Shown here in pieces: positions 1-64,000 of a stretch of DNA of 64,000 nt. Source of the DNA: an uncultured Mediterraneibacter sp. (GTDB taxonomy: Bacteria; Bacillota; Clostridia; Lachnospirales; Lachnospiraceae); assembly GCA_944381935.1 (NCBI GenBank), contig CALWMN010000006.1, forward strand, positions 1 through 64,000. Direction: 5' to 3'. A model generated the notes under the pieces. It did not search any database, was not told the origin of the DNA, and saw only the letters and a program-made list of their open reading frames with translations. Position 1 is the first letter of the stretch. Each line of letters opens with the position of its first letter. Made by a program: the position numbers and the translations under genes.

Positions 1-924
1 GCAATCACAGCAGGAATGGTAAAAGAATTAAGAGAGATGACAGGCGCAGGCATGATGGACTGCAAGAAAGCTCTCACTGAGACGAATGGTGATATGGATG
101 CTGCAGTTGAGTTCCTGAGAAAGAACGGACAGGCTAAGGCAGAGAAGAAAGCCGGAAGGATTGCGGCAGAAGGTATCGTTAAGACTGTTGTAAGAGATGA
201 CAAAGTCGCAGCGATCGTTGAGGTTAACTCTGAGACAGACTTCGTTGCAAAGAACGATGAGTTCCAGGGATTTGTAGATGAAGTTGCAAATCAGATTGTG
301 GACAATGCGCCGGCTGATATGGATGCATTTATGGCAGAGGCATGGGCATCAGACTCATCCAAGACAGTAAAGGACGCCCTTGTCGAGAAGATTGCAGTTA
401 TCGGAGAGAACTTGAATATCAGAAGATTTGAAAGAGTAGAGGCTGAGAACGGATGCGTGGTATCTTACATTCATGGCGGAGGACGTATCGGCGTCCTCGT
501 AGTTGCTGATACAGACGTGGTAAACGATGAGATCAGGACATGCCTGAAGAACGTAGCGATGCAGATTGCAGCGATGTCTCCGAAATATGTATCCCGCAAT
601 GAAGTGTCTCAGGAGTTCATGGACCATGAGAAAGAGATCCTTCTCGCCCAGGCGAAGAAAGAGAATCCGGAGAAGCCGGATAACATTATTGAGAAAATGA
701 TTATCGGACGCCTCAACAAAGAAATGAAGGAAATCTGCCTGCTCGATCAGGTATACGTACAGGACAGTGACCTTACAGTTGCCAAGTATGTTGATAAAGT
801 TGCGAAAGAGAACAATGCAAAGATGACGGTTACGAAGTTCATCCGTTTTGAGACCGGAGAAGGTATCGAGAAGAAGCAGGAGAACTTTGCTGAGGAAGTT
901 GCAGCACAGATGGCTGGAAACTAA
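1..924 (+). CDS. tsf: Elongation factor Ts (5' end just outside window)
   Basis: EF-Ts is the cytosolic guanine-nucleotide exchange factor that recycles EF-Tu-GDP. The N-terminal UBA-like motif MVKELREMTGAGMMDCKKAL is present, followed by the TDFVAKND motif of the core domain. Translation is open from base 1 and reads AITAG before the first in-window ATG at 16. EF-Ts normally begins MAITAG, so the true start codon lies immediately left of the window and only the initiator Met is missing. Total length would be about 308 aa, normal for the family. rpsB is expected just upstream. The gene ends with TAA, followed by a terminator near 1064-1107. Confidence 0.96.
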   Translation, partial: AITAGMVKELREMTGAGMMDCKKALTETNGDMDAAVEFLRKNGQAKAEKKAGRIAAEGIVKTVVRDDKVAAIVEVNSETDFVAKNDEFQGFVDEVANQIVDNAPADMDAFMAEAWASDSSKTVKDALVEKIAVIGENLNIRRFERVEAENGCVVSYIHGGGRIGVLVVADTDVVNDEIRTCLKNVAMQIAAMSPKYVSRNEVSQEFMDHEKEILLAQAKKENPEKPDNIIEKMIIGRLNKEMKEICLLDQVYVQDSDLTVAKYVDKVAKENNAKMTVTKFIRFETGEGIEKKQENFAEEVAAQMAGN

Positions 925-935
925 GTGAATCAAGT

Positions 936-1062
936 CCGAAGGACGCAGATGAACTGTAGTTGGAAGCTATGCAGCGTTGCTTAACGAACCGGGCCTGAAA
1001 GGCGAAGGTAAGGTTAGCAACAGTCGCATGGGAATGTAATTTCCTAAAACCAAAGGTGCGTA
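936..1062 (+). ncRNA. Possible group II intron RNA fragment
   Basis: This non-coding stretch between tsf and its terminator has no credible ORF. It contains runs such as GAACTGTAGTTGGAAGC, GGGCCTGAAAGGCGAAGG and a short hairpin GGGAATGTAATTTCC followed by TAAAACC. These resemble parts of domain I of bacterial group II introns (an EBS1-like loop followed by AAAAC). No domain V, no maturase ORF and no intron boundaries are visible, so at best it is a remnant. The likeness is from memory and is not a covariance-model hit. A structured leader or small RNA is the alternative. Confidence 0.3.
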
Positions 1063-1063
1063 A

Positions 1064-1107
1064 AGCCCTTGAAAATCCCGTAAAACGGGCATTTTCAAGG
1101 GCTTTTT
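1064..1107 (+). terminator. Intrinsic terminator downstream of tsf
   Basis: The arms AGCCCTTGAAAAT-CCCG and CGGGCATTTTCAAGGGCT form a long stem with one bulged base, followed by TTTTTT. The position suits the end of the rpsB-tsf operon, with the possible RNA fragment lying upstream inside the transcript. Confidence 0.85.
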
Positions 1108-1162
1108 TGCGTTCTATAAATATATGGCTTTTGCCAGATTTAAAGAAAGAGAGGAAATGTCA

Positions 1163-1279
1163 ATGAAGAATGATGACAACAAGACCAAAGATGTAAGAAA
1201 CACTGTAAATCTGATTTCCGGAGTCTATACACTGCCCTTGATCGAAAAATTGTTTTCCAATAGCCAGAAAATCTCGTGA
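1163..1279 (+). CDS. Short ORF of 38 aa, probably a truncated gene start
   Basis: An ATG preceded by AGAGAGGAAATGTCA opens a 38-codon frame beginning MKNDDNKTKDVRNTV and ending QKIS. It runs to the point (about 1274) where the opposite-strand transposase fragment begins. The ribosome binding site and composition suggest the start of a real gene cut by later insertion or deletion. The product is not recognised. It may be untranslated today. Confidence 0.25.
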   Translation: MKNDDNKTKDVRNTVNLISGVYTLPLIEKLFSNSQKIS

Positions 1280-1438
1280 ATGGACGGATCAGTTTATGGT
1301 GGATCCCATGTTCTTTTAGCACACGCTGGAATATAGTTAATGTCTCCTTGCCGGAAGTGGAAAAACGTTTTGTGAACTCCATGCCATTGTCAGTCTGAAC
1401 ACATTCAATGGGCATGGGGAAACGCTGGGCCAGATGCC
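1274..1438 (-). pseudogene. Transposase (integrase-core) fragment
   Basis: On the minus strand the frame reads LAQRFPMPIECVQTDNGMEF and continues through a VLKEHGIHHKLIRPFT segment. This is the central DDE/integrase-core region of an IS3/IS481-like transposase, with the second catalytic Asp in the TDNG motif. Upstream a stop falls within a few codons. Downstream the frame turns to unrelated sequence right after IRPFT, so both ends are missing. No inverted repeats of an intact element are visible. The nearby plus-strand frame EYIDPLTGETE ending at about 1499 is another piece of gene debris. Confidence 0.6.
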
Positions 1439-1588
1439 TAAGGAATTATAGGAGAAACTAGCAGAGTACATTGACCCGTTAACGGGTGAGACGGAATAAG
1501 GGAGCACTGAAAAAGCCCTCAACGGGGGCGGCTGGGAATGTGGTGCAGATGGCAGACCTCAGTGCGCCTTCCGGGCGCAATACTCCCC

Positions 1589-2212
1589 CTACTGGCTGTC
1601 CCCATTCCAAACGAAACTATCCACAATACTTTGGGCCGCTTCAAATATATTTTCATTTTCTGTGCCGGAAAAACTTATCACCTGGACTAAGCAAAAGCCA
1701 TAGTCCTTTAAGATGTAATTCTGTTGCGTGATTGTACCGTCCGCTTCAATCGTAAAAGTATAAAGAATATAGCCCCGGGCTGTATTCGAGCCGCTTCCGC
1801 TCAGTTGGGCGCCTTCATCATTGCCACTCATCTGGATCTGCATCGCGAGCTGACGCATGATTGCCTCGCGAAATGATACATGGCCATCTAAACTATATGG
1901 GCAATCCCCCACACTGATGGAAATATTGTCTGGACTCGCATCATCCTCATGCCCCTCCTCCACATAGAACATCATTCCACTTGCGGAATATTCATCGGTT
2001 TCGATCCAGCCATCGGGCACTGTATAGGTTCCAGGAAAGGCGTTATCCTCTACTACCTGATCCTGCTCCGCAGCGGGGCTTTCCGGATCTTCTTCTATCT
2101 GATTTGCAACAGGGCGGTCCGGCTCGCTTAAATTGCTGTCACTGCCAATGCTGCATCCGGTCAGAAGCAACATGATTCCCAGACATAGCAATAACCATTT
2201 TTTCATTTTCAT
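1589..2212 (-). CDS. Putative lipoprotein, function unknown
   Basis: The 207-aa product starts MKMKKWLLLCLGIMLLLTGC, a textbook lipoprotein signal with lipobox LTGC, so it should be lipid-anchored on the outer face of the membrane. A low-complexity acidic linker rich in Glu, Asp, Pro and Ser follows. The C-terminal domain (about residues 60-205) begins TYTVPDGW and resembles small PsbP/DUF-type secreted domains. The start at 2212 is chosen because GTGGGGGAC lies just upstream; the frame extends further left only as debris. It stands alone among decayed sequences, and the partner is unknown. Confidence 0.75.
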   Translation of the reverse strand: MKMKKWLLLCLGIMLLLTGCSIGSDSNLSEPDRPVANQIEEDPESPAAEQDQVVEDNAFPGTYTVPDGWIETDEYSASGMMFYVEEGHEDDASPDNISISVGDCPYSLDGHVSFREAIMRQLAMQIQMSGNDEGAQLSGSGSNTARGYILYTFTIEADGTITQQNYILKDYGFCLVQVISFSGTENENIFEAAQSIVDSFVWNGDSQ

Positions 2213-2274
2213 GTCCCCCACGATCTTTAATTTCTCATTATTTTCGTTTCCTCCTGACACTTTGTCCAGAAGTG

Positions 2275-2381
2275 CTATTCCTCCAAATAGAGGATGGCCG
2301 CCACGGTGAATATTGCTTCCCTGCCATCGCACGCAGAAATTTGATATGTACAGCGGCACCTTCTTTTCCAATTTCGTTCAT
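2275..2381 (-). pseudogene. Frameshifted remnant of a gene end
   Basis: From an ATG at 2381 the minus strand reads MNEIGKEGAAVHIKFLRAMA, then coding character moves to the next frame, which reads EAIFTVAAILYLEE and stops at 2275. The span is 107 bases, consistent with one frameshift in a short gene or in a gene's 3' end. The family is not recognised. It lies immediately upstream of the lipoprotein and may once have been its operon partner. Confidence 0.3.
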
Positions 2382-2690
2382 CCAGCAAAATCCCTTAAAC
2401 AGATGTTTTTATTATACTGATATACTGGGTTTCTGTCTACCTTATAGCGGAAACCGTCGTCTGCTTGCCGGAAATCGTTGTCTTAGGCAGAGCATCCGGG
2501 GCGCCTGCCGCAATACCGGCAAGCCTTGCCATTTACGGGATGGGAAAAACCTGTATAAAATGCGAGAAGAATAAAAAGTCAGGGTACATTTTAATATTTC
2601 AGAAACAAAAACGAAACGTTTTTCAAGTAAATGATATCTATTCTTATATCATAAAAACAAAAGAAACATTAGGAAGGAGAAAAAACTATC
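2382..2690. other. Intergenic stretch with possible gene debris
   Basis: About 310 bases without an intact gene. Between roughly 2440 and 2540 a minus-strand frame reads GIAAGAPDALPKTTISGK, which has coding-like composition but no start and quick stops, suggesting decay. The last 100 bases are AT-rich and end in AGGAAGGAGAAAAAAC, the ribosome binding site of the next gene. Confidence 0.35.
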
Positions 2691-3059
2691 ATGAAGAAGA
2701 GTAATTTTGTGGCAATGATCTTAGGGACGATCGGAGGGATCCTGTTTGCGCTTGGGATGTGTATGGCGCTGATTCCCGAGTGGAATACGTTTAATCAGGG
2801 AATTGTACTGGGTGTGATCGGAGCAGTTGTGCTGCTGATCATGGTCCTTGTGTGGAGAAAGATGGAGAATAAAAGTCCGGTCAAGCTGTCAGGAAAAATG
2901 ATAGGAACTGTTCTGCTGGGAATCGTGGGAGCACTTACTCTTGGAGTTGGGATGTGCCTGACGATGGTATGGGGCAATATGATCATTGGGATCATAGTTG
3001 GGATTGTTGGAATAATCCTGCTTCTGTGCCTGATTCCTCTGACAAAAGGACTGAAATAG
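2691..3059 (+). CDS. Small multi-pass membrane protein, unknown function
   Basis: The 122-aa hydrophobic protein has four predicted membrane segments at about residues 6-26, 37-55, 70-90 and 94-115. They are arranged as two similar hairpins, each starting with a Gly-rich helix (MILGTIGGILFALGM and TVLLGIVGALTLGVGM). This looks like an internal duplication. A strong AGGAAGGAGA ribosome binding site supports the start. A good terminator follows, so it is monocistronic. The family is not recognised. Confidence 0.75.
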   Translation: MKKSNFVAMILGTIGGILFALGMCMALIPEWNTFNQGIVLGVIGAVVLLIMVLVWRKMENKSPVKLSGKMIGTVLLGIVGALTLGVGMCLTMVWGNMIIGIIVGIVGIILLLCLIPLTKGLK

Positions 3060-3075
3060 AAAACAGAAAGAAGAG

Positions 3076-3127
3076 AAATGCCATTTTGAATTGCCGGAGA
3101 CGTAATTTGAAATGGTATTTTTTTAAT
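3076..3127 (+). terminator. Intrinsic terminator
   Basis: A 17-bp stem (3076-3092 with 3104-3120, including G-U pairs) encloses a short loop and is followed by TTTTTTT. It ends the transcript of the small membrane protein gene. Confidence 0.8.
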
Positions 3128-3306
3128 ATTACTGGAAGGAATCAGCTCTAAGATGGTTATTTGAAAAGAAGTTCAGGTATTTAAGAGCAGCATTTGGAAC
3201 GGACAGGTTCAGGGGGGAGATTGGCGCCCTCTTTTCCATATTGAAAAAGAGAAGGGCAGAAATATGAAAAGACGCCTTCTGAATATAGAAAAGAGAAAAG
3301 AAAACA

Positions 3307-3858
3307 TTAAAAGCTCGGCGGAGTGATGGCAAAAATCACTCTGGAGCTCACATCACGGGTATTCTCCCACAGATGATTAACCCCCGGCAGTATTTTCACG
3401 CAATCTCCCTGCGAAAGTTCAAACATCTTGCCATCAAGGTGGATTGTGACATCCCCTTCGATCACATACGCCACCTCTTCTCCCACATGGGATTTTTCTT
3501 TAACGCTGGTGACAGATCTGGGCGGGATCTCCATCAGACAAAGCTCAATACTTCCGCTCAGGTCAGGGGTCAGCAGATCGTAGATCACGCCATCCTGCAC
3601 GCTTCCCAGCCTGATATAATCCCCCTTTCGTACAATCAGTTCCTCTGAAACAATGCTGCTCTGAAAGAATTTAAACATCGGCACCTCCAGTGCCGCTGCA
3701 ATTGATTTTAATGTGTTGATTGACGGATTTGCCGTATTGTTTTCAATCTGGCTTAACATCGACGGGGTAAGCCCTGCCCGTGATGCCAGTTCGCGAAGGC
3801 TGTATTGCCTCATGTTGCGAAATTCCTGAACTTTTGCCCCTAAATTAATGTCTTCCAT
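3307..3858 (-). CDS. XRE-family regulator with C-terminal cupin domain
   Basis: The 183-aa protein has an N-terminal helix-turn-helix (about residues 10-65, including LRELASRAGLTPSMLSQIEN) and a C-terminal cupin_2 domain (about 110-180, with GEEVAYVIEGDVTIHLDGK). This is the common layout of small-molecule-responsive XRE-cupin repressors. The start at 3858 follows AGGGGAGGTAAGC. It is divergent from dsdA across a 279-bp AT-rich gap, so it probably controls the D-serine genes. The ligand is inferred from this context only. Confidence 0.88.
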   Translation of the reverse strand: MEDINLGAKVQEFRNMRQYSLRELASRAGLTPSMLSQIENNTANPSINTLKSIAAALEVPMFKFFQSSIVSEELIVRKGDYIRLGSVQDGVIYDLLTPDLSGSIELCLMEIPPRSVTSVKEKSHVGEEVAYVIEGDVTIHLDGKMFELSQGDCVKILPGVNHLWENTRDVSSRVIFAITPPSF

Positions 3859-4057
3859 GCTTACCTCCCCTGAAGAAATACAATGTGATTTTCTGTTCAA
3901 TATTTTATCAGCTTTCCATTGCATATGCAATGTAAGATTAAAAGCCTTTCCGGGACGGTTGGTCCCAAAAAGCAGAAAAAGTTTGTCTATTCTGCACAGA
4001 ATCCATATAGAAATTTAATATAATTTAACGATTTTAAATTTTATTAAAGCGTGTTTA

Positions 4058-4086
4058 TTGACATTTAACAATGTTTAACTTAATCT
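4058..4086 (+). promoter_or_regulatory. Predicted dsdA promoter with TTTAAC repeats
   Basis: TTGACA at 4058-4063 is separated by 17 bases from TAATCT at 4081-4086. The spacer and flanks carry repeated TTTAAC/GTTTAAC motifs, for example at 4064 and 4073, about one helical turn apart. These are candidate operator half-sites for the divergent XRE-cupin regulator. Confidence 0.6.
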
Positions 4087-4137
4087 AACTTTAAACAAAG
4101 AGTGCAGAATGAAATGAAAAAGAAAGGAGAACAAAAA

Positions 4138-5472
4138 ATGAATGCACAAAAATATATCGAAAGCGATCCGGTTATCAAACGAATATCCGAGAAAGAAGAG
4201 ACGGCATGGATCAATCCGTACTTTCTTCCGTTTGCTGATACGGATGCGCTGTGCCAGCTGACCGTATCTGATGCTGATATTGAAGATGCGAAGAAACGTC
4301 TTGACAGGTTCGCCTCTTTTATCCGCAAGTGTTTCCCGGAGACGGAGGAGACAAACGGGCTGATTGAATCTCCGCTTGAGTTAATTCCGTCCATGCAAAA
4401 AAAGCTTGAGGATACATATCAGTGCCAGATTCCCGGCCGTCTTTTGCTGAAAATGGACAGCCATCTTGCCATTGCAGGTTCTGTAAAGGCACGCGGAGGC
4501 ATTTATGAAGTGCTGAAGCACGCGGAAGACCTGGCTCTGGAGAGCGGGCGTTTCACTGAGAAAGATGATTATGCGAAACTGGCTGAACCGGATATGAAAG
4601 AATTTTTTGGAAAGTATACCGTCCAGGTGGGATCCACTGGAAATCTCGGATTATCAATCGGGATTATGAGCGCGGCTCTGGGATTTAAAGTGAAGGTCCA
4701 TATGTCGGCGGATGCAAAGCAGTGGAAAAAAGATCTGCTCAGGAGCAAGGGAGTAGAGGTTATTGAGTATGCGGATGATTATTCCAAGGCGGTAGCGGAA
4801 GGAAGAAAGCTGTCAGATCTGGATCCTATGAGTTATTTTGTCGATGATGAAAAGTCCGTCAATCTGTTCCTGGGGTACGCAGTGGCAGCGAAGAGGCTGA
4901 GGACCCAGCTAGAGGAAAAAGGAATCGCTGTTGATGAGCAGCATCCGCTGATCGTGTATATTCCTGCCGGTGTCGGCGGGGCTCCGGGGGGAGTCGCATA
5001 TGGTCTTAAGCGGATCTTTAAAGACAACGTCCACTGTTTCTTCACAGAGCCGACACAGTGTCCCTCAGTGCTCCTTGGGGTCGCGACCCAGGAGTTTGAA
5101 AAAGCAAATGTCCATGATTTCGGTATCTCAGGGATCACAGAGGCAGACGGGCTGGCGTGTGCAAGCCCTTCCGGTTTTGTCACCAGAATCATGACAAACC
5201 TTCTCTCCGGAGAGTTTACAGTGGAAGATGGAAAGCTTTATGATTATCTCCGTCTTCTGTACGCTTCTGAAGAAATACAGATCGAGCCTTCGAGTTGTGC
5301 GGCTTTTGCCGGTCCGTGCGGACTGCTTCACTATGAAGATTCCAGAGAATACTGCCGCAGGCACGGACTGACGCAAGAAGTGTTGGATAATTCCGTACAG
5401 ATTGCATGGGCGACCGGCGGAAGGCTGGTTCCCGAGGAGATTCGGAAAGAATATCTGGAGACCCATATCTGA
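4138..5472 (+). CDS. dsdA: D-serine ammonia-lyase (D-serine dehydratase)
   Basis: This PLP enzyme of fold type II converts D-serine to pyruvate and ammonia in the cytosol. The 444-aa length matches DsdA. The PLP lysine lies in AGSVKARGGIYEVL (Lys117), and the phosphate-binding GSTGNLGLSIG loop and the glycine-rich PAGVGGAPGG segment are both present. The start at 4138 follows GAAAGGAGAAC; an upstream in-frame Met lacks a good site. A GntP-family permease follows 28 bases downstream, forming a dsdA-dsdX-like operon for D-serine uptake and breakdown. Confidence 0.95.
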   Translation: MNAQKYIESDPVIKRISEKEETAWINPYFLPFADTDALCQLTVSDADIEDAKKRLDRFASFIRKCFPETEETNGLIESPLELIPSMQKKLEDTYQCQIPGRLLLKMDSHLAIAGSVKARGGIYEVLKHAEDLALESGRFTEKDDYAKLAEPDMKEFFGKYTVQVGSTGNLGLSIGIMSAALGFKVKVHMSADAKQWKKDLLRSKGVEVIEYADDYSKAVAEGRKLSDLDPMSYFVDDEKSVNLFLGYAVAAKRLRTQLEEKGIAVDEQHPLIVYIPAGVGGAPGGVAYGLKRIFKDNVHCFFTEPTQCPSVLLGVATQEFEKANVHDFGISGITEADGLACASPSGFVTRIMTNLLSGEFTVEDGKLYDYLRLLYASEEIQIEPSSCAAFAGPCGLLHYEDSREYCRRHGLTQEVLDNSVQIAWATGGRLVPEEIRKEYLETHI

Positions 5473-5500
5473 TCAGGAAGTGACAGGAAAGGAGAACGAT

Positions 5501-6838
5501 ATGAACGAAAATACATTGATCATTGTAGGACTTGCCCTCAGTGTTGCAGTTCTTGTATTATGCACTGTAAAATTCAAGATTCACCCGTTTTTTGCGCTGA
5601 TTGCCACCACCGTTGTCTTTGCTGTTATTTCCGGTATGAATATGGAAGATATGCTGGAAGCCTTTACCAGTGGAATGGGAAGCACCATGGCGGATATCGG
5701 GCTTGTGATTGCCCTGGGAACTGTAACCGGCGCCCTTCTGGAGAAATCCGGTGCCGCGGAAACTATGGCACAAAGTATATTAAAGCTGACCGGAAAGAAA
5801 CATGCCGCCCTGGGAATGGCAATCACCGGCTATTTTGTATCGATTCCGGTATTCTGTGATTCAGCATTTGTACTTTTGAGCCCTATTGCAAAAAGAATTT
5901 CAAAAGATACAAAGATTTCCATGACGACTATGGCGATCTCACTGTGTATGGGACTTCATGCAACTCATATGTTTGTGCCGCCTACACCGGGACCGCTTGC
6001 TGTGGCAGGTATCCTGAGCGCAGACCTGGGGTATGTCATTCTTTTCGGGGCACTGGTTTCGATACCGATTACGCTGGTAGGATATCTGGGCGCCATAAAA
6101 GCAGGAAAGAAATATAACTATATACCGAAAAATGTAGTCGAGGTTCCGGAAGACCAGAAGCTCCCCTCTGCGATGATGGCATTTCTTCCGATCGTTGTGC
6201 CGATTCTGCTGATGCTGATTAAGACGATCGGTGAAATGGCAGGATTAAGCGGTATTGTTCTGGCAGTGTTTTCCGTACTGGGAACACCGGCGGTTGCGCT
6301 TATGGTGGGACTGATTATTGCAGTCATCGGATATATTACGATTTTTCCGGATGATAAAGAAGCCTGGGGATTTGACGGAGTTCTGGCAGACGCCCTGAAA
6401 ACGGCAGGGCAGATCGTCCTGATCGTGGGCGCAGGAGGCGCTTTCTCAGGAGTGCTCAAAGCCTCTCCGCTCCAGGATCTCCTGACAAATGCGTTTTCTG
6501 GACTGACGATCGGTATCCTGGCGCCGTTTGTCATTGGATTTATTTTCCGTACCTGCGTAGGTTCTGCCACTATTGCGATGGTGACGGCAGCTACTATGAT
6601 CACTCCTCTGATCGACGTGCTTGGATTTGGAAGTCCGATGGGAAGAGTAATCGCCATGCTGGCATGTGCAGCGGGCGGTATGATGGTATTTCATGGTAAC
6701 GATGATTTCTTCTGGGTAACAGCTACCACTTCTGAGATGGATACGTCCATTGCATATAAGACAATCCCTGTTATCAGTGTGCTGCAGTCTGCTACGGCAC
6801 TGGCAGTGGTGTTTGTACTCAGCCTGATCTTCCTGTAA
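5501..6838 (+). CDS. GntP-family permease, probable D-serine transporter (DsdX-like)
   Basis: The 445-aa integral membrane protein has about 12 hydrophobic segments. It carries GntP-family signatures such as the HATHMFVPPTPGPLAVAGIL region and the C-terminal CAAGGMMVFHGNDDFFW motif. Family members are proton symporters for gluconate and related hydroxy acids; DsdX is the D-serine member and has the same length. The assignment to D-serine rests on the directly upstream dsdA. GGAAAGGAGAACGAT precedes the ATG. A hairpin follows the stop codon. Confidence 0.88.
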   Translation: MNENTLIIVGLALSVAVLVLCTVKFKIHPFFALIATTVVFAVISGMNMEDMLEAFTSGMGSTMADIGLVIALGTVTGALLEKSGAAETMAQSILKLTGKKHAALGMAITGYFVSIPVFCDSAFVLLSPIAKRISKDTKISMTTMAISLCMGLHATHMFVPPTPGPLAVAGILSADLGYVILFGALVSIPITLVGYLGAIKAGKKYNYIPKNVVEVPEDQKLPSAMMAFLPIVVPILLMLIKTIGEMAGLSGIVLAVFSVLGTPAVALMVGLIIAVIGYITIFPDDKEAWGFDGVLADALKTAGQIVLIVGAGGAFSGVLKASPLQDLLTNAFSGLTIGILAPFVIGFIFRTCVGSATIAMVTAATMITPLIDVLGFGSPMGRVIAMLACAAGGMMVFHGNDDFFWVTATTSEMDTSIAYKTIPVISVLQSATALAVVFVLSLIFL

Positions 6839-6850
6839 GATAGAGACAGT

Positions 6851-6886
6851 ATCCGTGTATGCTGCCGGTTGGCAGTATACACGGAT
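6851..6886 (+). terminator. Hairpin terminator after the permease gene
   Basis: ATCCGTGTATGCTGCC and GGCAGTATACACGGAT form a 16-bp stem with one mismatch around a GGTT loop. The downstream U tract is poor (GTTCTATT), so termination may be incomplete. Confidence 0.7.
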
Positions 6887-6892
6887 GTTCTA

Positions 6893-6921
6893 TTGACAGA
6901 AAAATCCTGGAATAGTATGAT
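6893..6921 (+). promoter_or_regulatory. Promoter of the LysR-type regulator gene
   Basis: TTGACA at 6893-6898 and TATGAT at 6916-6921 are separated by 17 bases, a near-consensus vegetative promoter placed directly behind the preceding hairpin. Confidence 0.75.
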
Positions 6922-6956
6922 TTTGTGGAAAACCATATGCAAAGGATATTCGGAAA

Positions 6957-7877
6957 ATGACATTAACTCAACTGAACTATATCATTACGATAGCGGAAAC
7001 GAAATCGATCAATAAGGCGGCTGAGAAACTTTATGTTACCCAGCCTTCTCTGACCGGGGCGGTGAAGGAACTGGAAAAGGAACTGGGGATCATCCTGTTC
7101 CACCGAAGCGGAAGGGGCGTGACCCTGACAAATGACGGGGCGGAGTTCCTCCTGTACGCAAAACAGCTCTACGCACAGTATGAAGGGCTTTTAGAGAGGT
7201 ACGGGAAGAACGGGTCGCTGAAGAAAAAGTTCGGCGTTTCAACACAGCACTATTCGTTCGCCGTGAAGGCATTTGTGGATATGGCAAAGGAATTTGACAT
7301 GTCAAAGTACGAGTTCGCGATCCGGGAGACGAAGACCGGAGAAGTGATCCGGGACGTGAGCACGATGAAGAGTGAGATAGGGGTTCTGTACCTGTCGGAC
7401 TTTAACAGGAAGAACCTGCAAAGGCTGATGCGCTCGTCAGGCGTGGAGTTTCATCATCTGATCGACTGCAAGGCGTATGTTTATCTGTGGAAAGGGCATC
7501 CCCTTGCCGGAGAAACATCGATCCGTTTCCAACAGCTTGCGGATTACCCCTGCCTGGCATTTGAGCAGGGGGACAACAGCTCCTTTTACCTGGCGGAGGA
7601 GATCCTCTCTGAGAACGAATATCCGCAGATCATCCGTGCAAACGACAGGGCGACCATGCTGAACCTGATGGTGGGACTAAAGGGGTACACCCTCTGCTCC
7701 GGGATCATCTGCGAGGAGCTGAACGGGGATAACTTTGCGGCGGTTCCCTTCCAGGACGATGAGGAGAATCACAACAGTGTCATGGAAATCGGCTATATTA
7801 CGAGGAAAAATGCGATTTTGAGCAGGATGGGAGAAATATATGTCGGCGCATTGAAGAGATATCTGGCTATAGGATGA
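6957..7877 (+). CDS. LysR-family transcriptional regulator
   Basis: The 306-aa protein has the LysR winged helix-turn-helix at residues 1-60 (QLNYIITIAETKSINKAAEK, then QPSLTGAVKELEKELG), followed by a periplasmic-binding-like co-inducer domain. It is followed by metY in the same direction, but a terminator overlapping its own stop codon separates them. It may act on metY or another sulfur gene, which is inference only. Its promoter is near consensus. Confidence 0.9.
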   Translation: MTLTQLNYIITIAETKSINKAAEKLYVTQPSLTGAVKELEKELGIILFHRSGRGVTLTNDGAEFLLYAKQLYAQYEGLLERYGKNGSLKKKFGVSTQHYSFAVKAFVDMAKEFDMSKYEFAIRETKTGEVIRDVSTMKSEIGVLYLSDFNRKNLQRLMRSSGVEFHHLIDCKAYVYLWKGHPLAGETSIRFQQLADYPCLAFEQGDNSSFYLAEEILSENEYPQIIRANDRATMLNLMVGLKGYTLCSGIICEELNGDNFAAVPFQDDEENHNSVMEIGYITRKNAILSRMGEIYVGALKRYLAIG

Positions 7878-7899
7878 ACCTATAGCCAGATATCTCTTT
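7857..7899 (+). terminator. Terminator overlapping the LysR gene stop codon
   Basis: AGATATCTGGCTATAGG (7857-7873) and CCTATAGCCAGATATCT (7879-7895) form a perfect 17-bp stem with a 5-base loop, followed by CTTTT. The left arm encodes the last residues of the regulator and the loop contains the TGA. Confidence 0.8.
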
Positions 7900-7988
7900 T
7901 GCGTATTAGCCAAAGCAGGGCGGATGTGGTAGGATAAGACCCAGAGAAAAAGAAATGGCCGATCCGGCCGGAAAGCGAGGAAATAATC

Positions 7989-9293
7989 ATGACAGATATC
8001 AGAAATTCAGACAGCTGGGACTTTGAGACAAGACAGATCCATGCGGGCCAGGAGCAGCCGGATACGGCTACAGGAGCAAGGGCAGTGCCGATATATGCCT
8101 CCACATCCTTTGTGTTCCGGGACTGCAGCCATGCGGCTGACCTGTTTGGTCTGCGGGAGGAAGGAAATATCTATGGAAGGCTGACCAATCCGACAGTGGA
8201 TATATTTGAAAAAAGAATCGCTTCACTGGAGGGCGGATCCGCGGCTGTGGCGACAGCATCAGGGGCGGCTGCCATTACATATACGTTCCAGGCTCTTGCA
8301 GGAGCAGGGGAACATATCGTATCGTCCAGGACGATTTACGGAGGCACCTATAATCTGCTTGCCCACACGCTGCCGCAGACAAGCGGTGTCACCACAACCT
8401 TTGTCGATCCAGATGAGGAGGGGGCGTTTGAAGCCGCGATACAGGAGAATACGAAAGCGATCTTTGTCGAGACGCTGGGGAATCCAAACTCTAATGTGGC
8501 AGATCTGGAAAAACTGGCAGAGATTGCCCACAGACATGGGATCCCGCTCGTGGTGGATTCTACATTTGCCACGCCCTATCTGGTAAGGCCTGTCGAGTAC
8601 GGAGCGGATATCGTGATCCACTCCGCCACAAAGTTCATAGGAGGGCACGGGACGGCGCTCGGGGGCGTCATCATTGACGGCGGGAAATTTGACTGGAAGG
8701 CTTCAGGGAAATACCCCTGGATCTCAGAGGCGAACCCGGCATATCACGGGGTATGCTTTTCGGAGGCTGCACCGGCTGCCCCGTTTGCTGTTTACATCCG
8801 GGCAGTGCTGCTTCGCGACACAGGAGCTACCTTGTCTCCCTTCCATGCATTTCTCCTGCTGCAGGGACTGGAGACACTTTCCCTCAGAGTGGAGCGGCAC
8901 GCGGAAAATGCGGGGAAACTGGTCAGATTCCTGGCAGCGCATCCGCAGGTGGAGGCAGTCCATCATCCGTCTCTTGAGAGTGAATCTACCCACGCCCTGT
9001 ACGAAAAATATCTGCCCCGGGGCGGCGGCTCTATCTTTACCTTTGAGATAAAGGGGGATGCAAAGACGGCGCAGAAGTTCATCGATAACCTGCCGATCTT
9101 CTCCCTGCTTGCAAATGTTGCGGATGTGAAATCTCTTGTGATCCATCCTGCCACTACGACCCACAGCCAGTGCACGCAGGAGGAACTCCTGGAACAGGGG
9201 ATCCTTCCGAACACGATCCGTCTGTCTGTCGGGATCGAGAAGGCAGAGGACCTGATCCGGGCATTAGAGGCAGGGTTCGAGGCAGTGAAATAA
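7989..9293 (+). CDS. metY: O-acetylhomoserine sulfhydrylase
   Basis: This cytosolic PLP enzyme makes homocysteine (or methionine) from O-acetylhomoserine and sulfide (or methanethiol). The 434-aa length is typical of MetY and longer than cystathionine enzymes. Motifs include the Tyr/Arg phosphate-binding region GNIYGRLTNPT, Asp190 in VVDSTFATP, and the PLP Schiff-base Lys215 in HSATKFIGGHG. The substrate-specificity region with LQGLETLSLRVERH is also present. AAGCGAGGAAATAATC precedes the ATG. A hairpin inside the convergent araC-type gene probably ends the message. Confidence 0.95.
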   Translation: MTDIRNSDSWDFETRQIHAGQEQPDTATGARAVPIYASTSFVFRDCSHAADLFGLREEGNIYGRLTNPTVDIFEKRIASLEGGSAAVATASGAAAITYTFQALAGAGEHIVSSRTIYGGTYNLLAHTLPQTSGVTTTFVDPDEEGAFEAAIQENTKAIFVETLGNPNSNVADLEKLAEIAHRHGIPLVVDSTFATPYLVRPVEYGADIVIHSATKFIGGHGTALGGVIIDGGKFDWKASGKYPWISEANPAYHGVCFSEAAPAAPFAVYIRAVLLRDTGATLSPFHAFLLLQGLETLSLRVERHAENAGKLVRFLAAHPQVEAVHHPSLESESTHALYEKYLPRGGGSIFTFEIKGDAKTAQKFIDNLPIFSLLANVADVKSLVIHPATTTHSQCTQEELLEQGILPNTIRLSVGIEKAEDLIRALEAGFEAVK

Positions 9294-9313
9294 CACCGGC
9301 TCCCTGCTGCATT

Positions 9314-10216
9314 TTACCTTTCGGCACTGCCGCTTTTTGGATAGCTCCCCCGGTGCTTCCCGGGGGAGTTTCCGTATTTTCTCTTAAAAATCCGGGTGAA
9401 GTAGGAAAGGTTGTCAAATCCGCTTTGCTGCGCCACTTCCAGGACAGTCAGATCGGAGGTGCGCAGAAGCCTTTCCGCCATCGTCAGACGATAATCGTTC
9501 AGATATTCGATAAATCCGCTTCCCATACGTGCTTTGAAAAATTTCATAAAATGTGATTTGCTGTAATAAGTTACCCTTGCCATATCGTCAATTGTGATAT
9601 GGTCGGCATAGTGCTCTTCAATATATTTCAATATGGTCTTGAGCTTTTCCAGTGTTTTTGACTCAATGGCAGGCTCCGCCGCCTCCTTCAGGCGGTGGGT
9701 GATCAGGAGGAAAATAAATTGAAAGAGATATCCTTTTACCGCGAGCTGATATCCTTCCGGGGTCGTGCCGCAGAGAAGATCGATTTGCCGGATATATTCG
9801 GACGCTTCCCCGTAATAGGAGAGTGCCGGGGTGATAAAAGTATCCACAGGGAGACGCCCGGTCATGAGCGGGGTTATGAATCTGGCTGCGCACAGGTCGT
9901 TTTGTCCTGATATCAAAAGATCGGGTTTCAGAATGATATTTTCGTACTCCATAGAGCGCCCCGGTTCCTGCTCGATGGAATGGAGGCGCCCCGGACGGAT
10001 GAGGACGATATCGCCGGCAGAGACATTCTGCCTTTGAAAGTCCACGGAGACGATTCCCCTGCCTTTCTTGATCACGATCAGCTCTAGCTCGGAATGCCAG
10101 TGTGCCGGGACCTGGGTGAAGTCAAGGGGGATCGAGCAGAGATAGGTCGTGTAGGGGAAATCGGAGGCAGTGTGCGCCTTTGTTTCGTGATAGTTCTGGT
10201 ACTCATTCAGGTTCAT
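9314..10216 (-). CDS. AraC-family regulator with N-terminal cupin
   Basis: The 300-aa protein has an N-terminal AraC-type cupin (about residues 30-110, starting HWHSELELIVIKKG) that would bind a sugar. The C-terminus has two helix-turn-helix repeats (about 195-290, with the FDNLSYFTRIFKRKYGNSPG signature). It is divergent from glgP-malQ and the two promoters interlock, so control of glycogen/maltodextrin use is likely. The start is uncertain: ATG at 10216 lies 12 bases from AAAGGAG, while a TTG at 10225 lies only 3 bases away. Confidence 0.88.
   Translation of the reverse strand: MNLNEYQNYHETKAHTASDFPYTTYLCSIPLDFTQVPAHWHSELELIVIKKGRGIVSVDFQRQNVSAGDIVLIRPGRLHSIEQEPGRSMEYENIILKPDLLISGQNDLCAARFITPLMTGRLPVDTFITPALSYYGEASEYIRQIDLLCGTTPEGYQLAVKGYLFQFIFLLITHRLKEAAEPAIESKTLEKLKTILKYIEEHYADHITIDDMARVTYYSKSHFMKFFKARMGSGFIEYLNDYRLTMAERLLRTSDLTVLEVAQQSGFDNLSYFTRIFKRKYGNSPGKHRGSYPKSGSAER
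9345..9372 (+). terminator. Probable metY terminator inside the 3' end of the convergent AraC gene
   Basis: CTCCCCCGG (9345-9353) pairs with CCGGGGGAG (9360-9368), followed by TTTCC. It lies 52 bases past metY and within the coding end of the opposite-strand regulator, so the U tract is constrained and short. Confidence 0.45.
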
Positions 10217-10265
10217 AGCGTCCAACAGCTCCTTTCAGTAAACGCAGGATCCAAATAATGATAGT

Positions 10266-10319
10266 ATTGTACAATAAAATGAAAGTATTTTGCAAGAAAT
10301 ATAAGAGAAAGCGTATTAA
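10266..10319. promoter_or_regulatory. Interlocked divergent promoters sharing one -35 box
   Basis: The palindrome TTGCAA at 10290-10295 reads the same on both strands. Rightward, an 18-base spacer leads to TATTAA at 10314-10319 (glgP). Leftward, an 18-base spacer leads to TACAAT at 10266-10271 (AraC gene). RNA polymerase could occupy only one direction at a time. Confidence 0.5.
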
Positions 10320-10375
10320 AATGCAGTATAGAATAACAGGAATCAACTGGGAATGGTTTTGAAAGGAGATGTACC

Positions 10376-12628
10376 ATGAATATTCAGGAGAAGTTATCAC
10401 AGATTCTCGCAAAAGAGATCGCACAGGCGTCCAATGAAGAAATCTATCACGCGCTTATGGCGATCGTGCAGGAGATGGCGTCGGAGAAGGAGCGTACAGA
10501 CAGCAGGAAAAAGCTGTACTATATTTCGGCGGAGTTCCTGATCGGAAAGCTTCTTTCCAACAATATGATCAATCTTGGCATCTATAAAGAGGTGAAGGAG
10601 ATCTTGGAGGCGAACGGAAAAGACATCGCACAGATCGAGGAGGCAGAGCCGGAGCCATCGCTTGGAAACGGCGGACTGGGCCGTCTGGCAGCATGTTTCC
10701 TGGATTCGATCGCGACACTCGGGCTTTCGGGAGACGGCATCGGCCTGAATTATCATCTGGGACTGTTCAGGCAGGAATTTGAGAACCGGCTCCAGAAAGA
10801 GACGCCGAATCCCTGGATCGAGGAGAAATCCTGGCTGAAAAAGACGGATGTGACATACCCGGTGGATTTCGGGGGACTCAAGGTCAACGCCAGAATGTAT
10901 GACATTGAAGTGACAGGATACAACAACCAGACAAATAAGCTTCACCTTTTTGATATCGATTCTGTAGATGAGTCGATCGTCGGGGACGGGATTGATTTCA
11001 ACAAAGAGGACATCCAGAAGAATCTGACGCTCTTCCTCTATCCTGACGACAGCGATGAGCAGGGAAGGCTTCTGCGCATCTACCAGCAGTATTTTATGGT
11101 CAGCGCAGGCGCCCAGCTTATCCTGGATGAGTGTACTGCGAAGGGATGCAGCCTGTACGACCTGCCGGATTATGCGGTGATCCAGATCAATGACACCCAT
11201 CCGACCATGGTGGTCCCGGAGCTGATCCGTCTCCTTGTACAGCGGGGAATGGATATGGATGACGCCATCGATGTGGTTTCCAGGACCTGTGCTTATACAA
11301 ACCATACGATCCTTGCGGAGGCGCTTGAGAAGTGGCCCGTAACTTATCTGAAAAAGGTTGTTCCGCAGCTCATGCCGATCATCGAGGTGCTGGACGATAA
11401 AGTGAGAAGAAAATATGAGGATGAGAGCGTCACCATCATTGACAGAAATGACACGGTACACATGGCGCACATTGACATCCACTACGGATTCAGTGTAAAC
11501 GGTGTTGCCGCGCTCCACACGGAGATCCTGGAAAACTCCGAGCTGAACAATTTCTACAGGATCTATCCTGAGAAATTCAACAACAAGACGAACGGCATCA
11601 CATTCCGCCGCTGGCTGATCCACTGCAATCCGCTCCTGACAGACTATATCGACAGCCTCATCGGGGAAGGGTACAGGAAAGACGCGGCAGAGCTTGAGAA
11701 ACTGCTCGCGTACAGGGAGGACGATGCCGTACTGGGGAAGCTTCTTGAGATCAAGCGCAGGAACAAAGAGGCGCTGTGCGCTTACCTGAAGGAGACACAG
11801 GATATTGACATCAGCGCGGACACGATCTTTGATATCCAGGTGAAACGTCTCCATGAGTATAAGCGCCAGCAGCTCAACGCGCTCTATATCATCGACAAGT
11901 ATCTTGAGATCAAGGCGGGAAAGATCCCGGCATCCCCGGTGACTGCGATTTTCGGAGCAAAAGCGGCTCCGGCATATGTGATTGCAAAGGATATCATCCA
12001 TCTGATCCTCTGCCTTCAGGAGATCATTAACCGTGATCCAGAGGTAAACAAATACCTGAAGGTCGTCATGGTTGAGAATTACAATGTGACAAAGGCAGGA
12101 AAGCTGATCCCGGCATGTGACATTTCCGAGCAGATTTCCCTTGCATCCAAGGAAGCCAGCGGGACGGGAAATATGAAATTCATGCTTAACGGAGCGGTCA
12201 CGCTGGGGACAGAGGATGGCGCAAATGTAGAGATCCACGAGGCTGTAGGCGACGATAACATCTTTGTCTTCGGGGCATCCAGCGACGAGGTGATTGAGCA
12301 TTACGCGAAAGCGGACTATGTTGCGAAAGATTATTATGAGAACAATGCGGCGATCAAAGAGGCAGTCGACTTCATCACAAGTGACAAAATGCTGGAAGTG
12401 GGCCAGAGGGAGAATCTGGAGCGCCTGCAAAAAGAGCTCATCAACAAAGACTGGTTTATGACGCTGCTTGATTTCGATTCCTACAAGGAGACGAAGGAGA
12501 AAGCGCTTGCCGCTTATGCAGACAGAAAGGCATGGGCGAAGATGATGCTTGTGAATATCGCAAAAGCAGGATTCTTCTCATCCGACAGGACGATCGAAGA
12601 GTACAACAAGGATATCTGGCATCTGTAA
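10376..12628 (+). CDS. glgP: Glycogen/alpha-glucan phosphorylase
   Basis: This PLP enzyme phosphorolyses alpha-1,4-glucans to glucose-1-phosphate in the cytosol. The [19 protein letters not shown] segment, the active-site [14 protein letters not shown] region and the PLP-lysine motif [12 protein letters not shown] (Lys601) are all present. At 750 aa it is shorter than the 800-840 aa E. coli enzymes, a length common in clostridial GlgP. AAAGGAGATGTACC precedes the ATG. malQ follows 34 bases later, so the pair degrades glycogen or maltodextrin together. Confidence 0.96.
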
Positions 12629-12662
12629 AAGGATGCCTCAGGATTCCAGAAAGGAGACTAAG

Positions 12663-14180
12663 ATGCAAAGAGCAGGCGGAATTTTAATGCCCGTATTTTC
12701 ACTTCCGTCCAAATACGGGATCGGATGCTTCTCGAAAGAGGCGTACCAGTTCGTTGACAAATTAAAAGAAGCGGGACAGAGCTACTGGCAGATCCTGCCA
12801 CTGGGACCGACCGGATACGGTGATTCCCCGTATCAGTCCTTTTCCACGTTTGCGGGCAATCCGTATTTTATCGATCTTAAGACGTTGACGAAAGAGGGGC
12901 TTCTGACGAAAAAGGAATGTAAGTCCTGTGATTTTGGAGATAAACCTGACAAGATCGATTATGAGAAGATCTACCGTTCTCGGTTCAAAGTGCTGAAGAA
13001 GGCGTATGGAAGGTTTGAGAAAACCGGGGATTATGAAGCCTTCGTAAAGGCCAATGCATACTGGCTGGAGGATTATGCGCTCTATATGGCGATCAAGGAC
13101 AGCCGGGAAGGCGTAAGCTGGAAGGAGTGGGAGGCTCCGCTGCGCGACAGGGACGGGGAGGCGCTGGACCGGGCGAGGCAAGAGCTGCGGGAGGAGATTG
13201 ATTTCTACCGCTTCCAGCAGTACGAGTTCGGCAAACAGTGGAAGAAGCTCCACGCATATGCCAATGAGCAGGGTGTGAAGATCATCGGGGACATCCCGAT
13301 CTATGTGGCGTTTGACAGCGCAGACACATGGGCGTCGCCGGAACTCTTCCAGTTTGATGAGAACAATGACCCCACCGGGGTGGCAGGCTGCCCGCCGGAC
13401 GCATTTTCCGCTACAGGACAGCTCTGGGGCAATCCGCTCTATGACTGGGATTATCACAGGGAGACAGGATATGAGTGGTGGATCCGCCGCATCGATTATT
13501 GCCTGAAGCTCTACGATGTAGTGAGGATCGACCATTTCAGAGGGTTTGACGAGTATTATGCGATTCCTTACGGGGATGAGACTGCGGTGAACGGAAAGTG
13601 GATGCCGGGACCGGGGATGGATCTGTTCCATGCGATTGAGGCAAAACTTGGCAGACCGGATATCATCGCGGAGGATCTTGGGTTTCTGACGCCGAGCGTG
13701 CTCAGGCTGCTAAAAGACAGCGGATTCCCGGGGATGAAGGTGCTCCAGTTTGCGTTCGATGCAAGGGAGTCCTCCAACTATCTTCCCCACACCTATCCGA
13801 CAAACTGTGTCGTATACACGGGAACCCATGACAACGATACGACGAGAGGCTGGTACCATGAAGTCGGAAAAGAGGCAAGGGATTTTGCCAAAGAATATAT
13901 GTGCAAGCCGAGACTGGACGAAGACTCGCTTGTGCATGACTTTATCGCTATGGCGATGAGCAGTGTGGCAGACCTGTGCGTGATCCCGATGCAGGATTAC
14001 CTGAACCTGGGAAGCGAAGCCAGGATCAATACCCCGTCCACCCTGGGCGGCAACTGGGTCTGGAGGATGGAAAAGAAGGCGTTCTCGGATGAGGTTGTCT
14101 CTGAGATTGCAAGGGTGACGAAGCTGTATGGAAGGGCGCCTGAACTCTCGGAAGAGAGAACAGAAAAAGAAGAGCAGTAA
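12663..14180 (+). CDS. malQ: 4-alpha-glucanotransferase (amylomaltase)
   Basis: This 505-aa GH77 enzyme transfers alpha-1,4-glucan segments, producing longer chains for GlgP and free glucose. Diagnostic segments include the N-terminal GILMPVFSLPSKYGIG, the nucleophile region DVVRIDHFRGFDEYY, the acid/base IIAEDLGFLTP and TGTHDNDTTRGW. The start at 12663 follows CAGAAAGGAGACTAAG. A second, heavily deleted copy of parts of this gene lies at 15599-15759, and the 3' end with its terminator is duplicated there almost perfectly. Confidence 0.96.
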   Translation: MQRAGGILMPVFSLPSKYGIGCFSKEAYQFVDKLKEAGQSYWQILPLGPTGYGDSPYQSFSTFAGNPYFIDLKTLTKEGLLTKKECKSCDFGDKPDKIDYEKIYRSRFKVLKKAYGRFEKTGDYEAFVKANAYWLEDYALYMAIKDSREGVSWKEWEAPLRDRDGEALDRARQELREEIDFYRFQQYEFGKQWKKLHAYANEQGVKIIGDIPIYVAFDSADTWASPELFQFDENNDPTGVAGCPPDAFSATGQLWGNPLYDWDYHRETGYEWWIRRIDYCLKLYDVVRIDHFRGFDEYYAIPYGDETAVNGKWMPGPGMDLFHAIEAKLGRPDIIAEDLGFLTPSVLRLLKDSGFPGMKVLQFAFDARESSNYLPHTYPTNCVVYTGTHDNDTTRGWYHEVGKEARDFAKEYMCKPRLDEDSLVHDFIAMAMSSVADLCVIPMQDYLNLGSEARINTPSTLGGNWVWRMEKKAFSDEVVSEIARVTKLYGRAPELSEERTEKEEQ

Positions 14181-14287
14181 AATTTTCAGGAGAGCATCCG
14201 CATTTTGCCGATGTTCTCCGTTTTTCCCCTATGCAAAGAATTTTGACGCCGAAAAACTGCCGGTGTCAAGGAAAACGGATGGACATT
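14174..14287 (+). repeat. 114-bp direct repeat, copy A (malQ end plus terminator)
   Basis: It runs from GCAGTAA (last bases and stop of malQ) through the terminator to GGACATT. It matches 15753-15866 at 113 of 114 positions by eye. The two copies bracket the AT-rich island and mark its limits. Confidence 0.93.
14189..14225 (+). terminator. malQ terminator
   Basis: GGAGAGCATCCG pairs with CGATGTTCTCC, followed by a TTTTT run. The downstream duplicate at 15768-15804 has GCGGATG where this copy has GCCGATG, restoring full pairing; this copy carries a one-base defect in the stem. Confidence 0.75.
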
Positions 14288-14372
14288 CAAACTGGGAAAC
14301 TGAGGGTTCCCAAACAAAAGGATATTAAAGAATTACTTGTGTTTACCTACTTGCAAAAAATATTACCATTTT

Positions 14373-14407
14373 AAGAGATACTACATAAACGTGTTGGTAT
14401 CTCTTTT
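14373..14407 (+). terminator. Orphan terminator at left edge of island
   Basis: AAGAGATAC (14373-14381) pairs with GTATCTCTT (14397-14405), followed by TT. No gene lies between the repeat and this hairpin, so it either ends a small RNA of about 85 bases or is left from a lost gene. The rest of 14288-14460 shows no ORF. Confidence 0.55.
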
Positions 14408-14460
14408 CCATTAGCGTGAGACATAGCTTATCTAAAGCAGAAGAAAATGCGGATAACTCT

Positions 14461-14538
14461 TAAGAATTATTAAGAATTATGAAGAAACATTGACGTGTAA
14501 TAAGATGTTTGATAGCATGCAGTTAGAAACTACTAACT
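14461..14538 (+). promoter_or_regulatory. Island promoter with tandem 10-bp repeats and inverted repeat
   Basis: Two head-to-tail copies of TAAGAATTAT (14461-14480) lie just upstream of a promoter: TTGACG at 14490-14495, a 17-base spacer, and TAGCAT at 14513-14518. Downstream is AGTTAG-N6-CTAACT (14521-14538). Direct repeats one helical turn apart beside a -35 box are typical of response-regulator activation sites, so the island genes are probably under signal control. The regulator is not in the island. Confidence 0.55.
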
Positions 14539-14562
14539 AAAAAGAGAAAGGAGGGGAGTCCA

Positions 14563-14766
14563 ATGCAAAATAGAAATCTTAGAAATATTGTGATACTAGT
14601 TTGTATATGTTTGCTTTCAACACCAATAGCAACTATTATTTCCGATTGTATAAGCGAAACTACTACTGAATACGCTATAAGCAGAATTTATAATTATTCT
14701 TGGAGCATTAGATTTGCGTGTCTTATGCTAGCAATGTATTTTGTTTTTGACAGAAAGGAGCACTAA
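14563..14766 (+). CDS. Small two-helix membrane protein, unknown function
   Basis: The 67-aa protein has two hydrophobic segments, about residues 7-27 and 46-61, joined by a polar loop with SETTTEYAISRIYNYS, and ends in the charged tail DRKEH. AAAGGAGGGGAGTCC is a strong ribosome binding site. Composition is clearly more AT-rich than neighbouring genes, indicating foreign origin. Its stop lies 3 bases before the next start and the next ribosome binding site is inside it, so translation is coupled. A protective or export role for the secreted partner is possible but unproven. Confidence 0.7.
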   Translation: MQNRNLRNIVILVCICLLSTPIATIISDCISETTTEYAISRIYNYSWSIRFACLMLAMYFVFDRKEH

Positions 14767-14769
14767 TTT

Positions 14770-15360
14770 ATGAAGAAAATAGTATTATTCTTGTTAATAA
14801 CGGCCGTAATATTAACTGGGAATACTCTAAGTGTTAATGCAGAAGAAGCAAAGCAAGAAAATTTACCTGATAGTGAAATTGTTGAAGAATTTGATGTTTT
14901 TAATACAGACATTACTGAAGAAATACCCGATATTCAAGCAAGAAGTCGTATTACATATAAAGTAACAAAATTAAGCCGAACCAGCGAAATAGGAGCATAT
15001 ACAGGACAGTCTGTTTCGGGCGATCCAGGTGTAACTCTTTCTTTAAGTCAAATGAAATCTACCTCTTTCTCAGCAAGTTCTAATGTTGCGTGGAATGTGA
15101 AAGGAAAAGCTCAAGCGACTTTAGGCTTTAATTTCACCAAGAGTTATACAATAGGACATTCAGGTTCACGCAAAGTTCCTAATACATATAATGGCAGAAA
15201 AGTTAAAAGAGCTGAGCTGAAAGCTTATAGATTATACGATAAACATACTTTTAAAGTAACATGGACAAGTATTCATGTAAGAAAACCTCAATATTATGGT
15301 ACATATTGGGCAAAAAAACCAAGTGGTTATCATTATAAAATGGTATACTATTATAAATAG
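14770..15360 (+). CDS. Secreted protein with acidic pro-region and basic C-terminal domain, unknown family
   Basis: The 196-aa product has a Sec signal peptide (MKKIVLFLLITAVIL, cleavage likely after VNA near residue 24). A spacer of about 33 residues contains 12 acidic residues and one Lys, ending near IQARSR. A Ser/Thr/Gly-rich beta-like domain follows (about 62-130). The C-terminus is strongly basic and Tyr-rich, with HVRKPQYYGTYWAKKPSGYH and a final YYYK. No cysteines and no cell-wall anchor are visible. An acidic segment before a cationic domain is seen in exported antimicrobial or membrane-active proteins, but the family is not recognised. Confidence 0.75.
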   Translation: MKKIVLFLLITAVILTGNTLSVNAEEAKQENLPDSEIVEEFDVFNTDITEEIPDIQARSRITYKVTKLSRTSEIGAYTGQSVSGDPGVTLSLSQMKSTSFSASSNVAWNVKGKAQATLGFNFTKSYTIGHSGSRKVPNTYNGRKVKRAELKAYRLYDKHTFKVTWTSIHVRKPQYYGTYWAKKPSGYHYKMVYYYK

Positions 15361-15600
15361 TTCATCATAGACAGTAAGTAATCCATTCACGGCGGCTGCC
15401 GAAGGCATAGAGCCACGCTAGCTTGGTGGCGAGGGAATGGTTCGCTTCGTCTGTAAGCGGGCCTATGGCGAGCGATTATCAAGTCCCCGTTAGTTGTCAC
15501 ATTTTTCTCAAGGATATCATTGACTATGCTGCCAGTTCCAAAGCTTCATAGTACTGCCTGAGCTTTATCTATAGGAGGAACCCCACCACCATTGGCAGTA
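15361..15600. mobile_element. Probable mobile-element debris
   Basis: There is no intact gene. Minus-strand frames show coding-like pieces, such as EANHSLATKLAWLYAFGSRR (within about 15375-15470) and QYYEALELAA followed by a stop (about 15520-15555). TACTGCC at 15552-15558 and GGCAGTA at 15594-15600 form a 7-bp inverted repeat whose right end abuts the malQ fragment. This suggests one end of a decayed insertion sequence. Confidence 0.35.
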
Positions 15601-15759
15601 CAGATACATGGGCGTTGCCGGAACTCTTCCAGTTTGACCGGAACAATGACCCCACCGGGGTGTCAGGCTGTCCGCCGGATGCCTTTTCCGCTACAGGATA
15701 GCTCTGGGGCAATCCGCTCTATGACTGGGATTATCACAGGGAGACAGGATACGCAGTAA
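15599..15759 (+). pseudogene. malQ pseudogene fragment
   Basis: Bases 15599-15750 match malQ 13319-13470 with about 10 differences. Among these is a CAG to TAG change that puts an in-frame stop after the SATG codons. The match then jumps at 15750-15753 to the last codons of malQ (GCAGTAA), deleting some 700 bases. It has no start and cannot make an enzyme. The internal part is about 93% identical but the joined 3' end is about 99% identical, so the two halves have different histories. Confidence 0.9.
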
Positions 15760-15866
15760 AATTTTCAGGAGAGCATCCGCATTTTGCGGATGTTCTCCGT
15801 TTTTCCCCTATGCAAAGAATTTTGACGCCGAAAAACTGCCGGTGTCAAGGAAAACGGATGGACATT
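15753..15866 (+). repeat. 114-bp direct repeat, copy B
   Basis: Copy of 14174-14287 with one difference. It carries the malQ stop, an intact terminator (15768-15804) and ends at GGACATT. It is followed by chromosomal sequence leading to the XRE gene, so this copy is probably at the original right junction. Confidence 0.93.
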
Positions 15867-15939
15867 GCGCGGCGGATATGGCAGGATAGTGTTGTCGATG
15901 TACATGGACGAAAAAAGCAGGAAAAGGAGAGGTTACTTT

Positions 15940-16347
15940 ATGGAGATAGGAAAGAAACTGAAAAACGCCCGCACAGGCCGGGGATTTACACAGGAGGATG
16001 CGGCAGAGGCGGCGGGAGTCTCCAGACAGACAATATCAAATTGGGAAAATGAGAAATCCTACCCCGATATTGTGAGCGTGATCAGACTGAGCACGTTTTA
16101 TTCTGTCAGCCTCGATGAACTGCTGAAAGGAGATGAGGAAATGATGGGACATCTGGAAGAAAGCACCAATGTGGTGAGCAGCAACAAAAAACTGATCGCG
16201 GCTGCTGCCGCCAACATTGTCGTGCTGGCTTTGCTCATGATACTCAGCGGAGTGCTCCCCGATAATAAAATTCTTCTTGTCGGTGCATTCACATTATCTT
16301 GCGTCGGCGCAGCTGCTCTGCTCTATCAGATCATAAAAAAGATATAA
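15940..16347 (+). CDS. XRE-family regulator with C-terminal membrane helices
   Basis: The 135-aa protein has an N-terminal helix-turn-helix (residues 3-60, including TQEDAAEAAGVSRQTISNWE). Two C-terminal hydrophobic segments follow (about 86-103 and 110-130), so it is a membrane-tethered DNA-binding protein. The start at 15940 follows AAAAGGAGAGGTTACTTT. It forms an operon with the next gene. Such proteins often respond to envelope state, but the target is not evident here. Confidence 0.85.
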   Translation: MEIGKKLKNARTGRGFTQEDAAEAAGVSRQTISNWENEKSYPDIVSVIRLSTFYSVSLDELLKGDEEMMGHLEESTNVVSSNKKLIAAAAANIVVLALLMILSGVLPDNKILLVGAFTLSCVGAAALLYQIIKKI

Positions 16348-16382
16348 ATATCAGAGGAACGTAAAAAGAAGGAGGAGATAAG

Positions 16383-16715
16383 ATGGAACGATTTTGGATA
16401 CTTGGCGCGATATGTTCCGCTTTTTTGATAGTGGGGGCAGTGCACACGACATGGCAGATATATAAGATTGTGGGGCTGGACGCAAGGTCCAGAGGATTGA
16501 AGCATCCGAAACTGTGGGGACTGCTCTCTGCCAGCGGAAATAATTCTTCAGGGCTGATCCTTTATCTGACGGGAAGAAGAAAATATCCTGTTATCCGCCA
16601 GACACAGGAGGAGAAAAGGGAGATGGAATCCAGAAAAAGAAGGGCAGGAGTCGGACTTGTGTTCCTCGCAGCCGGCGGAATCGGACTTGCCGCAATCGGA
16701 ATTTTATTAGGATAG
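16383..16715 (+). CDS. Small membrane protein, unknown function
   Basis: The 110-aa protein has one hydrophobic segment at residues 5-25, a soluble basic middle part, and a second segment at about 90-109 that is Gly/Ala-rich. AAGAAGGAGGAGATAAG precedes the ATG. It lies 35 bases behind the membrane-tethered XRE regulator and is probably co-transcribed with it. The family is not recognised. Confidence 0.7.
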   Translation: MERFWILGAICSAFLIVGAVHTTWQIYKIVGLDARSRGLKHPKLWGLLSASGNNSSGLILYLTGRRKYPVIRQTQEEKREMESRKRRAGVGLVFLAAGGIGLAAIGILLG

Positions 16716-16718
16716 AGG

Positions 16719-17102
16719 TCATCCGAAGAATATACTGATCAATGACGGGACTACGGCCCCGATCAGGAAGAAGAGAGCCGCGATTAGGGAAATAAACCTT
16801 ACGGCACTGGTTTTCCTGTCCTGACGAATGGGGGCCGGGTTCCGTTTTTCCGTGCTTTTTGCCCCGCCCTTGTCTGCATATGTCATATCGTCTATGATTT
16901 CCAGCGCCCTGCTTACATCATTTTCGTCCACATAGACTGTCTCGCCGAAAATAGAAGTCCCCATATAAATATTCAGATAATCCCCGCTCCCTTTTGATTC
17001 GGCATAAGCCGGAATCCCTTGCCGGTTCAGCGCTTCTACCAGCATGTCCGCCTCGATCCGGTCCGGGCAGGAATAGACTTTGACAGGTTTCATTCCTTCC
17101 AT
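16719..17102 (-). CDS. DUF2007-like protein with C-terminal membrane helix
   Basis: The 127-aa protein starts with a small alpha/beta domain (about residues 5-75). The pattern KVYSCPDRIEADMLVEALNR followed by GIPAYAES and GETVYVDE is the DUF2007 'putative signal transducing' pattern. A polar linker leads to a hydrophobic tail at about 103-125. AAGGAGAAATGCATT supports the start at 17102. It converges on the preceding gene with only 3 bases between. Its molecular role is unknown. Confidence 0.75.
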   Translation of the reverse strand: MEGMKPVKVYSCPDRIEADMLVEALNRQGIPAYAESKGSGDYLNIYMGTSIFGETVYVDENDVSRALEIIDDMTYADKGGAKSTEKRNPAPIRQDRKTSAVRFISLIAALFFLIGAVVPSLISIFFG

Positions 17103-17211
17103 AATGCATTTCTCCTTTTTTATATATATTATAGTCTATGGGATTGGAAGCTGCAATGAAATCTGGTATGATTATGGAAAAACAGGGCAGAGGGGAAGGA
17201 GGAGAAGGATT

Positions 17212-19224
17212 ATGGAAAAACTGTTATACGGGGTGGCTTACTACGATGAATATATGCCATATGACCGGCTGGATAAGGATGTAGAGATGATGAAAAAAGC
17301 CGGGATCAATGTGGTCAGGATCGCGGAGTCTACCTGGAGCACATGCGAACCACAGGAGGGAGTTTTTGACTTTTCCCACGTAGAGCGGGTCATGGATGCG
17401 ATGGAGCAAGCCGGGATCTCTGTGATCATCGGAACACCGACTTATGCGATTCCCACCTGGATGGTGAAGTCCTACCCGGATGTACTTGCCACTACGGTGA
17501 ACGGGCGCGGAATCTACGGGGCGCGCCAGATTATGGACATCACACATCCGGTCTACCGGTATTATGCTGAGAGAGTGATACGGAAACTGATGGAATGCAG
17601 TGCATACAGGGAATGTGTCATCGGCGTCCAGATCGATAATGAGACAAAATATTACGGAACTGCGGGAAAAAACGTACAGGAGCAATTTATCAAATATCTC
17701 CGAAATAAATTCCATGACGACCCGGATGCGCTCAATGCAGAGTTCGGACTGGATTATTGGAGCAACCGGGTCAATGCATGGGAAGATTTCCCGGACGTCA
17801 GGGGAACGATCAACGGCAGCCTGGGGGCGGAGTTTGAGAAATTCCGGCGTCTTAAGGTGGAAGAGTTTTTAGGCTGGCAGGCAGAGATTGTAAAAGAATA
17901 TTTGCACGACGGCCAGTTTATAACTCATAACCTTGACTTTGAATGGCGGGGATATTCCTATGGCGTCCAGCCGGATGTGGACCATTTCCGTACCGCAAGA
18001 TGCCTGACTGTCGCGGGAACGGATATTTACCATCCGAGCCAGGATAAGCTGACGGGGGCTGAGATTGCGTTCGGCGGCGACATGACGAGAAGCCTGAAGC
18101 GGGACAACTATCTGGTGCTTGAGACAGAGGCGCAGGGATTTCCGGGATGGACGCCCTACAGCGGGCAGCTCCGCCTGCAGGCATACAGCCATATCGCTTC
18201 GGGAGCCAACAGCGTGATGTACTGGCACTGGCACTCGATCCACAATTCCTTTGAGACATACTGGAAAGGACTCTTAAGCCATGACTTTCAGGAAAATGAG
18301 ACTTACCGGGAAGCGTGTGTCGTGGGGAATGAATTTCAAAAGGTGGGAGGGCACCTTGTGAACCTGAAGAAGAAAAACGATACGGCGGTCCTGGTGAGCA
18401 ATGAGGCGCTGACGGCGCTGAAATGGTTTGGGATCGAGGCGGTTTCCGGGGATAACGGGAAAATCATGTATAATGATGTTGTCAGGTGGGTTTTCGATAC
18501 CCTGTACCAGATGAATGTCGAATGTGATTTCCTCTTCCCGGAATCAGAAAATATAGAGGATTATAAAATGGTCGTAGTACCTGCCCTCTACGCTGCGCCG
18601 GAGGAACTTTTAAGGCGTCTGGACCGGTATGTGAGGGGAGGAGGTACCCTGGTGACGACTTTCAAGACCGGATTTGCCAATGAGAATGTGAAGGTCAGCC
18701 ATGAGGTGCAGCCGCACATCCTGCGGGAATGTATGGGGTATCGGTATGACCAGTTCACATTCCCTGTAGATACGGGACTGCAAGGCGAGATCGCGGCGGC
18801 GGATAAAAGTGAGAAGGCCCGGGTGTTCATGGAACTCCTCATATCGGAGGGGGCGGAGGCCCTGGCGTCTTATGACCACTATAACTGGAGCAGGTACGCG
18901 GCAGTGACGAGAAACCGCTGTGAAAAAGGATATGCGTACCATATCGGATGCATGACGGATGCGGGATTCCTGAAAAAGGTTTTCCTGCGTGCTCTCTCAG
19001 ACGCGGGGATTAAGAGGGAGACAGAGTGCGAGTTCCCTCTGATCGTGCGGAAAGGAGCCAATGATATGGGGAAGACTGTCCGGTTTTATCTGAACTACTC
19101 CGGGGTGGAGCAGACTGGGATCCCCGTGTGTGCAGACGGAACAGACCTCTTCTCTGAAGAGGAGGTAAAGAAAGGAGGTAAGATCACAGTTCCGGCGTGG
19201 GGACTGCGGATAATGGAAGAATAA
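17212..19224 (+). CDS. GH42 beta-galactosidase
   Basis: The 670-aa enzyme hydrolyses terminal beta-galactosides, probably intracellularly as no signal peptide is present. The GH42 catalytic barrel starts GVAYYDEYMP; the acid/base Glu lies in GVQIDNETKYYG and the nucleophile Glu in LVLETEAQGFPGWTP. The trimerisation (A4-like) domain and a small C-terminal beta domain follow. GGAAGGAGGAGAAGGATT precedes the ATG. No transporter or regulator gene adjoins it, so it is a stand-alone glycosidase; natural substrates could be galacto-oligosaccharides or plant galactans. Confidence 0.93.
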   Translation: MEKLLYGVAYYDEYMPYDRLDKDVEMMKKAGINVVRIAESTWSTCEPQEGVFDFSHVERVMDAMEQAGISVIIGTPTYAIPTWMVKSYPDVLATTVNGRGIYGARQIMDITHPVYRYYAERVIRKLMECSAYRECVIGVQIDNETKYYGTAGKNVQEQFIKYLRNKFHDDPDALNAEFGLDYWSNRVNAWEDFPDVRGTINGSLGAEFEKFRRLKVEEFLGWQAEIVKEYLHDGQFITHNLDFEWRGYSYGVQPDVDHFRTARCLTVAGTDIYHPSQDKLTGAEIAFGGDMTRSLKRDNYLVLETEAQGFPGWTPYSGQLRLQAYSHIASGANSVMYWHWHSIHNSFETYWKGLLSHDFQENETYREACVVGNEFQKVGGHLVNLKKKNDTAVLVSNEALTALKWFGIEAVSGDNGKIMYNDVVRWVFDTLYQMNVECDFLFPESENIEDYKMVVVPALYAAPEELLRRLDRYVRGGGTLVTTFKTGFANENVKVSHEVQPHILRECMGYRYDQFTFPVDTGLQGEIAAADKSEKARVFMELLISEGAEALASYDHYNWSRYAAVTRNRCEKGYAYHIGCMTDAGFLKKVFLRALSDAGIKRETECEFPLIVRKGANDMGKTVRFYLNYSGVEQTGIPVCADGTDLFSEEEVKKGGKITVPAWGLRIMEE

Positions 19225-19234
19225 AACAGGGAGA

Positions 19235-19284
19235 TTGACTTATATGCCGGAAGCGGATATAATGCTTATAGATAATTATTATCA
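19235..19284 (+). promoter_or_regulatory. feoAB promoter with Fur box
   Basis: TTGACT (19235-19240), a 17-base spacer and a perfect TATAAT (19258-19263) are followed around the expected start site by AGATAATTATTATCA. This differs at one base from the 7-1-7 Fur consensus TGATAATNATTATCA. The position would block initiation when Fe(II)-Fur is bound. A GC-rich hairpin at about 19289-19319 follows in the leader. Confidence 0.8.
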
Positions 19285-19355
19285 ATTACGCCGGGACAGA
19301 GTTTTTCTGTTTCCGGCGCTGATATTGCAAATTTTCAATACAAAGGATGAGGCAT

Positions 19356-19583
19356 ATGAGACTGAAAGAAGGAAAAAACAACCATACGTATCTTGTCGAG
19401 GAGATCCACATTGAGCTGAATCTGGAACGCAGGCTGGAGGCGCTGGGGCTGACGGAAGGGTCAGAGATTACCATTCTGAACAATGACAAGAAGGGAGCCC
19501 TCACGGTACGGTTTAGAGGGACCAGGTTTGCTTTTGGACGCCGCATCGCGGATAACATCATTGTAAGGGAGGCGGAAGCATGA
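19356..19583 (+). CDS. feoA: Ferrous iron transport protein A
   Basis: FeoA is a small SH3-like cytosolic partner needed for FeoB activity. The 75-aa protein ends with the family's conserved RFRGTRFAFGRRIADNIIV region. The ATG at 19356 is preferred over 19347 because AAAGGATGAGG lies at correct spacing. feoB overlaps by 4 bases (ATGA), so translation is coupled. Iron control is indicated by the upstream Fur box. Confidence 0.9.
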   Translation: MRLKEGKNNHTYLVEEIHIELNLERRLEALGLTEGSEITILNNDKKGALTVRFRGTRFAFGRRIADNIIVREAEA

Positions 19584-21625
19584 GTGGAAAAGTCATTAAC
19601 GTAGGTTTTATTGGAAATCCGAATTGTGGAAAGACTACCCTGTTCAATGCCTATACGGGGGCGAACCTCAAAGTTGCCAACTGGCCCGGCGTCACCGTGG
19701 AGAAAAAGGAAGGAAAGACCTTCTACAAAGGACAGGAGTTCAAGCTGATCGACCTGCCGGGGATCTACAGCCTGACCTCCTACACAATGGAAGAGAAAGT
19801 GTCCCGGGAATGTATTATGAGCGATGAGGTGGATGTCATCGTAGACGTGGCGGACGCGTCCTGCCTGGAGCGGAACCTGTACCTGACGCTGCAGCTTATC
19901 GAGCTGGGAAAGCCGGTTGTCCTTGCCCTTAACATGATGGATGTGGTGGAAGAGCGGGGCATGGAGATAGATCTCCACCGCCTGCCAGAGATGCTGGGGA
20001 TCCCGTGCATTCCGGTTTCTGCGAGAAAGCGGAGCGGACTTGAGATATTGATGCATGCAGTGGCGCATCATAAGGAGTACGAGAATCCCGGTCCCTTCAT
20101 CCATCATCACCCGGACAAGACAGGGCATCAGCATAACCACCACAGCGAATATGCTATGGTGTACAGCGACCAGATTGAGGATAAGATCGACCTGGTCATG
20201 GAGCAGTTCCGGGAAAAATATCCGGATATGAAAAACATGCGCTGGCATGCCATTAAGATGCTGGAGCAGGACGCCGCAGTAATGGAAAAATATCCGATCA
20301 ATGCGGAGAAAATTGTGGACCGCAGTTATGAGAAGGATATCATCAATGAGAAATATGACTTTATCGAAGAGACGATCGAGGAAGTCCTTGTAAACAAAAG
20401 CGAAAAGGAAGAACGCACGGACCGGATTGACCGGTATATGACCGGGAAATGGCTGGGACTGCCGATCTTTCTTGTGATCATGGCGCTGGTGTTCTTTCTG
20501 ACTTTTACAGTGGGAGATTGGCTGAAAGGATATTTTGAGACAGGACTTGACATGCTGACCGGTTTCGTGGGCGGTGTGTTTGAATCGGCGGGAGTATCCC
20601 CGGTGTTGGAATCCCTGATTGTAGATGGAATCATTTCCGGTGTGGGCGGCATCCTGACGTTCCTTCCCAATATTTTTATTCTGTTCCTGGCGCTTGCATT
20701 TCTGGAGGACAGCGGGTATATGGCAAGGGTCGCCTTTGTCATGGATGACATCATGGGACATCTGGGACTTTCGGGAAGGGCATTTCTCCCGATGCTGCTG
20801 GGATTCGGATGTTCTGTGCCTGCCGTCATGGCGTCCAGGGCGCTGGAACACAGGAAGGACCGGCTTAAGACAATCCTTGTGACACCTTTTATGTCCTGCA
20901 GTGCAAGACTGCCGATCTATGTGCTGTTTTCTTCCATGTTTTTCGGGAAATACGCCATGATCGCCTGCTATTCCATGTACCTTCTGGGAATTGTTGTGGC
21001 CATTGCCACAGCATATATTTTATCGAAGATGGACGGCAGTAAGGCAGAGAATGAACTGCTCATTGAACTGCCGGAATACAAGGCGCCCAATGCGCGTACC
21101 ATTGCGGTATATGTTTGGGAGAAAGTGAAGGATTATCTGACAAAGGCGGGAACCGTCATCTTCCTGGCCTCCATTATCATGTGGGTTCTTCTGAATTTCG
21201 GGACAAGCGGATATGTGACGGATATCTCGGAGAGCTTCGGATCTCTGATCGGAAAGGCAATCGTGCCGTTCTTTGCCCCGCTGGGGCTTGGATACTGGCA
21301 GATCGTGGTTGCCCTGATCGCAGGGATCGCGGCAAAAGAAGTGGTAGTCTCAAGCTGCAGCGTGCTTTTTGGCATCCAGAATATCACCACGTCCCACGGG
21401 ATGGACAGCTTTGTGGCTCTTTTGGGGACGATGGGGTTTGGGGCGGCAAATGCCTATGCCCTGATGGTGTTCTGCCTGCTGTATGTGCCGTGTACGGCGA
21501 CGATTGCTACGATCAACAGAGAAGTGGGGAGCAGGAAGCTGACGCTTGGCATTATCCTGTTCCAGCTTGCGACAGCATGGGTGGTAAGTTTTATCGTCTA
21601 CCATATTGCACGTCTGTTCCTGTGA
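19580..21625 (+). CDS. feoB: Ferrous iron transporter B
   Basis: FeoB is the GTPase-coupled Fe(II) importer of the inner membrane. The 681-aa protein has an N-terminal G domain with G1 GNPNCGKTTLFNAYTG, G3 DLPGIYSL and G4 NMMD, then a helical spacer. The spacer includes a His-rich loop (HHHPDKTGHQHNHHSE, about residues 174-190). The membrane part has two Gate motifs, including CSVPAVMASRAL and CSARLPIYVL. The His-rich loop could bind metal. Length and order are normal for Feo systems. No feoC is seen. Confidence 0.95.
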   Translation: MSGKVINVGFIGNPNCGKTTLFNAYTGANLKVANWPGVTVEKKEGKTFYKGQEFKLIDLPGIYSLTSYTMEEKVSRECIMSDEVDVIVDVADASCLERNLYLTLQLIELGKPVVLALNMMDVVEERGMEIDLHRLPEMLGIPCIPVSARKRSGLEILMHAVAHHKEYENPGPFIHHHPDKTGHQHNHHSEYAMVYSDQIEDKIDLVMEQFREKYPDMKNMRWHAIKMLEQDAAVMEKYPINAEKIVDRSYEKDIINEKYDFIEETIEEVLVNKSEKEERTDRIDRYMTGKWLGLPIFLVIMALVFFLTFTVGDWLKGYFETGLDMLTGFVGGVFESAGVSPVLESLIVDGIISGVGGILTFLPNIFILFLALAFLEDSGYMARVAFVMDDIMGHLGLSGRAFLPMLLGFGCSVPAVMASRALEHRKDRLKTILVTPFMSCSARLPIYVLFSSMFFGKYAMIACYSMYLLGIVVAIATAYILSKMDGSKAENELLIELPEYKAPNARTIAVYVWEKVKDYLTKAGTVIFLASIIMWVLLNFGTSGYVTDISESFGSLIGKAIVPFFAPLGLGYWQIVVALIAGIAAKEVVVSSCSVLFGIQNITTSHGMDSFVALLGTMGFGAANAYALMVFCLLYVPCTATIATINREVGSRKLTLGIILFQLATAWVVSFIVYHIARLFL

Positions 21626-21668
21626 CGGGAATCTCCCTCCAGCAGCAGGAAAAGGGCAGGGAGGGACG

Positions 21669-22403
21669 TCAGTATTGTATGCTTTTGAGCAGGAGCCCTT
21701 TCGCTTCGGCAGGAGCTCCTGCCTTTTCGCTTCCCTCAAAGATGCGGGGGATGCTGCCAGGCGTGCAAAGTCCTCTTCCTGTTTCGAGCAGAGTTCCGGC
21801 GATCCTGGCAGGCATCTGGCGGAGAAAGTCGTCGGCTGTAATCTGGATTATGATATGCCCGGGTTCCCGGGCAAAGCGGATATCAAAGATGTCCTTCACT
21901 GTCCCTTTCTTTTTCTTCCCGGAAGAGAAGGGACGGAAGTCGTGCCTGCCAACCAGAAAGGCAGACGCTTCCTCCATCCGGGAGAGGTCAGGGGAGGGGA
22001 AACAGTGCCCTTCATAATCCGATGCAAAAACGTCATAGACGCGGGAGGTGCAGACCCGGTATTCATACGTGCAGGAGAGCCTGTTTATGTCGGCTCGGAA
22101 GCGTTCCGGGGCTTCTTCCGCGTGTAAAACGGCGATGTCCCGGGGAAGATACCGGTTGAGCAGGGAGCACATCCTATCACAGGGAAGCGTGCTGTCTGTA
22201 TGGAAGCTGACAGTCTGTGACAGGGCGTGTACATGTGCGTCGGTTCTTGCACCTGCGTACAGCGTGACATCCCCGCCTGTCAGCCTGCGCAGAGTCTCTT
22301 CTATTTTGAAGGACACAGTGCGCCGGGCGCCGTCCTTTTCGGGACGGCTCCAGCCAAGATACCGTGTCCCGTCATACTGAAGGGTCAGTCTGATGTTTCG
22401 CAT
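21669..22403 (-). CDS. truA: tRNA pseudouridine synthase A
   Basis: TruA modifies uridines 38-40 in the tRNA anticodon arm. The 244-aa protein carries the catalytic Asp55 in GARTDAHVHALSQ; most TruA proteins read RTDAGVHA, so His replaces Gly here. The NRYLPRDIAV and FLRQMPARIAGTLLE segments are also family features. CAAGGAGACGATT precedes the ATG. It is convergent with feoB, 43 bases away. Confidence 0.93.
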   Translation of the reverse strand: MRNIRLTLQYDGTRYLGWSRPEKDGARRTVSFKIEETLRRLTGGDVTLYAGARTDAHVHALSQTVSFHTDSTLPCDRMCSLLNRYLPRDIAVLHAEEAPERFRADINRLSCTYEYRVCTSRVYDVFASDYEGHCFPSPDLSRMEEASAFLVGRHDFRPFSSGKKKKGTVKDIFDIRFAREPGHIIIQITADDFLRQMPARIAGTLLETGRGLCTPGSIPRIFEGSEKAGAPAEAKGLLLKSIQY

Positions 22404-22581
22404 AATCGTCTCCTTGTAATATGTTCTGTGACCATTTTATCGGATGTTTCAGGAGATGTACAGAAGGATTTTCTGAATCGTGTCCGGATGTTTTTGCAAA
22501 CAGGGATTCCGAAGAGCGGGAGATCATGCTATAATTTTCAACAGGATGAAAAATGCTTTAAGAGAGATTGGAGACAGAAAA

Positions 22582-23058
22582 ATGACAGAGGAAAGAACAG
22601 TACAGGATTCTTTGGTAGAAACCGTGCACATGATAAGACCGAACCATTTAAATGCGGCGGGACGCCTCTTCGGCGGCATGCTGATGCAGTGGCTTGACGA
22701 GGTGGCAGGGCTTGTGGCAAAAAGGCACACGAGGGCAAATGTGATCACTGCGTCCGTCGACAACCTGAGGTTCATTCACGGGGCATACGCAGGTGAAATG
22801 GTTGTCATAATCGGGAGAGTGACTTATGTGGGAAACACTTCGATGGAAGTCAGGGTGGATACCTATGTCGAAAACCTGGACGATGGAAAGCGCCATCCGA
22901 TCAACAGGGCATATTTTACGATGGTTGCCCTGGACGAAAAGGATAGGCCAAGGCGTGTCCCCCGTCTGAGGATCAGCACAGAAGAAGAGAAGGCGGAGTG
23001 GGAGGCGGCTGAAAAGAGGCGCACGATGCGGATGCAGAGGAAGGCGGAAGGCTTCTGA
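22582..23058 (+). CDS. Acyl-CoA thioesterase, hotdog fold (YciA/BFIT type)
   Basis: The 158-aa protein has one hotdog domain with the motif HLNAAGRLFGGMLMQWLDEVAG, in which the Asp is catalytic in this family. It should hydrolyse acyl-CoA in the cytosol; chain-length preference cannot be read from sequence. The C-terminal 30 residues are highly charged. The start at 22582 follows TTGGAGACAGAAAA, and TATAAT at 22530-22535 is a plausible -10 box. It is monocistronic with a strong terminator. Confidence 0.88.
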   Translation: MTEERTVQDSLVETVHMIRPNHLNAAGRLFGGMLMQWLDEVAGLVAKRHTRANVITASVDNLRFIHGAYAGEMVVIIGRVTYVGNTSMEVRVDTYVENLDDGKRHPINRAYFTMVALDEKDRPRRVPRLRISTEEEKAEWEAAEKRRTMRMQRKAEGF

Positions 23059-23091
23059 GGGACGGGATCACTTTCGCCTGGCAGACAGCAG

Positions 23092-23125
23092 CCTGCCGCA
23101 GGGGAATGTCCTGCGGCAGGTTTTT
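23092..23125 (+). terminator. Intrinsic terminator after the thioesterase gene
   Basis: CCTGCCGCAGG (23092-23102) and CCTGCGGCAGG (23110-23120) form a perfect 11-bp stem with a 7-base loop and a TTTTT tail. Confidence 0.9.
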
Positions 23126-23149
23126 GCTGCAAAGCGGGGATTGTGATGT

Positions 23150-23446
23150 TTACGGTGTTCCCGGTTTCATATGTTTTTGAAAGACAGAGCTGGTCATGCG
23201 GATCGTCTGATCGATCTGCGCCTGCTCTTCTTTTGTCTTTCCCTCCTTTAAGATCTCAAGGATCAGGGATACTTCATCAGGTGAGAATTGGATCCCCTGC
23301 CGGTTTGCACTTGTAATGAGCGCCAGCATGACGGGGGCAAGGTCACGGCCTGTCTTTCCCTGCGTATGGGATGCTGCCATTTTGATCAGTTCCAGCTTCA
23401 TCGGGTCGATGTTTTTCAGAGCCGGGTTGTTCATCCATTCGTTCAT
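23150..23446 (-). CDS. Hypothetical protein, helical, overlaps the upstream gene
   Basis: The 98-aa protein is helical and polar, with MKLELIKMAASHTQGKTGRD and a VSLILEILKEGKTKEEQAQI segment. No catalytic motif or membrane segment is visible. Three ATGs lie close together behind ACGAAAGGAG; the third (23446) has the best spacing. It overlaps the end of the upstream gene by about 104 bases in another frame, which is unusual. It is likely soluble and made in coordination with that gene. The family is not recognised. Confidence 0.7.
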   Translation of the reverse strand: MNEWMNNPALKNIDPMKLELIKMAASHTQGKTGRDLAPVMLALITSANRQGIQFSPDEVSLILEILKEGKTKEEQAQIDQTIRMTSSVFQKHMKPGTP

Positions 23447-23915
23447 GTCCATCATCTCCTTTCGTGTTGTTTTTACTTATATCGGAAAACATTGCGCTGT
23501 ACGTCTGAAACGCTTCCTGCTGTTCGGGACTCATCATCCCTGCCATGAGATCCATTGGGTTATGTGCGGTGCCGTTTCCCTCTGTATTCATCATTTCTGC
23601 CAGATCCATCATATCTTTCATATTCATGATCATATCGACCATATCGGCATCCTGAGGATCGAGATAGGGTTTCAGGCTGTTCAGGATGTCATGGGGCGGG
23701 GATGAGGCGTTCTTTTGGAAAAAACGTGCAGAAGGACCTCCAGGCATGCTGCACAGAAAGATGGTCTGCCTCAGTTCCATAAATTTAATCAGGGTCGCCA
23801 GCATACGCTGAGAGGGTGCAGGAGTGTAGGGGAGCAGCAGCTTCATCATCTGAAGCCAGGGGGATGTAACAAGCTCGTCAAAAGGCGTCATCGGGCGCGG
23901 CGGTTTCTTTTCCAT
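23343..23915 (-). CDS. Hypothetical protein, Met-rich, overlaps the downstream gene
   Basis: The 190-aa frame starts MEKKPPRPMTPFDELVTSPW. It has a helical N-terminal half (LQMMKLLLPYTPAPSQRML) and a Met/Asp-rich middle (MVDMIMNMKDMMDLAEMMN). The last 45 residues, after about QTYSAMFSDISKNN, are merely the out-of-frame reading of the next gene and look non-natural. The gene may have lost its original stop by frameshift. Function unknown. Confidence 0.65.
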   Translation of the reverse strand: MEKKPPRPMTPFDELVTSPWLQMMKLLLPYTPAPSQRMLATLIKFMELRQTIFLCSMPGGPSARFFQKNASSPPHDILNSLKPYLDPQDADMVDMIMNMKDMMDLAEMMNTEGNGTAHNPMDLMAGMMSPEQQEAFQTYSAMFSDISKNNTKGDDGHERMDEQPGSEKHRPDEAGTDQNGSIPYAGKDRP

Positions 23916-24050
23916 AAACACTCCTGGCTGCAACGTTGTAAATATATATGTATTTCCGAATAAAAATATGACTGTGGGAAATACTAAAGCGTAGCTTTTT
24001 GTCAAAACAGGCATATTTATTATAATAAAGAAACAAAAGGGGATGAATGA

Positions 24051-24215
24051 ATGTCCAGAAAACTGATTATCGATGGAAACGCTGTATATGAGATCGATGA
24101 AGAATGTATGCTGAAGCAGCGCATCCGGTCGGAAGAAGCCGCGGATACGGCTAAGAAAAACGGACAGGAAAAGGACCGGATAAAGCACAGTTCACCAGAA
24201 CAGCATAAAGGTTAA
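24051..24215 (+). CDS. Small conserved-looking protein of 54 aa
   Basis: ATG at 24051 follows AAAAGGGGATGAATGA. The frame reads MSRKLIIDGNAVYEIDEECM and continues as a charged helical tail rich in Lys, Glu and Arg, ending EQHKG. A strong terminator starts immediately after the stop, which supports a real short gene. It is soluble, with no signal peptide, and the function is unknown. Confidence 0.7.
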   Translation: MSRKLIIDGNAVYEIDEECMLKQRIRSEEAADTAKKNGQEKDRIKHSSPEQHKG

Positions 24216-24254
24216 AAAGAGGGCGTGCGGTTTCCACCGCGCGCCCTCTTTTTT
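24214..24254. terminator. Bidirectional terminator
   Basis: AGAGGGCG-T-GCGG pairs with CCGC-G-CGCCCTCT, with TTTTTT on the plus side and TCTTTTT on the minus side. It serves the 54-aa gene (rightward) and the Cys-rich protein gene (leftward). Confidence 0.88.
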
Positions 24255-24272
24255 CAGGACAGTCCTGACAGA

Positions 24273-24482
24273 TCAGCATCCGCATCCGTTATTTCCGAAT
24301 CCGCCGCAGCAGCAGAGGAGAAGGATGATCCACAGGCAGCTGTCATTTCCGCAGCCGTTTCCGCCAAATGTGTTTCCGCATCCGCCGCAGCAGCAGAGAA
24401 GAAGGATAATCCACAGGCAGGAAGACATACCGTTTCCGTTTTCGCATCCGCATCCGCAGTTTGTAGCAGTTAAATCACTCAT
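24273..24482 (-). CDS. Cys/Gly-rich small protein ('chorion class high-cysteine' type)
   Basis: The 69-aa protein contains two nearly identical modules, each with SCLWIILLLCCCGG, separated by Gly/Asn/Cys-rich linkers (CGCENGNG and GNTFGGNGCGND). About 15 residues are Cys. It resembles small proteins annotated in Lachnospiraceae as chorion-class high-cysteine proteins; this naming is from memory. The hydrophobic LWIILLL cores suggest membrane insertion. CTATTTGGAGGATTTAAC precedes the ATG. A structural, metal-binding or spore role is possible but unproven. Confidence 0.75.
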   Translation of the reverse strand: MSDLTATNCGCGCENGNGMSSCLWIILLLCCCGGCGNTFGGNGCGNDSCLWIILLLCCCGGFGNNGCGC

Positions 24483-24592
24483 GTTAAATCCTCCAAATAG
24501 GTTTATTTACAGTTTTATAGTATGCCGGGAGGGGAAAAGTGTGAAACAATTTATGCTTCCCGGAATATCCTGAAATTAAAAAGGCATATTTT

Positions 24593-25501
24593 ATGAAATG
24601 GGTAAAGCAGACAGTCAACTATTGGTGCAATGATATTGTGAGAAACAGGTTCCAGGGAAGCGGGATCTGTGCGGCCATCCTGGATACGGGGATCAGCAGC
24701 CACCCGGATCTGGCAGGGAAGATATGCCGGTTTCGGGATTTTACGAAAAACAGTCCCGAATGTGGGGATGACAGCGGACACGGCACGCATGTGGCAGGGA
24801 TTCTTGCGGGAGATGGAAGGGTATCGGGAGGCGTGTACGCTGGAATGGCTCCGCAGGCAGAACTTCTGGTCGGGAAGGTGCTAGACAGGGAAGGAAACGG
24901 AAACGTTGAGAATGTTATCAGCGGAGTGCGGTGGATCATGAGGGAAAAAGATACTTTCCATATACGGATTGTAAATATATCTGTCGGAACGCAGCCGGAT
25001 CTTGCACAGGATCAGAAAGAGAAGCTTTTAAAAGAGGTGGAAAGCCTGTGGGATGCGGGCCTTGTGGTTGTTGTCTCGGCAGGGAACTACGGCCCGGGGA
25101 CAGGGACCGTCGCTGTCCCGGGGAACAGCAGGAAGGTGATAACAGTGGGTGTGCCGGATATGGCGCAGCCGGCTGTCAGGTGCCGGAGGGAGAAGCTGAA
25201 CTATTCGGGCAGGGGACCGACGTCAGAGTGTGTGGTCAAACCGGACGTCTTTGCTCCGGGAACCGGGATCATAAGCTGCAACAGCCGGTACCGTCTCCCC
25301 GGAGAACATCCCTATACGTCAAAGAGCGGAACGTCGATGGCGACTCCGGTTGTGTCCGGGGCAGTTGCATGCCTGCTGTCCAAATATCCTGATATGAGCA
25401 ATGTGGAAGTGAAATTAAGGCTTCGGGAATCCTGCGTCAGATGTCCCGGGACGGAAGCAGGATGGGGGCTTCTTGACGTGGGGAGGCTTATGGCTATTTA
25501 G
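24593..25501 (+). CDS. S8-family serine peptidase (subtilase), no signal peptide
   Basis: The 302-aa protein is nearly all catalytic domain: Asp31 in AAILDTGIS, His63 in SGHGTHVAG, oxyanion Asn165 in VSAGNYGPG and Ser248 in SGTSMATP. There is no signal peptide and little or no pro-domain (about 22 residues before the fold). It should therefore be an intracellular subtilase like IspA, or be exported by an unusual route. The ribosome binding site AAAAAGG is modest. It is monocistronic, before the ylxM promoter. Confidence 0.92.
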   Translation: MKWVKQTVNYWCNDIVRNRFQGSGICAAILDTGISSHPDLAGKICRFRDFTKNSPECGDDSGHGTHVAGILAGDGRVSGGVYAGMAPQAELLVGKVLDREGNGNVENVISGVRWIMREKDTFHIRIVNISVGTQPDLAQDQKEKLLKEVESLWDAGLVVVVSAGNYGPGTGTVAVPGNSRKVITVGVPDMAQPAVRCRREKLNYSGRGPTSECVVKPDVFAPGTGIISCNSRYRLPGEHPYTSKSGTSMATPVVSGAVACLLSKYPDMSNVEVKLRLRESCVRCPGTEAGWGLLDVGRLMAI

Positions 25502-25528
25502 CGCAAAAGAACTGTAAAGAAAAAATAC

Positions 25529-25557
25529 TTGACAGCATATTCCTTTTTGTGTATGAT
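25529..25557 (+). promoter_or_regulatory. Promoter of the ylxM-ffh operon
   Basis: A perfect TTGACA (25529-25534), a 17-base spacer and TATGAT (25552-25557), 17 bases ahead of ylxM. Confidence 0.85.
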
Positions 25558-25573
25558 AGCAAAGGTGACAGTC

Positions 25574-25924
25574 ATGAACGAGATATTAGAGAAAGCGTTA
25601 TTATATGATTTTTACGGAGAACTGCTCACGGCGCACCAGAAGGAGGTCTATGAACAGTTCATACTGGAAGATCTCTCCCTGGGCGAGATCGCGGAGATGC
25701 AGGGGATCAGCCGACAGGGGATACATGACCTTGTAAAGCGGTGCCAGAAGGCGTTGGAAGGCTATGAGTCAAAGCTTCACCTCGTAGAGAGATTTCTCTC
25801 TGTCAGGGAGAAGGTGACGGAGATCCAGGATATCCTCGATGAGTGCGAGAAAGAGAAGAAAGATCCCCGGGATATCGTAAAGCGCATCAGAGATATCTCG
25901 GATAAGATCATAGAGGAGTTGTAG
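25574..25924 (+). CDS. ylxM: YlxM, SRP-associated helix-turn-helix protein
   Basis: The 116-aa protein has a sigma-70 region-4-like helix-turn-helix (LTAHQKEVYEQFILEDLSLG, then EMQGISRQGIHDLVKRC). This is the UPF0122/YlxM signature. YlxM binds the SRP RNA-protein complex in Firmicutes and is nearly always next to ffh, as here (1-base gap). The start at 25574 follows AAAGGTGACAGTC. Confidence 0.92.
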   Translation: MNEILEKALLYDFYGELLTAHQKEVYEQFILEDLSLGEIAEMQGISRQGIHDLVKRCQKALEGYESKLHLVERFLSVREKVTEIQDILDECEKEKKDPRDIVKRIRDISDKIIEEL

Positions 25925-25925
25925 A

Positions 25926-27284
25926 ATGGCATTTGACAGCTTAACTGAAAAACTTCAGAATGTGTTCAAAAACCTGCGCAGCAAGGGAAGGCTGACAGAG
26001 GATGACGTCAAGACAGCGTTAAAGGAGGTCAAGATGGCTCTCCTGGAAGCGGACGTTAATTTCAAAGTTGTGAAAGGCTTCATCAAAGACGTGCAGGAAC
26101 GGGCAGTCGGACAGGATGTGATGAACGGCCTGAATCCGGGTCAGATGGTGGTCAAGATCGTCAACGAAGAGCTGGTGAAGCTCATGGGTTCTGAGACGAC
26201 TGAGATCAGGCTGCAGCCGGGAAGCGCCACGACCGTCATTATGATGGCAGGTCTCCAAGGGGCAGGTAAGACGACGACCACTGCCAAACTGGCAGGCAAG
26301 TTTAAGCTGAAAGGGAAAAAGCCGCTGCTTGTGGCGTGTGACGTATACCGCCCTGCCGCAATCAGGCAGTTGCAGATCAATGGGGAGAAGCAGGGCGTGG
26401 AAGTCTTTTCTATGGGAGATAAGAACAAACCTGCGGATATTGCAAAGGCATCCATTGAACATGCGGCAAAGAATGGCAATAATATTGTGATCCTTGATAC
26501 GGCGGGCCGTCTCCATATCGATGAAGAGATGATGGAAGAACTGCAGCAGATCAAGGAGGCTGTCACGGTCCATCAGACGATCCTGGTCGTGGATGCCATG
26601 ACCGGACAGGACGCGGTGAATGTGGCAGGTTCCTTCAATGAAAAGATCGGGATCGACGGCGTGATCATCACGAAGCTTGACGGCGATACGAGGGGCGGCG
26701 CCGCCCTTTCAATCAGGGCGGTAACAGGAAGGCCGATCCTCTATGTCGGAATGGGCGAGAAGCTGTCGGATCTGGAGCAGTTCTATCCGGACAGGATGGC
26801 ATCCCGTATCCTCGGAATGGGAGATGTGCTGACCCTGATTGAGAAGGCAGGGGAAGAGATCGACGAGGACAAAGCCAAAAAGATGGCGAGCAAGATGAAG
26901 AAAGCGCAGTTTGATTTTGACGATTATCTGGAAAGCATGGCACAGATGCGCAAGCTGGGCGGGCTCTCCGGCATCATGAGCATGATGCCCGGGCTGGGAG
27001 CGATGGGCGCAGGCAAGCTTCCGGATCTTGACTCGGAGGAGAATGAAAAGAAGATGGCGAGAATGGAAGCCATGATCTATTCCATGACCCCGGAGGAGAG
27101 AAGCAATCCCGATCTGTTAAATCCCTCCAGAAAGCACCGTATCGCAAGAGGCGCGGGGGTTGATATCTCGGAAGTAAACCGTATGGTAAAACAGTTCAAC
27201 GAGTCGCGGAAGATGATGAAGAAGCTTCCGGGACTGATGGGCGGAAAGGGTGGAAGAAAGGGCAGATTCAAATTCCCTTTTTAA
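25926..27284 (+). CDS. ffh: Signal recognition particle protein Ffh
   Basis: Ffh is the SRP54 GTPase that, with SRP RNA, targets nascent membrane proteins to the translocon. In the 452-aa protein the N domain is residues 1-90, the G domain has GLQGAGKTTTTAKLAGKFK, DTAGRLHID and TKLDGDTRGG, and the Met-rich M domain (about 300-440) contains ISEVNRMVKQFNESRKMMKK. A Gly/Arg/Lys-rich tail follows. It is transcribed with ylxM and the downstream rpsP group. Confidence 0.97.
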   Translation: MAFDSLTEKLQNVFKNLRSKGRLTEDDVKTALKEVKMALLEADVNFKVVKGFIKDVQERAVGQDVMNGLNPGQMVVKIVNEELVKLMGSETTEIRLQPGSATTVIMMAGLQGAGKTTTTAKLAGKFKLKGKKPLLVACDVYRPAAIRQLQINGEKQGVEVFSMGDKNKPADIAKASIEHAAKNGNNIVILDTAGRLHIDEEMMEELQQIKEAVTVHQTILVVDAMTGQDAVNVAGSFNEKIGIDGVIITKLDGDTRGGAALSIRAVTGRPILYVGMGEKLSDLEQFYPDRMASRILGMGDVLTLIEKAGEEIDEDKAKKMASKMKKAQFDFDDYLESMAQMRKLGGLSGIMSMMPGLGAMGAGKLPDLDSEENEKKMARMEAMIYSMTPEERSNPDLLNPSRKHRIARGAGVDISEVNRMVKQFNESRKMMKKLPGLMGGKGGRKGRFKFPF

Positions 27285-27371
27285 CACATAGATAACACTG
27301 CCGGCAGCGGGAGAGTTTCCGTCTGGCGGTACGACAAAAAAGAATTTTAAGAAAACAAGAGGTGAAAGAAA

Positions 27372-27617
27372 ATGGCAGTAAAAATCAGATTAAGAAGAAT
27401 GGGACAGAAGAAGGCTCCTTTTTATAGAATCGTGGTTGCTGATTCAAGATCCCCAAGAGATGGAAGATTTATCGAGGAGATCGGCACATACGATCCGAAC
27501 CAGGACCCGAGCGTGTTCAAGGTAGACGAGGAAGCGGCGAAAAGATGGCTCAACAACGGCGCCCAGCCGACAGAAGTTGTAGGAAAGATCTTTAAGGCAG
27601 CAGGTATTGAGAAATAG
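27372..27617 (+). CDS. rpsP: 30S ribosomal protein S16
   Basis: The 81-aa protein begins [20 protein letters not shown] and includes [20 protein letters not shown], diagnostic of bS16, an assembly protein of the 30S body. AAGAGGTGAAAGAAA precedes the ATG. It is in the conserved ffh-rpsP-khpA-rimM-trmD-rplS order. Confidence 0.97.
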
Positions 27618-27642
27618 GAAGTTTTCACGGAGGTGCGCGTGA

Positions 27643-27870
27643 ATGAAAGAGTTAGTGGAAGTGATTGCCAGGGCCCTCGTGGATAATCCGAATGATGTCC
27701 AGGTAAGTGAGAGGCAGGAAGGAAGAACCACAGTGCTTGAGCTGCATGTGTCAGACGGCGACATGGGAAAAGTAATCGGAAAGCAGGGACGTATCGCAAA
27801 AGCGATCCGTTCCGTCGTAAAGGCTGCGGCGGCAAAGGAAGACAAAAGAGTCGTTGTGGATATTGTGTAA
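27643..27870 (+). CDS. khpA: KH-domain RNA-binding protein KhpA (YlqC)
   Basis: The 75-aa protein is a single KH domain with the MGKVIGKQGRIAKAIRSVVK loop (GKQG variant of GXXG). KhpA pairs with KhpB/Jag as a post-transcriptional regulator linked to cell elongation. It lies between rpsP and rimM as in other Firmicutes, 25 bases after rpsP with GGAGGTGCGCGTGA ahead of the ATG. Confidence 0.94.
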   Translation: MKELVEVIARALVDNPNDVQVSERQEGRTTVLELHVSDGDMGKVIGKQGRIAKAIRSVVKAAAAKEDKRVVVDIV

Positions 27871-27961
27871 CACTGAGTGGATCAGGGAGAGGGACAGACT
27901 TCGCGGTGGATGGAGAAGCTGCCCCTTTCTTTTTCACGGAGAATACGGGAGGAAACAGGAA

Positions 27962-28465
27962 ATGGAACAGTTTCTTCAGGTCGGAGTCATTTCATCTACG
28001 CATGGGATACGGGGCGAAGTCAAAGTGTTTCCGACGACAGACGACGCCGGACGCTTTAAAAGACTGGGGAGCGTACTGCTAGATACAGGGAAAGAAAGAC
28101 GGAGGCTGGAGATACAGTCAGTCCGTTTTTTTAAGCAGTTTGTGATCGTAAAATTCCGCGGAATCGACAGTATAAACGATGTGGAAGGATACAGGGGGAA
28201 AAGCCTTCTGGTTCCCAGGGAAGATGCAGTGGAACTTGGGGAAGACGAATATTATATCGCGGATCTGATCGGGATGGATGTTCTGACAGAGGAAGGGCAT
28301 TTCGGCATCCTGAAGGATGTGCTGGAGACGGGGGCGAATGAGGTCTATATCATCGACTCGGACCGCTGCGGTGAAGTCCTTGTTCCGGCGATCCGCCAGT
28401 GCATTCTGGACGTGGACACGAAGGAAAACAGGATGAAGATCCGCCTTATGGAGGGACTTTTGTAG
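27962..28465 (+). CDS. rimM: Ribosome maturation factor RimM
   Basis: RimM helps 16S rRNA processing and binds S19. The 167-aa protein has the N-terminal barrel (VGVISSTHGIRGEVKVFPTT) and the C-terminal PRC-barrel (DEYYIADLIGMDVLTEEG, LVPAIRQCILDVD). The start at 27962 follows GGGAGGAAACAGGAA; the longer upstream frame lacks a site. Confidence 0.95.
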   Translation: MEQFLQVGVISSTHGIRGEVKVFPTTDDAGRFKRLGSVLLDTGKERRRLEIQSVRFFKQFVIVKFRGIDSINDVEGYRGKSLLVPREDAVELGEDEYYIADLIGMDVLTEEGHFGILKDVLETGANEVYIIDSDRCGEVLVPAIRQCILDVDTKENRMKIRLMEGLL

Positions 28466-28510
28466 AAGAGAACCGGGCAGAAACTGATCACCCGGGAAGG
28501 AGAGGGTACC

Positions 28511-29263
28511 ATGAATTTTCATATACTGACACTGTTCCCGGAAATGGTGCAAAACGGCCTGAACACGAGCATTATCGGGCGCGCGGTTAACGCCGGGTTG
28601 CTGTCTGTGGAGACAGTAAATATCCGGGATTACGCTTTTAACAAGCATCAGAGTGTCGACGACTATCCCTACGGGGGCGGAGCCGGGATGCTGATGCAGG
28701 CGGAGCCGGTTTATCTGGCATATGAGGCGGTGGCGAAACGGATAGGGAGCAGGACTGCCGAAAAGAAGAAAACACGTGTGGTCTATCTGTCCCCCCAGGG
28801 GGATGTATTTACCCAGAAAATGGCGGAGGAGCTGGCGGCAGAAGAGGACCTGATCCTGCTGTGCGGGCATTACGAGGGAATCGACGAGCGCGTCCTGGAG
28901 GAAATCGTGACGGATTATGTCTCCATCGGGGATTACGTCCTTACCGGAGGCGAGCTTCCTGCGATGGTCATAGCAGACGCAGTCTCAAGGCTTGTGCCCG
29001 GAGTGCTGCACAATGATGTCTCTGCAGAGTTCGAGTCCTTCCAGGACAATCTGCTGGAATATCCCCAGTATTCCAGACCGGAGGAATGGCGTGGAAAGAA
29101 GGTGCCGCCGGTCCTTTTATCGGGGCATCACGCGAACATTGAGAAGTGGAGGAGACAGCAGTCAATCCTGAGGACAAAGGAGAGGAGGCCGGACCTTCTG
29201 GAAAGATCCCGCCTGACTGAGGAAGAAAGAAGATGGCTGGAAGAGGAGGGCGGTCTGGTCTGA
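28511..29263 (+). CDS. trmD: tRNA (guanine-N1)-methyltransferase
   Basis: TrmD methylates G37 of tRNAs read at CNN codons to prevent frameshifting. The 250-aa protein shows the trefoil-knot SAM site LLCGHYEGIDERVLEE and DYVLTGGELPAM, the N-terminal MNFHILTLFPEMV, and DDYPYGGGAGMLMQAEP. GGGAAGGAGAGGGTACC precedes the ATG. Confidence 0.97.
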   Translation: MNFHILTLFPEMVQNGLNTSIIGRAVNAGLLSVETVNIRDYAFNKHQSVDDYPYGGGAGMLMQAEPVYLAYEAVAKRIGSRTAEKKKTRVVYLSPQGDVFTQKMAEELAAEEDLILLCGHYEGIDERVLEEIVTDYVSIGDYVLTGGELPAMVIADAVSRLVPGVLHNDVSAEFESFQDNLLEYPQYSRPEEWRGKKVPPVLLSGHHANIEKWRRQQSILRTKERRPDLLERSRLTEEERRWLEEEGGLV

Positions 29264-29282
29264 TGTTTTTTTAGATTAAGCC

Positions 29283-29375
29283 TTGAAAAACACAGAAAAA
29301 TATGATAAACTACAACAGTTGTGAAAAGAAGAGCGATGGTCCTCTGGCACAAAAGGTGTTAAGAACGTCAAATAT
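29283..29375 (+). promoter_or_regulatory. rplS promoter and possible L19 leader RNA
   Basis: TTGAAA (29283-29288), a 17-base spacer and TAAACT (29306-29311) form a likely secondary promoter. The leader contains GCGATGGTCCTCTGGCAC and GGTGTTAAGAACGTC with short hairpins. It resembles the autoregulatory L19 leader of Firmicutes as I recall it; no model search was possible. Confidence 0.45.
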
Positions 29376-29392
29376 GAAGGAGGTCACACAAA

Positions 29393-29740
29393 ATGAACGA
29401 GATTATCAAGAAAATTGAAGCAGAGCAGATAAAAGAAAATGCTCCCCAGTTCCATGTCGGCGATACTGTAAGGGTACATGCCAAGATCAAAGAGGGAAAC
29501 CGCGAAAGGATCCAGGTTTTTGAGGGAACGGTCCTGAAGAAGCAGGGAGGCGGAGTAAGGGAGACATTTACAGTAAGAAAGACATCCAACGGAATCGGCG
29601 TTGAGAAGACATGGCCGCTTCACTCCCCACATGTTGAGAAAGTAGAAGTTGTCCGCAGGGGTAAAGTAAGAAGAGCAAAACTGAATTACTTAAGAAAACG
29701 CGTGGGTAAGGCTGCTAAGGTCAAAGAATTAGTAAAATAG
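29393..29740 (+). CDS. rplS: 50S ribosomal protein L19
   Basis: The 115-aa protein has the bL19 core ([40 protein letters not shown] and a [20 protein letters not shown] tail). It sits at the 30S-50S interface. GAAGGAGGTCACACAAA precedes the ATG, and a terminator follows. Confidence 0.97.
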
Positions 29741-29748
29741 TAACCATG

Positions 29749-29786
29749 AGAGGGACAATTACAGATTTGTATTTGTTCCTCTTTTG
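29749..29786 (+). terminator. rplS terminator
   Basis: AGAGGGACAA (29749-29758) pairs with TTGTTCCTCT (29773-29782), followed by TTTGCTT. Read-through to the signal peptidase gene is possible because the U tract is short. Confidence 0.7.
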
Positions 29787-29813
29787 CTTATGGAAGCACT
29801 CTATGGAGGTCAT

Positions 29814-30476
29814 ATGCAGGATTTGAATTTTCGCAGGAAGCGCAGGAAGCCGGGGCGGAGGAAGCGTGGGAAAGGGAAAGAGCTCAAATTTGAGGTCAGA
29901 GGACCGAAGCTTCAGTTTGACAGACAGGGATTCCGCACAGCGGCTGCAACCGGGAGAGTGGTTCTGCCCTGGATCATAGAGATCGTAATCGTCTGCCTGT
30001 TTGCGGTGTTCCTCGTCGCAAGCTTCGGCCAGCGGGTGAGCAATGCCGGGGATTCCATGAATCCGGTTCTGGAAAACGGGGATGTTGTGCTCATAAACCG
30101 GCTCGTGTATAATATAAAAGGACCGTCAAGAGGAGATGTGGTTGCATTCCGTCCGGGCGGAGATGAAAGCACGCATTATTCAATCAAGAGAATTGTCGGA
30201 CTGCCGGGGGAGACCGTGCAGATCGTGGACGGCAGCGTATATATAGACGGAGAGGAAATGACAAGCCATATTTTTGTGTCCGATATTGAGTTCGCGGGAC
30301 TGGCATCAGAGCCTGTCGAGCTGGGAGAGGATGAGTATTTTGTGATCGGCGACCATGATACGGCAAGTGACGACAGCAGGATGACAGAGATCGGAAATGT
30401 GAGCAGAGATGACATTTTCGGCAAGATCTGGTTTGTCACGAATTTTGGAGAAAATTTTGGCTTTGTAAAGGACTAG
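29814..30476 (+). CDS. lepB: Signal peptidase I (long N-terminal basic tail)
   Basis: The 220-aa membrane protease removes Sec signal peptides. After a very basic 45-residue cytosolic segment (RRKRRKPGRRKRGKGKELKF) there is one membrane helix (about 50-70). The catalytic Ser81 is in GDSMNP, Lys125 in HYSIKRIVGLPGE and a box E-like segment in VIGDHDTASDDSR. The start at 29814 follows TATGGAGGTCAT. A second lepB lies two genes on. Confidence 0.9.
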   Translation: MQDLNFRRKRRKPGRRKRGKGKELKFEVRGPKLQFDRQGFRTAAATGRVVLPWIIEIVIVCLFAVFLVASFGQRVSNAGDSMNPVLENGDVVLINRLVYNIKGPSRGDVVAFRPGGDESTHYSIKRIVGLPGETVQIVDGSVYIDGEEMTSHIFVSDIEFAGLASEPVELGEDEYFVIGDHDTASDDSRMTEIGNVSRDDIFGKIWFVTNFGENFGFVKD

Positions 30477-30486
30477 GAGGGGACAG

Positions 30487-31338
30487 ATGCATTTTCAATG
30501 GTATCCCGGCCATATGACGAAGGCACGGAGGATGATGCAGGAGAACATCAAACTGATTGACCTTATCATTGAGCTGGTGGACGCAAGGATTCCGCTTAGC
30601 AGCAGGAATCCAGATATTGACGAGCTTGGGAGGAATAAATCACGGCTTATCCTGCTCAATAAAGCAGACCTTGCCCAGGACAAAAAGAACGAGGAATGGC
30701 TGGAATATTTCAGGGGAAAAGGATATACTGCCGTGAAAGTTAATTCCAAAAAAGGCGGCGGCATCAAGTCCATCCAGTCGGCGATCCAGGAGGCATGTAA
30801 AGAGAAAACAGAAAGGGACAGGAAGAGGGGGATCTTAAACCGTCCTGTCAGGGCAATGGTTGTCGGGATTCCCAATGTAGGGAAGTCCACCTTTATCAAT
30901 GCCCTTGCCGGAAAAGCGTGTGCGAAAACAGGAAATAAACCCGGTGTGACAAAGGGGAAGCAGTGGATACGCCTGAATAAAAATGTGGAGCTTCTGGATA
31001 CGCCGGGGATTCTCTGGCCCAAATTTGAAGATCAGGAGGTGGGCCTTAAGCTGGCGTTTATCGGCTCGATAAAGGATGAGATCCTTCAGACAGAAGAACT
31101 CTCGGCAGAGCTGATCCGGCTGCTGGACAGAGACTATCCCGGGATCCTGGAAGAAAAATACGCGGCGCAGATGTCCGGTGGCTGTTACGATTGCCTCAGA
31201 CAGATTGCGAAAAGCAGGAACTGTATTATAAGAGGGAGTGAGCTGGATACAGAAAAAGCCGCCGGCATCCTGCTGGATGATTTCAGGAACGGACGCCTGG
31301 GACGCATTACTTTAGAGAACCCGCCGGCAGACGGCTAG
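30487..31338 (+). CDS. rbgA: Ribosome biogenesis GTPase RbgA (YlqF)
   Basis: RbgA acts late in 50S assembly. The 283-aa protein has the circularly permuted GTPase order: G4 LLNKADLAQ comes before G1 GIPNVGKSTFINAL and G3 DTPGILWP. The N-terminal HFQWYPGHMTKARRMM motif and a C-terminal ANTAR-like helical region are typical. It is 10 bases after lepB and probably co-transcribed. Confidence 0.95.
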   Translation: MHFQWYPGHMTKARRMMQENIKLIDLIIELVDARIPLSSRNPDIDELGRNKSRLILLNKADLAQDKKNEEWLEYFRGKGYTAVKVNSKKGGGIKSIQSAIQEACKEKTERDRKRGILNRPVRAMVVGIPNVGKSTFINALAGKACAKTGNKPGVTKGKQWIRLNKNVELLDTPGILWPKFEDQEVGLKLAFIGSIKDEILQTEELSAELIRLLDRDYPGILEEKYAAQMSGGCYDCLRQIAKSRNCIIRGSELDTEKAAGILLDDFRNGRLGRITLENPPADG

Positions 31339-31402
31339 CGGATGAGCGCCCCGCCTCCGGGGGAGAAAGACGGCTGCTGTGCCGGGGAAGAAGGAGAAGC
31401 GG

Positions 31403-31939
31403 ATGAGAAGTATTTTGAAGGAACTTTTTGGCTGGATCATATATATTATCATTATTGTGGGGTTTGCCTATCTGATCATCACATTTGTAGGGCAGAGGAC
31501 ACAGGTGAGCGGCTCCTCGATGGAGACAACGCTTTCAGACGGGGATCAGTTGATTGTAGATAAGATATCTTACCGCTTTCGTGATCCGAAGCGTTACGAT
31601 ATTGTTGTCTTTCCTTATCAGTACGAACGGAATACATATTATATCAAGAGGATCATCGGCCTTCCGGGGGAGACGGTACAGATCGTGGACGGGTATGTCT
31701 ATATCAACGGAGAGCAGCTCAATGAGAATTATGGAAATGAGGTTATGAAAGAGGCAGGGATGGCGGCGGAGCCTGTTACACTTGGGGAAGATGAATATTT
31801 TGTCCTCGGGGACAACCGCAACAACAGCCAGGACAGCCGCGCCGCCAATGTGGGCGTCATCCACAGGAGGGACCTGCTGGGAAGAGCATGGATCAGAATA
31901 TGGCCGTTTGATAAATTCGGGGTGATACGCCATGAGTAA
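31403..31939 (+). CDS. lepB: Signal peptidase I (second copy)
   Basis: The 178-aa enzyme has one N-terminal membrane helix (about residues 10-28), Ser39 in VSGSSMETTL, Lys82 in YYIKRIIGLPGETV and the box E segment VLGDNRNNSQDSR. It is about 40% like the first copy by eye but lacks the long basic tail. The start at 31403 follows AAGAAGGAGAAGCGG. It overlaps rnhB by 8 bases. Confidence 0.93.
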   Translation: MRSILKELFGWIIYIIIIVGFAYLIITFVGQRTQVSGSSMETTLSDGDQLIVDKISYRFRDPKRYDIVVFPYQYERNTYYIKRIIGLPGETVQIVDGYVYINGEQLNENYGNEVMKEAGMAAEPVTLGEDEYFVLGDNRNNSQDSRAANVGVIHRRDLLGRAWIRIWPFDKFGVIRHE

Positions 31940-32690
31940 GAGCATTGCACAGATTAAGGCCGAGCTGGGGTCTGCATCCGCAGATGAGTGGAAAGACCTC
32001 TGCAGGGAGTATCAGGATGACAGCCGCGCCGGTGTAAGAAGCCTGATTATGAAATACCGGAGGAAACAGGAAGCTCTGCAAAAAGAGAGGGACAGGCTCT
32101 TTAACATGAGGCAGTTTGAGAGGAAGTATGGACAGTATGAGATGATCTGCGGGATTGACGAGGCAGGGCGGGGACCGCTTGCCGGTCCGGTTGTGGCAGG
32201 CGCTGTCATTCTGCCGCGGGACTGTGAGATCCTCTATCTGAATGATTCAAAGAAGCTCAGTCCCTCCAGGCGGGAAGCGCTGTATGACGAGATCATGGAA
32301 AAAGCCCTCGCTGCCGGGATCGGCATGGCAAGTCCGGCACGGATCGACGAGATCAATATTCTCCAGGCGACCTACGAGGCTATGCGGGAAGCTGTAAGCC
32401 GTCTCGATCCCGCACCGGATATCCTGCTCAACGACGCAGTGACGATACCGGGGATCACGATTCCCCAGGTTCCGATCGTGAAAGGGGATGCGAAAAGCGT
32501 GTCGATTGCTGCGGCAAGCATCCTTGCGAAAGTGACGAGGGACAGACTGATGGCACAATATGAAGAGATCCTGCCGGGATATGGGTTTGCCCGGAATAAG
32601 GGATATGGGTCAGGGGAACATATTGAGGCGCTCAGGAAGCTTGGAGCGACCCCGATCCACAGGCGTTCGTTTATTGGGAATTATGTGTAA
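31932..32690 (+). CDS. rnhB: Ribonuclease HII
   Basis: RNase HII cleaves RNA-DNA hybrids and single embedded ribonucleotides. The 252-aa protein has an N-terminal helical extension of about 70 residues, common in Firmicutes RnhB. The catalytic core follows: Asp/Glu in CGIDEAGRGPLAGPVVAG, Asp in LNDSKKLSP, and Asp in VKGDAKSVSIAAASILAKV. The GYGFARNKGYG segment is also present. Confidence 0.96.
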   Translation: MSKSIAQIKAELGSASADEWKDLCREYQDDSRAGVRSLIMKYRRKQEALQKERDRLFNMRQFERKYGQYEMICGIDEAGRGPLAGPVVAGAVILPRDCEILYLNDSKKLSPSRREALYDEIMEKALAAGIGMASPARIDEINILQATYEAMREAVSRLDPAPDILLNDAVTIPGITIPQVPIVKGDAKSVSIAAASILAKVTRDRLMAQYEEILPGYGFARNKGYGSGEHIEALRKLGATPIHRRSFIGNYV

Positions 32691-32702
32691 GGATATGGAA
32701 GG

Positions 32703-33059
32703 ATGCAGGACAGGAAAAATACCCGGACTACAGGGACGGCCTATGAGCGGGCAGCCGGCTGTTATCTGGAACAGCTCGGCTATGAGATTGTACAGTACAA
32801 TTTCCGGTGCAGGGGCGGCGAGATCGACATCGTGGCAAGAGACGGACAAACTCTTGTATTCTGTGAGGTAAAGTACCGCTTTAACGGGAGGAAAGGGAAT
32901 CCTCTGGAGGCGGTGGATGAGAGAAAACAAAGAAGGCTGTTTTTAAGCGCAATGTATTATACTGCCCGGCATGGAGAGCAGGACAGTCCCTGCAGGTTTG
33001 ATGTGATCGGAATAGAAGGGACAAAGATCGTGCATATTAAAGATGCGTTTACAGGGTGA
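32703..33059 (+). CDS. yraN: YraN family (UPF0102) putative endonuclease
   Basis: The 118-aa protein has the Holliday-junction-resolvase-like fold of UPF0102 with YERAAGCYLEQLGYEIVQYN, the GGEIDIVARDGQTLVFCEVK motif (D-ExK-type residues) and ERKQRRLFLSAMYY. The biological role is not established. It conserves the rnhB-yraN order. The start at 32703 sits 12 bases after rnhB. Confidence 0.92.
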   Translation: MQDRKNTRTTGTAYERAAGCYLEQLGYEIVQYNFRCRGGEIDIVARDGQTLVFCEVKYRFNGRKGNPLEAVDERKQRRLFLSAMYYTARHGEQDSPCRFDVIGIEGTKIVHIKDAFTG

Positions 33060-33075
33060 AAGGCTGGTGGAGAGT

Positions 33076-33924
33076 ATGGATCTGGGTCTGCATTACAAGG
33101 ATGGCAGGCGGATATTGAGGGAAGCGGGGACGTCGGTCCCGTTTCTTGAATTTCCGATGCTGAAGGCGACGGGGATCGTGCGGCACGGGTTCTCCACACG
33201 TCTTGGAGGAGTGAGCAGAGGCTGCTTTGAGTCTCTGAACCTGAGCTTTGACAGGGGAGATTCCCCGGATGCGGTCAGTGAGAACTTCCGGAGGATCGGG
33301 GAGGCAATCGGCGTCCGCTGCGAGGATATGGTCCTATCCCGGCAGACCCACACGACCAATGTCAGAGTTGTGACGGAGAAGGACAAAGGGAAAGGGATCG
33401 TGCGCAAGCGGGGATACCGTGATGTGGACGGACTGATAACAGATGTGCCGGGAGTCTGCCTTGTCACATCATTTGCGGATTGTGTCCCCCTGTATTTTGT
33501 AGATCCGGTCAGAAGAGTGATCGGGCTGAGCCACTCGGGGTGGAGAGGGACAGCCGGGAAGATCGGGAAGAGGACGGTGGAACGGATGACGCAGGAGTTC
33601 GGATGCGACCCTTCCGATATCCTGGCAGCGATAGGCCCGTCGATCTGCAGGGACTGCTATGAAGTGAGCGCAGATGTCATTGAGAAATTCAGGGAGGCAT
33701 TTCCAGAAGAAAGCTGGTCTTCTCTTTTCTGTGCGGGAGAAAAGGGGAAATACCAGCTTGACCTGTGGAAGGCGAACGAACAGATCTTCCGGGAGGCGGG
33801 AATAATGCCGGAACATATCGCAGTGACCAATCTGTGTACCAGATGCAACAGCAGGGTGCTCTATTCCCACCGGGCGATGGGAGAGAAGAGGGGAAATCTG
33901 TGCGCGTTTCTCGCATTGAAATAA
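33076..33924 (+). CDS. pgeF: Multicopper-like purine nucleoside phosphorylase (YfiH/PgeF family)
   Basis: The 282-aa protein belongs to the YfiH/YlmD family. Its zinc-site residues lie in LSRQTHTTNV, TSFADCVPLYFVDP and GLSHSGWRGTAGKIG, with CTRCNSRVLYSHR near the C-terminus. Members act as purine nucleoside phosphorylase/adenosine deaminase or in peptidoglycan editing. The start at 33076 follows GCTGGTGGAGAGT; an ATG at 33043 would overlap yraN and has no site. Confidence 0.92.
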   Translation: MDLGLHYKDGRRILREAGTSVPFLEFPMLKATGIVRHGFSTRLGGVSRGCFESLNLSFDRGDSPDAVSENFRRIGEAIGVRCEDMVLSRQTHTTNVRVVTEKDKGKGIVRKRGYRDVDGLITDVPGVCLVTSFADCVPLYFVDPVRRVIGLSHSGWRGTAGKIGKRTVERMTQEFGCDPSDILAAIGPSICRDCYEVSADVIEKFREAFPEESWSSLFCAGEKGKYQLDLWKANEQIFREAGIMPEHIAVTNLCTRCNSRVLYSHRAMGEKRGNLCAFLALK

Positions 33925-33936
33925 GGGGGCTTCAAC

Positions 33937-34914
33937 ATGTTTATGACAGTGATAAAACCATTGGCACATTTTATGAGTGCGATCAGCTCGACGGATGTGA
34001 CAGAGGAATCCGTCAGCGAGGTGATCGATTCTGCAACAGAGGTGACGGCGGAGGCAGGGAAAGAAGTGAATCAGTTTGTACGGCTTTTTGAGGACAATAT
34101 CCCCAATATTGTGGCCTTTGGCATAAGAGTGGTTCTTGCCCTGGTCTTTTTCTTTATCGGTGGGAAGGTGATCGGCTGGATCAGAAGAATTGTGAGGCGC
34201 TCTATAGAACGGGCGGGAGCGGATACCGGAGTTGCCCAGTTCATAGATTCCCTTCTGAAGTTTGGCCTGTATGCCATCCTGATCTTTACGATTGCGACCA
34301 AATTCGGTGTGGAATCTTCGTCTGTCGCTGCCCTGATCGCTTCGGCGGGAGTTGCGGTGGGACTTGCCCTCCAGGGGAGCCTTTCCAACTTTGCCGGGGG
34401 GATCCTGATCCTTGTGCTGAAACCTTTTGCGGTCGGGGATTATATCATTGTGACCGGAGAAGGGATCGAGGGGACGGTAAAGGAAATTCAGATTTTTTAC
34501 ACGAAGCTTGCCACGGTCGATAACCAGACGGTTGTCGTGCCAAACAGTATTCTGACGGACAACAGCCTGACCAATGTCACGGCAAGGCCGGAGAGGCAGC
34601 TTGATCTCAAGGTCGGCATATCTTATGATGCAGATTTGAAAAAGGCAAAGTCGCTGGCCGAGGATATGCTTTTAAACGACCCGGATATTATTCAGGATGA
34701 AAGTATAAAAGTGTTTGTGGATTCCCTTGGAGAAAGTGCCGTGACGATAGGCCTGCGGGCATGGGTGTCCACAGACCGGTACTGGGGCGTGAGATGGCGC
34801 CTCCTTGAGCAGATCAAGCTGACGTTTGATGCAGAGGGGATTGAGATCCCGTACAATCAGATCACAGTGCATATGAAAGGAGCAGGACGGAAGGAACAAA
34901 AGGACTTGCAATAA
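33937..34914 (+). CDS. mscS: Small-conductance mechanosensitive channel (MscS family)
   Basis: The 325-aa membrane channel releases solutes on hypo-osmotic shock. A soluble N-terminal stretch of about 60 residues precedes three membrane segments. The pore helix TM3 is SVAALIASAGVAVGLALQGS followed by NFAGGILILVLKPFAVGDYI. The C-terminal beta and alpha/beta vestibule domains are complete (VVVPNSILTDNSLTNVTARP). AAGGGGGCTTCAAC precedes the ATG. Confidence 0.95.
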   Translation: MFMTVIKPLAHFMSAISSTDVTEESVSEVIDSATEVTAEAGKEVNQFVRLFEDNIPNIVAFGIRVVLALVFFFIGGKVIGWIRRIVRRSIERAGADTGVAQFIDSLLKFGLYAILIFTIATKFGVESSSVAALIASAGVAVGLALQGSLSNFAGGILILVLKPFAVGDYIIVTGEGIEGTVKEIQIFYTKLATVDNQTVVVPNSILTDNSLTNVTARPERQLDLKVGISYDADLKKAKSLAEDMLLNDPDIIQDESIKVFVDSLGESAVTIGLRAWVSTDRYWGVRWRLLEQIKLTFDAEGIEIPYNQITVHMKGAGRKEQKDLQ

Positions 34915-34936
34915 ACAATTACAGGAGGGTAAAAAG

Positions 34937-36436
34937 ATGTTGAAAAGGAAAGAGTACAGATTCTGGTTCTGCACAGGCTCGCAGGACCTCTATGGGGATG
35001 AGTGCCTTAGCAATGTGGCAGAACACTCCAGGGCCATTGTGGAAAAGCTCAATGAATCCGGGATGCTCCCGTATGAGGTGGTGTGGAAACCCATCCTGAT
35101 CACGAACGAGCTGATCAGGAAGACGTTCAATGAGGCAAATATGGATGAGGACTGTGCGGGCGTCATCACATGGATGCACACCTTCTCACCGGCAAAATCC
35201 TGGATCCTGGGACTGCAGGAGTACAGAAAACCGCTGCTTCATCTGCATACCCAGTTCAACATGGAGATCCCCTATGATACCATAGATATGGATTTTATGA
35301 ATGAGAACCAGTCCGCCCACGGGGGCCGTGAGTTCGGGCACATCTTTTCCCGCATGGGACTTGAGAGGAAGGTCGTCGTAGGGCACTGGTCGGACAAGGC
35401 GGTGCAGGGGAAGATCGCCTCATGGATGCGCACGGCAGTGGGCGTTATCGAGAGCAGCCATGTGCGCGTCATGCGTGTGGCAGACAATATGAGAAATGTG
35501 GCAGTGACAGACGGAGATAAAGTAGAGGCGCAGATCCGGTTCGGCTGGGAAGTGGACGCCTATCCTGTAAACGAGATCGCAGAGGCGGTGGAAGACGTGA
35601 AGGCGGGGGACGTAAACGCCCTCGTGGAAGAATACTATGATACATACGACATCCTCACTGAAGGGAGAGATCCGGAAGAGTTCAGGCGGCATGTGGCAGT
35701 GCAGGCACAGATCGAGATCGGATTTGAGCGCTTCCTTGAAGAGAAGGGTTATCAGGCGATCGTGACGCATTTCGGTGATCTCGGAAGCTTAAAGCAGCTT
35801 CCCGGACTTGCCATCCAGCGCCTGATGCAGAAAGGGTACGGCTTCGGGGCGGAAGGAGACTGGAAGACGGCAGCCATGCTCAGGATCATGAAGATCATGA
35901 CAGAGGGGGTAAAAGATGCAAAGGGAACCTCCTTTATGGAGGACTACACGTATAATCTGGTGCCGGGAAAAGAAGGGATTCTTCAGGCACATATGCTGGA
36001 GGTGTGCCCGACGATCGCGGACGGACCGGTCAGCATCAAAGTACAGCCGCTTACGATGGGGGACAGGGAGGATCCGGCGAGGCTTGTGTTCACAGCGAAG
36101 GAAGGTCCGGCGATCGCAACATCCCTTATCGACCTGGGGGACAGGTTCCGCCTGATCATCAATACCGTGCACTGTAAAAAGACGGAGAAACCGATGCCGA
36201 AGCTCCCTGTGGCGACTGCATTCTGGACGCCGGAACCGTCTCTTCAGACAGGGGCGCAAGCATGGATTCTCTGCGGGGGAGCCCATCATACCGCGTTTTC
36301 CTATGACCTGAGTGCGGAACAGATGGGAGACTGGGCAGAGGCAATGGGGATCGAAGCAATCTATATCGACAGGGACACCACGATCCGAAACCTGAAGAAC
36401 GAGCTGAGATGGAATGACATTGCATACAGGAAATAA
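34937..36436 (+). CDS. araA: L-arabinose isomerase
   Basis: AraA interconverts L-arabinose and L-ribulose, first step of arabinose use. The 499-aa length is typical. Family segments include WMHTFSPAKSWILGLQEYRK, HTQFNMEIPYDTIDMDFMN, GREFGHIFSRMGLERKVVVG and ATAFWTPEPSLQTGAQAWI. ACAGGAGGGTAAAAAG precedes the ATG. A probable L-ribulokinase gene lies two genes downstream, but no araD is in the window and a lysine-pathway gene sits between them. Confidence 0.95.
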   Translation: MLKRKEYRFWFCTGSQDLYGDECLSNVAEHSRAIVEKLNESGMLPYEVVWKPILITNELIRKTFNEANMDEDCAGVITWMHTFSPAKSWILGLQEYRKPLLHLHTQFNMEIPYDTIDMDFMNENQSAHGGREFGHIFSRMGLERKVVVGHWSDKAVQGKIASWMRTAVGVIESSHVRVMRVADNMRNVAVTDGDKVEAQIRFGWEVDAYPVNEIAEAVEDVKAGDVNALVEEYYDTYDILTEGRDPEEFRRHVAVQAQIEIGFERFLEEKGYQAIVTHFGDLGSLKQLPGLAIQRLMQKGYGFGAEGDWKTAAMLRIMKIMTEGVKDAKGTSFMEDYTYNLVPGKEGILQAHMLEVCPTIADGPVSIKVQPLTMGDREDPARLVFTAKEGPAIATSLIDLGDRFRLIINTVHCKKTEKPMPKLPVATAFWTPEPSLQTGAQAWILCGGAHHTAFSYDLSAEQMGDWAEAMGIEAIYIDRDTTIRNLKNELRWNDIAYRK

Positions 36437-36469
36437 GGCCGCAGGAACCATACCGGCAGCGGAAACTTA

Positions 36470-36498
36470 TTGAAAACATGCCTTTTCAACGGTATAAT
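36470..36498 (+). promoter_or_regulatory. ddh promoter with overlapping inverted repeat
   Basis: TTGAAA (36470-36475), a 17-base spacer and TATAAT (36493-36498). The -35 box is one arm of a perfect inverted repeat TTGAAAA-N6-TTTTCAA (36470-36489), a candidate operator. Confidence 0.7.
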
Positions 36499-36573
36499 AA
36501 CAGTGCAGCGCGGCTGATGCGGGGGAGAACAGACAGGCGCCGCGCCGAAAATGAAAGCAAAAGGAGTAAAAAG

Positions 36574-37560
36574 ATGAGTATAAGAATCGGTATCTTAGGA
36601 TATGGAAATCTGGGACGCGGCGTGGAGTGCGCCGTAAGGCAGAATGATGACATGGAGCTTGCGGCAGTGTTTACCCGGAGAGACCCCGGAAGCGTGAAGA
36701 TCCTGACTGAGGATGTCCCGGTGTGCCGGATCGAAGACGTACAGGAGTGGAAGGACAGGATCGACGTCATGATCCTCTGCGGCGGAAGCGCGACGGACCT
36801 GCCGGAGCAGACGCCTGCGTTCGCTAAGCTTTTCCATGTGGTTGACAGCTTTGACACACATGCAAAGATTCCCGAGCACTACGCAAAGGTAGATGCGGCC
36901 GCAAAGGAAGGCAGGAAAGTCGGGATCATCTCTGTCGGCTGGGATCCGGGCATGTTTTCCCTGAACAGGCTGTATGCCAATGCGATCCTCCCGGAGGGGC
37001 GGGACTACACCTTCTGGGGAAAAGGCGTAAGTCAGGGCCACTCTGACGCCATCCGCAGGGTAGAGGGGGTAAAGGATGCGAAGCAGTACACCATTCCGGT
37101 GGACGCTGCCCTCGAAGCGGTGAGAAACGGTGAGAACCCGGAACTTACGACCCGGCAGAAGCACACAAGGGAGTGCTTTGTTGTCCTGGAAGAAGGGGCG
37201 GACGCGGCGAAAGTCGAGGAAGAGATCAAGACAATGCCGAACTATTTCTCGGATTATGACACGACGGTACATTTCATCAGCGAGGAAGAACTGAAAGAAA
37301 AGCACAGCGGGATTCCGCACGGCGGGTTCGTGCTCCGCAGCGGAAAGACCGGATGGGACAAGGAGAACAGCCATCTGATCGAGTACAGCCTGAAGCTGGA
37401 TTCCAACCCGGAATTTACAGCCTCTGTGCTTGCCGCATATGCAAGAGCGGCTTACCGTCTGGCAGAGGAAGGCGTCTCAGGCTGCAGGACCGTATTTGAC
37501 ATTGCTCCGGCATATTTAAGCGCAAAGAGCGGGGAAGAACTGAGAAAGACTATGTTATAA
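36574..37560 (+). CDS. ddh: meso-Diaminopimelate D-dehydrogenase
   Basis: Ddh makes meso-DAP from tetrahydrodipicolinate with NADPH and ammonia in one step, serving lysine and peptidoglycan synthesis. The 328-aa protein has a Rossmann start (IRIGILGYGNLGRGVECAVR), then CGGSATDLPEQTP and the VGWDPGMFSLNRLY and GKGVSQGHSDAIRRVEGVK motifs typical of the enzyme. The start at 36574 follows AAAAGGAGTAAAAAG. It has its own promoter. Confidence 0.95.
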   Translation: MSIRIGILGYGNLGRGVECAVRQNDDMELAAVFTRRDPGSVKILTEDVPVCRIEDVQEWKDRIDVMILCGGSATDLPEQTPAFAKLFHVVDSFDTHAKIPEHYAKVDAAAKEGRKVGIISVGWDPGMFSLNRLYANAILPEGRDYTFWGKGVSQGHSDAIRRVEGVKDAKQYTIPVDAALEAVRNGENPELTTRQKHTRECFVVLEEGADAAKVEEEIKTMPNYFSDYDTTVHFISEEELKEKHSGIPHGGFVLRSGKTGWDKENSHLIEYSLKLDSNPEFTASVLAAYARAAYRLAEEGVSGCRTVFDIAPAYLSAKSGEELRKTML

Positions 37561-37571
37561 GCAGAAAATGA

Positions 37572-37603
37572 GCGGCACTGCATCTGAATCCATGCGGTGC
37601 CGC
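37572..37603 (+). terminator. Hairpin after ddh, weak or non-canonical terminator
   Basis: GCGGCACTGCAT and ATGCGGTGCCGC form an 12-bp stem with one mismatch. There is no U tract (AAATCATAT follows), so it may be an mRNA-stabilising or processing element rather than a terminator. Confidence 0.45.
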
Positions 37604-37655
37604 AAATCATATGGGGTCCGGTACCGGTTAGAGATGGAAAAGGAGGGACAGCAGG

Positions 37656-39260
37656 ATGCGCAGTGTAAAAAAGACCAGAGAAGAGATAGCGGCGGGACAG
37701 ACTGTTCTGGGAATCGAGCTTGGTTCTACCAGGATCAAGGCAGTGCTGATCGACAGGGAGAAAACCCCGGTCGCTTCGGGAAGCTATGACTGGGAAAACA
37801 GGTATGAAAATCATATCTGGACTTATAGCATGGAGGATATCCGGGGAGGGCTTCAGGGCTGTTATCAGGATCTTATGAAAAATGTGGAGGAGAGGTACGG
37901 ACAGAAGCCGACCCGCTTTATGGCAATGGGAGTCAGCGCCATGATGCACGGCTACCTCGCCTTTGATGAAAAGGACGAGCTTCTCGTGCCTTTCCGCACC
38001 TGGCGCAATACGATGACGCAGGCGGCGTCCGACGAGCTTACGGGACTGTTTTCCTGCCATATTCCCCAGAGGTGGAGCATTGCCCATCTGTACCAGGCAA
38101 TATTAAACGGAGAAGAGCATGTAGAAAAGGTCAGGTTCTTTACCACGCTTGCAGGATATATCCACTGGAAACTGACGGGCAGGAAAGTGCTTGGAAGCGG
38201 CGATGCCGCGGGAATGTTCCCCATCGATACCGCAGTGAAGGATTATGATGAAAAGATGCTGGGCCGGTTTGACGCCCTGGTGGCAGGCCGGGGATATCCG
38301 TGGAAGATAAGAGAACTTCTGCCGGAGGTCCTTCTGGCAGGAGAGAATGCGGGAAAGCTTACGGAGGAAGGAGCGGCGCTTCTGGACCCGGAAGGGAACC
38401 TGGAGGCGGGAATCCCCCTTTGTCCCCCGGAAGGGGACGCCGGAACGGGGATGACGGCGACAAACAGTGTGGCAGTAAGGAGCGGAAATGTATCGGCAGG
38501 GACGAGTGTATTTGCGATGGCAGTCCTGGAGAAGGAGCTGTCAGAGCCGTATGAGGAGATCGACCTTGTCACGACGCCTTCCGGTGACCCGGTGGCGATG
38601 GTGCACTGCAATAACTGTACGTCGGACCTGAACGCCTGGATCGGACTGTTCCGGGAATTTGCGGATTGCTTTCGGCTCGGGGCAGACCTGGATGCCATAT
38701 ACGGAACCCTTTACAACAAGGCGCTTGAGGGGGATGCCGACTGTGGGGGACTGCTGGCGTACAATTATGTTTCCGGGGAACACATCACCGGATTTGAGGA
38801 GGGGCGCCCTCTGTTCGTCCGCTCCCCCCGGAGCAGGTTTAATCTTGCCAATTTCATGAGGGTGAACCTGTATACCTCTCTTGGGGCACTCAAAACGGGG
38901 ATGGATATCCTGCTGAAAAAGGAGAACGTGACACTTGACAAGATGATGGGGCACGGAGGGCTGTTTAAGACGAAGGGGGTGGGACAGCGCATCCTGGCGG
39001 GAGCTATCGGCGCTCCGGTATATGTCATGGAGACTGCGGGAGAAGGAGGGGCATGGGGAATCGCCCTCCTGGCGGATTATATGGCGAGAAGGGAAGCGGA
39101 AGAGAGCCTGGTGGACTATCTCTCCGGCAAGGTGTTCCGCGACGCGAAAGGATCCGGGATAGAACCGGATGCAGAAGATGTAAAGGGGTACGAGAAGTTC
39201 ATGGAGCGGTACAGGAAGGGACTGCCAATCGAGAGGGCGGCGGTGGACAGCGGGATATGA
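37656..39260 (+). CDS. FGGY-family carbohydrate kinase, probable L-ribulokinase
   Basis: The 534-aa protein has the N-terminal ATPase fold start [17 protein letters not shown], an FGGY_N substrate region ([14 protein letters not shown]) and an FGGY_C domain with [20 protein letters not shown]. It would phosphorylate a keto-sugar or polyol. L-ribulose is suggested by araA nearby; xylulose or other sugars cannot be excluded. GGAGGGACAGCAGG precedes the ATG. It overlaps cobU by 4 bases, an odd pairing of sugar and cobalamin genes. Confidence 0.85.
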
Positions 39261-40243
39261 TGGAGCTTGTCACAGGGGGCAGCGGCAGCGGGAAATCTGC
39301 ATATGCGGAAGATGCTGTCTTCCGCCGGCATGAATGTCTGCAAAGGCAAACCGGAAGGACGGCGCCTCTTTTTTATCTTGCCACAATGTTCCCCCAGGGC
39401 AGGGAGACAGAAGAAAAGATCGCAGAACACAGGAGGATGAGAGAGGGGAAGGGGTTCCTTACGCTGGAGTGGTATCAGGATCTGGCAGGGAAACTCGGCG
39501 ATGTTCCCGAACTGACAGGCAGCTGTATTCTTCTGGAATGTGCCTCCAACCTCACTGCCAACGAGATGTACATGGAAGGCGGGGCAGGAGAGCGGGCAGC
39601 GGAAGCGGTTGTAAGAGGCATCCGCCTGATGAAAGAGGCGTGCCGCCACCTCGTGGTGGTGACAAATGAAGTGTTTTCGGAATCTGTACCGGATACGGCA
39701 GAAATGGAGAACTATAAGAAAAACCTGGCAAGGATCAACTGTGCGCTGGCAGAGATGGCAGATCGGGTGACAGAGGTGGTTTATGGGATCCCGGTCTGCA
39801 TAAAAGGCGGGCCTGCCGGGAGCATGGAGGAAGGGCGCACATTGCCGGAGGAAAGGGGAAGGGCGGCTGTGAAGATGGTGACAGGCGGTGCCTGGCAGGG
39901 AAAACTTCGATACGCGAAGGCATTATATCCGGGTGCGGTATGGAAAGACGGGGCACAATGCGAGATGCAGGACATTGTATCATGCCATGCCATGAATCAT
40001 TTTCACCTCTTTGTGAGGAGGTGGCTGGAAGAGGGAAGGACAAAGGAAGAACTGATCAGGACGGTCCTTGGAGAGAACAGAGAGATTATCCTTGTATGCG
40101 ATGAGATCGGATGCGGGCTTGTCCCGGTGGATGCTTTCGAGAGGGAGTACCGGGAGGCGGCCGGACGGATCTGTACGGCGCTCGCAGAGCAGGCGGACCG
40201 GGTGGACCGGGTCATCTGCGGGATCGGCAGCAGGATAAAATAA
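39257..40243 (+). CDS. cobU: Adenosylcobinamide kinase/guanylyltransferase with a second degenerate CobU-like half
   Basis: CobU phosphorylates adenosylcobinamide and attaches GMP in nucleotide-loop assembly. The first half (residues 1-180) is canonical, with P-loop [13 protein letters not shown] and [11 protein letters not shown]...[12 protein letters not shown]. The second half (about 195-328) repeats the pattern with [16 protein letters not shown], where Leu replaces the P-loop Ser/Thr, and [17 protein letters not shown]...[10 protein letters not shown]. Total 328 aa is nearly twice the usual 180. The ATG at 39257 overlaps the kinase stop; a second ATG adjoins it. Confidence 0.88.
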
Positions 40244-40287
40244 CCATGTGGCCGTAACGGGAGGAAAGAAAAAGGAGAACATCAGGT

Positions 40288-40929
40288 ATGCTGACAAAAC
40301 TGGAGCAGGTGCGCCCTGCGGATATTGAAAAGAGAAGCTTTGAGATCATAACAGAAGAACTGGGGGGACGGGTGTTCCAGCCGGGAACAGAACCTGTCAT
40401 AAAGCGCTGCATCCATACAAGCGCGGATTTTGACTATGCGGATAACCTTGTATTCTCAGGCCATGCGGTGGAAAGGGCGCTTGAGGCAATCAGAAGCGGC
40501 GCATCCATTGTGACGGACACCCAGATGGGGCGTGCCGGGATCAATAAAAAGCGCCTCGCCCGTTATGGGGGAGAGGCATACTGCTTTATGTCGGATGAAG
40601 ACGTGGCGGAAACGGCAGAGAGGAACGGTACGACAAGAGCTGCCGCAAGTATGGATAAGGCAGCGAAGCTGTATAAAGATCGCAGGCTCATTTTTGCAAT
40701 CGGGAATGCCCCCACTGCCCTTGTCCGTCTCCGGGAACTTGTGGCGGAAGGCGCTTTGAAGCCGGATCTGATCATCGGAGTGCCGGTGGGATTCGTCAAT
40801 GTCGTGCAGTCGAAGGAGATGATCCTGGAGCTGAAAGACACGCCCTACATTGTCGCGCGCGGACGAAAAGGGGGGAGCAATATCGCAGCCTGCATCTGCA
40901 ATGCACTGCTTTACATGCTGGAGGTGTGA
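40288..40929 (+). CDS. cbiC: Cobalt-precorrin-8 methylmutase
   Basis: CbiC moves the C-11 methyl to C-12, giving cobyrinic acid in cobalamin synthesis. The 213-aa protein has the catalytic His43 in CIHTSADFDYADN, the SGASIVTDTQMGRAGIN motif and GVPVGFVNVVQSKE, all typical. GGAAAGAAAAAGGAGAACATCAGGT precedes the start. It sits between cobU and a precorrin-2 dehydrogenase gene. Confidence 0.95.
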   Translation: MLTKLEQVRPADIEKRSFEIITEELGGRVFQPGTEPVIKRCIHTSADFDYADNLVFSGHAVERALEAIRSGASIVTDTQMGRAGINKKRLARYGGEAYCFMSDEDVAETAERNGTTRAAASMDKAAKLYKDRRLIFAIGNAPTALVRLRELVAEGALKPDLIIGVPVGFVNVVQSKEMILELKDTPYIVARGRKGGSNIAACICNALLYMLEV

Positions 40930-40932
40930 AAG

Positions 40933-41391
40933 ATGGAGAGACCATATTTTCCAATGTTTGTGGATATCAGCGGGAAAAAGGTCCTGGTCGTCGGAGGCGG
41001 GGCCGTCGCCCTGAGAAGGATCAGGACGCTGTTAAGGTTCGGGGCAAAGATCTCTGTCATCGCGCCGTCTCTGTGCGAAGAGCTGTTCGCTTTTGCCAGG
41101 GAAGGCAGGGTGGAAGCCAGGAACAGAGAGTATGAAGGGGGCGATGTCGGCGGGATGGACCTTGTGATTGCGGCCACCGACCAAAAAGAGGTGAACCGCC
41201 GTGTCCGGGAAGCTTGCAGGGAGCAGGGGATACCGGTCAATGTGGCAGATGACAAAGAGCTCTGTGACTTCTATTTCCCGTCGGTGGTGATGACGGAAGA
41301 TGTGGTGGTCGGAATTAATTCAGGCGGAACAGACCCGGGAAAGGTCAAAGAGACAAGGGGAAAGATTGAGAAAAGCCTGTCGTCCTCATAG
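40933..41391 (+). CDS. Precorrin-2 dehydrogenase (SirC/Met8-type domain)
   Basis: The 152-aa protein is a single NAD-binding module (VLVVGGGAVALRRIRTLLRF) with NVADDKELCDFYFPSVV. It is the N-terminal part of CysG and the whole of SirC-type enzymes. It oxidises precorrin-2 to sirohydrochlorin, the common point of siroheme and cobalamin; whether it also chelates metal is unclear. The gene starts 3 bases after cbiC. Its stop lies within the left arm of a large terminator. Confidence 0.92.
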   Translation: MERPYFPMFVDISGKKVLVVGGGAVALRRIRTLLRFGAKISVIAPSLCEELFAFAREGRVEARNREYEGGDVGGMDLVIAATDQKEVNRRVREACREQGIPVNVADDKELCDFYFPSVVMTEDVVVGINSGGTDPGKVKETRGKIEKSLSSS

Positions 41392-41440
41392 ACAGGGAGC
41401 ATGCCGGGGACCGGCATATAAAGAGGACGGCAGGCTTTTT
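41371..41440. terminator. Branched bidirectional terminator between convergent genes
   Basis: The outer stem AAAAGCCTGTCGTCCTC (41371-41387) pairs with GAGGACGGCAGGCTTTT (41423-41439). The loop holds a perfect inner hairpin, ATGCCGG-GGA-CCGGCAT (41401-41417). A-runs and T-runs at the ends allow use in both directions, for the precorrin-2 dehydrogenase and PHP genes. Confidence 0.85.
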
Positions 41441-41449
41441 GGCGGTGTT

Positions 41450-42172
41450 CTATGCAGGCGCTTTGGCAAGTGCCTGCAGAATGTCCGGGATTTCTTTTGA
41501 GCGGGAACAGATCTGATATTCCGGCTCGTGGATGTCCTCCAGATAATGGGCGTCTGAGCAGCAGATTGCCCGGCATCTCTCAAAATACGGATGTTCCTTC
41601 CGGATTCGGTGAAGGTTCTTAAAATCGTGAAACTCCGCACAGGAAAAAGTGCTTCCGGGCGGGACAAACCCCAGGTTAGAGAGAATGCTGGTGGAGGATT
41701 TATCCACATGGGCAGGGTATGCAATACCGTGGTAAGAGGCAACAAGCGGAAAAACCTCGTCAAAAGAAATCGAGGTGGCATTGATGAGGAGGTTTTCCGC
41801 TGTCCCGGTAACTTCATCGGATTCGTCCATGATCTGCTGCTTCCCAAAGATATCCTCCCTGTTGGGCACCGGGATCAGCCGTGCATACACAAAAGCGTCA
41901 AAATCAAGTGCGTCTTCAAGGGCCGGGAACAGGCAGACGACGTGGACCTCCTCCTGCGTCGTCAGCTCCATGCCGGGAATGACGGTCACTCCGTAATTTC
42001 TCCCGTGATACATGGCTGCAGGGCAGTTCCTGCAGCTGTTGTGATCCGTCAGGGCAATCACATCCAGTCCCTTGACAGCCGCCATGCCTGTCAGGTTCGC
42101 AGGAGTCATATCATCATCCCCGCATGGGGAAAGGCAGGAATGGATGTGGAGATCATAGAAAAGCGGAATCAT
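41450..42172 (-). CDS. PHP-domain phosphoesterase in the hydrogenase cluster
   Basis: The 240-aa protein starts FYDLHIHSCLSPCGDDDM and has IALTDHNSCRNC, a central AYPAHVDKSST segment and CCSDAHYLEDI. These are the metal-binding PHP motifs (HxH, D/H, H, DxH). It should be a metal-dependent phosphoesterase of the TrpH type acting on a nucleotide or small phosphate ester. It overlaps the DRTGG gene by 4 bases (ATGA) and is the last gene of the leftward hydrogenase-linked operon. Confidence 0.9.
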   Translation of the reverse strand: MIPLFYDLHIHSCLSPCGDDDMTPANLTGMAAVKGLDVIALTDHNSCRNCPAAMYHGRNYGVTVIPGMELTTQEEVHVVCLFPALEDALDFDAFVYARLIPVPNREDIFGKQQIMDESDEVTGTAENLLINATSISFDEVFPLVASYHGIAYPAHVDKSSTSILSNLGFVPPGSTFSCAEFHDFKNLHRIRKEHPYFERCRAICCSDAHYLEDIHEPEYQICSRSKEIPDILQALAKAPA

Positions 42173-42510
42173 AAATCCCCCGCTTCGTGGATCTCCAAGG
42201 CAATATCGAAGATGGGAAGATCCGTTGCCAGTATGGCGATTCCCTCTTCTTCGGCTTTGGCGAGCGTGTCCTCATCGAGGGAGACGCCCTCTGCAAGAAC
42301 GATGCATGCGGTGTCTGTCAGTGATGCGACGGCGAGGGTGTTCTTATTCCCCATTACCGTTACCCATACGCCGTCGGAGGGAGCCTTGCCCATAGCAATG
42401 CTCAGGAGATCACAGCAGAAGATACGGGAGATCTCCCGGCTGGGATCGCCTTTTACAAGGACCCTGCACTGTGGAAGCTCAAGGATTGTCTGTAATTTCA
42501 TTTGTGTCAC
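42169..42510 (-). CDS. DRTGG-domain protein (copy 2)
   Basis: The 113-aa protein is one DRTGG-like domain. DRTGG domains are named for a motif seen in BioD/phosphotransacetylase-like proteins and may bind nucleotides. Its segment EEEGIAILATDLPIFDIALE aligns with DKGIAILATEHYMFTACGIL of the paralogue at 44363-44707. The GTG at 42510 directly follows the stop of the upstream gene and has AAAGGAATAG at proper spacing; an ATG at 42501 is the alternative. A regulatory role in the cluster is likely but unproven. Confidence 0.8.
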   Translation of the reverse strand: MTQMKLQTILELPQCRVLVKGDPSREISRIFCCDLLSIAMGKAPSDGVWVTVMGNKNTLAVASLTDTACIVLAEGVSLDEDTLAKAEEEGIAILATDLPIFDIALEIHEAGDL

Positions 42511-43923
42511 CTATTCCTTTCCCGGCTGCCTTAAGCTTTCGGGAACCCCGAAAGAGGCAAGCTCGGTCGTGAGTTTTCTGATATATGTGTGGAGCAGCTC
42601 GGTTTCCTCCTCTTTAAGAGGCTTTTCACTGGAGCCTTTTTCCGAGAGATGTTCGATCTTCTGTGTAAGGTCTGCAATATTGGAACGCAGGACATAGATA
42701 CAGTCGTTTGGGGTTGCGTCTCCCCGCACGATATCCTCTGCCAGGGTCTGGCAGGTGGGCGCTCCGCAGGAACCGCAGTCCAGACCGGGGAACCTTGCCG
42801 TGAGCTTCTCCACCTCCCCCATCATCTGAAGGCTTTCCTTAAAGGTATTGCCCAGGCGGAAGACCGGCTCGTATTCCACATTATCTGCCCAGTAAATGTT
42901 CTGCAGTTCAGGATTGTCTGCGAGATGGTTTTTGGAGACGGGCTGATACTTTATCAGCCGCTTGGTCTTGGTGGCAGCGATATAAGCGTTCTCCACGGTC
43001 AGTGTCCCGCCCACGCAGCCGCCGTTGCATGCGCTCAGCTCTACAAAGGTCAGGCCATGCAGCTTTTCATCTTCCAGTTCTTCCAGTACCCGCAGGATAT
43101 TCACGATCCCGTCGGCAGCCAGGTAGCTGTCCACCAGAAGGCCGCCCACCTCTCCTCCGGCGTTGCTCCACCCGATTCCGATCCTCCCCGAGTTGGACAG
43201 CGGCGTAAGCTGGCTTTCGTCCTGTTTCATATGGGGCAGAAGGAGCGGATAGACGTCTTTGATTGCGACCACGTTGTCAATGTTGCTTTTCTCGATGCCG
43301 AGCGGAGCTTTCGCATAAGAGACCTTGGAAGGGCACGGGGAAATGAAAATGATCCCGATCTCTTCCGGAGCCAGTCCGGTCTTCTCCATCGCCCGTGCCC
43401 GCGCGATCTCTGCAGCCACCTCCACGGGAGCCTTGATGGGAAGGAGCCGGGAGATGAGGGAAGGGAATTTCACCCGGATCAGGCGGATGACAGAGGGACA
43501 GGCGGAGCTGATAAAAGGCGCCTCCTTCTCATGCTCTCTGATATATTCCCTTGATGCCTCTGAGACAAGCTCTGCAGCCGCGCTCACTTCATATACATCA
43601 TCAAATCCCAGCTTCAGCAGTGCGTTGAGCACGATGTCCACATTTGTCAGATTATTGTACTGCGCGTAGAGCGAGGGGGCAGGGAGCGCGACCGTATATT
43701 TAAAGTTGTTGATGACGGAAAGCGGGTCATAGACCGGTACCTTTGCGTGATGCGGGCAGTAGCGGATACATCTGCCGCAGTCAATGCAGAACTTGTCGAT
43801 GATATGGGCTTTGCCGTTATGTACGCGTATCGCCTGGGTGGGGCAGTATTTGATACAGTTGATGCATCCCTGGCAGGCGGATTCCCGAAGCCTGACGGAA
43901 CGCATGAATTTATTGGTGTGCAT
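42511..43923 (-). CDS. PAS-less sensory-type [FeFe] hydrogenase-like iron-sulfur protein
   Basis: In this 470-aa protein two [4Fe-4S] motifs come first (CQGCINCIKYCP and CIDCGRCIRYCP). Then comes an H-cluster domain with ligand regions SACPSVIRLIRVKFPS, SPCPSKVSYAKAP and SACNGGCVGGTLTVEN. A C-terminal four-Cys Fe-S domain (LDCGSCGAPTCQTLAEDI) and a helical tail follow. All H-cluster Cys positions appear retained, but Ala replaces the Cys before CP of the TSCCP motif. That suits slow sensory enzymes rather than catalysis. HATPase and DRTGG neighbours support signalling. GAAAGGAGGGCTGTTCTT precedes the ATG. Confidence 0.88.
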   Translation of the reverse strand: MHTNKFMRSVRLRESACQGCINCIKYCPTQAIRVHNGKAHIIDKFCIDCGRCIRYCPHHAKVPVYDPLSVINNFKYTVALPAPSLYAQYNNLTNVDIVLNALLKLGFDDVYEVSAAAELVSEASREYIREHEKEAPFISSACPSVIRLIRVKFPSLISRLLPIKAPVEVAAEIARARAMEKTGLAPEEIGIIFISPCPSKVSYAKAPLGIEKSNIDNVVAIKDVYPLLLPHMKQDESQLTPLSNSGRIGIGWSNAGGEVGGLLVDSYLAADGIVNILRVLEELEDEKLHGLTFVELSACNGGCVGGTLTVENAYIAATKTKRLIKYQPVSKNHLADNPELQNIYWADNVEYEPVFRLGNTFKESLQMMGEVEKLTARFPGLDCGSCGAPTCQTLAEDIVRGDATPNDCIYVLRSNIADLTQKIEHLSEKGSSEKPLKEEETELLHTYIRKLTTELASFGVPESLRQPGKE

Positions 43924-43939
43924 AAGAACAGCCCTCCTT

Positions 43940-44362
43940 TCAGAGGTTGACTTTCATTGTGATGGTAGTCCCGGTTCCAAGTACCGTATCGATGTGCATT
44001 TCATCTGTATACCGCTTCATGTTCGGGAGCCCCATCCCGGCGCCGAAGCCAAGGGAGCGGACCTCTTCCCGGGCAGTGGAATAGCCTTCCTGCATTGCCT
44101 TGTCGATATCCGGTATCCCCGGGCCGCTGTCGGCGAGGACCATTGTGATATCCGTGTCGGATATTGTGACAGTAATGACTCCGCCGTTTGCGTGGATGAC
44201 CATATTGATCTCTCCCTCGTACATCGCGATGGCGACCCTGCGGATGACATCGCTGTCAACGCCGATCATTTTCAGTTTGTTTTTTACCGAACTGCTGGCT
44301 TCCCCGGCACGGGTAAAGTCATCCCCGTCTATCACATAAGTAAATATAAGCTGGTCACTCAT
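43940..44362 (-). CDS. Anti-sigma-factor-like serine kinase (HATPase_c)
   Basis: The 140-aa protein is a single GHKL ATPase domain of the RsbW/SpoIIAB type: N-box region VAIAMYEGEINMVIHANGG, G1 LADSGPGIPD and G2 GFGAGMGLPNMKRYTDEM. There is no histidine phosphoacceptor domain, so it would phosphorylate Ser/Thr of a partner or bind one. It lies directly between a DRTGG gene and the hydrogenase-like sensor, with adjoining stop and start codons. GGGGAGGTGCCTAG precedes the ATG. Confidence 0.9.
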   Translation of the reverse strand: MSDQLIFTYVIDGDDFTRAGEASSSVKNKLKMIGVDSDVIRRVAIAMYEGEINMVIHANGGVITVTISDTDITMVLADSGPGIPDIDKAMQEGYSTAREEVRSLGFGAGMGLPNMKRYTDEMHIDTVLGTGTTITMKVNL

Positions 44363-44707
44363 CTAGGCACCTCCCCTGAGTCCGTGTTCATATAAAATCC
44401 CGCAGGCGGTGAACATATAATGCTCTGTGGCAAGAATTGCGATCCCCTTGTCCATTGCCAGCGTCAGCATATGTTCGTCCGGCATTTTTCCCCGGACAAA
44501 GATAATACAGACAATGTCGAGCATCTCTGCGGTACGGACAACCTGGGGATTGCACAGCCCTGTCATAAGTACAGAGCACTTGCTGCCAAAAGCGAGCACA
44601 TCGCTCATCATATCGGCGGAAAAAACAAAATCGGCGTCCAGTTCTGCAAGCTCTTCCCCATATAAGAACTGTGCATCCAGAGCTTCCTGAATCTCTCTGA
44701 TCGTCAT
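44363..44707 (-). CDS. DRTGG-domain protein (copy 1)
   Basis: The 114-aa protein is one DRTGG-like domain and a paralogue of the copy at 42169-42510. It begins with a short helix (MTIREIQEALDAQFLYGEEL). TTCAGGAGGGTTT precedes the ATG. It is the first gene of the leftward operon, read from the TTGCTT/TATACT promoter. With the HATPase it may form a switch controlled by the downstream H-cluster protein. The ligand is unknown. Confidence 0.82.
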   Translation of the reverse strand: MTIREIQEALDAQFLYGEELAELDADFVFSADMMSDVLAFGSKCSVLMTGLCNPQVVRTAEMLDIVCIIFVRGKMPDEHMLTLAMDKGIAILATEHYMFTACGILYEHGLRGGA

Positions 44708-45023
44708 AAACCCTCCTGAAAATCATGAAAAAAATCGTCCTGTTTCTGCCGGAGAAGTAAGAATCCTCCGGAAAAGCTACCATAAGTATACCATCTGCAT
44801 TTGTAAAAAGCAATGAGAGGCCGGGATGTGGACTGGAAGAAATGCGGAAAAGAAGAAGATAAAACTGAAAAAACATAGTCTATTTTTATGACAAAAAAAT
44901 GGAGATATCCTTAATTGCTTGTGACAATATACAAAAAGTTAATAATAAATAAGTGGAGATTTGGGATATATTGTGATATCATACTAGTAATGAGCACAAA
45001 TTCTAAGAAATGGAGGTTAAAGG
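44708..45023. promoter_or_regulatory. Divergent regulatory region of the hydrogenase operons
   Basis: This is a 316-bp gap without genes. Leftward, TTGCTT (44808-44813) and TATACT (44785-44790) with a 17-base spacer form a good promoter. Rightward the best candidate is TTGTGA (44919-44924) with TAATAA at 18 bases; CATACT at 44980 is another possible -10. TTGT-N8-ACAA (44919-44934) and a second TTGTGA at 44971 loosely resemble half-sites of the NADH sensor Rex, but no full 18-bp Rex operator is present. Confidence 0.5.
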
Positions 45024-45518
45024 ATGGCAGCTAAGAAAGGAACAGTTCCATTTTCAGGGACAAAAGAACAGGAAGAGGCACTAATGAAGACGATTGCTGA
45101 GCTCAAGGATGAAAAAGGTGCCCTGATGCCTATACTGCAGAAGGCACAGGATATATATGGATATCTTCCGGTCGAAGTCCAGAAGATGATTTCAGACGAG
45201 ACGGGAATCCCTATGGAGAAGATATATGGTGTCGCTACATTTTACTCTCAGTTTACGCTGAATCCCAAAGGGAAGTACAAGATTTCCGTCTGTCTTGGGA
45301 CAGCATGTTACGTCAAAGGTTCGGGGGATATTTACAATGCCCTGATGGAGAAACTGGGAATTGTGGGCGGAGAGTGTACGCCTGACGGCAAGTTCTCTCT
45401 GGATGCATGCCGCTGTGTGGGGGCATGCGGCCTGGCTCCCGTCATGATGATCAATGACGAGGTATACGGCCGCCTGACGGTGGATGACCTGGACGGCATA
45501 CTGGCAAAATACGAGTAG
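45024..45518 (+). CDS. hndA: HndA/NuoE-like [2Fe-2S] subunit of bifurcating hydrogenase
   Basis: The 164-aa protein has an N-terminal helical bundle and a thioredoxin-like fold. Four Cys ligate a [2Fe-2S] cluster: VCLGTACYVKGSG, then DACRCVGACGLAPVMM. The YGVATFYSQFTLNPKGK segment is typical of NuoE/HndA. It passes electrons within the NADH/ferredoxin-dependent HydABC or HndABCD complex in the cytosol. AAATGGAGGTTAAAGG precedes the ATG. It is the first gene of the rightward operon. Confidence 0.93.
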   Translation: MAAKKGTVPFSGTKEQEEALMKTIAELKDEKGALMPILQKAQDIYGYLPVEVQKMISDETGIPMEKIYGVATFYSQFTLNPKGKYKISVCLGTACYVKGSGDIYNALMEKLGIVGGECTPDGKFSLDACRCVGACGLAPVMMINDEVYGRLTVDDLDGILAKYE

Positions 45519-45521
45519 CCT

Positions 45522-46082
45522 ATGATGCCGGAGATTGCTCTGAATATCCTGGATGTTGCGGAGAACTCCGTACGTGCGAAGGCGTCCCTTGTGGAAATCA
45601 CGGTTTCCGTACAGCCAAAGGAGGATACGCTCACTGTCGTAATAAAGGACGACGGATGCGGGATGACGCCGGAACAGGCAGAGAAGGTCCAGGACCCTTT
45701 TTTCACGACAAGAACGACGAGAAAGGTGGGCCTTGGAGTCCCGTTCTTTAAGCAGGCGGCGGAGAGTACGGGAGGCAGATTCCAGATTGATTCAGAAAAG
45801 GATAAAGGAACAGTGGTGACGGCAGTGTTTACCCTGTCGCATATCGACAGGATGCCGCTTGGAGATATCAGCTCGACGATCCATACCCTGATCGTGTTCC
45901 ATGAGGATACGGATTTCCGATATACCTATCAGTACAACGAGAAAAGCTTTACATTGGACACCCGGGAGATGAAAGAGATCCTGGGGGACAACATTTCCTT
46001 TGCCGAGAAGGAAGTGTCGGATTTTATCAGGGATTATCTGGAGACGAATAAGACAGAGGCGGACGGAGGAGCGGATATATAA
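45522..46082 (+). CDS. Stand-alone HATPase_c protein within the hydrogenase operon
   Basis: The 186-aa protein has a GHKL ATPase domain (N-box LDVAENSVRAKAS, G1 KDDGCGMTP, FFTTRTTRKVGLGVPFFK, G2 GTVVTAVF). A C-terminal domain of about 80 residues follows, without a histidine phosphoacceptor. It begins 3 bases after hndA with only a weak ribosome binding site, indicating coupled translation. A conserved kinase inside an enzyme operon suggests H2- or redox-linked signalling rather than catalysis. Its phosphorylation target is unknown. Confidence 0.88.
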   Translation: MMPEIALNILDVAENSVRAKASLVEITVSVQPKEDTLTVVIKDDGCGMTPEQAEKVQDPFFTTRTTRKVGLGVPFFKQAAESTGGRFQIDSEKDKGTVVTAVFTLSHIDRMPLGDISSTIHTLIVFHEDTDFRYTYQYNEKSFTLDTREMKEILGDNISFAEKEVSDFIRDYLETNKTEADGGADI

Positions 46083-46114
46083 GATTTTATTTTGTTTAGA
46101 AGTGGAGGAATTAG

Positions 46115-46498
46115 ATGAAATCACTTGAAGAATTACGTGCGATCAGAACTAAGATGCAGGGCAAAGTGGGAGTTCGCGCAGAGAATGAGAACCAGACCCG
46201 CGTGGTGGTGGGAATGGCTACCTGCGGAATTGCAAGCGGGGCAAGACCGGTCCTGACAGCTCTGTCTGACGCTGTACAGGAACAGGGACTGACGGATAAG
46301 ATCAATGTGACACAGACGGGATGTATCGGACTGTGCCAGTATGAACCGATCGTGGAAGTAATGGAGCCGGGAAAAGAAAAGGTGACATATGTGAAGATGA
46401 CTCCCGAAAAGGCGCTGGAAGTGCTGAGGCGTCATCTGCTGGGCGGTCAGGTCGTGACAAAATATACGCTGAGTGCAGCACAGAAGAACGCGGAATAG
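46115..46498 (+). CDS. hndB: HndB-like thioredoxin-fold [2Fe-2S] subunit
   Basis: The 127-aa protein has a ferredoxin of the thioredoxin-like [2Fe-2S] type with VGMATCGIASGARPVL and TQTGCIGLCQYEPIVEV supplying Cys ligands. It matches HndB of HndABCD hydrogenases and is similar to the N-terminal domain of the next gene product. GTGGAGGAATTAG precedes the ATG. It is a soluble electron-transfer subunit. Confidence 0.9.
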   Translation: MKSLEELRAIRTKMQGKVGVRAENENQTRVVVGMATCGIASGARPVLTALSDAVQEQGLTDKINVTQTGCIGLCQYEPIVEVMEPGKEKVTYVKMTPEKALEVLRRHLLGGQVVTKYTLSAAQKNAE

Positions 46499-46516
46499 AA
46501 AGGGAGGTTAATTTTT

Positions 46517-48304
46517 ATGTATCGTTCACATGTACTTGTTTGCGGCGGAACCGGATGTACCTCCTCCGGCAGCCAGAGAATTATAGACAGACTTGAAAAG
46601 GAGATTGCGGCGAACGGGCTTTCCGAAGAAGTAGGCGTTGTCAAGACAGGATGCTTCGGGCTGTGTGCACTTGGTCCCATCATGATCGTCTATCCGGAAG
46701 GGACATTTTATTCTATGGTGCAGGAGGATGATATTCCGGAGATCGTCTCAGAGCATCTTCTCAAAGGAAGGGTCGTGACGCGCCTTCTCTATGACGAGAC
46801 GACAAAGGCGGACCAGATCATTCCGCTTAACGAGACGAATTTTTATAAGAAACAGCACAGGGTAGCGCTGAGAAACTGCGGTGTCATCAATCCTGAGAAC
46901 ATCGAGGAATACATAGGAACAGGCGGATATGAGGCGCTTGGCATCGTGCTGACGGAGAAAAGGCCGGAGGATGTGATCCAGATCCTTCTCGACAGCGGCC
47001 TGAGAGGAAGAGGGGGCGCCGGTTTCCCCACCGGTCAGAAGTGGAAGTTTGCAGCCCAGAATGAAGCGGACCAGAAATATGTCTGCTGCAACGCGGATGA
47101 AGGAGATCCGGGAGCATTTATGGACCGCTCTATCCTGGAGGGAGATCCCCATTCGGTGCTTGAGGCGATGGCGATCGCGGGATATGCAATTGGAGCTTCC
47201 CAGGGATATATCTACGTCAGGGCAGAATACCCGATCGCGGTAAAGCGTCTTGAGATCGCGATCGGACAGGCGAGAGAATACGGTCTTCTTGGAAAGAATA
47301 TCTTTGATTCAGGATTTGATTTTGATATAGAACTGAGACTCGGTGCAGGAGCATTTGTTTGCGGCGAGGAGACGGCTCTCATGACTTCCATCGAAGGCAA
47401 CAGGGGAGAGCCAAGGCCCCGTCCGCCGTTCCCGGCGCTTAAAGGTCTGTTCCAGAAACCGACCATCTTAAATAACGTGGAGACCTACGCGAACATTCCT
47501 CAGATCATTGTAAACGGGCCTGAGTGGTTCGCTTCAATGGGGACGGAGAAATCCAAGGGCACGAAGGTATTTGCCCTGGGAGGCAAGATCAACAATACGG
47601 GACTGGTAGAGATTCCGATGGGAACCACGCTCCGGGAGATCGTGGAGGAGATCGGCGGGGGAGTCCCCAACGGAAAGAAGTTCAAGGCGGCGCAGACCGG
47701 GGGGCCTTCCGGCGGATGTATCCCGGCGGAGCACTTCGACATCCCGATTGACTATGATAACCTGATTGAGATCGGCTCTATGATGGGATCGGGCGGTCTG
47801 ATCGTGATGGATGAAGATACCTGCATGGTCGACATCGCCAAGTTTTTCCTGGAGTTTACTGTAGATGAATCCTGCGGCAAATGTACTCCGTGCCGGATCG
47901 GAACAAGGCGTATGCTGGAGATACTGGAGAAGATCACGAAGGGGCAGGCTACGATGGAAGACCTGGATAAGCTGGAAGAACTTTGCAGCCATCTGAAAGA
48001 AAATTCCCTGTGTGCCCTCGGGCAGACGGCGCCGAATCCGGTGCTCTCTACGCTGCGCTACTTCAGGGATGAATATATCGCCCACATTGTTGACAAGAAA
48101 TGTCCGGCAGGAGTCTGTAAGGATCTTCTGCAGTACAGGATCGACCCGGATAAATGTAAGGGATGTACGCTCTGTGCAAGGACATGTCCTGCCGATGCGA
48201 TCATCGGCAAGGTGAAAGAACCGCATATGATCAATCCGGAGAAGTGCTTAAAATGCGGCGCTTGTATGGAAAAATGCCGGTTTGGGGCTATTTACAAAGA
48301 ATGA
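46517..48304 (+). CDS. hndC: HndC/HydB, NADH- and FMN-binding subunit of bifurcating hydrogenase
   Basis: In the 595-aa protein the N-terminal thioredoxin-like [2Fe-2S] domain (CGGTGCTSSGSQ, KTGCFGLCALGP) is followed by the NuoF core. That core has the NADH/FMN site GRGGAGFPTGQKWKFAAQ and CNADEGDPGAFMDRSILEGD, an SLBB domain, and the [4Fe-4S] motif ESCGKCTPCRIGTRR. Two C-terminal [4Fe-4S] motifs follow (CKGCTLCARTCP and CLKCGACMEKC). This is the site of flavin-based electron bifurcation or confurcation with NADH in the family. GGGAGGTTAATTTTT precedes the ATG. Confidence 0.96.
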   Translation: MYRSHVLVCGGTGCTSSGSQRIIDRLEKEIAANGLSEEVGVVKTGCFGLCALGPIMIVYPEGTFYSMVQEDDIPEIVSEHLLKGRVVTRLLYDETTKADQIIPLNETNFYKKQHRVALRNCGVINPENIEEYIGTGGYEALGIVLTEKRPEDVIQILLDSGLRGRGGAGFPTGQKWKFAAQNEADQKYVCCNADEGDPGAFMDRSILEGDPHSVLEAMAIAGYAIGASQGYIYVRAEYPIAVKRLEIAIGQAREYGLLGKNIFDSGFDFDIELRLGAGAFVCGEETALMTSIEGNRGEPRPRPPFPALKGLFQKPTILNNVETYANIPQIIVNGPEWFASMGTEKSKGTKVFALGGKINNTGLVEIPMGTTLREIVEEIGGGVPNGKKFKAAQTGGPSGGCIPAEHFDIPIDYDNLIEIGSMMGSGGLIVMDEDTCMVDIAKFFLEFTVDESCGKCTPCRIGTRRMLEILEKITKGQATMEDLDKLEELCSHLKENSLCALGQTAPNPVLSTLRYFRDEYIAHIVDKKCPAGVCKDLLQYRIDPDKCKGCTLCARTCPADAIIGKVKEPHMINPEKCLKCGACMEKCRFGAIYKE

Positions 48305-48322
48305 TAGTGGAGGGTAGAGAAG

Positions 48323-50065
48323 ATGGAAAATGTTAATTTAAAGATTAATGGCTTGAATGTTACCGCACCTGCAGGCTCTACAATCCTGGAAGCGGCACAG
48401 GCAGCAGGGATCAGAATCCCGACGCTGTGTTATTTAAAAGAGATCAATGAGATCGGAGCCTGCCGTATGTGCGTGGTCGAGGTAAAGGGAGCAAGGAATC
48501 TGGTTGCAGCGTGCGTCTATCCTGTCTCCGAAGGAATGGAAGTCCAGACGAATACGAAGAAGCTTTTAGACGCCAGAAGAAGGACGCTTCAGCTCCTTTT
48601 ATCCAATCATGATAAAAAGTGTCTCTCCTGTGTGCGCAGCGGTCAATGCGAGCTGCAGGAACTCTGCCAGGAGCTGGGAGTCGACGACGAACACTATTTT
48701 GACGGGGAATCGACACAATATGAACCGGATGACAGCGCAATTCACATGATACGTGACAACAACAAATGCATCCTCTGCCGCAGATGCTCGGCAGTATGTG
48801 AAAAGGTGCAGGCTGTCGGTGTGATCGGTCCCAATAACCGTGGTTTTGCCACGTTTATCGGCTCGGCATTTGAGATGGGGTTGGGAGATACAAGCTGTGT
48901 GGGATGCGGACAGTGCATTTCCGCCTGTCCGACAGGAGCGCTCTATGAGAAAGACAATACCGATGAGGTGCTTGCAGCCATTGCCGATGGGACGAAGCAT
49001 GTGGTGGTCCAGCCGGCACCATCTGTGCGGGCGGCTCTTGGCGAGGAGTTCGGCTATCCGATGGGAACGGACGTGGAAGGAAAGATGGCGGCGGCCCTTA
49101 GAAGGATCGGATTCGACAGGGTATTCGATACAAACTTCAGCGCGGACCTTACGATTATGGAAGAGGCAAATGAGTTCATCGACCGGGTGCAGAACAAAGG
49201 AGTGCTCCCGATGCTGACCTCCTGTTCACCGGGTTGGATCAAATACTGTGAGCACTACTATCCGGATCAGCTGGAGCATCTCTCAAGCTGCAAATCGCCT
49301 CAGCAGATGTTCGGTGCGATCACAAAGACATACTATGCGGAGAAGATGGGGATTGCCCCGGAAGATATCGTGTGCGTCAGCGTGATGCCCTGCACGGCGA
49401 AGAAGTTTGAGATTCAGCGTGATGACCAGTATGCGGCGGGAGTTCCGGATGTAGATATCTCCATCACGACGAGAGAGCTTGCGCGCCTGATCCGCAAAGT
49501 CGGCATTAATTTCCGCAGCCTGCCGGATGAAGGATTCGACGATCCGTTAGGAGAGTCCACGGGAGCAGGAGTGATCTTCGGAGCGACCGGCGGTGTAATG
49601 GAGGCGGCGCTGCGCACCGCTGTGGAGAAGCTGACAGGTACAGAGCTTGAGAAGGTTGACTTTATGGAAGTGCGCGGAACCAAAGGCATCAAGGAAGCGA
49701 CATACAATGTGGCAGGGATGGATGTGAAGGTTGCCGTTGCATCAGGACTGAGCAATGCGAAGATCATTATGGATAAGGTGCGCGCCGGGGAGGCAGATTA
49801 TCATTTTATTGAGATCATGTGCTGTCCGGGCGGATGTGTAAACGGAGGCGGTCAGCCTCAGGTACATGCAGATGTACGCAACTTTGAAGATGTAAAGACA
49901 ATCCGGGCGAAGGCGCTGTATGATAATGACGCGGCAAAGACATTCAGGAAGTCCCATGACAACCCGTCCATCAAGAAAGTGTATGACGAGTATCTGGGGC
50001 ATCCGGGAAGCGAGAAAGCGCATCACATACTTCACACTACATATGTAAAGAGAACGATCAATTAA
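48323..50065 (+). CDS. hndD: [FeFe] hydrogenase catalytic subunit HndD/HydA (M3 type)
   Basis: The 580-aa enzyme reduces protons to H2. Modules in order: N-terminal plant-type [2Fe-2S] (CYLKEINEIGACRMC), His-Cys3 [4Fe-4S] (HDKKCLSCVRSGQC), two [4Fe-4S] (CILCRRCSAVC and CVGCGQCISACP), and the H-cluster domain. The H-cluster domain carries TSCSPGWIKYCEHYYP, VMPCTAKKFE and EIMCCPGGCVNGGGQP. A small-subunit-like C-terminus completes it. Ser stands where prototypes read TSCCPGW, as I recall for HndD-type enzymes. Maturases HydEFG are not in the window. A strong terminator follows. Confidence 0.97.
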   Translation: MENVNLKINGLNVTAPAGSTILEAAQAAGIRIPTLCYLKEINEIGACRMCVVEVKGARNLVAACVYPVSEGMEVQTNTKKLLDARRRTLQLLLSNHDKKCLSCVRSGQCELQELCQELGVDDEHYFDGESTQYEPDDSAIHMIRDNNKCILCRRCSAVCEKVQAVGVIGPNNRGFATFIGSAFEMGLGDTSCVGCGQCISACPTGALYEKDNTDEVLAAIADGTKHVVVQPAPSVRAALGEEFGYPMGTDVEGKMAAALRRIGFDRVFDTNFSADLTIMEEANEFIDRVQNKGVLPMLTSCSPGWIKYCEHYYPDQLEHLSSCKSPQQMFGAITKTYYAEKMGIAPEDIVCVSVMPCTAKKFEIQRDDQYAAGVPDVDISITTRELARLIRKVGINFRSLPDEGFDDPLGESTGAGVIFGATGGVMEAALRTAVEKLTGTELEKVDFMEVRGTKGIKEATYNVAGMDVKVAVASGLSNAKIIMDKVRAGEADYHFIEIMCCPGGCVNGGGQPQVHADVRNFEDVKTIRAKALYDNDAAKTFRKSHDNPSIKKVYDEYLGHPGSEKAHHILHTTYVKRTIN

Positions 50066-50093
50066 TTGCTGATAATTGTTGACCGGGAAAAGA

Positions 50094-50140
50094 AAAAGCC
50101 CTGTGGCATGGTTTTTAAGCTGCGCCACAGGGCTTTTATC
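50094..50140. terminator. Strong bidirectional terminator after hndD
   Basis: AAAAGCCCTGTGGC (50094-50107) and GCCACAGGGCTTTT (50124-50137) form a perfect 14-bp stem with a 16-base loop. The A and T runs suit both directions. Confidence 0.92.
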
Positions 50141-50146
50141 ATGGGA

Positions 50147-50997
50147 TCAGCCTGTTGCTTTCACTCTGGGATAAGAGTTCGTCCCGCTTCCACACATATC
50201 AAAGAAGGCGAGATATGCATTGTCTGTGCAGTCGTCATCCACAACCCAGGCGAACGTACACTCCAGTGTTTCGCCGGCACCGATCTCTGCAAAGCGCACA
50301 TGCTTTTTCCGGCTGCCGGTAAACTGCTGGATGCTCTGGAAGAGAGGCTCCCCTTCAACACTCAGAGAAGCATAAGCGGCGGAAGCCGGCTGCACATAAA
50401 AACGTTCAAATTCACCGGCATCATCTGTTTTCAGGAGCTCAAGCATCGGAGTGATATACGCCTCCTGAGAACTGTCTTCGGTATTGGTGATCTCCACCGT
50501 GGCAGTGATAAACTTTGAGCCGACAGTCTCGATATTTTCCGCTGTTGTATCTTCGGCATCCGGGGAATACCGTTCGTGCGATTTGAGTGTGCCGTCTTCA
50601 TTCAGGAGGGGAGCAACTGCACTGTCATAGTCCGTCACATAGCTTTCCTCCGGGAACTGAGCCTGCGGGAGCGAGTCAGTGACCGTGATATCTGCGACTT
50701 TATACCGGATCGGGTTTTCAGGATGCAGGGGATCGGTGATCTCATCCTGTACGGAGAAGAAAAAGGATTCCCCATAGGACAGGTCAAAGGATGCCTTCTG
50801 TCCTTCCTGATCTGCCAGTATTTTTTCGATTTCATTCTCACTGGGATAGGGCACGGTCTTGTCGCTGACCTCGATATCCAGGCCTTCTGCAACTTTAAAT
50901 GCTTCATCTTCTGAGAGATCCGGCCTTCCAGGAAAACATGGATGGCATCGCCCTTTAAGATCTGCGCCATTTCTTCCTGTGAAAATTCTTTTTTCAA
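50147..50997 (-). pseudogene. Frameshifted hypothetical protein gene
   Basis: From 50997 the minus strand reads a helical start (KKEFSQEEMAQILKGDAIHV) up to LEGR near 50922. Coding sense then continues in another frame as PDLSEDEAFKVAEGLDIEVS, through YPSENEIEKILADQEG to the stop at 50147. A single lost or gained base in the GGCCGG tract at about 50920-50930 explains it. The body resembles a beta-rich DUF5067/DUF4352-like domain, but without a signal peptide. The start is a TTG behind AAGGAGGAA and is doubtful. It follows a broken sigma-factor gene in the same direction. Confidence 0.7.
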
Positions 50998-51057
50998 TTC
51001 CTCCTTATCAGGTTATCTGCTAATCTTGGCTTTCTGCATTTTGGCAGGATAGAGGCA

Positions 51058-51288
51058 TCAGGTAGCCGCGCTCTGGGCGGACCAGATTTCCCGGAATTTT
51101 TTTCTGCCGCGCGTAAGCCGGGTTTTTACCGTATTTTCATCGAGGAGCTGGGCAGTCTCGCTGATCTTGAGTCCTTCTCCGTAATAAAGAAGGAGGACGG
51201 TGCGGTATTTTTCATCCAGGGAGCGCATCAGTTCCTCAAATATGCTATCGTTCCCTCCTTCTTTTTGGCGGATATATGCTGCAGCTTC
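51058..51288 (-). pseudogene. Truncated ECF sigma factor (region 4 only)
   Basis: Seventy-six codons remain, beginning EAAAYIRQKEGGNDSIFEEL. They contain the sigma-70 region 4 pattern LDEKYRTVLLLYYGEGLKIS and ETAQLLDENTVKTRLTRGRK, then stop at 51058. There is no start codon; an in-frame stop lies directly upstream, and a TATAAT-like box at about 51297-51302 sits next to the break. Region 2 seems deleted. It and the following frameshifted gene look like a decayed sigma factor and associated-protein operon. Confidence 0.8.
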
Positions 51289-51432
51289 CTATCCCTATTA
51301 TACAGAAAAAAACACCAGAGCTACTGTTTTGCTGGATATTCGCAGAAGGCTTTGCTAAAATAATGCTTATAGAGAAAATGTGCGCAATAAACGGCTGAAA
51401 GGGGCTGTAGAAAAGCAAGGAGGGTATGTAAA

Positions 51433-53142
51433 ATGAGAGTCATTGACTTTAAAGATGCGAAATGCCGACACTGCTATAAATGTGTCCGCCACTGTGCGGT
51501 GAAGGCGATCTCCGTCAGGGATGAACAGGCGCGTATCATGGTAGACCACTGCATCAACTGCGGGCGCTGCCTGGAGGTCTGTCCCCAGAATGCGAAGACG
51601 TTTGCCAGCGACCTGGACCGGGTGAAGGGTTATCTGGAACAGGGGTTTAGGACCGTTATATCCATTGCCCCGTCCTACGCCGGGGTGCTGGAGTTTGACC
51701 GGCCCGGGCAGGTTGTGGACGCCCTGCAGAAACTGGGTTTTGCCGAAGTGCGGGAGACGGCGGAAGGGGCGGCTATGGTGACGAATGAATATAAGAAGCT
51801 TGTCTGGGAAAACAAGATGCCCAATATCATCACAACCTGCTGTCCGAGTATGAACGACCTTGTGGAGAAATATTATCCAGACTGTGCAAAGCTTATGGCT
51901 CCGGTCGTATCGCCTATGGTGGCTCACGGACGCTATATTAAAAAGATCTACGGATCCGATGTGAAAGTGGTATTCCTGGGACCGTGCATTGCCAAGAAGC
52001 AGGAGGCGATCGGGGACGAGCGGGTGTTCGGGGCGATCGACGCGATTCTCACCTTCGAGGAGCTGGCTCTCTGGCTGAGGGATGCAGGGATCGATCTTCG
52101 CTCCTGCGAGGACATGCCGATGGGGAATCCCGATCCGAAGATTAACCGCCTGTATCCTGTCAGCGGAGGCGTAATCCAGTCGGTGATCACGGAAGAGGAT
52201 GCAGATCAATACCACAAGGTGTTTGTGGACGGTCTCGAGAACTGCATGGAGATGCTGGAATGTCTGCAGAGAGGCGAGCTGGACCACTGCTTTATCGAGG
52301 CGAATGTCTGTGAGGGCGGCTGCGCGAAGGGACCTGCATCTGCACACTGGAATACTTCTTATGTAAAGACGAAAGTGAAGATCGAGAACGTGGTGTCCTA
52401 TAAGGCAGCGCGTGACCTTCCAGATATGAGCACGGAAGAGCTGGCAAAGGATTTTGGCGACCACAGCCTGTCCGACCCCATGCCGTCGGAGGAGCAGATC
52501 CAGCGCATCCTGAAGTCTACCGGAAAATATTCCCAGGAAGACCAGCTCAACTGTGGGGCGTGCGGTTACTCTACATGCCGGGAGAAAGCGATCGCTGTTT
52601 TCCAGGGAAAAGCGGAGCTGTCTATGTGTATGCCATACGCGCTGACCCAGGCGGAGTCCATGTCCAATGTCGTCATGGATGTGACGCCAAATATGGTATT
52701 TGTCATTGGCAGTGATATGAAAATCCTGGACTGCAACAAGAGGGGACAGGAGCTTCTCGGCGTGGGAAGAGAGGAGGCCGTACAGCGCTACATATTTGAG
52801 TTTATTGAGGCGGAGGACATTGAGAACGCCCTCCTGACAAGGGAGAATGTGCTGCACAAGAAAGTCCGGCTTGAGAACGGGAAGATCACAGCGGAGGAAA
52901 CCATTGTCTACATTGAAAATCTGGACGCCGTGCTTGTAATCTTCCAGGATGTGACGAGAGAGGAGAAGATCAAGGAGCAGCATTATAACCTGAAGGTGGA
53001 GACGGTGGAAATGGCTCAGAAAGTCATTGAAAAACAGATGATGGTGGCACAGGAGATCGCCGGACTGCTCGGGGAAACGACTGCGGAGACAAAGGTGACG
53101 CTTACAAAGCTGCGGGATTCCATTCTCAATGAAGAGGATTAA
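51433..53142 (+). CDS. hydS: Sensory [FeFe] hydrogenase with PAS domain (HydS, group C type)
   Basis: In the 569-aa protein two [4Fe-4S] motifs (CRHCYKCVRHC, CINCGRCLEVC) precede an H-cluster domain with TTCCPSMNDLVEKYYPD, GPCIAKKQEAIGDE and NVCEGGCAKGPASAHW. A four-Cys Fe-S domain (LNCGACGYSTCREKA) and a PAS domain (about 415-510, starting DVTPNMVFVIGSDMKILDCN) follow, with a coiled-coil tail. HydS proteins are known as H2 sensors in Clostridia and Thermotoga. The adjacent SpoIIE phosphatase is their usual partner. AAGCAAGGAGGGTATGTAAA precedes the ATG. Confidence 0.94.
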   Translation: MRVIDFKDAKCRHCYKCVRHCAVKAISVRDEQARIMVDHCINCGRCLEVCPQNAKTFASDLDRVKGYLEQGFRTVISIAPSYAGVLEFDRPGQVVDALQKLGFAEVRETAEGAAMVTNEYKKLVWENKMPNIITTCCPSMNDLVEKYYPDCAKLMAPVVSPMVAHGRYIKKIYGSDVKVVFLGPCIAKKQEAIGDERVFGAIDAILTFEELALWLRDAGIDLRSCEDMPMGNPDPKINRLYPVSGGVIQSVITEEDADQYHKVFVDGLENCMEMLECLQRGELDHCFIEANVCEGGCAKGPASAHWNTSYVKTKVKIENVVSYKAARDLPDMSTEELAKDFGDHSLSDPMPSEEQIQRILKSTGKYSQEDQLNCGACGYSTCREKAIAVFQGKAELSMCMPYALTQAESMSNVVMDVTPNMVFVIGSDMKILDCNKRGQELLGVGREEAVQRYIFEFIEAEDIENALLTRENVLHKKVRLENGKITAEETIVYIENLDAVLVIFQDVTREEKIKEQHYNLKVETVEMAQKVIEKQMMVAQEIAGLLGETTAETKVTLTKLRDSILNEED

Positions 53143-53157
53143 GGGAAGGGGGACCTG

Positions 53158-54336
53158 ATGATGAGTGTGAGTATTGATGTGGCGTGGAAGAGCCTGAATA
53201 AGTACCGGGAAGAGCTGTGCGGGGACAAGGTCGAGGTGCTTAAGACTTCTGATTCGGATATCCTGATCCTGGCGGATGGGATGGGGAGCGGTGTGAAGGC
53301 AAATATTCTGGCTACCCTGACTTCCAAGATCCTTGGGACCATGCTCCAGGAAGGGGCGACAATCGAATCGTGCGTGGAGACGATCGCAAAGACGCTTCCG
53401 ATCTGTAAAGTGCGCAAAGTCGCATATGCGACGTTCAGCATCCTTCAGATCTTTCACGGCGGGGAAGCTTATCTGGCTGAGTTTGACAATCCGTCTTGCG
53501 TGTTCATCCGCGACGGCAGGATTGTGAACTATCCCTATCAGGTGCGGGAGATTGAGAATAAGAAGGTGCATGAATACCGCTTTACGGTAAAGAAGAACGA
53601 CTGCTTCGTACTGATGAGCGACGGCGTGATCTACGCAGGGGCCGGCTCCATCCTGAATATGCAGGGATGGACCTGGGAGGCGATGGCAGAATATACGCTG
53701 AAGTGCACGAAGAAGACGCTGTCGGCTTCCCGCCTGGCAGTGATGCTTAGCCAGGCGTGTGATGAACTCTATGAGGAAAAGCCGGGAGACGATACAACGG
53801 TGGCAGTTGCCAGAGTGATAGAGCGGAAAGTGGTCAATATATTTACCGGTCCTCCGAAGAAGAAGGAGGACGATGAACGGCTGATGCACGATTTCATGCA
53901 TATGGAAGGCAGTAAGGTCGTGTCAGGCGGGACAAGCGCGAATATCGCGGCAAGGTTTCTGGGGAAAGAGGTTATAACAAAAGCGGACAGCCGCAACCCG
54001 GATGTGCCGCCGACAGCATCGATAGACGGGATCGATCTTGTCACAGAGGGGGTCCTGACCCTCGGAAAGTGCCTGAAGCTTCTGAAAAAATTTGTCAACA
54101 GTGAGTTTGACGCGGAGTTTTTTGATGAGCTGGATGCAGACAACGGAGCCTCACGCCTGGCAAAGCTTCTGATAGAAGAATGTACAGAGCTCAATCTCTT
54201 TGTGGGGACGGCGGTCAATGGCGCCCACAAGGAATCCGAGCTGAACTTTGACCTGAGCATGAGGCAGAACCTGGTGGACCAGCTGGTCAAAACCGCTGAA
54301 GAGATGGGACGGGCAGTGAGGGTGACATATTATTAG
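53158..54336 (+). CDS. SpoIIE/PP2C-type protein serine phosphatase linked to HydS
   Basis: The 392-aa protein has the PP2C metal motif LADGMGSGVKAN (Asp40), MSDGVIYAG and PGDDTTVAVAR, defining a SpoIIE phosphatase domain in residues 1-220. A C-terminal domain of about 170 residues (with VSGGTSANIAARFLGKEV and FFDELDADNGASRLAKLL) is of unknown role. It lies 15 bases after hydS. It probably dephosphorylates a protein in response to the state of the H-cluster; the RsbW-like kinases upstream are natural opponents. Confidence 0.92.
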   Translation: MMSVSIDVAWKSLNKYREELCGDKVEVLKTSDSDILILADGMGSGVKANILATLTSKILGTMLQEGATIESCVETIAKTLPICKVRKVAYATFSILQIFHGGEAYLAEFDNPSCVFIRDGRIVNYPYQVREIENKKVHEYRFTVKKNDCFVLMSDGVIYAGAGSILNMQGWTWEAMAEYTLKCTKKTLSASRLAVMLSQACDELYEEKPGDDTTVAVARVIERKVVNIFTGPPKKKEDDERLMHDFMHMEGSKVVSGGTSANIAARFLGKEVITKADSRNPDVPPTASIDGIDLVTEGVLTLGKCLKLLKKFVNSEFDAEFFDELDADNGASRLAKLLIEECTELNLFVGTAVNGAHKESELNFDLSMRQNLVDQLVKTAEEMGRAVRVTYY

Positions 54337-54342
54337 CCTCCG

Positions 54343-56439
54343 TTATTCCAGATAGTAGGTGTTGAACCCGTATCCGGTGCGGAACTCGATTTCGACATAC
54401 TCATTTTTCTCGTTCCGCTCATCCAGTATTCCGGGGCATCCGTACGTTATATTGCCAAGAAGAGCCCGGATATCCTGTTTGTCTGTGATGAGGACAGGGG
54501 TAAATTCATCTGCCGGCAGTTCTGTTACGGACGGCAGGGCAGGGAGATAGTCCGGGAGTTCCCCTTTGCGTATGGAGTCGGCGGAGAGATACAGGCTGAT
54601 ACTGCTGACCTCTTCGGGATCGATCTCTTTTTGGAGAGTGTATCCGTATTCCTCCAGGCAGGAAAGCGTGTTTGTATAAGTCTCATATATGTAAAAACCG
54701 GACAGGTTGGCCAGGGACTGACCGACGGACTCTATGGCGGCAGCCCCGGAGCTGATTTCCGTCTCGGAGTAATTGTCCAGCAGTTCGACAGACAGTTCGC
54801 CGAGAGGGGTCCCATACCGGAGCGTCCCGGCATCTGCAGCAAGGACATCCTGCTCATACGCATCCAGGAGACGGTTCACCTGATCCGGACTCAGGGAAAG
54901 CGTCTCGGGGAGCCCGTAAATATCATACAGGTACAAGGAGCGGATGGCAGAACGGTCAAGGTGGAAGACGGGGAAAAGATTTCGGCGGTACTCCTCATCG
55001 TCCAGGGCCTGCGAAAGAAGGGCAGCTGTCCGGGAGGTGTCTACGGAATATGCCCTTGAGGTTTTGCACCCGTTTGACAGCTCATAGTAAAAAACCGTGT
55101 ACATCTTACCGCTGCCGTCCTCCCGTGCTCCGAGGTCGCCGGACCCGGATATCCCGGAATGTGCGAGACCATATGCCATATCCCTGCAGTCCTCTGGCAC
55201 AGGGACGGTGGTATTCAGCTCATAGCTGTCCCCATAGGGAAAGGGGTACTGAAAATAGCTGTCAAAGGAAAAAGGTTTCAGGCCTATGGTTTCCAGGGCG
55301 TCCTTTTTGGGCAGCCATGTATCGTATCCGAACAGGTCGAACTGAAAGATGCAGAGGATAACCGCGACACCCGCGACTGAGAGAAGAGATGACTTCCAGC
55401 TTCTGAAAATCTGCGCAAGATCCAGGCGATAGACCAATTCGATGACACAGCAGATCAGGATGCACATTATCATTCCCATGACGATGATCCACTTGGTTCC
55501 GGAAGCGCCGATATAGTTGTTGATAAAGATCCCAAGAGAAAGGGATGCGGGAACACTGATCAGGATCTTAAGCACAGGCGCCAGCCTGGGAAATGAGAGG
55601 GGATTGCCGGCAGCTTCTGAGGGATAGGCTTTGTACAGCAGAAAGGCAGCGGCAAGAAAGACGGCAGAAAAAAGCAGGGCAGCAAAAACAAGGGATAGCC
55701 GGGGATAGCCGGAGACCGTGTCGGCCAGATGGGAGAAAAGGGCGGCGGGGGACAGGTATACAGCCGCTTTCTCAAACAAGGACGGCGCAATCGGATAGTA
55801 AGCCTCAAAAAATACTCCTTTCAGCGAGGTTATCATATTCAGCGCTACACTGCAGTAAACGGAAAGAATAAGCGCGGCGATAAGACCTGTCACAGTTGTT
55901 CCGGTCAGAAGCATGGCGAATATACCGGTGTGATAGATCAGAAGGAAAGAGAGAAGGCCGATGCCAAACGCCGTGATGCACTTCCATGTCAGGGCAGGGT
56001 CTGCGATGCCGTTTGCATACCCGGCTGCGATGACCAGGGCAGAACAGATGGCATACGGCACGGCAAATATAATCAGACCGCTTACATAGACAGTGCAAAA
56101 CCACTGTTCCCTTTTTATGGGAAAGGAGTGGTAGAAATCCAGCTTTTCCCGGGAATGTATGTAGTGGAAGCCGGTCCCGGCAAGGGTGAGGGCAAGCACA
56201 AAGAGTGCGATATGCAGCACAGAGGCAGTGGCGCCTGAGATCAGGCCGGGAAACCTGCCGTACAGACTCTCCAGTGCGTCCTGCGGTGAATAGGCGAAAG
56301 CCGCCCTTACACTGTCCATATGTATCATCGTATATACGGGCATCAGAAGGAAAAGTCCGGCAGCAGCCAGAGCGGCCAGCCATCCGCGCCTCTTAATGTC
56401 TTTTATGATGAGTTTAGTAAAGGAAATCTTTGATATCAT
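54343..56439 (-). CDS. ABC transporter permease of a GntR-controlled operon
   Basis: The 698-aa protein has about nine hydrophobic segments in residues 20-390 and a large extracytoplasmic domain of about 300 residues at the C-terminus (starting near YDTWLPKKDALETIG). The layout resembles ABC-2/YtrC-type permeases that handle antimicrobials or acetoin-related functions. The ATG at 56439 follows GGAGGTTGCAGGTT and lies inside the end of the ATPase gene (26-base overlap). Substrate unknown. Confidence 0.85.
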   Translation of the reverse strand: MISKISFTKLIIKDIKRRGWLAALAAAGLFLLMPVYTMIHMDSVRAAFAYSPQDALESLYGRFPGLISGATASVLHIALFVLALTLAGTGFHYIHSREKLDFYHSFPIKREQWFCTVYVSGLIIFAVPYAICSALVIAAGYANGIADPALTWKCITAFGIGLLSFLLIYHTGIFAMLLTGTTVTGLIAALILSVYCSVALNMITSLKGVFFEAYYPIAPSLFEKAAVYLSPAALFSHLADTVSGYPRLSLVFAALLFSAVFLAAAFLLYKAYPSEAAGNPLSFPRLAPVLKILISVPASLSLGIFINNYIGASGTKWIIVMGMIMCILICCVIELVYRLDLAQIFRSWKSSLLSVAGVAVILCIFQFDLFGYDTWLPKKDALETIGLKPFSFDSYFQYPFPYGDSYELNTTVPVPEDCRDMAYGLAHSGISGSGDLGAREDGSGKMYTVFYYELSNGCKTSRAYSVDTSRTAALLSQALDDEEYRRNLFPVFHLDRSAIRSLYLYDIYGLPETLSLSPDQVNRLLDAYEQDVLAADAGTLRYGTPLGELSVELLDNYSETEISSGAAAIESVGQSLANLSGFYIYETYTNTLSCLEEYGYTLQKEIDPEEVSSISLYLSADSIRKGELPDYLPALPSVTELPADEFTPVLITDKQDIRALLGNITYGCPGILDERNEKNEYVEIEFRTGYGFNTYYLE

Positions 56440-57316
56440 AACCTGCAACCTCCGTTTCGCTGATAAAGATTTCTTCCAGGGTAAGGGGCAGAACCTCTGC
56501 AAAAAGAGGGTCTGCAGACTCTGCGCGCTTCAGGGTATCTTCCCGTCCCCCTCGGACAGTGAGGGTGAGAAGCGAGCCGGAGCGCTCCAGCTTTAATATC
56601 TTTAATTCTTTTAAAAGCTGCTGTTCCCTTCTGATATCAGGTATCACACATTGGAGCTTGCATATGCCGCTCTTGATCTGGTCGAGATCTTTCGTAAAGA
56701 GGATCCTGCCGTTATAAAGCAATCCCACATTGTCACAGAAATCTTCAAGCTCCCTCAAGTTATGTGATGAAATGACGGGGGTAAAGTCCCGTTTCATCAT
56801 TTCCGCTGCGAACAGGCTCTTGACTGCCTGGCGCACCACGGGATCCAGTCCGTCGAAGGTCTCGTCGCACAGGAGATACCGTGTGCATGAGGCAATGCCG
56901 AGAAGGAGGGAGAGCTGTTTTTTCATTCCCTTTGAAAAAGTACTGGCCCGGCGTTTCGGATCCAGATTGAACTTCCGGGTGAGGGAGTCAAAAAGCTCCC
57001 GGTCAAAGGAAGGGTATACGGCGGCGTAATAATCTCTCATCTGGACAGCGTCCGCGTTTTGGAAGAAGTAAGGGGAATCGGAGAGGAAACAGATCTGCGA
57101 TTTGACGGCAGGGTTTTCAAACACCGGCTCCCCGTCCACCAGGACGACTCCGTGGTCCGGCTTCAGGATTCCGCCTGCCATTCGGAGAAGGGTGCTCTTT
57201 CCCGCCCCATTGGCGCCGATCAGGCCAAAGATCATCCCATCCTGTATAACGGCGCTTATGCGGTCCGATGCCCGGATGCCGTGAAATGACTTGTCAAGCT
57301 CTTTTAGTTCGATCAT
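56414..57316 (-). CDS. ABC transporter ATP-binding protein (YtrB-like)
   Basis: The 300-aa protein has Walker A GLIGANGAGKSTLLRM, a Q-loop region, the signature STFSKGMKKQLSLLLG (FSKGM variant), Walker B RYLLCDETFDGLD and the switch His in VISSHNLRELED. The C-terminal 90 residues form a small accessory domain. The start at 57316 follows GAAAGGAGAAGTTCC. It is the ATPase of the permease downstream and overlaps the GntR gene by 23 bases. Confidence 0.92.
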   Translation of the reverse strand: MIELKELDKSFHGIRASDRISAVIQDGMIFGLIGANGAGKSTLLRMAGGILKPDHGVVLVDGEPVFENPAVKSQICFLSDSPYFFQNADAVQMRDYYAAVYPSFDRELFDSLTRKFNLDPKRRASTFSKGMKKQLSLLLGIASCTRYLLCDETFDGLDPVVRQAVKSLFAAEMMKRDFTPVISSHNLRELEDFCDNVGLLYNGRILFTKDLDQIKSGICKLQCVIPDIRREQQLLKELKILKLERSGSLLTLTVRGGREDTLKRAESADPLFAEVLPLTLEEIFISETEVAGYDIKDFLY

Positions 57317-57686
57317 GGAACTTCTCCTTTCCAAATATCTGGTCGATCAGACGTCTGTAATCTTCCCTGGTAATGCCAAGCTCCTTCCCATACATCAGGA
57401 GTTCTTCCGTCTTTTCCAGCAGAAGGTTCTTCTTCTGCTTCATCAGCTCAGCGGTATCTGCAACAAAGTTTCCCCGTCCCTTTACCGGGAAGATATACCC
57501 TTCCTGTTCCAGCACAGCGTAAGCTTTCTGTATCGTATTGGGATTGATGGAAAGCTCTACGGCAAGTGAGCGGACGGAGGGCATCTGAGTCCCGGGCGGC
57601 AGCGCGCCTTTTAAGATCAGTGTCTGGAAGTGCCGTGCAATCTGTTCATAAAACGGAAGCTTGCTGTGGTAATCGATCGAAATCAT
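57294..57686 (-). CDS. GntR-family repressor (YtrA subfamily)
   Basis: The 130-aa protein is a winged helix-turn-helix (LPFYEQIARHFQTLILKGAL, then PSVRSLAVELSINPNTIQKA) with a short C-terminal tail. This is the YtrA subfamily, which represses its own ABC transporter operon. GGAAGGAAGGGATTCC precedes the ATG at 57686. A 25-bp inverted repeat in its promoter is the probable binding site. The inducer is unknown; cell-wall antibiotics induce relatives. Confidence 0.92.
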   Translation of the reverse strand: MISIDYHSKLPFYEQIARHFQTLILKGALPPGTQMPSVRSLAVELSINPNTIQKAYAVLEQEGYIFPVKGRGNFVADTAELMKQKKNLLLEKTEELLMYGKELGITREDYRRLIDQIFGKEKFHDRTKRA

Positions 57687-57749
57687 GGAATCCCTTCCTT
57701 CCTGGAAACACACAATGCCCGTACTGTGGGGCAGCGGTAGAGTGTGAGA

Positions 57750-57859
57750 AGTGTACTAGTTCGTCTAATACACTAAAGGTACCATGTGATATACAAAAAG
57801 TCAATGTTATTTGGGCGGCAGAGGTTTTGCTTGTGCATCCGGGCATTTGGTGATATGAT
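57750..57859. promoter_or_regulatory. GntR operator and divergent promoters (GntR operon and folC)
   Basis: AGTGTACTAG-TTCGT-CTAATACACT (57750-57774) is a 25-bp inverted repeat with 9 of 10 matching pairs, typical of YtrA-type operators. Leftward, TTGACT (57799-57804) has TACCTT 17 bases on (57776-57781), next to the operator. Rightward, TTGTGC (57831-57836) and TATGAT (57854-57859) with 17 bases between form the folC promoter. Confidence 0.75.
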
Positions 57860-57913
57860 AGTTCTGTTCAGCGATCGGCTGAAGGAAAGGAATATGGAAA
57901 GGAAACGGAGAAC

Positions 57914-59206
57914 GTGACCTATAAAGAAGCAAGGGTATATTTGGACGAAATGTCGAAATACGGAAGTGTACTTGGCTTGGAGACAATCCGTGGTCTGTTG
58001 CATGAACTGGGCGATCCGCAGGATGACCTTAAGTTCATACATATTGCAGGAACGAATGGCAAGGGATCTGTGCTTGCATACACTTCGACCATACTAAGTG
58101 AGGCAGGATACAGGATCGGGCGGTATGTTTCACCTGCAGTGGTTTCCTATCTTGAGCGGATTCAGGTGAACGGAGAATGGATACCGGAAGAGAGATTCGC
58201 AGATTTGACGGAGAAAGCGAGAGACGCTATTGCCCGAATGGAGGACGCCGGGGAGAAGACCCCGACGGTCTTTGAGACAGAGACGGCAATAGCTTTTTTG
58301 TATTTCAGGGAAATGCAGTGCGACATGGTTGTGCTCGAGGCAGGGCTGGGTGGGGCGCTGGATGCGACGAATATTGTGAGGAATACGCTGTGCGCCGTAT
58401 TTTCAAGCATCAGCCGTGACCATATAGGAGTGATTGGAAATGATTTAAAAGAGATTGCAGAGAACAAAGCGGGCATCATCAAGCCGGGGTGCACTGTCAT
58501 ATCGGCAGGACAAAAAGAAGAAGTGCGCAGGATCCTTTCCCGCAGGGCCGGGACATATGGGGCTGACTATGTGGAAGCCGGTACTGTGGACATGGAGAGA
58601 GAGGGCGTAAGGGGAATGGAGTTTTCTTATAAGGAATTTCAGGATCTTTGCACTTCTCTTTCGGGAAAGAGCCAGGCGGTGAACGCTGCCGTTGCGCTGG
58701 AGGTGATCCGGGCGCTGAGAAACCTGGGGTATCCTGTCAGCGATGGGGCGGTAAGAAGAGGGATGGAACATACCGTGTGGCGCGGGAGGTTTGAATGTAT
58801 CATGGAAGAGCCGGCCTTTGTCCTGGACGGCGCCCACAATGAAGCGGGGGCGCTTAAGCTCAGGGAATCGGTTGAGAGTTATTTCCCTGGAAGAAGGCTG
58901 ATCTGCATTATGGGAGTTTTCCGGGACAAGGAGTATGAAAAGATTGCCGCAGCCATATGCCCGCTGGCTTCCTCAGTGTATACAGTGGACCTGCCGGATA
59001 AGGAGAGAGGCCTTAAGGCGGAAATACTGGCAGAGGCAGCAGGCAGGTACTGCAGGAGGGTAAAGGCGGCAAACAGCATGGAACAGGCGGTACAAGAAGC
59101 GCTTGGCGAGGCGGACAGTATGGATGTGATCCTCTCATTTGGTTCCCTGTCATATCTGGAGGCTGTCAGGAAAATCCTGGATCAAGAAAGAAGGACAAGA
59201 CAATGA
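57914..59206 (+). CDS. folC: Dihydrofolate synthase / folylpolyglutamate synthase
   Basis: FolC adds glutamate to dihydropteroate and lengthens the tail. The 430-aa protein has P-loop [32 protein letters not shown], and the Mur-ligase-like [18 protein letters not shown]. The GTG start at 57914 is supported by ACGGAGAAC; no in-frame ATG lies closer. It begins the folate operon and overlaps folE by 4 bases. Confidence 0.94.
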
Positions 59207-59760
59207 TAGACGAGAAGAAAATTGAGCGGGCAATACGCCTCCTTCTGGAGGGGATAGGAGAAGATCCCGGGCGGGAAGGATTAAAGGACACGCCGAACCG
59301 AATTGCCCGCATGTATAGGGAAATATACGGGGGAATGGATGAGGATGCAGAAGTCCATCTGTCCAGGACATTCTCCGTTGGCAATAACGAGATGGTGATC
59401 GAGAGGGAGATCACGTTTTACTCTACCTGTGAGCATCACCTCCTCCCGTTCCACGGGAAAGCGCACATTGCATATATACCGGACGGGAAGGTCGTGGGGC
59501 TGAGTAAGCTGGCAAGGACGGTGGAGGTCTTTGCCAGGCGGCTGCAGATACAGGAACAGCTCACCGGACAGATCGCGGATGCACTGATGGAACATATATG
59601 CCCGAAGGGGGTGCTCGTGATGCTGGAGGCGGAGCATATGTGTATGACAATGCGCGGAATCAAAAAACCCGGAAGCCAGACCGTGACGCTGGCAAGAAGA
59701 GGGGTTTTTGAGAGTGATCCGGCGCTGGAAGAGCGGTTTTTCCGTATGATGGGAAGATAG
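59203..59760 (+). CDS. folE: GTP cyclohydrolase I
   Basis: FolE converts GTP to dihydroneopterin triphosphate. The 185-aa protein shows the zinc and catalytic motif [20 protein letters not shown], the [20 protein letters not shown] segment and [15 protein letters not shown]. Residues and length are typical of type IA enzymes. ATGA overlap with folC indicates coupled translation. Confidence 0.97.
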
Positions 59761-59770
59761 GAGAAGGGAA

Positions 59771-60262
59771 ATGGACAGAGTAAACGCGATCTGGAATCAC
59801 CAGGTGTACCAGGCGTATTACAGGAGGCTGGAAAAGCTGGAGGAGGAGAGGCGGTATTGCAGGCACCAGATGCCCCATCTGCTTGATGTGGCAAGAATTG
59901 CATACATCCGCAGCCTGGAAGAAAACATGGGGTTTGACCGGGATGTGGTCTATGCGGCAGCGATCCTCCATGATATCGGGAAAGCGCCCCAGTATGAAGA
60001 GGAGATCCCCCATGAGGCTGCGGGGGAGAAGATTGCGGGAGAAATTCTGGACAGCCTGCCGGAAAATGCTGCGTTTTCTGACCGGGAAAAGCAGATGATC
60101 CTGACTGCGGTACGGGGACACAGAAGGTTGAGGGAGAATCCGGAGGAACTGGAGAGGCTTTTATATGAAAGCGACAAAGCTTCAAGAATGTGCTTCGCCT
60201 GCCCGGTCCGGGAACTCTGTGACTGGGAAGAAGAAAAGAAGAACAGGGAGATCAGGGCATGA
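59771..60262 (+). CDS. HD-domain hydrolase in the folate operon
   Basis: The 163-aa protein has an HD domain: CRHQMPHLLDVARIAYI, VYAAAILHDIGKAPQYEE (HD pair) and ILTAVRGHRRL. Three Cys occur near the C-terminus (CFACPVRELCDWEEEK). It is a metal-dependent phosphohydrolase of unknown substrate. Its place between folE and folP suggests it might remove phosphate from a pterin intermediate, a step often without an assigned gene. It overlaps folP by 4 bases. Confidence 0.9.
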   Translation: MDRVNAIWNHQVYQAYYRRLEKLEEERRYCRHQMPHLLDVARIAYIRSLEENMGFDRDVVYAAAILHDIGKAPQYEEEIPHEAAGEKIAGEILDSLPENAAFSDREKQMILTAVRGHRRLRENPEELERLLYESDKASRMCFACPVRELCDWEEEKKNREIRA

Positions 60263-61074
60263 GAATCGGCACAAGAGAATTTGACACAGAAAACAATACC
60301 TATATCATGGGAATCCTTAATGTGACGCCGGATTCCTTTTCGGACGGAGGAAGGTATAACGGGAAGGACGCGGCTCTTTTCCATGCAGAGCAGATGGTCC
60401 GGGATGGGGCGGATATCATTGATGTGGGAGGGGAGTCCACACGTCCCGGCCATGTGCAGATCACAGACGAAGAGGAGATCGGAAGGGTCGTGCCGGTGAT
60501 TGAGGCGCTGAAAAGAGAACTGGACATACCTGTATCGGTTGACACGTACAAAAGCCGGGTGGCAGAAGCCGCACTTGGGGCAGGGGCAGACCTTGTGAAT
60601 GATATCTGGGGACTGAAGTATGACAGGGAGATGGCTTCGGTGATTGCCGGATACGGGGCGGCGTGCTGCCTGATGCATAACCGGGAAAAACTGCAGTACG
60701 ATGACTTTCTGGGAGATTTCCTGGAAGATATGAGGGAGTGCGTCAGAATCGCCGGGGATGCGGGTATCGAACCTGACAGGATTGTGCTCGACCCGGGAGT
60801 GGGATTCGCGAAAACCTGTGAGATGAACCTTGAGATTATCGACCGGCTGGAGATCATGCATGAACTCGGATACCCGGTGCTGCTCGGCACTTCCAGAAAA
60901 TCCGTCATCGGCATGACGCTGGATCTCCCGGTGGGCCAGAGGGAAGAGGGCACCCTCGTGACAACCGTATATGCGGTGCAGAAGGGATGCTCTTTCGTCC
61001 GGGTGCATGACGTCAGGAAGAACAAACGGGCGATACAGATGACAAGGGCATTGATGAGGGCGCATGAGCTGTAA
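60259..61074 (+). CDS. folP: Dihydropteroate synthase
   Basis: FolP joins p-aminobenzoate to the pterin. The 271-aa protein includes MGILNVTPDSFSDGGRYN, DVGGESTRPGHV, VDTYKSRVAEAA, LDPGVGFAKT and a final FVRVHDVRKNKRAIQM, all family signatures. It is the target of sulfonamides. Start overlaps the HD gene. Confidence 0.96.
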   Translation: MRIGTREFDTENNTYIMGILNVTPDSFSDGGRYNGKDAALFHAEQMVRDGADIIDVGGESTRPGHVQITDEEEIGRVVPVIEALKRELDIPVSVDTYKSRVAEAALGAGADLVNDIWGLKYDREMASVIAGYGAACCLMHNREKLQYDDFLGDFLEDMRECVRIAGDAGIEPDRIVLDPGVGFAKTCEMNLEIIDRLEIMHELGYPVLLGTSRKSVIGMTLDLPVGQREEGTLVTTVYAVQKGCSFVRVHDVRKNKRAIQMTRALMRAHEL

Positions 61075-61106
61075 AGGATACAAGGTGTGGAGGAATATGG
61101 GCAGAG

Positions 61107-61952
61107 ATGACAAATGGAACAGGGATGAAAGCAGATGAGATCAAAATAGAAGACCTGGAAGTGTTTGCCAATCATGGCGTGTTTCCGGAAGAAAATGTAC
61201 TGGGGCAGAAATTCCTCGTGTCGGTTGTCCTTTATACGGATACGAGAAAGGCGGGGAAGACTGACGAACTGTCGCTGTCGATCCACTACGGGGAAGTGAG
61301 TTCTTTCATCGAGAGATACCTCAGGGAGCATACCTTTAAGCTGCTGGAACGGGCAGCGGAAGGCCTGGCGGAGGAACTGCTCCTGCATGTAAAAGGACTT
61401 CAGCGGGCGGCAGTGGAGATCAAGAAGCCGTGGGCGCCGGTAAAGCTCCCTCTCAAAACCGTCAGTGTGAAGATCGAGAGGCAGTGGCATACCGCCTATA
61501 TCGCGCTCGGGTCCAATATGGGGGACAGAAAGCGGTATATACAGGATGCGGTAAAATCTCTGGATGAAGTAAGGGGATGCAGAGCCGGCGCGGTATCAAA
61601 ACTTATCGAGACGCCTCCTTACGGTGTGACAGACCAGCCGGATTTCCTCAACGGATGCATGGAGCTGGATACGCTCCTTTATCCGGACGAGCTGCTGGAT
61701 GAACTGCACCGGATTGAAAAGGAGGCGGGGAGAGAGCGGATTCTCCGCTGGGGTCCCAGAACCCTGGATCTGGATATTATTTTTTATGACGACCTTATCT
61801 GGCAGCAGGATGAACTGTGTATTCCGCATATTGAGATGCACAAGAGAGAATTTGTCCTAAAACCTCTTGCAGAGATCGCCCCGCATAAGAGGCACCCTGG
61901 GACGGGGAAGACGGTGCGTGAGATGCTGGATGACCTGGAGAAATCACCGTAA
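61107..61952 (+). CDS. folK: Dihydroneopterin aldolase / hydroxymethyldihydropterin pyrophosphokinase fusion
   Basis: The 281-aa protein has a FolB domain (residues about 8-122, starting IKIEDLEVFANHGVFPEENV, with HTFKLLERAAEGLAE). A FolK domain follows (about 128-275, with YIALGSNMGDRKRYIQDAV, FLNGCMELDT, RWGPRTLDLDIIFYDD). The two catalyse successive steps before FolP. The start is either 61107 or 61125 (MKADEIKIED); neither has an ideal site. It ends the folate operon. Confidence 0.93.
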   Translation: MTNGTGMKADEIKIEDLEVFANHGVFPEENVLGQKFLVSVVLYTDTRKAGKTDELSLSIHYGEVSSFIERYLREHTFKLLERAAEGLAEELLLHVKGLQRAAVEIKKPWAPVKLPLKTVSVKIERQWHTAYIALGSNMGDRKRYIQDAVKSLDEVRGCRAGAVSKLIETPPYGVTDQPDFLNGCMELDTLLYPDELLDELHRIEKEAGRERILRWGPRTLDLDIIFYDDLIWQQDELCIPHIEMHKREFVLKPLAEIAPHKRHPGTGKTVREMLDDLEKSP

Positions 61953-61972
61953 GTGCAAAAGAGAGCACCTGC

Positions 61973-63265
61973 CTAAAGCAGATGCTCAAATGTATCGTAG
62001 AATCCCGGGTAGGACACGTCGATGCACTTGCTGTCCAGTATCTTTGTCTTTCCCTCCGCCACAAGGGCGGCGATGCTGAAAGCCATTGCGATCCGATGGT
62101 CCAGAAGAGTGTGTATGGAGGCGCCTTTTAAGGGGGCGCCTCCCTTTATGACCATCCCGTCGTCCGTCGGGGTCACGTCACACCCCATTGCCTTCAGGTT
62201 ATCGGTCACTGTCTCGATGCGGTCAGTTTCCTTTACCTTCAGCTCTGCGGCGTCTTTGATTACGGTCGTGCCCTGCGCCACGGCTGCCATCACTGCGATG
62301 ACCGGGATTTCGTCGATGAGCGAAGGGATGATGTCCCCTCCGACAGTGGTGCCGTGGAGTGAACTCGTCCGCACAAGGATATCGGCGATCTTTTCGCCGC
62401 CTTCTGTCCGCTCGTTCACAAGTGAGATATCCCCGCCCATATCCTCACAGACCTTAAGAAGCCCAGAGCGTGTGGGGTTGATCCCGACATTTTCTATCAG
62501 GATTTCCGAATCCGGGACAATGAGTCCTGCCGCTATGAAATAGGCGGCAGAGGAAATGTCCCCGGGCACAGAGATTTTCTGGCCGAAAAGTTCCCGGCAG
62601 GGGCGGATGGAGGCTGTTGCCTCAGTGCCGTCCAATGCGTGGGAGGAGCGGATGTCAGCGCCAAATTCGCGCAGCATCAGCTCGGTGTGGTTCCGGGACA
62701 GGCACGGTTCAGTGACGGAAGTCTCGCCCTCGGCGTACAGACCCGCCAGCAGAAGGCAGGATTTGACCTGCGCGCTGGCTACCGGGGAGGTGTAATGTAT
62801 GCCGTGCAGATGTCCCGGAGTGATGTAGAGGGGCGCGCAGCCGTTCCTCAATATGCTTGAGATATTGGCTCCCATCTGCGTCAGGGGGTCGATGATCCTT
62901 TTCATGGGGCGGGAATTGAGGGATTCATCGCCTGAGATTTTTGAATCGAAGGGCTGGCCGGTGAGGATACCGGAGATGAGCCTGGTCGTTGTGCCGCTGT
63001 TCCCCACATCCAGGACCTGGGACGGCGCGGTCAGTCCGTGAAGCCCCCTGCCGTGGACGGTGACAAGGGATCCTTCCTGATCGATCTGAATACCGAGCGC
63101 CCTGAAACAGCGGATTGTGGCAAGGCAGTCTTCTCCTTCCAGAAAATTGTGGATCTCCGTAATCCCTCTGGCGATGGAGCCAAACATAATACATCTGTGT
63201 GAGATCGATTTGTCCCCGGGGACGGATACGTTACCTTTCAGTCCGCTTATACTGCATAATTCCAT
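61973..63265 (-). CDS. aroA: EPSP synthase (3-phosphoshikimate 1-carboxyvinyltransferase)
   Basis: AroA makes EPSP from shikimate-3-phosphate and PEP. The 430-aa protein has GNVSVPGDKSISHRCIMFGS, DVGNSGTTTRLISGILTGQ, and the DEIPVIAVMAAVAQGTTVI and KVKETDRIETVTDNL motifs. Ala in the GNAGTTMR-type motif is replaced by Ser (GNSGTTTR), the pattern of class II, glyphosate-tolerant enzymes. It lies 81 bases downstream of tyrA on the same strand. Confidence 0.96.
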   Translation of the reverse strand: MELCSISGLKGNVSVPGDKSISHRCIMFGSIARGITEIHNFLEGEDCLATIRCFRALGIQIDQEGSLVTVHGRGLHGLTAPSQVLDVGNSGTTTRLISGILTGQPFDSKISGDESLNSRPMKRIIDPLTQMGANISSILRNGCAPLYITPGHLHGIHYTSPVASAQVKSCLLLAGLYAEGETSVTEPCLSRNHTELMLREFGADIRSSHALDGTEATASIRPCRELFGQKISVPGDISSAAYFIAAGLIVPDSEILIENVGINPTRSGLLKVCEDMGGDISLVNERTEGGEKIADILVRTSSLHGTTVGGDIIPSLIDEIPVIAVMAAVAQGTTVIKDAAELKVKETDRIETVTDNLKAMGCDVTPTDDGMVIKGGAPLKGASIHTLLDHRIAMAFSIAALVAEGKTKILDSKCIDVSYPGFYDTFEHLL

Positions 63266-63346
63266 TCTTATTTTCCTTCTTTCTATAGTATACCGGCGTT
63301 CTGTACACCCCCATTGGCAGGGAAAACATTCTGTGCCGGCGTCAGG

Positions 63347-64000
63347 TCATACTTCATAAACGATATAACGATACTTCTGGAGAAGTGATGCCGCTTTCGC
63401 AGAAGAGACCTCATCGTAAAATTCGATGCGGAGCACGCCCTCTTCAAACTCCCTGTTATGGATGATGCCGATATTTTTGATGCTGATACCTCCGCTGGCA
63501 AGGATCGTTGCAATCGTCGCGATCCCTCCCGCCTCATCGATGATATCACAGTAGACCGCAAACTGTTTTTTGATCGGGCCTGCCGAGCTGCCGGGCATGG
63601 AATCCCGGTAATCCCTTGAGTTTTCAAACATGGAGTAAAGGGCTGCCTCATCCTCGTTGTCTACGAGCGCCTTTGCCGTTTTCAGCGCTTCCATATAATG
63701 CCCGAGGATCCGGGATATGTTTTCCCTGTTTTTCAGGCAGATTTGCTGCCACATGACAGGCGAGGAGGAGGCGATCCTTGTGATATCCTTGAATCCGCCT
63801 GCCGCGAGCGCTTTCATAAGTTCGTCCTTTGTATCCGTATCATGCACGAAGTTCACAAGGGTGGACGCAATAATGTGGGGGAGATGGCTGATCGTACCGG
63901 TAATCCTGTCATGTTCCCGGTAATCCAGGATGATCGGCAGTGCCTTCAGGGAGCGCACAAAATCACGGTACGCATTTACTTTTTCAGCCGGAACTTTCGC
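63347..64000 (-). CDS. tyrA: Prephenate dehydrogenase, C-terminal part (continues beyond window)
   Basis: The frame is open to the window edge, reading AKVPAEKVNAYRDFVRSLKA at the boundary, so the N-terminal NAD-binding domain lies outside. The visible 217 residues contain HDRITGTISHLPHIIASTLV of the dehydrogenase helical domain. A C-terminal ACT domain follows (about the last 70 residues, with DIIDEAGGIATIATILASGG), which usually gives tyrosine feedback control. It is upstream of aroA in an aromatic amino acid operon. Confidence 0.94.
   Translation of the reverse strand, partial: AKVPAEKVNAYRDFVRSLKALPIILDYREHDRITGTISHLPHIIASTLVNFVHDTDTKDELMKALAAGGFKDITRIASSSPVMWQQICLKNRENISRILGHYMEALKTAKALVDNEDEAALYSMFENSRDYRDSMPGSSAGPIKKQFAVYCDIIDEAGGIATIATILASGGISIKNIGIIHNREFEEGVLRIEFYDEVSSAKAASLLQKYRYIVYEV

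Follow-up and report, generated by a model that had tools for sequence, protein, structure and literature searches.

The locus raises the question of whether the hydrogenase, sensor-like proteins, ATPases and phosphatases encoded within 13 kb form one system, and through which partners a hydrogen or redox signal could pass between them. Both PMC8163306 and PMC13104023 ask how group D sensory hydrogenases relay their signals.

Gene content of the cluster

In the window, by which we mean the whole stretch of 64,000 nucleotides that was analysed, Pfam and NCBIfam matches place at 41450-54336 all the components that a preliminary description had listed there: hndABCD, two H-cluster proteins, two HATPases, two DRTGG proteins, a PHP protein and a SpoIIE-type phosphatase. 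Genes are here open frames scored with our own profiles, and a missing gene may be a calling error.

41450..42172, minus strand: PHP, PHP-domain phosphoesterase, 240 aa (PF02811, E 1.7e-8)
42169..42510, minus strand: DRTGG2, DRTGG-domain protein, 113 aa (PF07085, E 5.2e-6)
42511..43923, minus strand: HydS_D, group D (M2e-type) H-cluster protein without PAS, 470 aa (PF02906, E 4.4e-31; PF04060)
43940..44362, minus strand: HATP1, SpoIIAB-like ATPase, 140 aa (PF13581, E 1.5e-11)
44363..44707, minus strand: DRTGG1, DRTGG-domain protein, 114 aa (PF07085, E 1.1e-6)
44708..45023, no strand: divergent intergenic region between the sensor module and hnd
45024..45518, plus strand: HndA, NuoE-like (PF01257, E 1.6e-52)
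45522..46082, plus strand: HATP2, histidine-kinase-like ATPase domain, 186 aa (PF02518, E 3e-17)
46115..46498, plus strand: HndB, 2Fe-2S, thioredoxin-like (PF01257, E 2e-5)
46517..48304, plus strand: HndC, NuoF-like with extra Fe-S domains (PF01512, PF10589; nuoF family)
48323..50065, plus strand: HndD, group A [FeFe]-hydrogenase large subunit (NF040763, 924.6 bits, cut-off 765)
within 50147-50997, minus strand: remnant gene next to the sigma fragment, which we take to be anti-sigma-like
51061-51288, minus strand: broken ECF-type sigma fragment (Sigma70_r4_2, E 1.3e-13)
51433..53142, plus strand: HydS_C, group C H-cluster protein, 569 aa (PF02906, E 6e-58; PF04060; PF00989, E 4e-7)
53158..54336, plus strand: PP2C/SpoIIE-type phosphatase with an unnamed C-terminal part, HfsC type (PF07228, E 2.3e-15)

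The earlier picture of one 13-kb "supercluster" holds for this content and not for its unity, as there are two separable modules with different histories. Module 1 is DRTGG1-HATP1-HydS_D-DRTGG2-PHP, usually joined to hndA-HATP2-hndBCD, and module 2 is the pair HydS_C-PP2C, of the known hfsBC / R. albus HydS type.

By Pfam, the two additional H-cluster proteins are not alike: that at 51433-53142 has a PAS domain and that at 42511-43923 has none. HydS_D shows the features of group D (M2e), with the four H-cluster cysteines, N-terminal 2x[4Fe-4S], C-terminal [4Fe-4S] and no PAS. Its C142, C197, C299 and C303 are invariant in 13/13 rows of alignment A1, and so are C17, C20, C23, C27, C46, C49, C52 and C56 as well as, in the C-terminal part, C383, C386, C391 and C408. 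Residue 141, just before the invariant C142, is an alanine where the proton-transfer cysteine is expected, and the absence of this cysteine (C299 of CpI) is a group D (M2e) criterion (PMC8163306). HydS_C has C-terminal FeS and PAS domains, as in HfsB and the R. albus HydS, and it adjoins the PP2C/SpoIIE phosphatase, which is the arrangement that defines group C3 and HfsB-HfsC; a PP2C of this type adjoins HydS_C in 21/23 control loci.

The HndABCD gene set is complete, with NuoE-like, 2Fe-2S, NuoF-like and H-cluster subunits, and the enzyme is predicted to bifurcate electrons between ferredoxin and NAD(H). HndD scores above the NCBIfam cut-off for 'NADH-dependent [FeFe] hydrogenase, group A6', a name that does not settle bifurcation by the predicted HndABCD. 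With what we take to be the Rex consensus, no site with two or fewer mismatches was found in the intergenic region, and the same search gave 0 matches in the whole window, with 1.1 expected. Rfam matched nothing in 40000-56000.

Conservation and linkage of the two modules

The co-occurrence in related genomes that the preliminary description wanted checked is strong across the phylum for the DRTGG, HATP1, HydS_D, PHP and hnd part. HydS_D and HATP1 were found together in 116 of 299 genomes, HydS_D alone in 1, HATP1 alone in 10 and neither in 172, so that HATP1 is present in 116/117 genomes with HydS_D against 10/182 of the other genomes sampled, counts in which the genomes are not independent by descent. 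Around HydS_D, the named loci have HATP1 in 75/75, DRTGG1 in 74/75, DRTGG2 in 69/71, PHP in 69/71 and hnd in 43/47 cases, and for 40 loci from the phylum the corresponding figures are 38/38, 32/38, 35/37, 32/37 and 25/30, with HATP2 in 28/30. At the same score thresholds DRTGG1, DRTGG2, HATP1 and PHP were found in 0/23 control loci centred on group C HydS, some of which are only 4-5 kb long. One of these, L051, encodes an unrelated-looking protein of 391 aa with a BLASTP match to PHP.

The module is not equally stable in all its parts. Over four locus sets PHP is missing in 2/71, 4/9, 5/37 and 5/20 loci, DRTGG1 in 1/75, 0/10, 6/38 and 9/19, and HATP1 in 5/19 of the last set, and because of these losses it is only the DRTGG2 of HydS_D that is near-constant in all sets. 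As to the sampling, set A holds the best 80 of at least 588 confirmed matches and is biased to near relatives, and the second phylum set (20 loci) was partly chosen to confirm fusions and second copies. The second copies, at five loci, consist of HydS_D and one DRTGG gene with hnd, and have no HATP1, upstream DRTGG1 or PHP.

Enzyme, sensors, kinase-like ATPases and phosphoesterases had been described as linked, and this stands firmly for module 1 with hnd, but weakly for the PP2C branch. A PP2C of this type occurs in 64/117 genomes with HydS_D and in 30/182 without it. Of the 64, the window's own genome is the only one where the two are no more than 20 kb apart on the same contig; in 12 they share a contig at a distance of at least 43 kb, and in 51 they are on different contigs. 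Within the genus of the window and in some relatives (L043, L044, L048, L064, L066) HydS_C-PP2C adjoins hnd, and in L101 it lies with module 1 in one seven-gene run with no hydrogenase. The counts of PP2C and HydS_C by locus are lower bounds, with flanks of about 10 kb. The pair is rarely linked to module 1 outside the relatives of the window, and is probably a second, separable H2-sensing branch of known hfsBC type.

These counts bear on the classical partner switch, where HATP1 and HATP2 would be anti-sigma kinases and PP2C the phosphatase, with an unlinked STAS protein and sigma factor completing the loop on hnd expression. SpoIIAB is the closest relative of HATP1, a SpoIIE-type phosphatase lies 9 kb off, a sigma fragment sits within the cluster, L101 unites both modules, and PP2C is commoner with HydS_D than without it, all of which would fit. 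However, PP2C is absent from 53/117 genomes with HydS_D, and the one STAS match in a genome-wide search is SpoIIAA-like and lies next to SpoIIAB-like and sigma genes, i.e. in a sporulation operon, a result that goes against the STAS partner-switching network first proposed, as does the lack of any widely recurring unassigned neighbour family in 157 HydS_D loci. That STAS and sigma genes are absent nearby, as was also stated, is right for STAS and has to be corrected for sigma; as for a cognate linked sigma factor of a SpoIIAB/RsbW-type switch, the window holds only the broken ECF region-4 fragment. Relatives L044 and L064 are without this insert, and HndD and HydS_C are there 90 and 9 nt apart, and the fragment, broken in the window and absent in these two, was rejected as a part of the system. 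We find the classical switch very improbable.

Fusions, substitutions and a possible signal path

The two HATPases differ, HATP1 being SpoIIAB-like and HATP2 histidine-kinase-like. The best solved relatives of HATP1 are anti-sigma F factors (PDB 1til, E 6e-8), and it matches TIGR01925 spIIAB with E 2e-15, yet below the family cut-off. Its E49, N53 and R102 align with SpoIIAB E46, N50 and R105, positions that we take to be catalytic, and are invariant in 95 aligned sequences. HATP2 sits between hndA and hndB, has a conserved C-terminal part and gives no Pfam match to HisKA. Signalling of the histidine-kinase kind, with HATP1 and HATP2 acting together with a response regulator or DHp protein encoded elsewhere and receiving their input from HydS_D, as in older annotations, would agree with the similarity of HATP2 to histidine-kinase ATPase domains, with the linked gene called histidine kinase or HK-like ATPase in PMC3608648 and PMC8163306, and with a response-regulator-like family, read from sequence starts, near 13/157 HydS_D loci. 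Against it, HATP1 keeps the SpoIIAB-type residues, a Pfam scan of 17 proteins or protein pieces from the window gave neither HisKA nor receiver domains, and among unassigned neighbour families with the look of real genes the commonest reach at most 16/157 HydS_D loci within 6 kb, families at 34, 16, 12 and 9 loci having been set aside by eye as antisense-looking frames. With no such domains in the window and no unassigned neighbour family recurring widely in the 157 loci, a two-component system was rejected, and we regard histidine-kinase signalling as quite unlikely.

DRTGG1 ends directly before the start of HATP1, and its D32, M34, S35, V37, T49, Q55, T59 and D64 are invariant in 94 aligned sequences; DRTGG2 starts directly after the HydS_D stop and shares 4 nt with PHP. 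In PHP, H9, H11, D43, H44, E69, H155, D207 and H209, presumably residues of metal-ligand type, are conserved in at least 99% of 87 aligned sequences. Coupling analysis (effective number 66) placed DRTGG1-HATP1 above shuffled pairs, but since the averages of DRTGG1-PHP and HATP1-PHP were likewise above, this can be explained by shared descent.

Thirteen fusion frames are of five kinds: DRTGG1-HATP1 (7 loci), HATP1-HydS_D, HydS_D-DRTGG2 (L148, L185), PHP-HATP2 (L166, L192) and HATP2-HndB (L147). Four loci have no HydS_D, and their HATP1 carries a fused CBS pair; in 5 loci module 1 lies upstream of rnf genes and the hnd catalytic genes were not found there; and the cassettes in L229, L230 and L101 are without Hnd or Rnf in the stretch examined. 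The rnf-linked loci and the cassettes without hnd contradict a module dedicated to hydrogenase. If HydS_D and its neighbours were accessory factors of Hnd or Rnf, for Fe-S or flavin loading or for quality control, with ATPases that drive assembly and no sensor system, the frequent linkage to either enzyme, the HATP2-HndB fusion and the five second copies in which HydS_D and a single DRTGG gene stay with hnd would be accounted for. The swap of HydS_D for a CBS pair is however a change of ligand-sensing type, and some cassettes have neither enzyme in the stretch examined; we consider such a role unlikely.

On balance we lean towards DRTGG1, HATP1, HydS_D, DRTGG2, PHP and HATP2 working as a single signalling cassette, and probably as a single complex, through which H2 or a low-potential redox state is reported to the enzymes that exchange electrons between ferredoxin and NAD(H). 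In the order of events that we propose, the HydS_D H-cluster, presumably changed too far for rapid turnover, would sense H2 and change the state of its Fe-S relay, which in turn could alter the activity or binding of HATP1. HATP1 would then act on, and may phosphorylate, its usual partner DRTGG1, here in the place of the STAS protein of classical partner switches; PHP, where present, might remove the phosphate or a related signal, and HATP2 and DRTGG2 could relay the result to hnd (or rnf), through expression or direct contact. In the NiFe enzyme operon of A. mobile hisK is stated not to belong to the holoenzyme (PMC9304861), and if this gene corresponds to HATP2, as its name suggests, a standing subunit role for HATP2 is disfavoured. 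A stricter form, which we offer as speculation, is a switch free of STAS, in which HATP1, as a Ser/Thr kinase, phosphorylates DRTGG1 (S35, T49 and T59 being candidate acceptors), PHP acts as the phosphatase, and swappable inputs, the HydS_D H-cluster or a CBS nucleotide sensor, set a phosphorylation that is delivered via HATP2 and DRTGG2 directly to Hnd or Rnf. If true, bacterial phospho-signalling would gain a new family.

Likely partners for the sensor can be read from the cassette: the SpoIIAB-like ATPase, found in 116/117 sampled sensor genomes, and the DRTGG protein that is its closest companion. The fusions point to protein pairs for first tests. Because the gene set stays together in many relatives and sometimes stands beside another energy enzyme, it looks like a self-contained redox switch. 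Anaerobes of the gut and elsewhere carry the same cassette next to Hnd or Rnf, so it may control the ferredoxin/NADH balance and the output of H2 quite generally.

Comparison with known systems

A group D HydS near a kinase and a bifurcating hydrogenase is already published: such genes lie upstream of bifurcating hydrogenases and have a kinase as neighbour (Calusinska 2010, cited in PMC3608648 and PMC3561251), and the group D (M2e) sensory [FeFe]-hydrogenase TamHydS is known from Thermoanaerobacter mathranii (PMC8163306, PMC13104023). HydS_D resembles TamHydS in having no PAS, a C-terminal FeS motif and no proton-transfer cysteine, and in its HATPase and bifurcating-type hydrogenase neighbours. 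In print, the T. mathranii gene has an HK-like ATPase and an AraC regulator as its flanking genes, and the available text of the group D descriptions is without DRTGG1/2, PHP, fusions, the CBS variant and Rnf linkage. No published description of the DRTGG, PHP, CBS and Rnf features was found in the literature searched, which covers the key papers incompletely.

HydS_C-PP2C (51433-54336) has the same two-gene make-up as HfsB-HfsC of Thermoanaerobacterium (PMC5707799, PMC11837493) and as HydS and phosphatase of Ruminococcus albus (PMC6776011; HydDB group C3, PMC5037454), but stands near a group D module and hnd, whereas HfsB-HfsC is found with hfsA/hfsD. HATP1 is like the SpoIIAB/RsbW kinases in sequence, in the E/N/R residues and in the small partner gene directly upstream, and differs in that this neighbour is a DRTGG protein, not STAS, with no sigma factor seen travelling along. 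The side by side occurrence of CBS and DRTGG in the CBS-HATP1 / DRTGG loci recalls the regulatory CBS-DRTGG insert of CBS-pyrophosphatases (PMC10742508), although there the domains lie inside the enzyme, while in these loci they belong to separate proteins, together with an ATPase.

Gene layout and conservation of the sensor module

Sequence and domain searches recovered in the window all genes named in the preliminary description, which had read them as one supercluster for sensing and making H2.

44363-44707, minus strand: DRTGG1, DRTGG-domain protein
43940-44362, minus strand: HATP1, SpoIIAB-like ATPase
42511-43923, minus strand: HydS_D, group D (M2e-type) H-cluster sensor
42169-42510, minus strand: DRTGG2, DRTGG-domain protein
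41450-42172, minus strand: PHP, PHP-domain phosphoesterase
45024-50065, plus strand: hndA, HATP2 (histidine-kinase-like ATPase), hndB, hndC and hndD, in this order; hnd denotes the HndABCD bifurcating-type hydrogenase genes
51433-54336, plus strand: HydS_C (group C H-cluster protein with PAS), then PP2C (SpoIIE-type, HfsC-like phosphatase)

The first five genes form a single tight run on the minus strand, and the hnd genes are divergent from it. HATP1 starts directly after the DRTGG1 stop, DRTGG2 directly after the HydS_D stop, and PHP and DRTGG2 overlap by 4 nt. In the alignment HydS_D shows the cysteines typical of group D sensory hydrogenases but not the proton-transfer cysteine, and no PAS domain was found in it with Pfam. 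Between hndD and HydS_C (50147-51288, minus) lie a broken ECF-type sigma factor, left as a region 4 fragment (51061-51288, minus), and a gene remnant akin to a 498-aa DUF4367 protein in locus L059; this insert is absent from L044 and L064.

The linkage of the five-gene run with hnd is conserved in most of the sampled loci. By its nearest named loci, the organism is a near relative of Mediterraneibacter. Whole-genome searches found HydS_D in 32 of 37 genomes from the window's genus (the window's own genome and a contig-end fragment in G015 included) and the group D type in 10/24 genomes of other families; at full length it occurs in 117 of 299 genomes sampled across the phylum. Among the best 80 of 588 confirmed HydS_D matches, loci with enough upstream sequence had HATP1 in 75/75 and DRTGG1 in 74/75, DRTGG2 and PHP were each found in 69/71, and with wide flanks hnd genes and likewise HATP2 in 43/47. 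Forty loci from across the phylum gave HATP1 38/38, DRTGG1 32/38, DRTGG2 35/37, PHP 32/37, hnd 25/30 and HATP2 28/30, and ten from other families DRTGG1 and HATP1 10/10, DRTGG2 9/9, PHP 5/9, hnd 3/7 and HATP2 4/7. A further 20 loci, selected in part to check fusions and second copies, had HATP1 in 14/19, DRTGG1 in 10/19, PHP in 15/20, hnd in 16/16, and DRTGG2, or a DRTGG1-scored gene at its position, in 20/20. Outside the window's relatives the genes are commonly ordered DRTGG1-HATP1-HydS_D-DRTGG2-PHP-hndA-HATP2-hndB-hndC-hndD, on a single strand. Among 23 control loci with group C HydS at their centre, none carried DRTGG1, DRTGG2, HATP1 or PHP above the same thresholds (a 391-aa protein in L051 has a weaker BLASTP match to PHP), and PP2C was present in 21.

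At five loci (L039, L041, L167, L168, L170) rnf genes on the same strand come immediately after the module, and the stretch yielded no hnd catalytic genes; a custom profile did pick out an HndB-like gene in L167, which has no Pfam match. RnfC was confirmed by Pfam at each of these loci, as were RnfD-type subunits at L041 and L168. Within the set L175-L190, eight loci (L176, L177, L181, L183, L186, L188-L190) have rnfC and rnfD after hnd. Second HydS_D copies (L175, L178, L180, L182, L184) are accompanied by a single DRTGG gene and hndA, hndB, hndC and hndD, and HATP1, an upstream DRTGG1 and PHP were not found there; these loci are a minimal form.

Fusions, cassette variants and a candidate signalling route

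Thirteen open frames that join parts of the module were present among 160 annotated loci, seven of them (L185-L190, L192) drawn from families in which that fusion was already seen. DRTGG1 is fused to HATP1 at seven loci in two families (L142, L143, L186-L190), HydS_D to DRTGG2 at two (L148, L185), PHP to HATP2 at two (L166, L192), HATP1 to HydS_D at L172 and HATP2 to HndB at L147. Pfam confirmed the domain pairs in L142, L166 and L172, the DRTGG of L142 at 22.4 bits, under the cut-off of 25.2. Such fusions are often a sign of physical partners. As predicted proteins, they link the parts of the sensor module in a chain that extends to a hydrogenase subunit.

Ten genomes carry HATP1 without a full HydS_D. 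In three of these the HydS_D match is broken or partial, in G295 HATP1 lies on a 4-kb contig, and the remaining six gave seven loci (L225-L231). L227-L230 lack HydS_D, and their HATP1 has a CBS pair at its N-terminus; DRTGG1 adjoins CBS-HATP1 in 4/4, and DRTGG2, PHP and HATP2 are present in L227, L229 and L230. The cassette is followed by hndA-hndB-hndC in L227 and by an hndB-like gene and rnf in L228. L225, L226 and L231 have HATP1 with neither CBS nor HydS_D, with DRTGG1 in L226 and L231, and DRTGG2 and HATP2 in L225 and L231. L138, with one CBS match, and L167 combine CBS on HATP1 with HydS_D. The CBS-HATP1 variants and the cassettes without HydS_D suggest a more general cassette in which HydS_D serves as one of the input parts. 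In L226 (7336-9616) DRTGG1 and HATP1 overlap, with a Rex-like gene directly downstream, and this pair is possibly the minimal core. A Rex-type regulator adjoins the L227 cassette by Pfam, and Rex-like genes lie near L225, L226 and L231, judged by sequence start. By sequence starts, the cassette is often flanked outside the window's relatives by a folC-like gene (L167, L168, L183, L190, L225-L228, L230, L231), which is frequently accompanied by a tRNA-synthetase-like gene (13 loci); a folC-like gene is also found in the window at 57914-59206.

The best match of HATP1 among solved structures is the anti-sigma F factor SpoIIAB. E49, N53 and R102 of HATP1, invariant in 95 aligned sequences, align with the catalytic-type residues E46, N50 and R105 of SpoIIAB. 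Aligned PHP sequences likewise keep metal-binding-type residues. A partner-switching network had been proposed, with the STAS or sigma component missing nearby. This interpretation is partly supported: the linkage of the sensor module with hnd is conserved, but a STAS-based switch is not supported. The genome's single STAS match is SpoIIAA-like and adjoins genes that we take to be SpoIIAB-like and sigma-like. Within 6 kb of 157 HydS_D loci the other neighbour families included folC-like (16), response-regulator-like (13) and Rex-like (9) ones, and no real-looking family exceeded 16/157. Since the lone STAS match is SpoIIAA-like and no other neighbour recurs widely, and because DRTGG1 is adjacent, co-inherited and fused, DRTGG1 is the natural candidate to stand where STAS would. 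The invariant DRTGG1 residues S35, T49 and T59 may serve as acceptors; S35 could equally be structural.

The phosphatase branch

Locus and genome surveys uphold the presence and linkage of the genes, but as two modules, not one. HfsC-like PP2C occurs in 64 of 117 HydS_D genomes (53 are without it) and in 30 of 182 without full-length HydS_D, so the two tend to occur in the same genomes, without being obligate partners. Among the 64 with both, PP2C lies less than 20 kb from HydS_D on one contig in the window's own genome only; in 12 they share a contig at a distance of at least 43 kb, and in 51 they are on different contigs. The PP2C branch is thus separable from the HydS_D module. One further SpoIIE-like match is present in the genome, on another contig. 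In the window's genus, HydS_D and HydS_C share a contig within about 22 kb in at least 10 of 32 genomes, among the matches listed and in fragmented assemblies.

The HydS_C-PP2C pair adjoins hnd in L043, L044, L048, L064 and L066, and L101, from an uncultured Lachnospiraceae, has a co-directional run DRTGG1-HATP1-HydS_D-DRTGG2-PHP-HydS_C-PP2C (9084-15276) with overlapping genes at the final three junctions; no hydrogenase was found in the 21 kb examined there. The two branches are therefore sometimes joined, and the original idea is partly alive.

The C-terminal ~170 aa of PP2C (53817-54336) are well conserved, yet at E 0.01 they have no Pfam match. L148 (13769-16072), L217 and L221 encode long group C HydS proteins (730-770 aa), and no adjacent PP2C was found at these loci; in L148 the C-terminus of the protein matches HATPase models.

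Relation to known systems

The most useful result is the near-constant partner set of the group D sensor, by which its signalling route becomes directly testable. In the available portions of the literature we found no published account of the DRTGG/PHP cassette, of fusions between its parts, of the form with CBS or of the link to Rnf, and Calusinska 2010 and Zheng 2014 might draw such neighbours. The same portions place group D hydrogenases beside a kinase and upstream of bifurcating hydrogenases (PMC3608648, PMC3561251; both cite Calusinska 2010), give a histidine-kinase-like ATPase as the neighbour of TamHydS (PMC8163306), and mention phosphatases, kinases and PAS sensors upstream in C. thermocellum (PMC3492117). 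The phosphatase branch has parallels in hfsBC (PMC5707799, PMC11837493) and in HydS with a phosphatase in R. albus (PMC6776011), and HydS and Rex have been proposed to regulate Hnd (PMC10084766).
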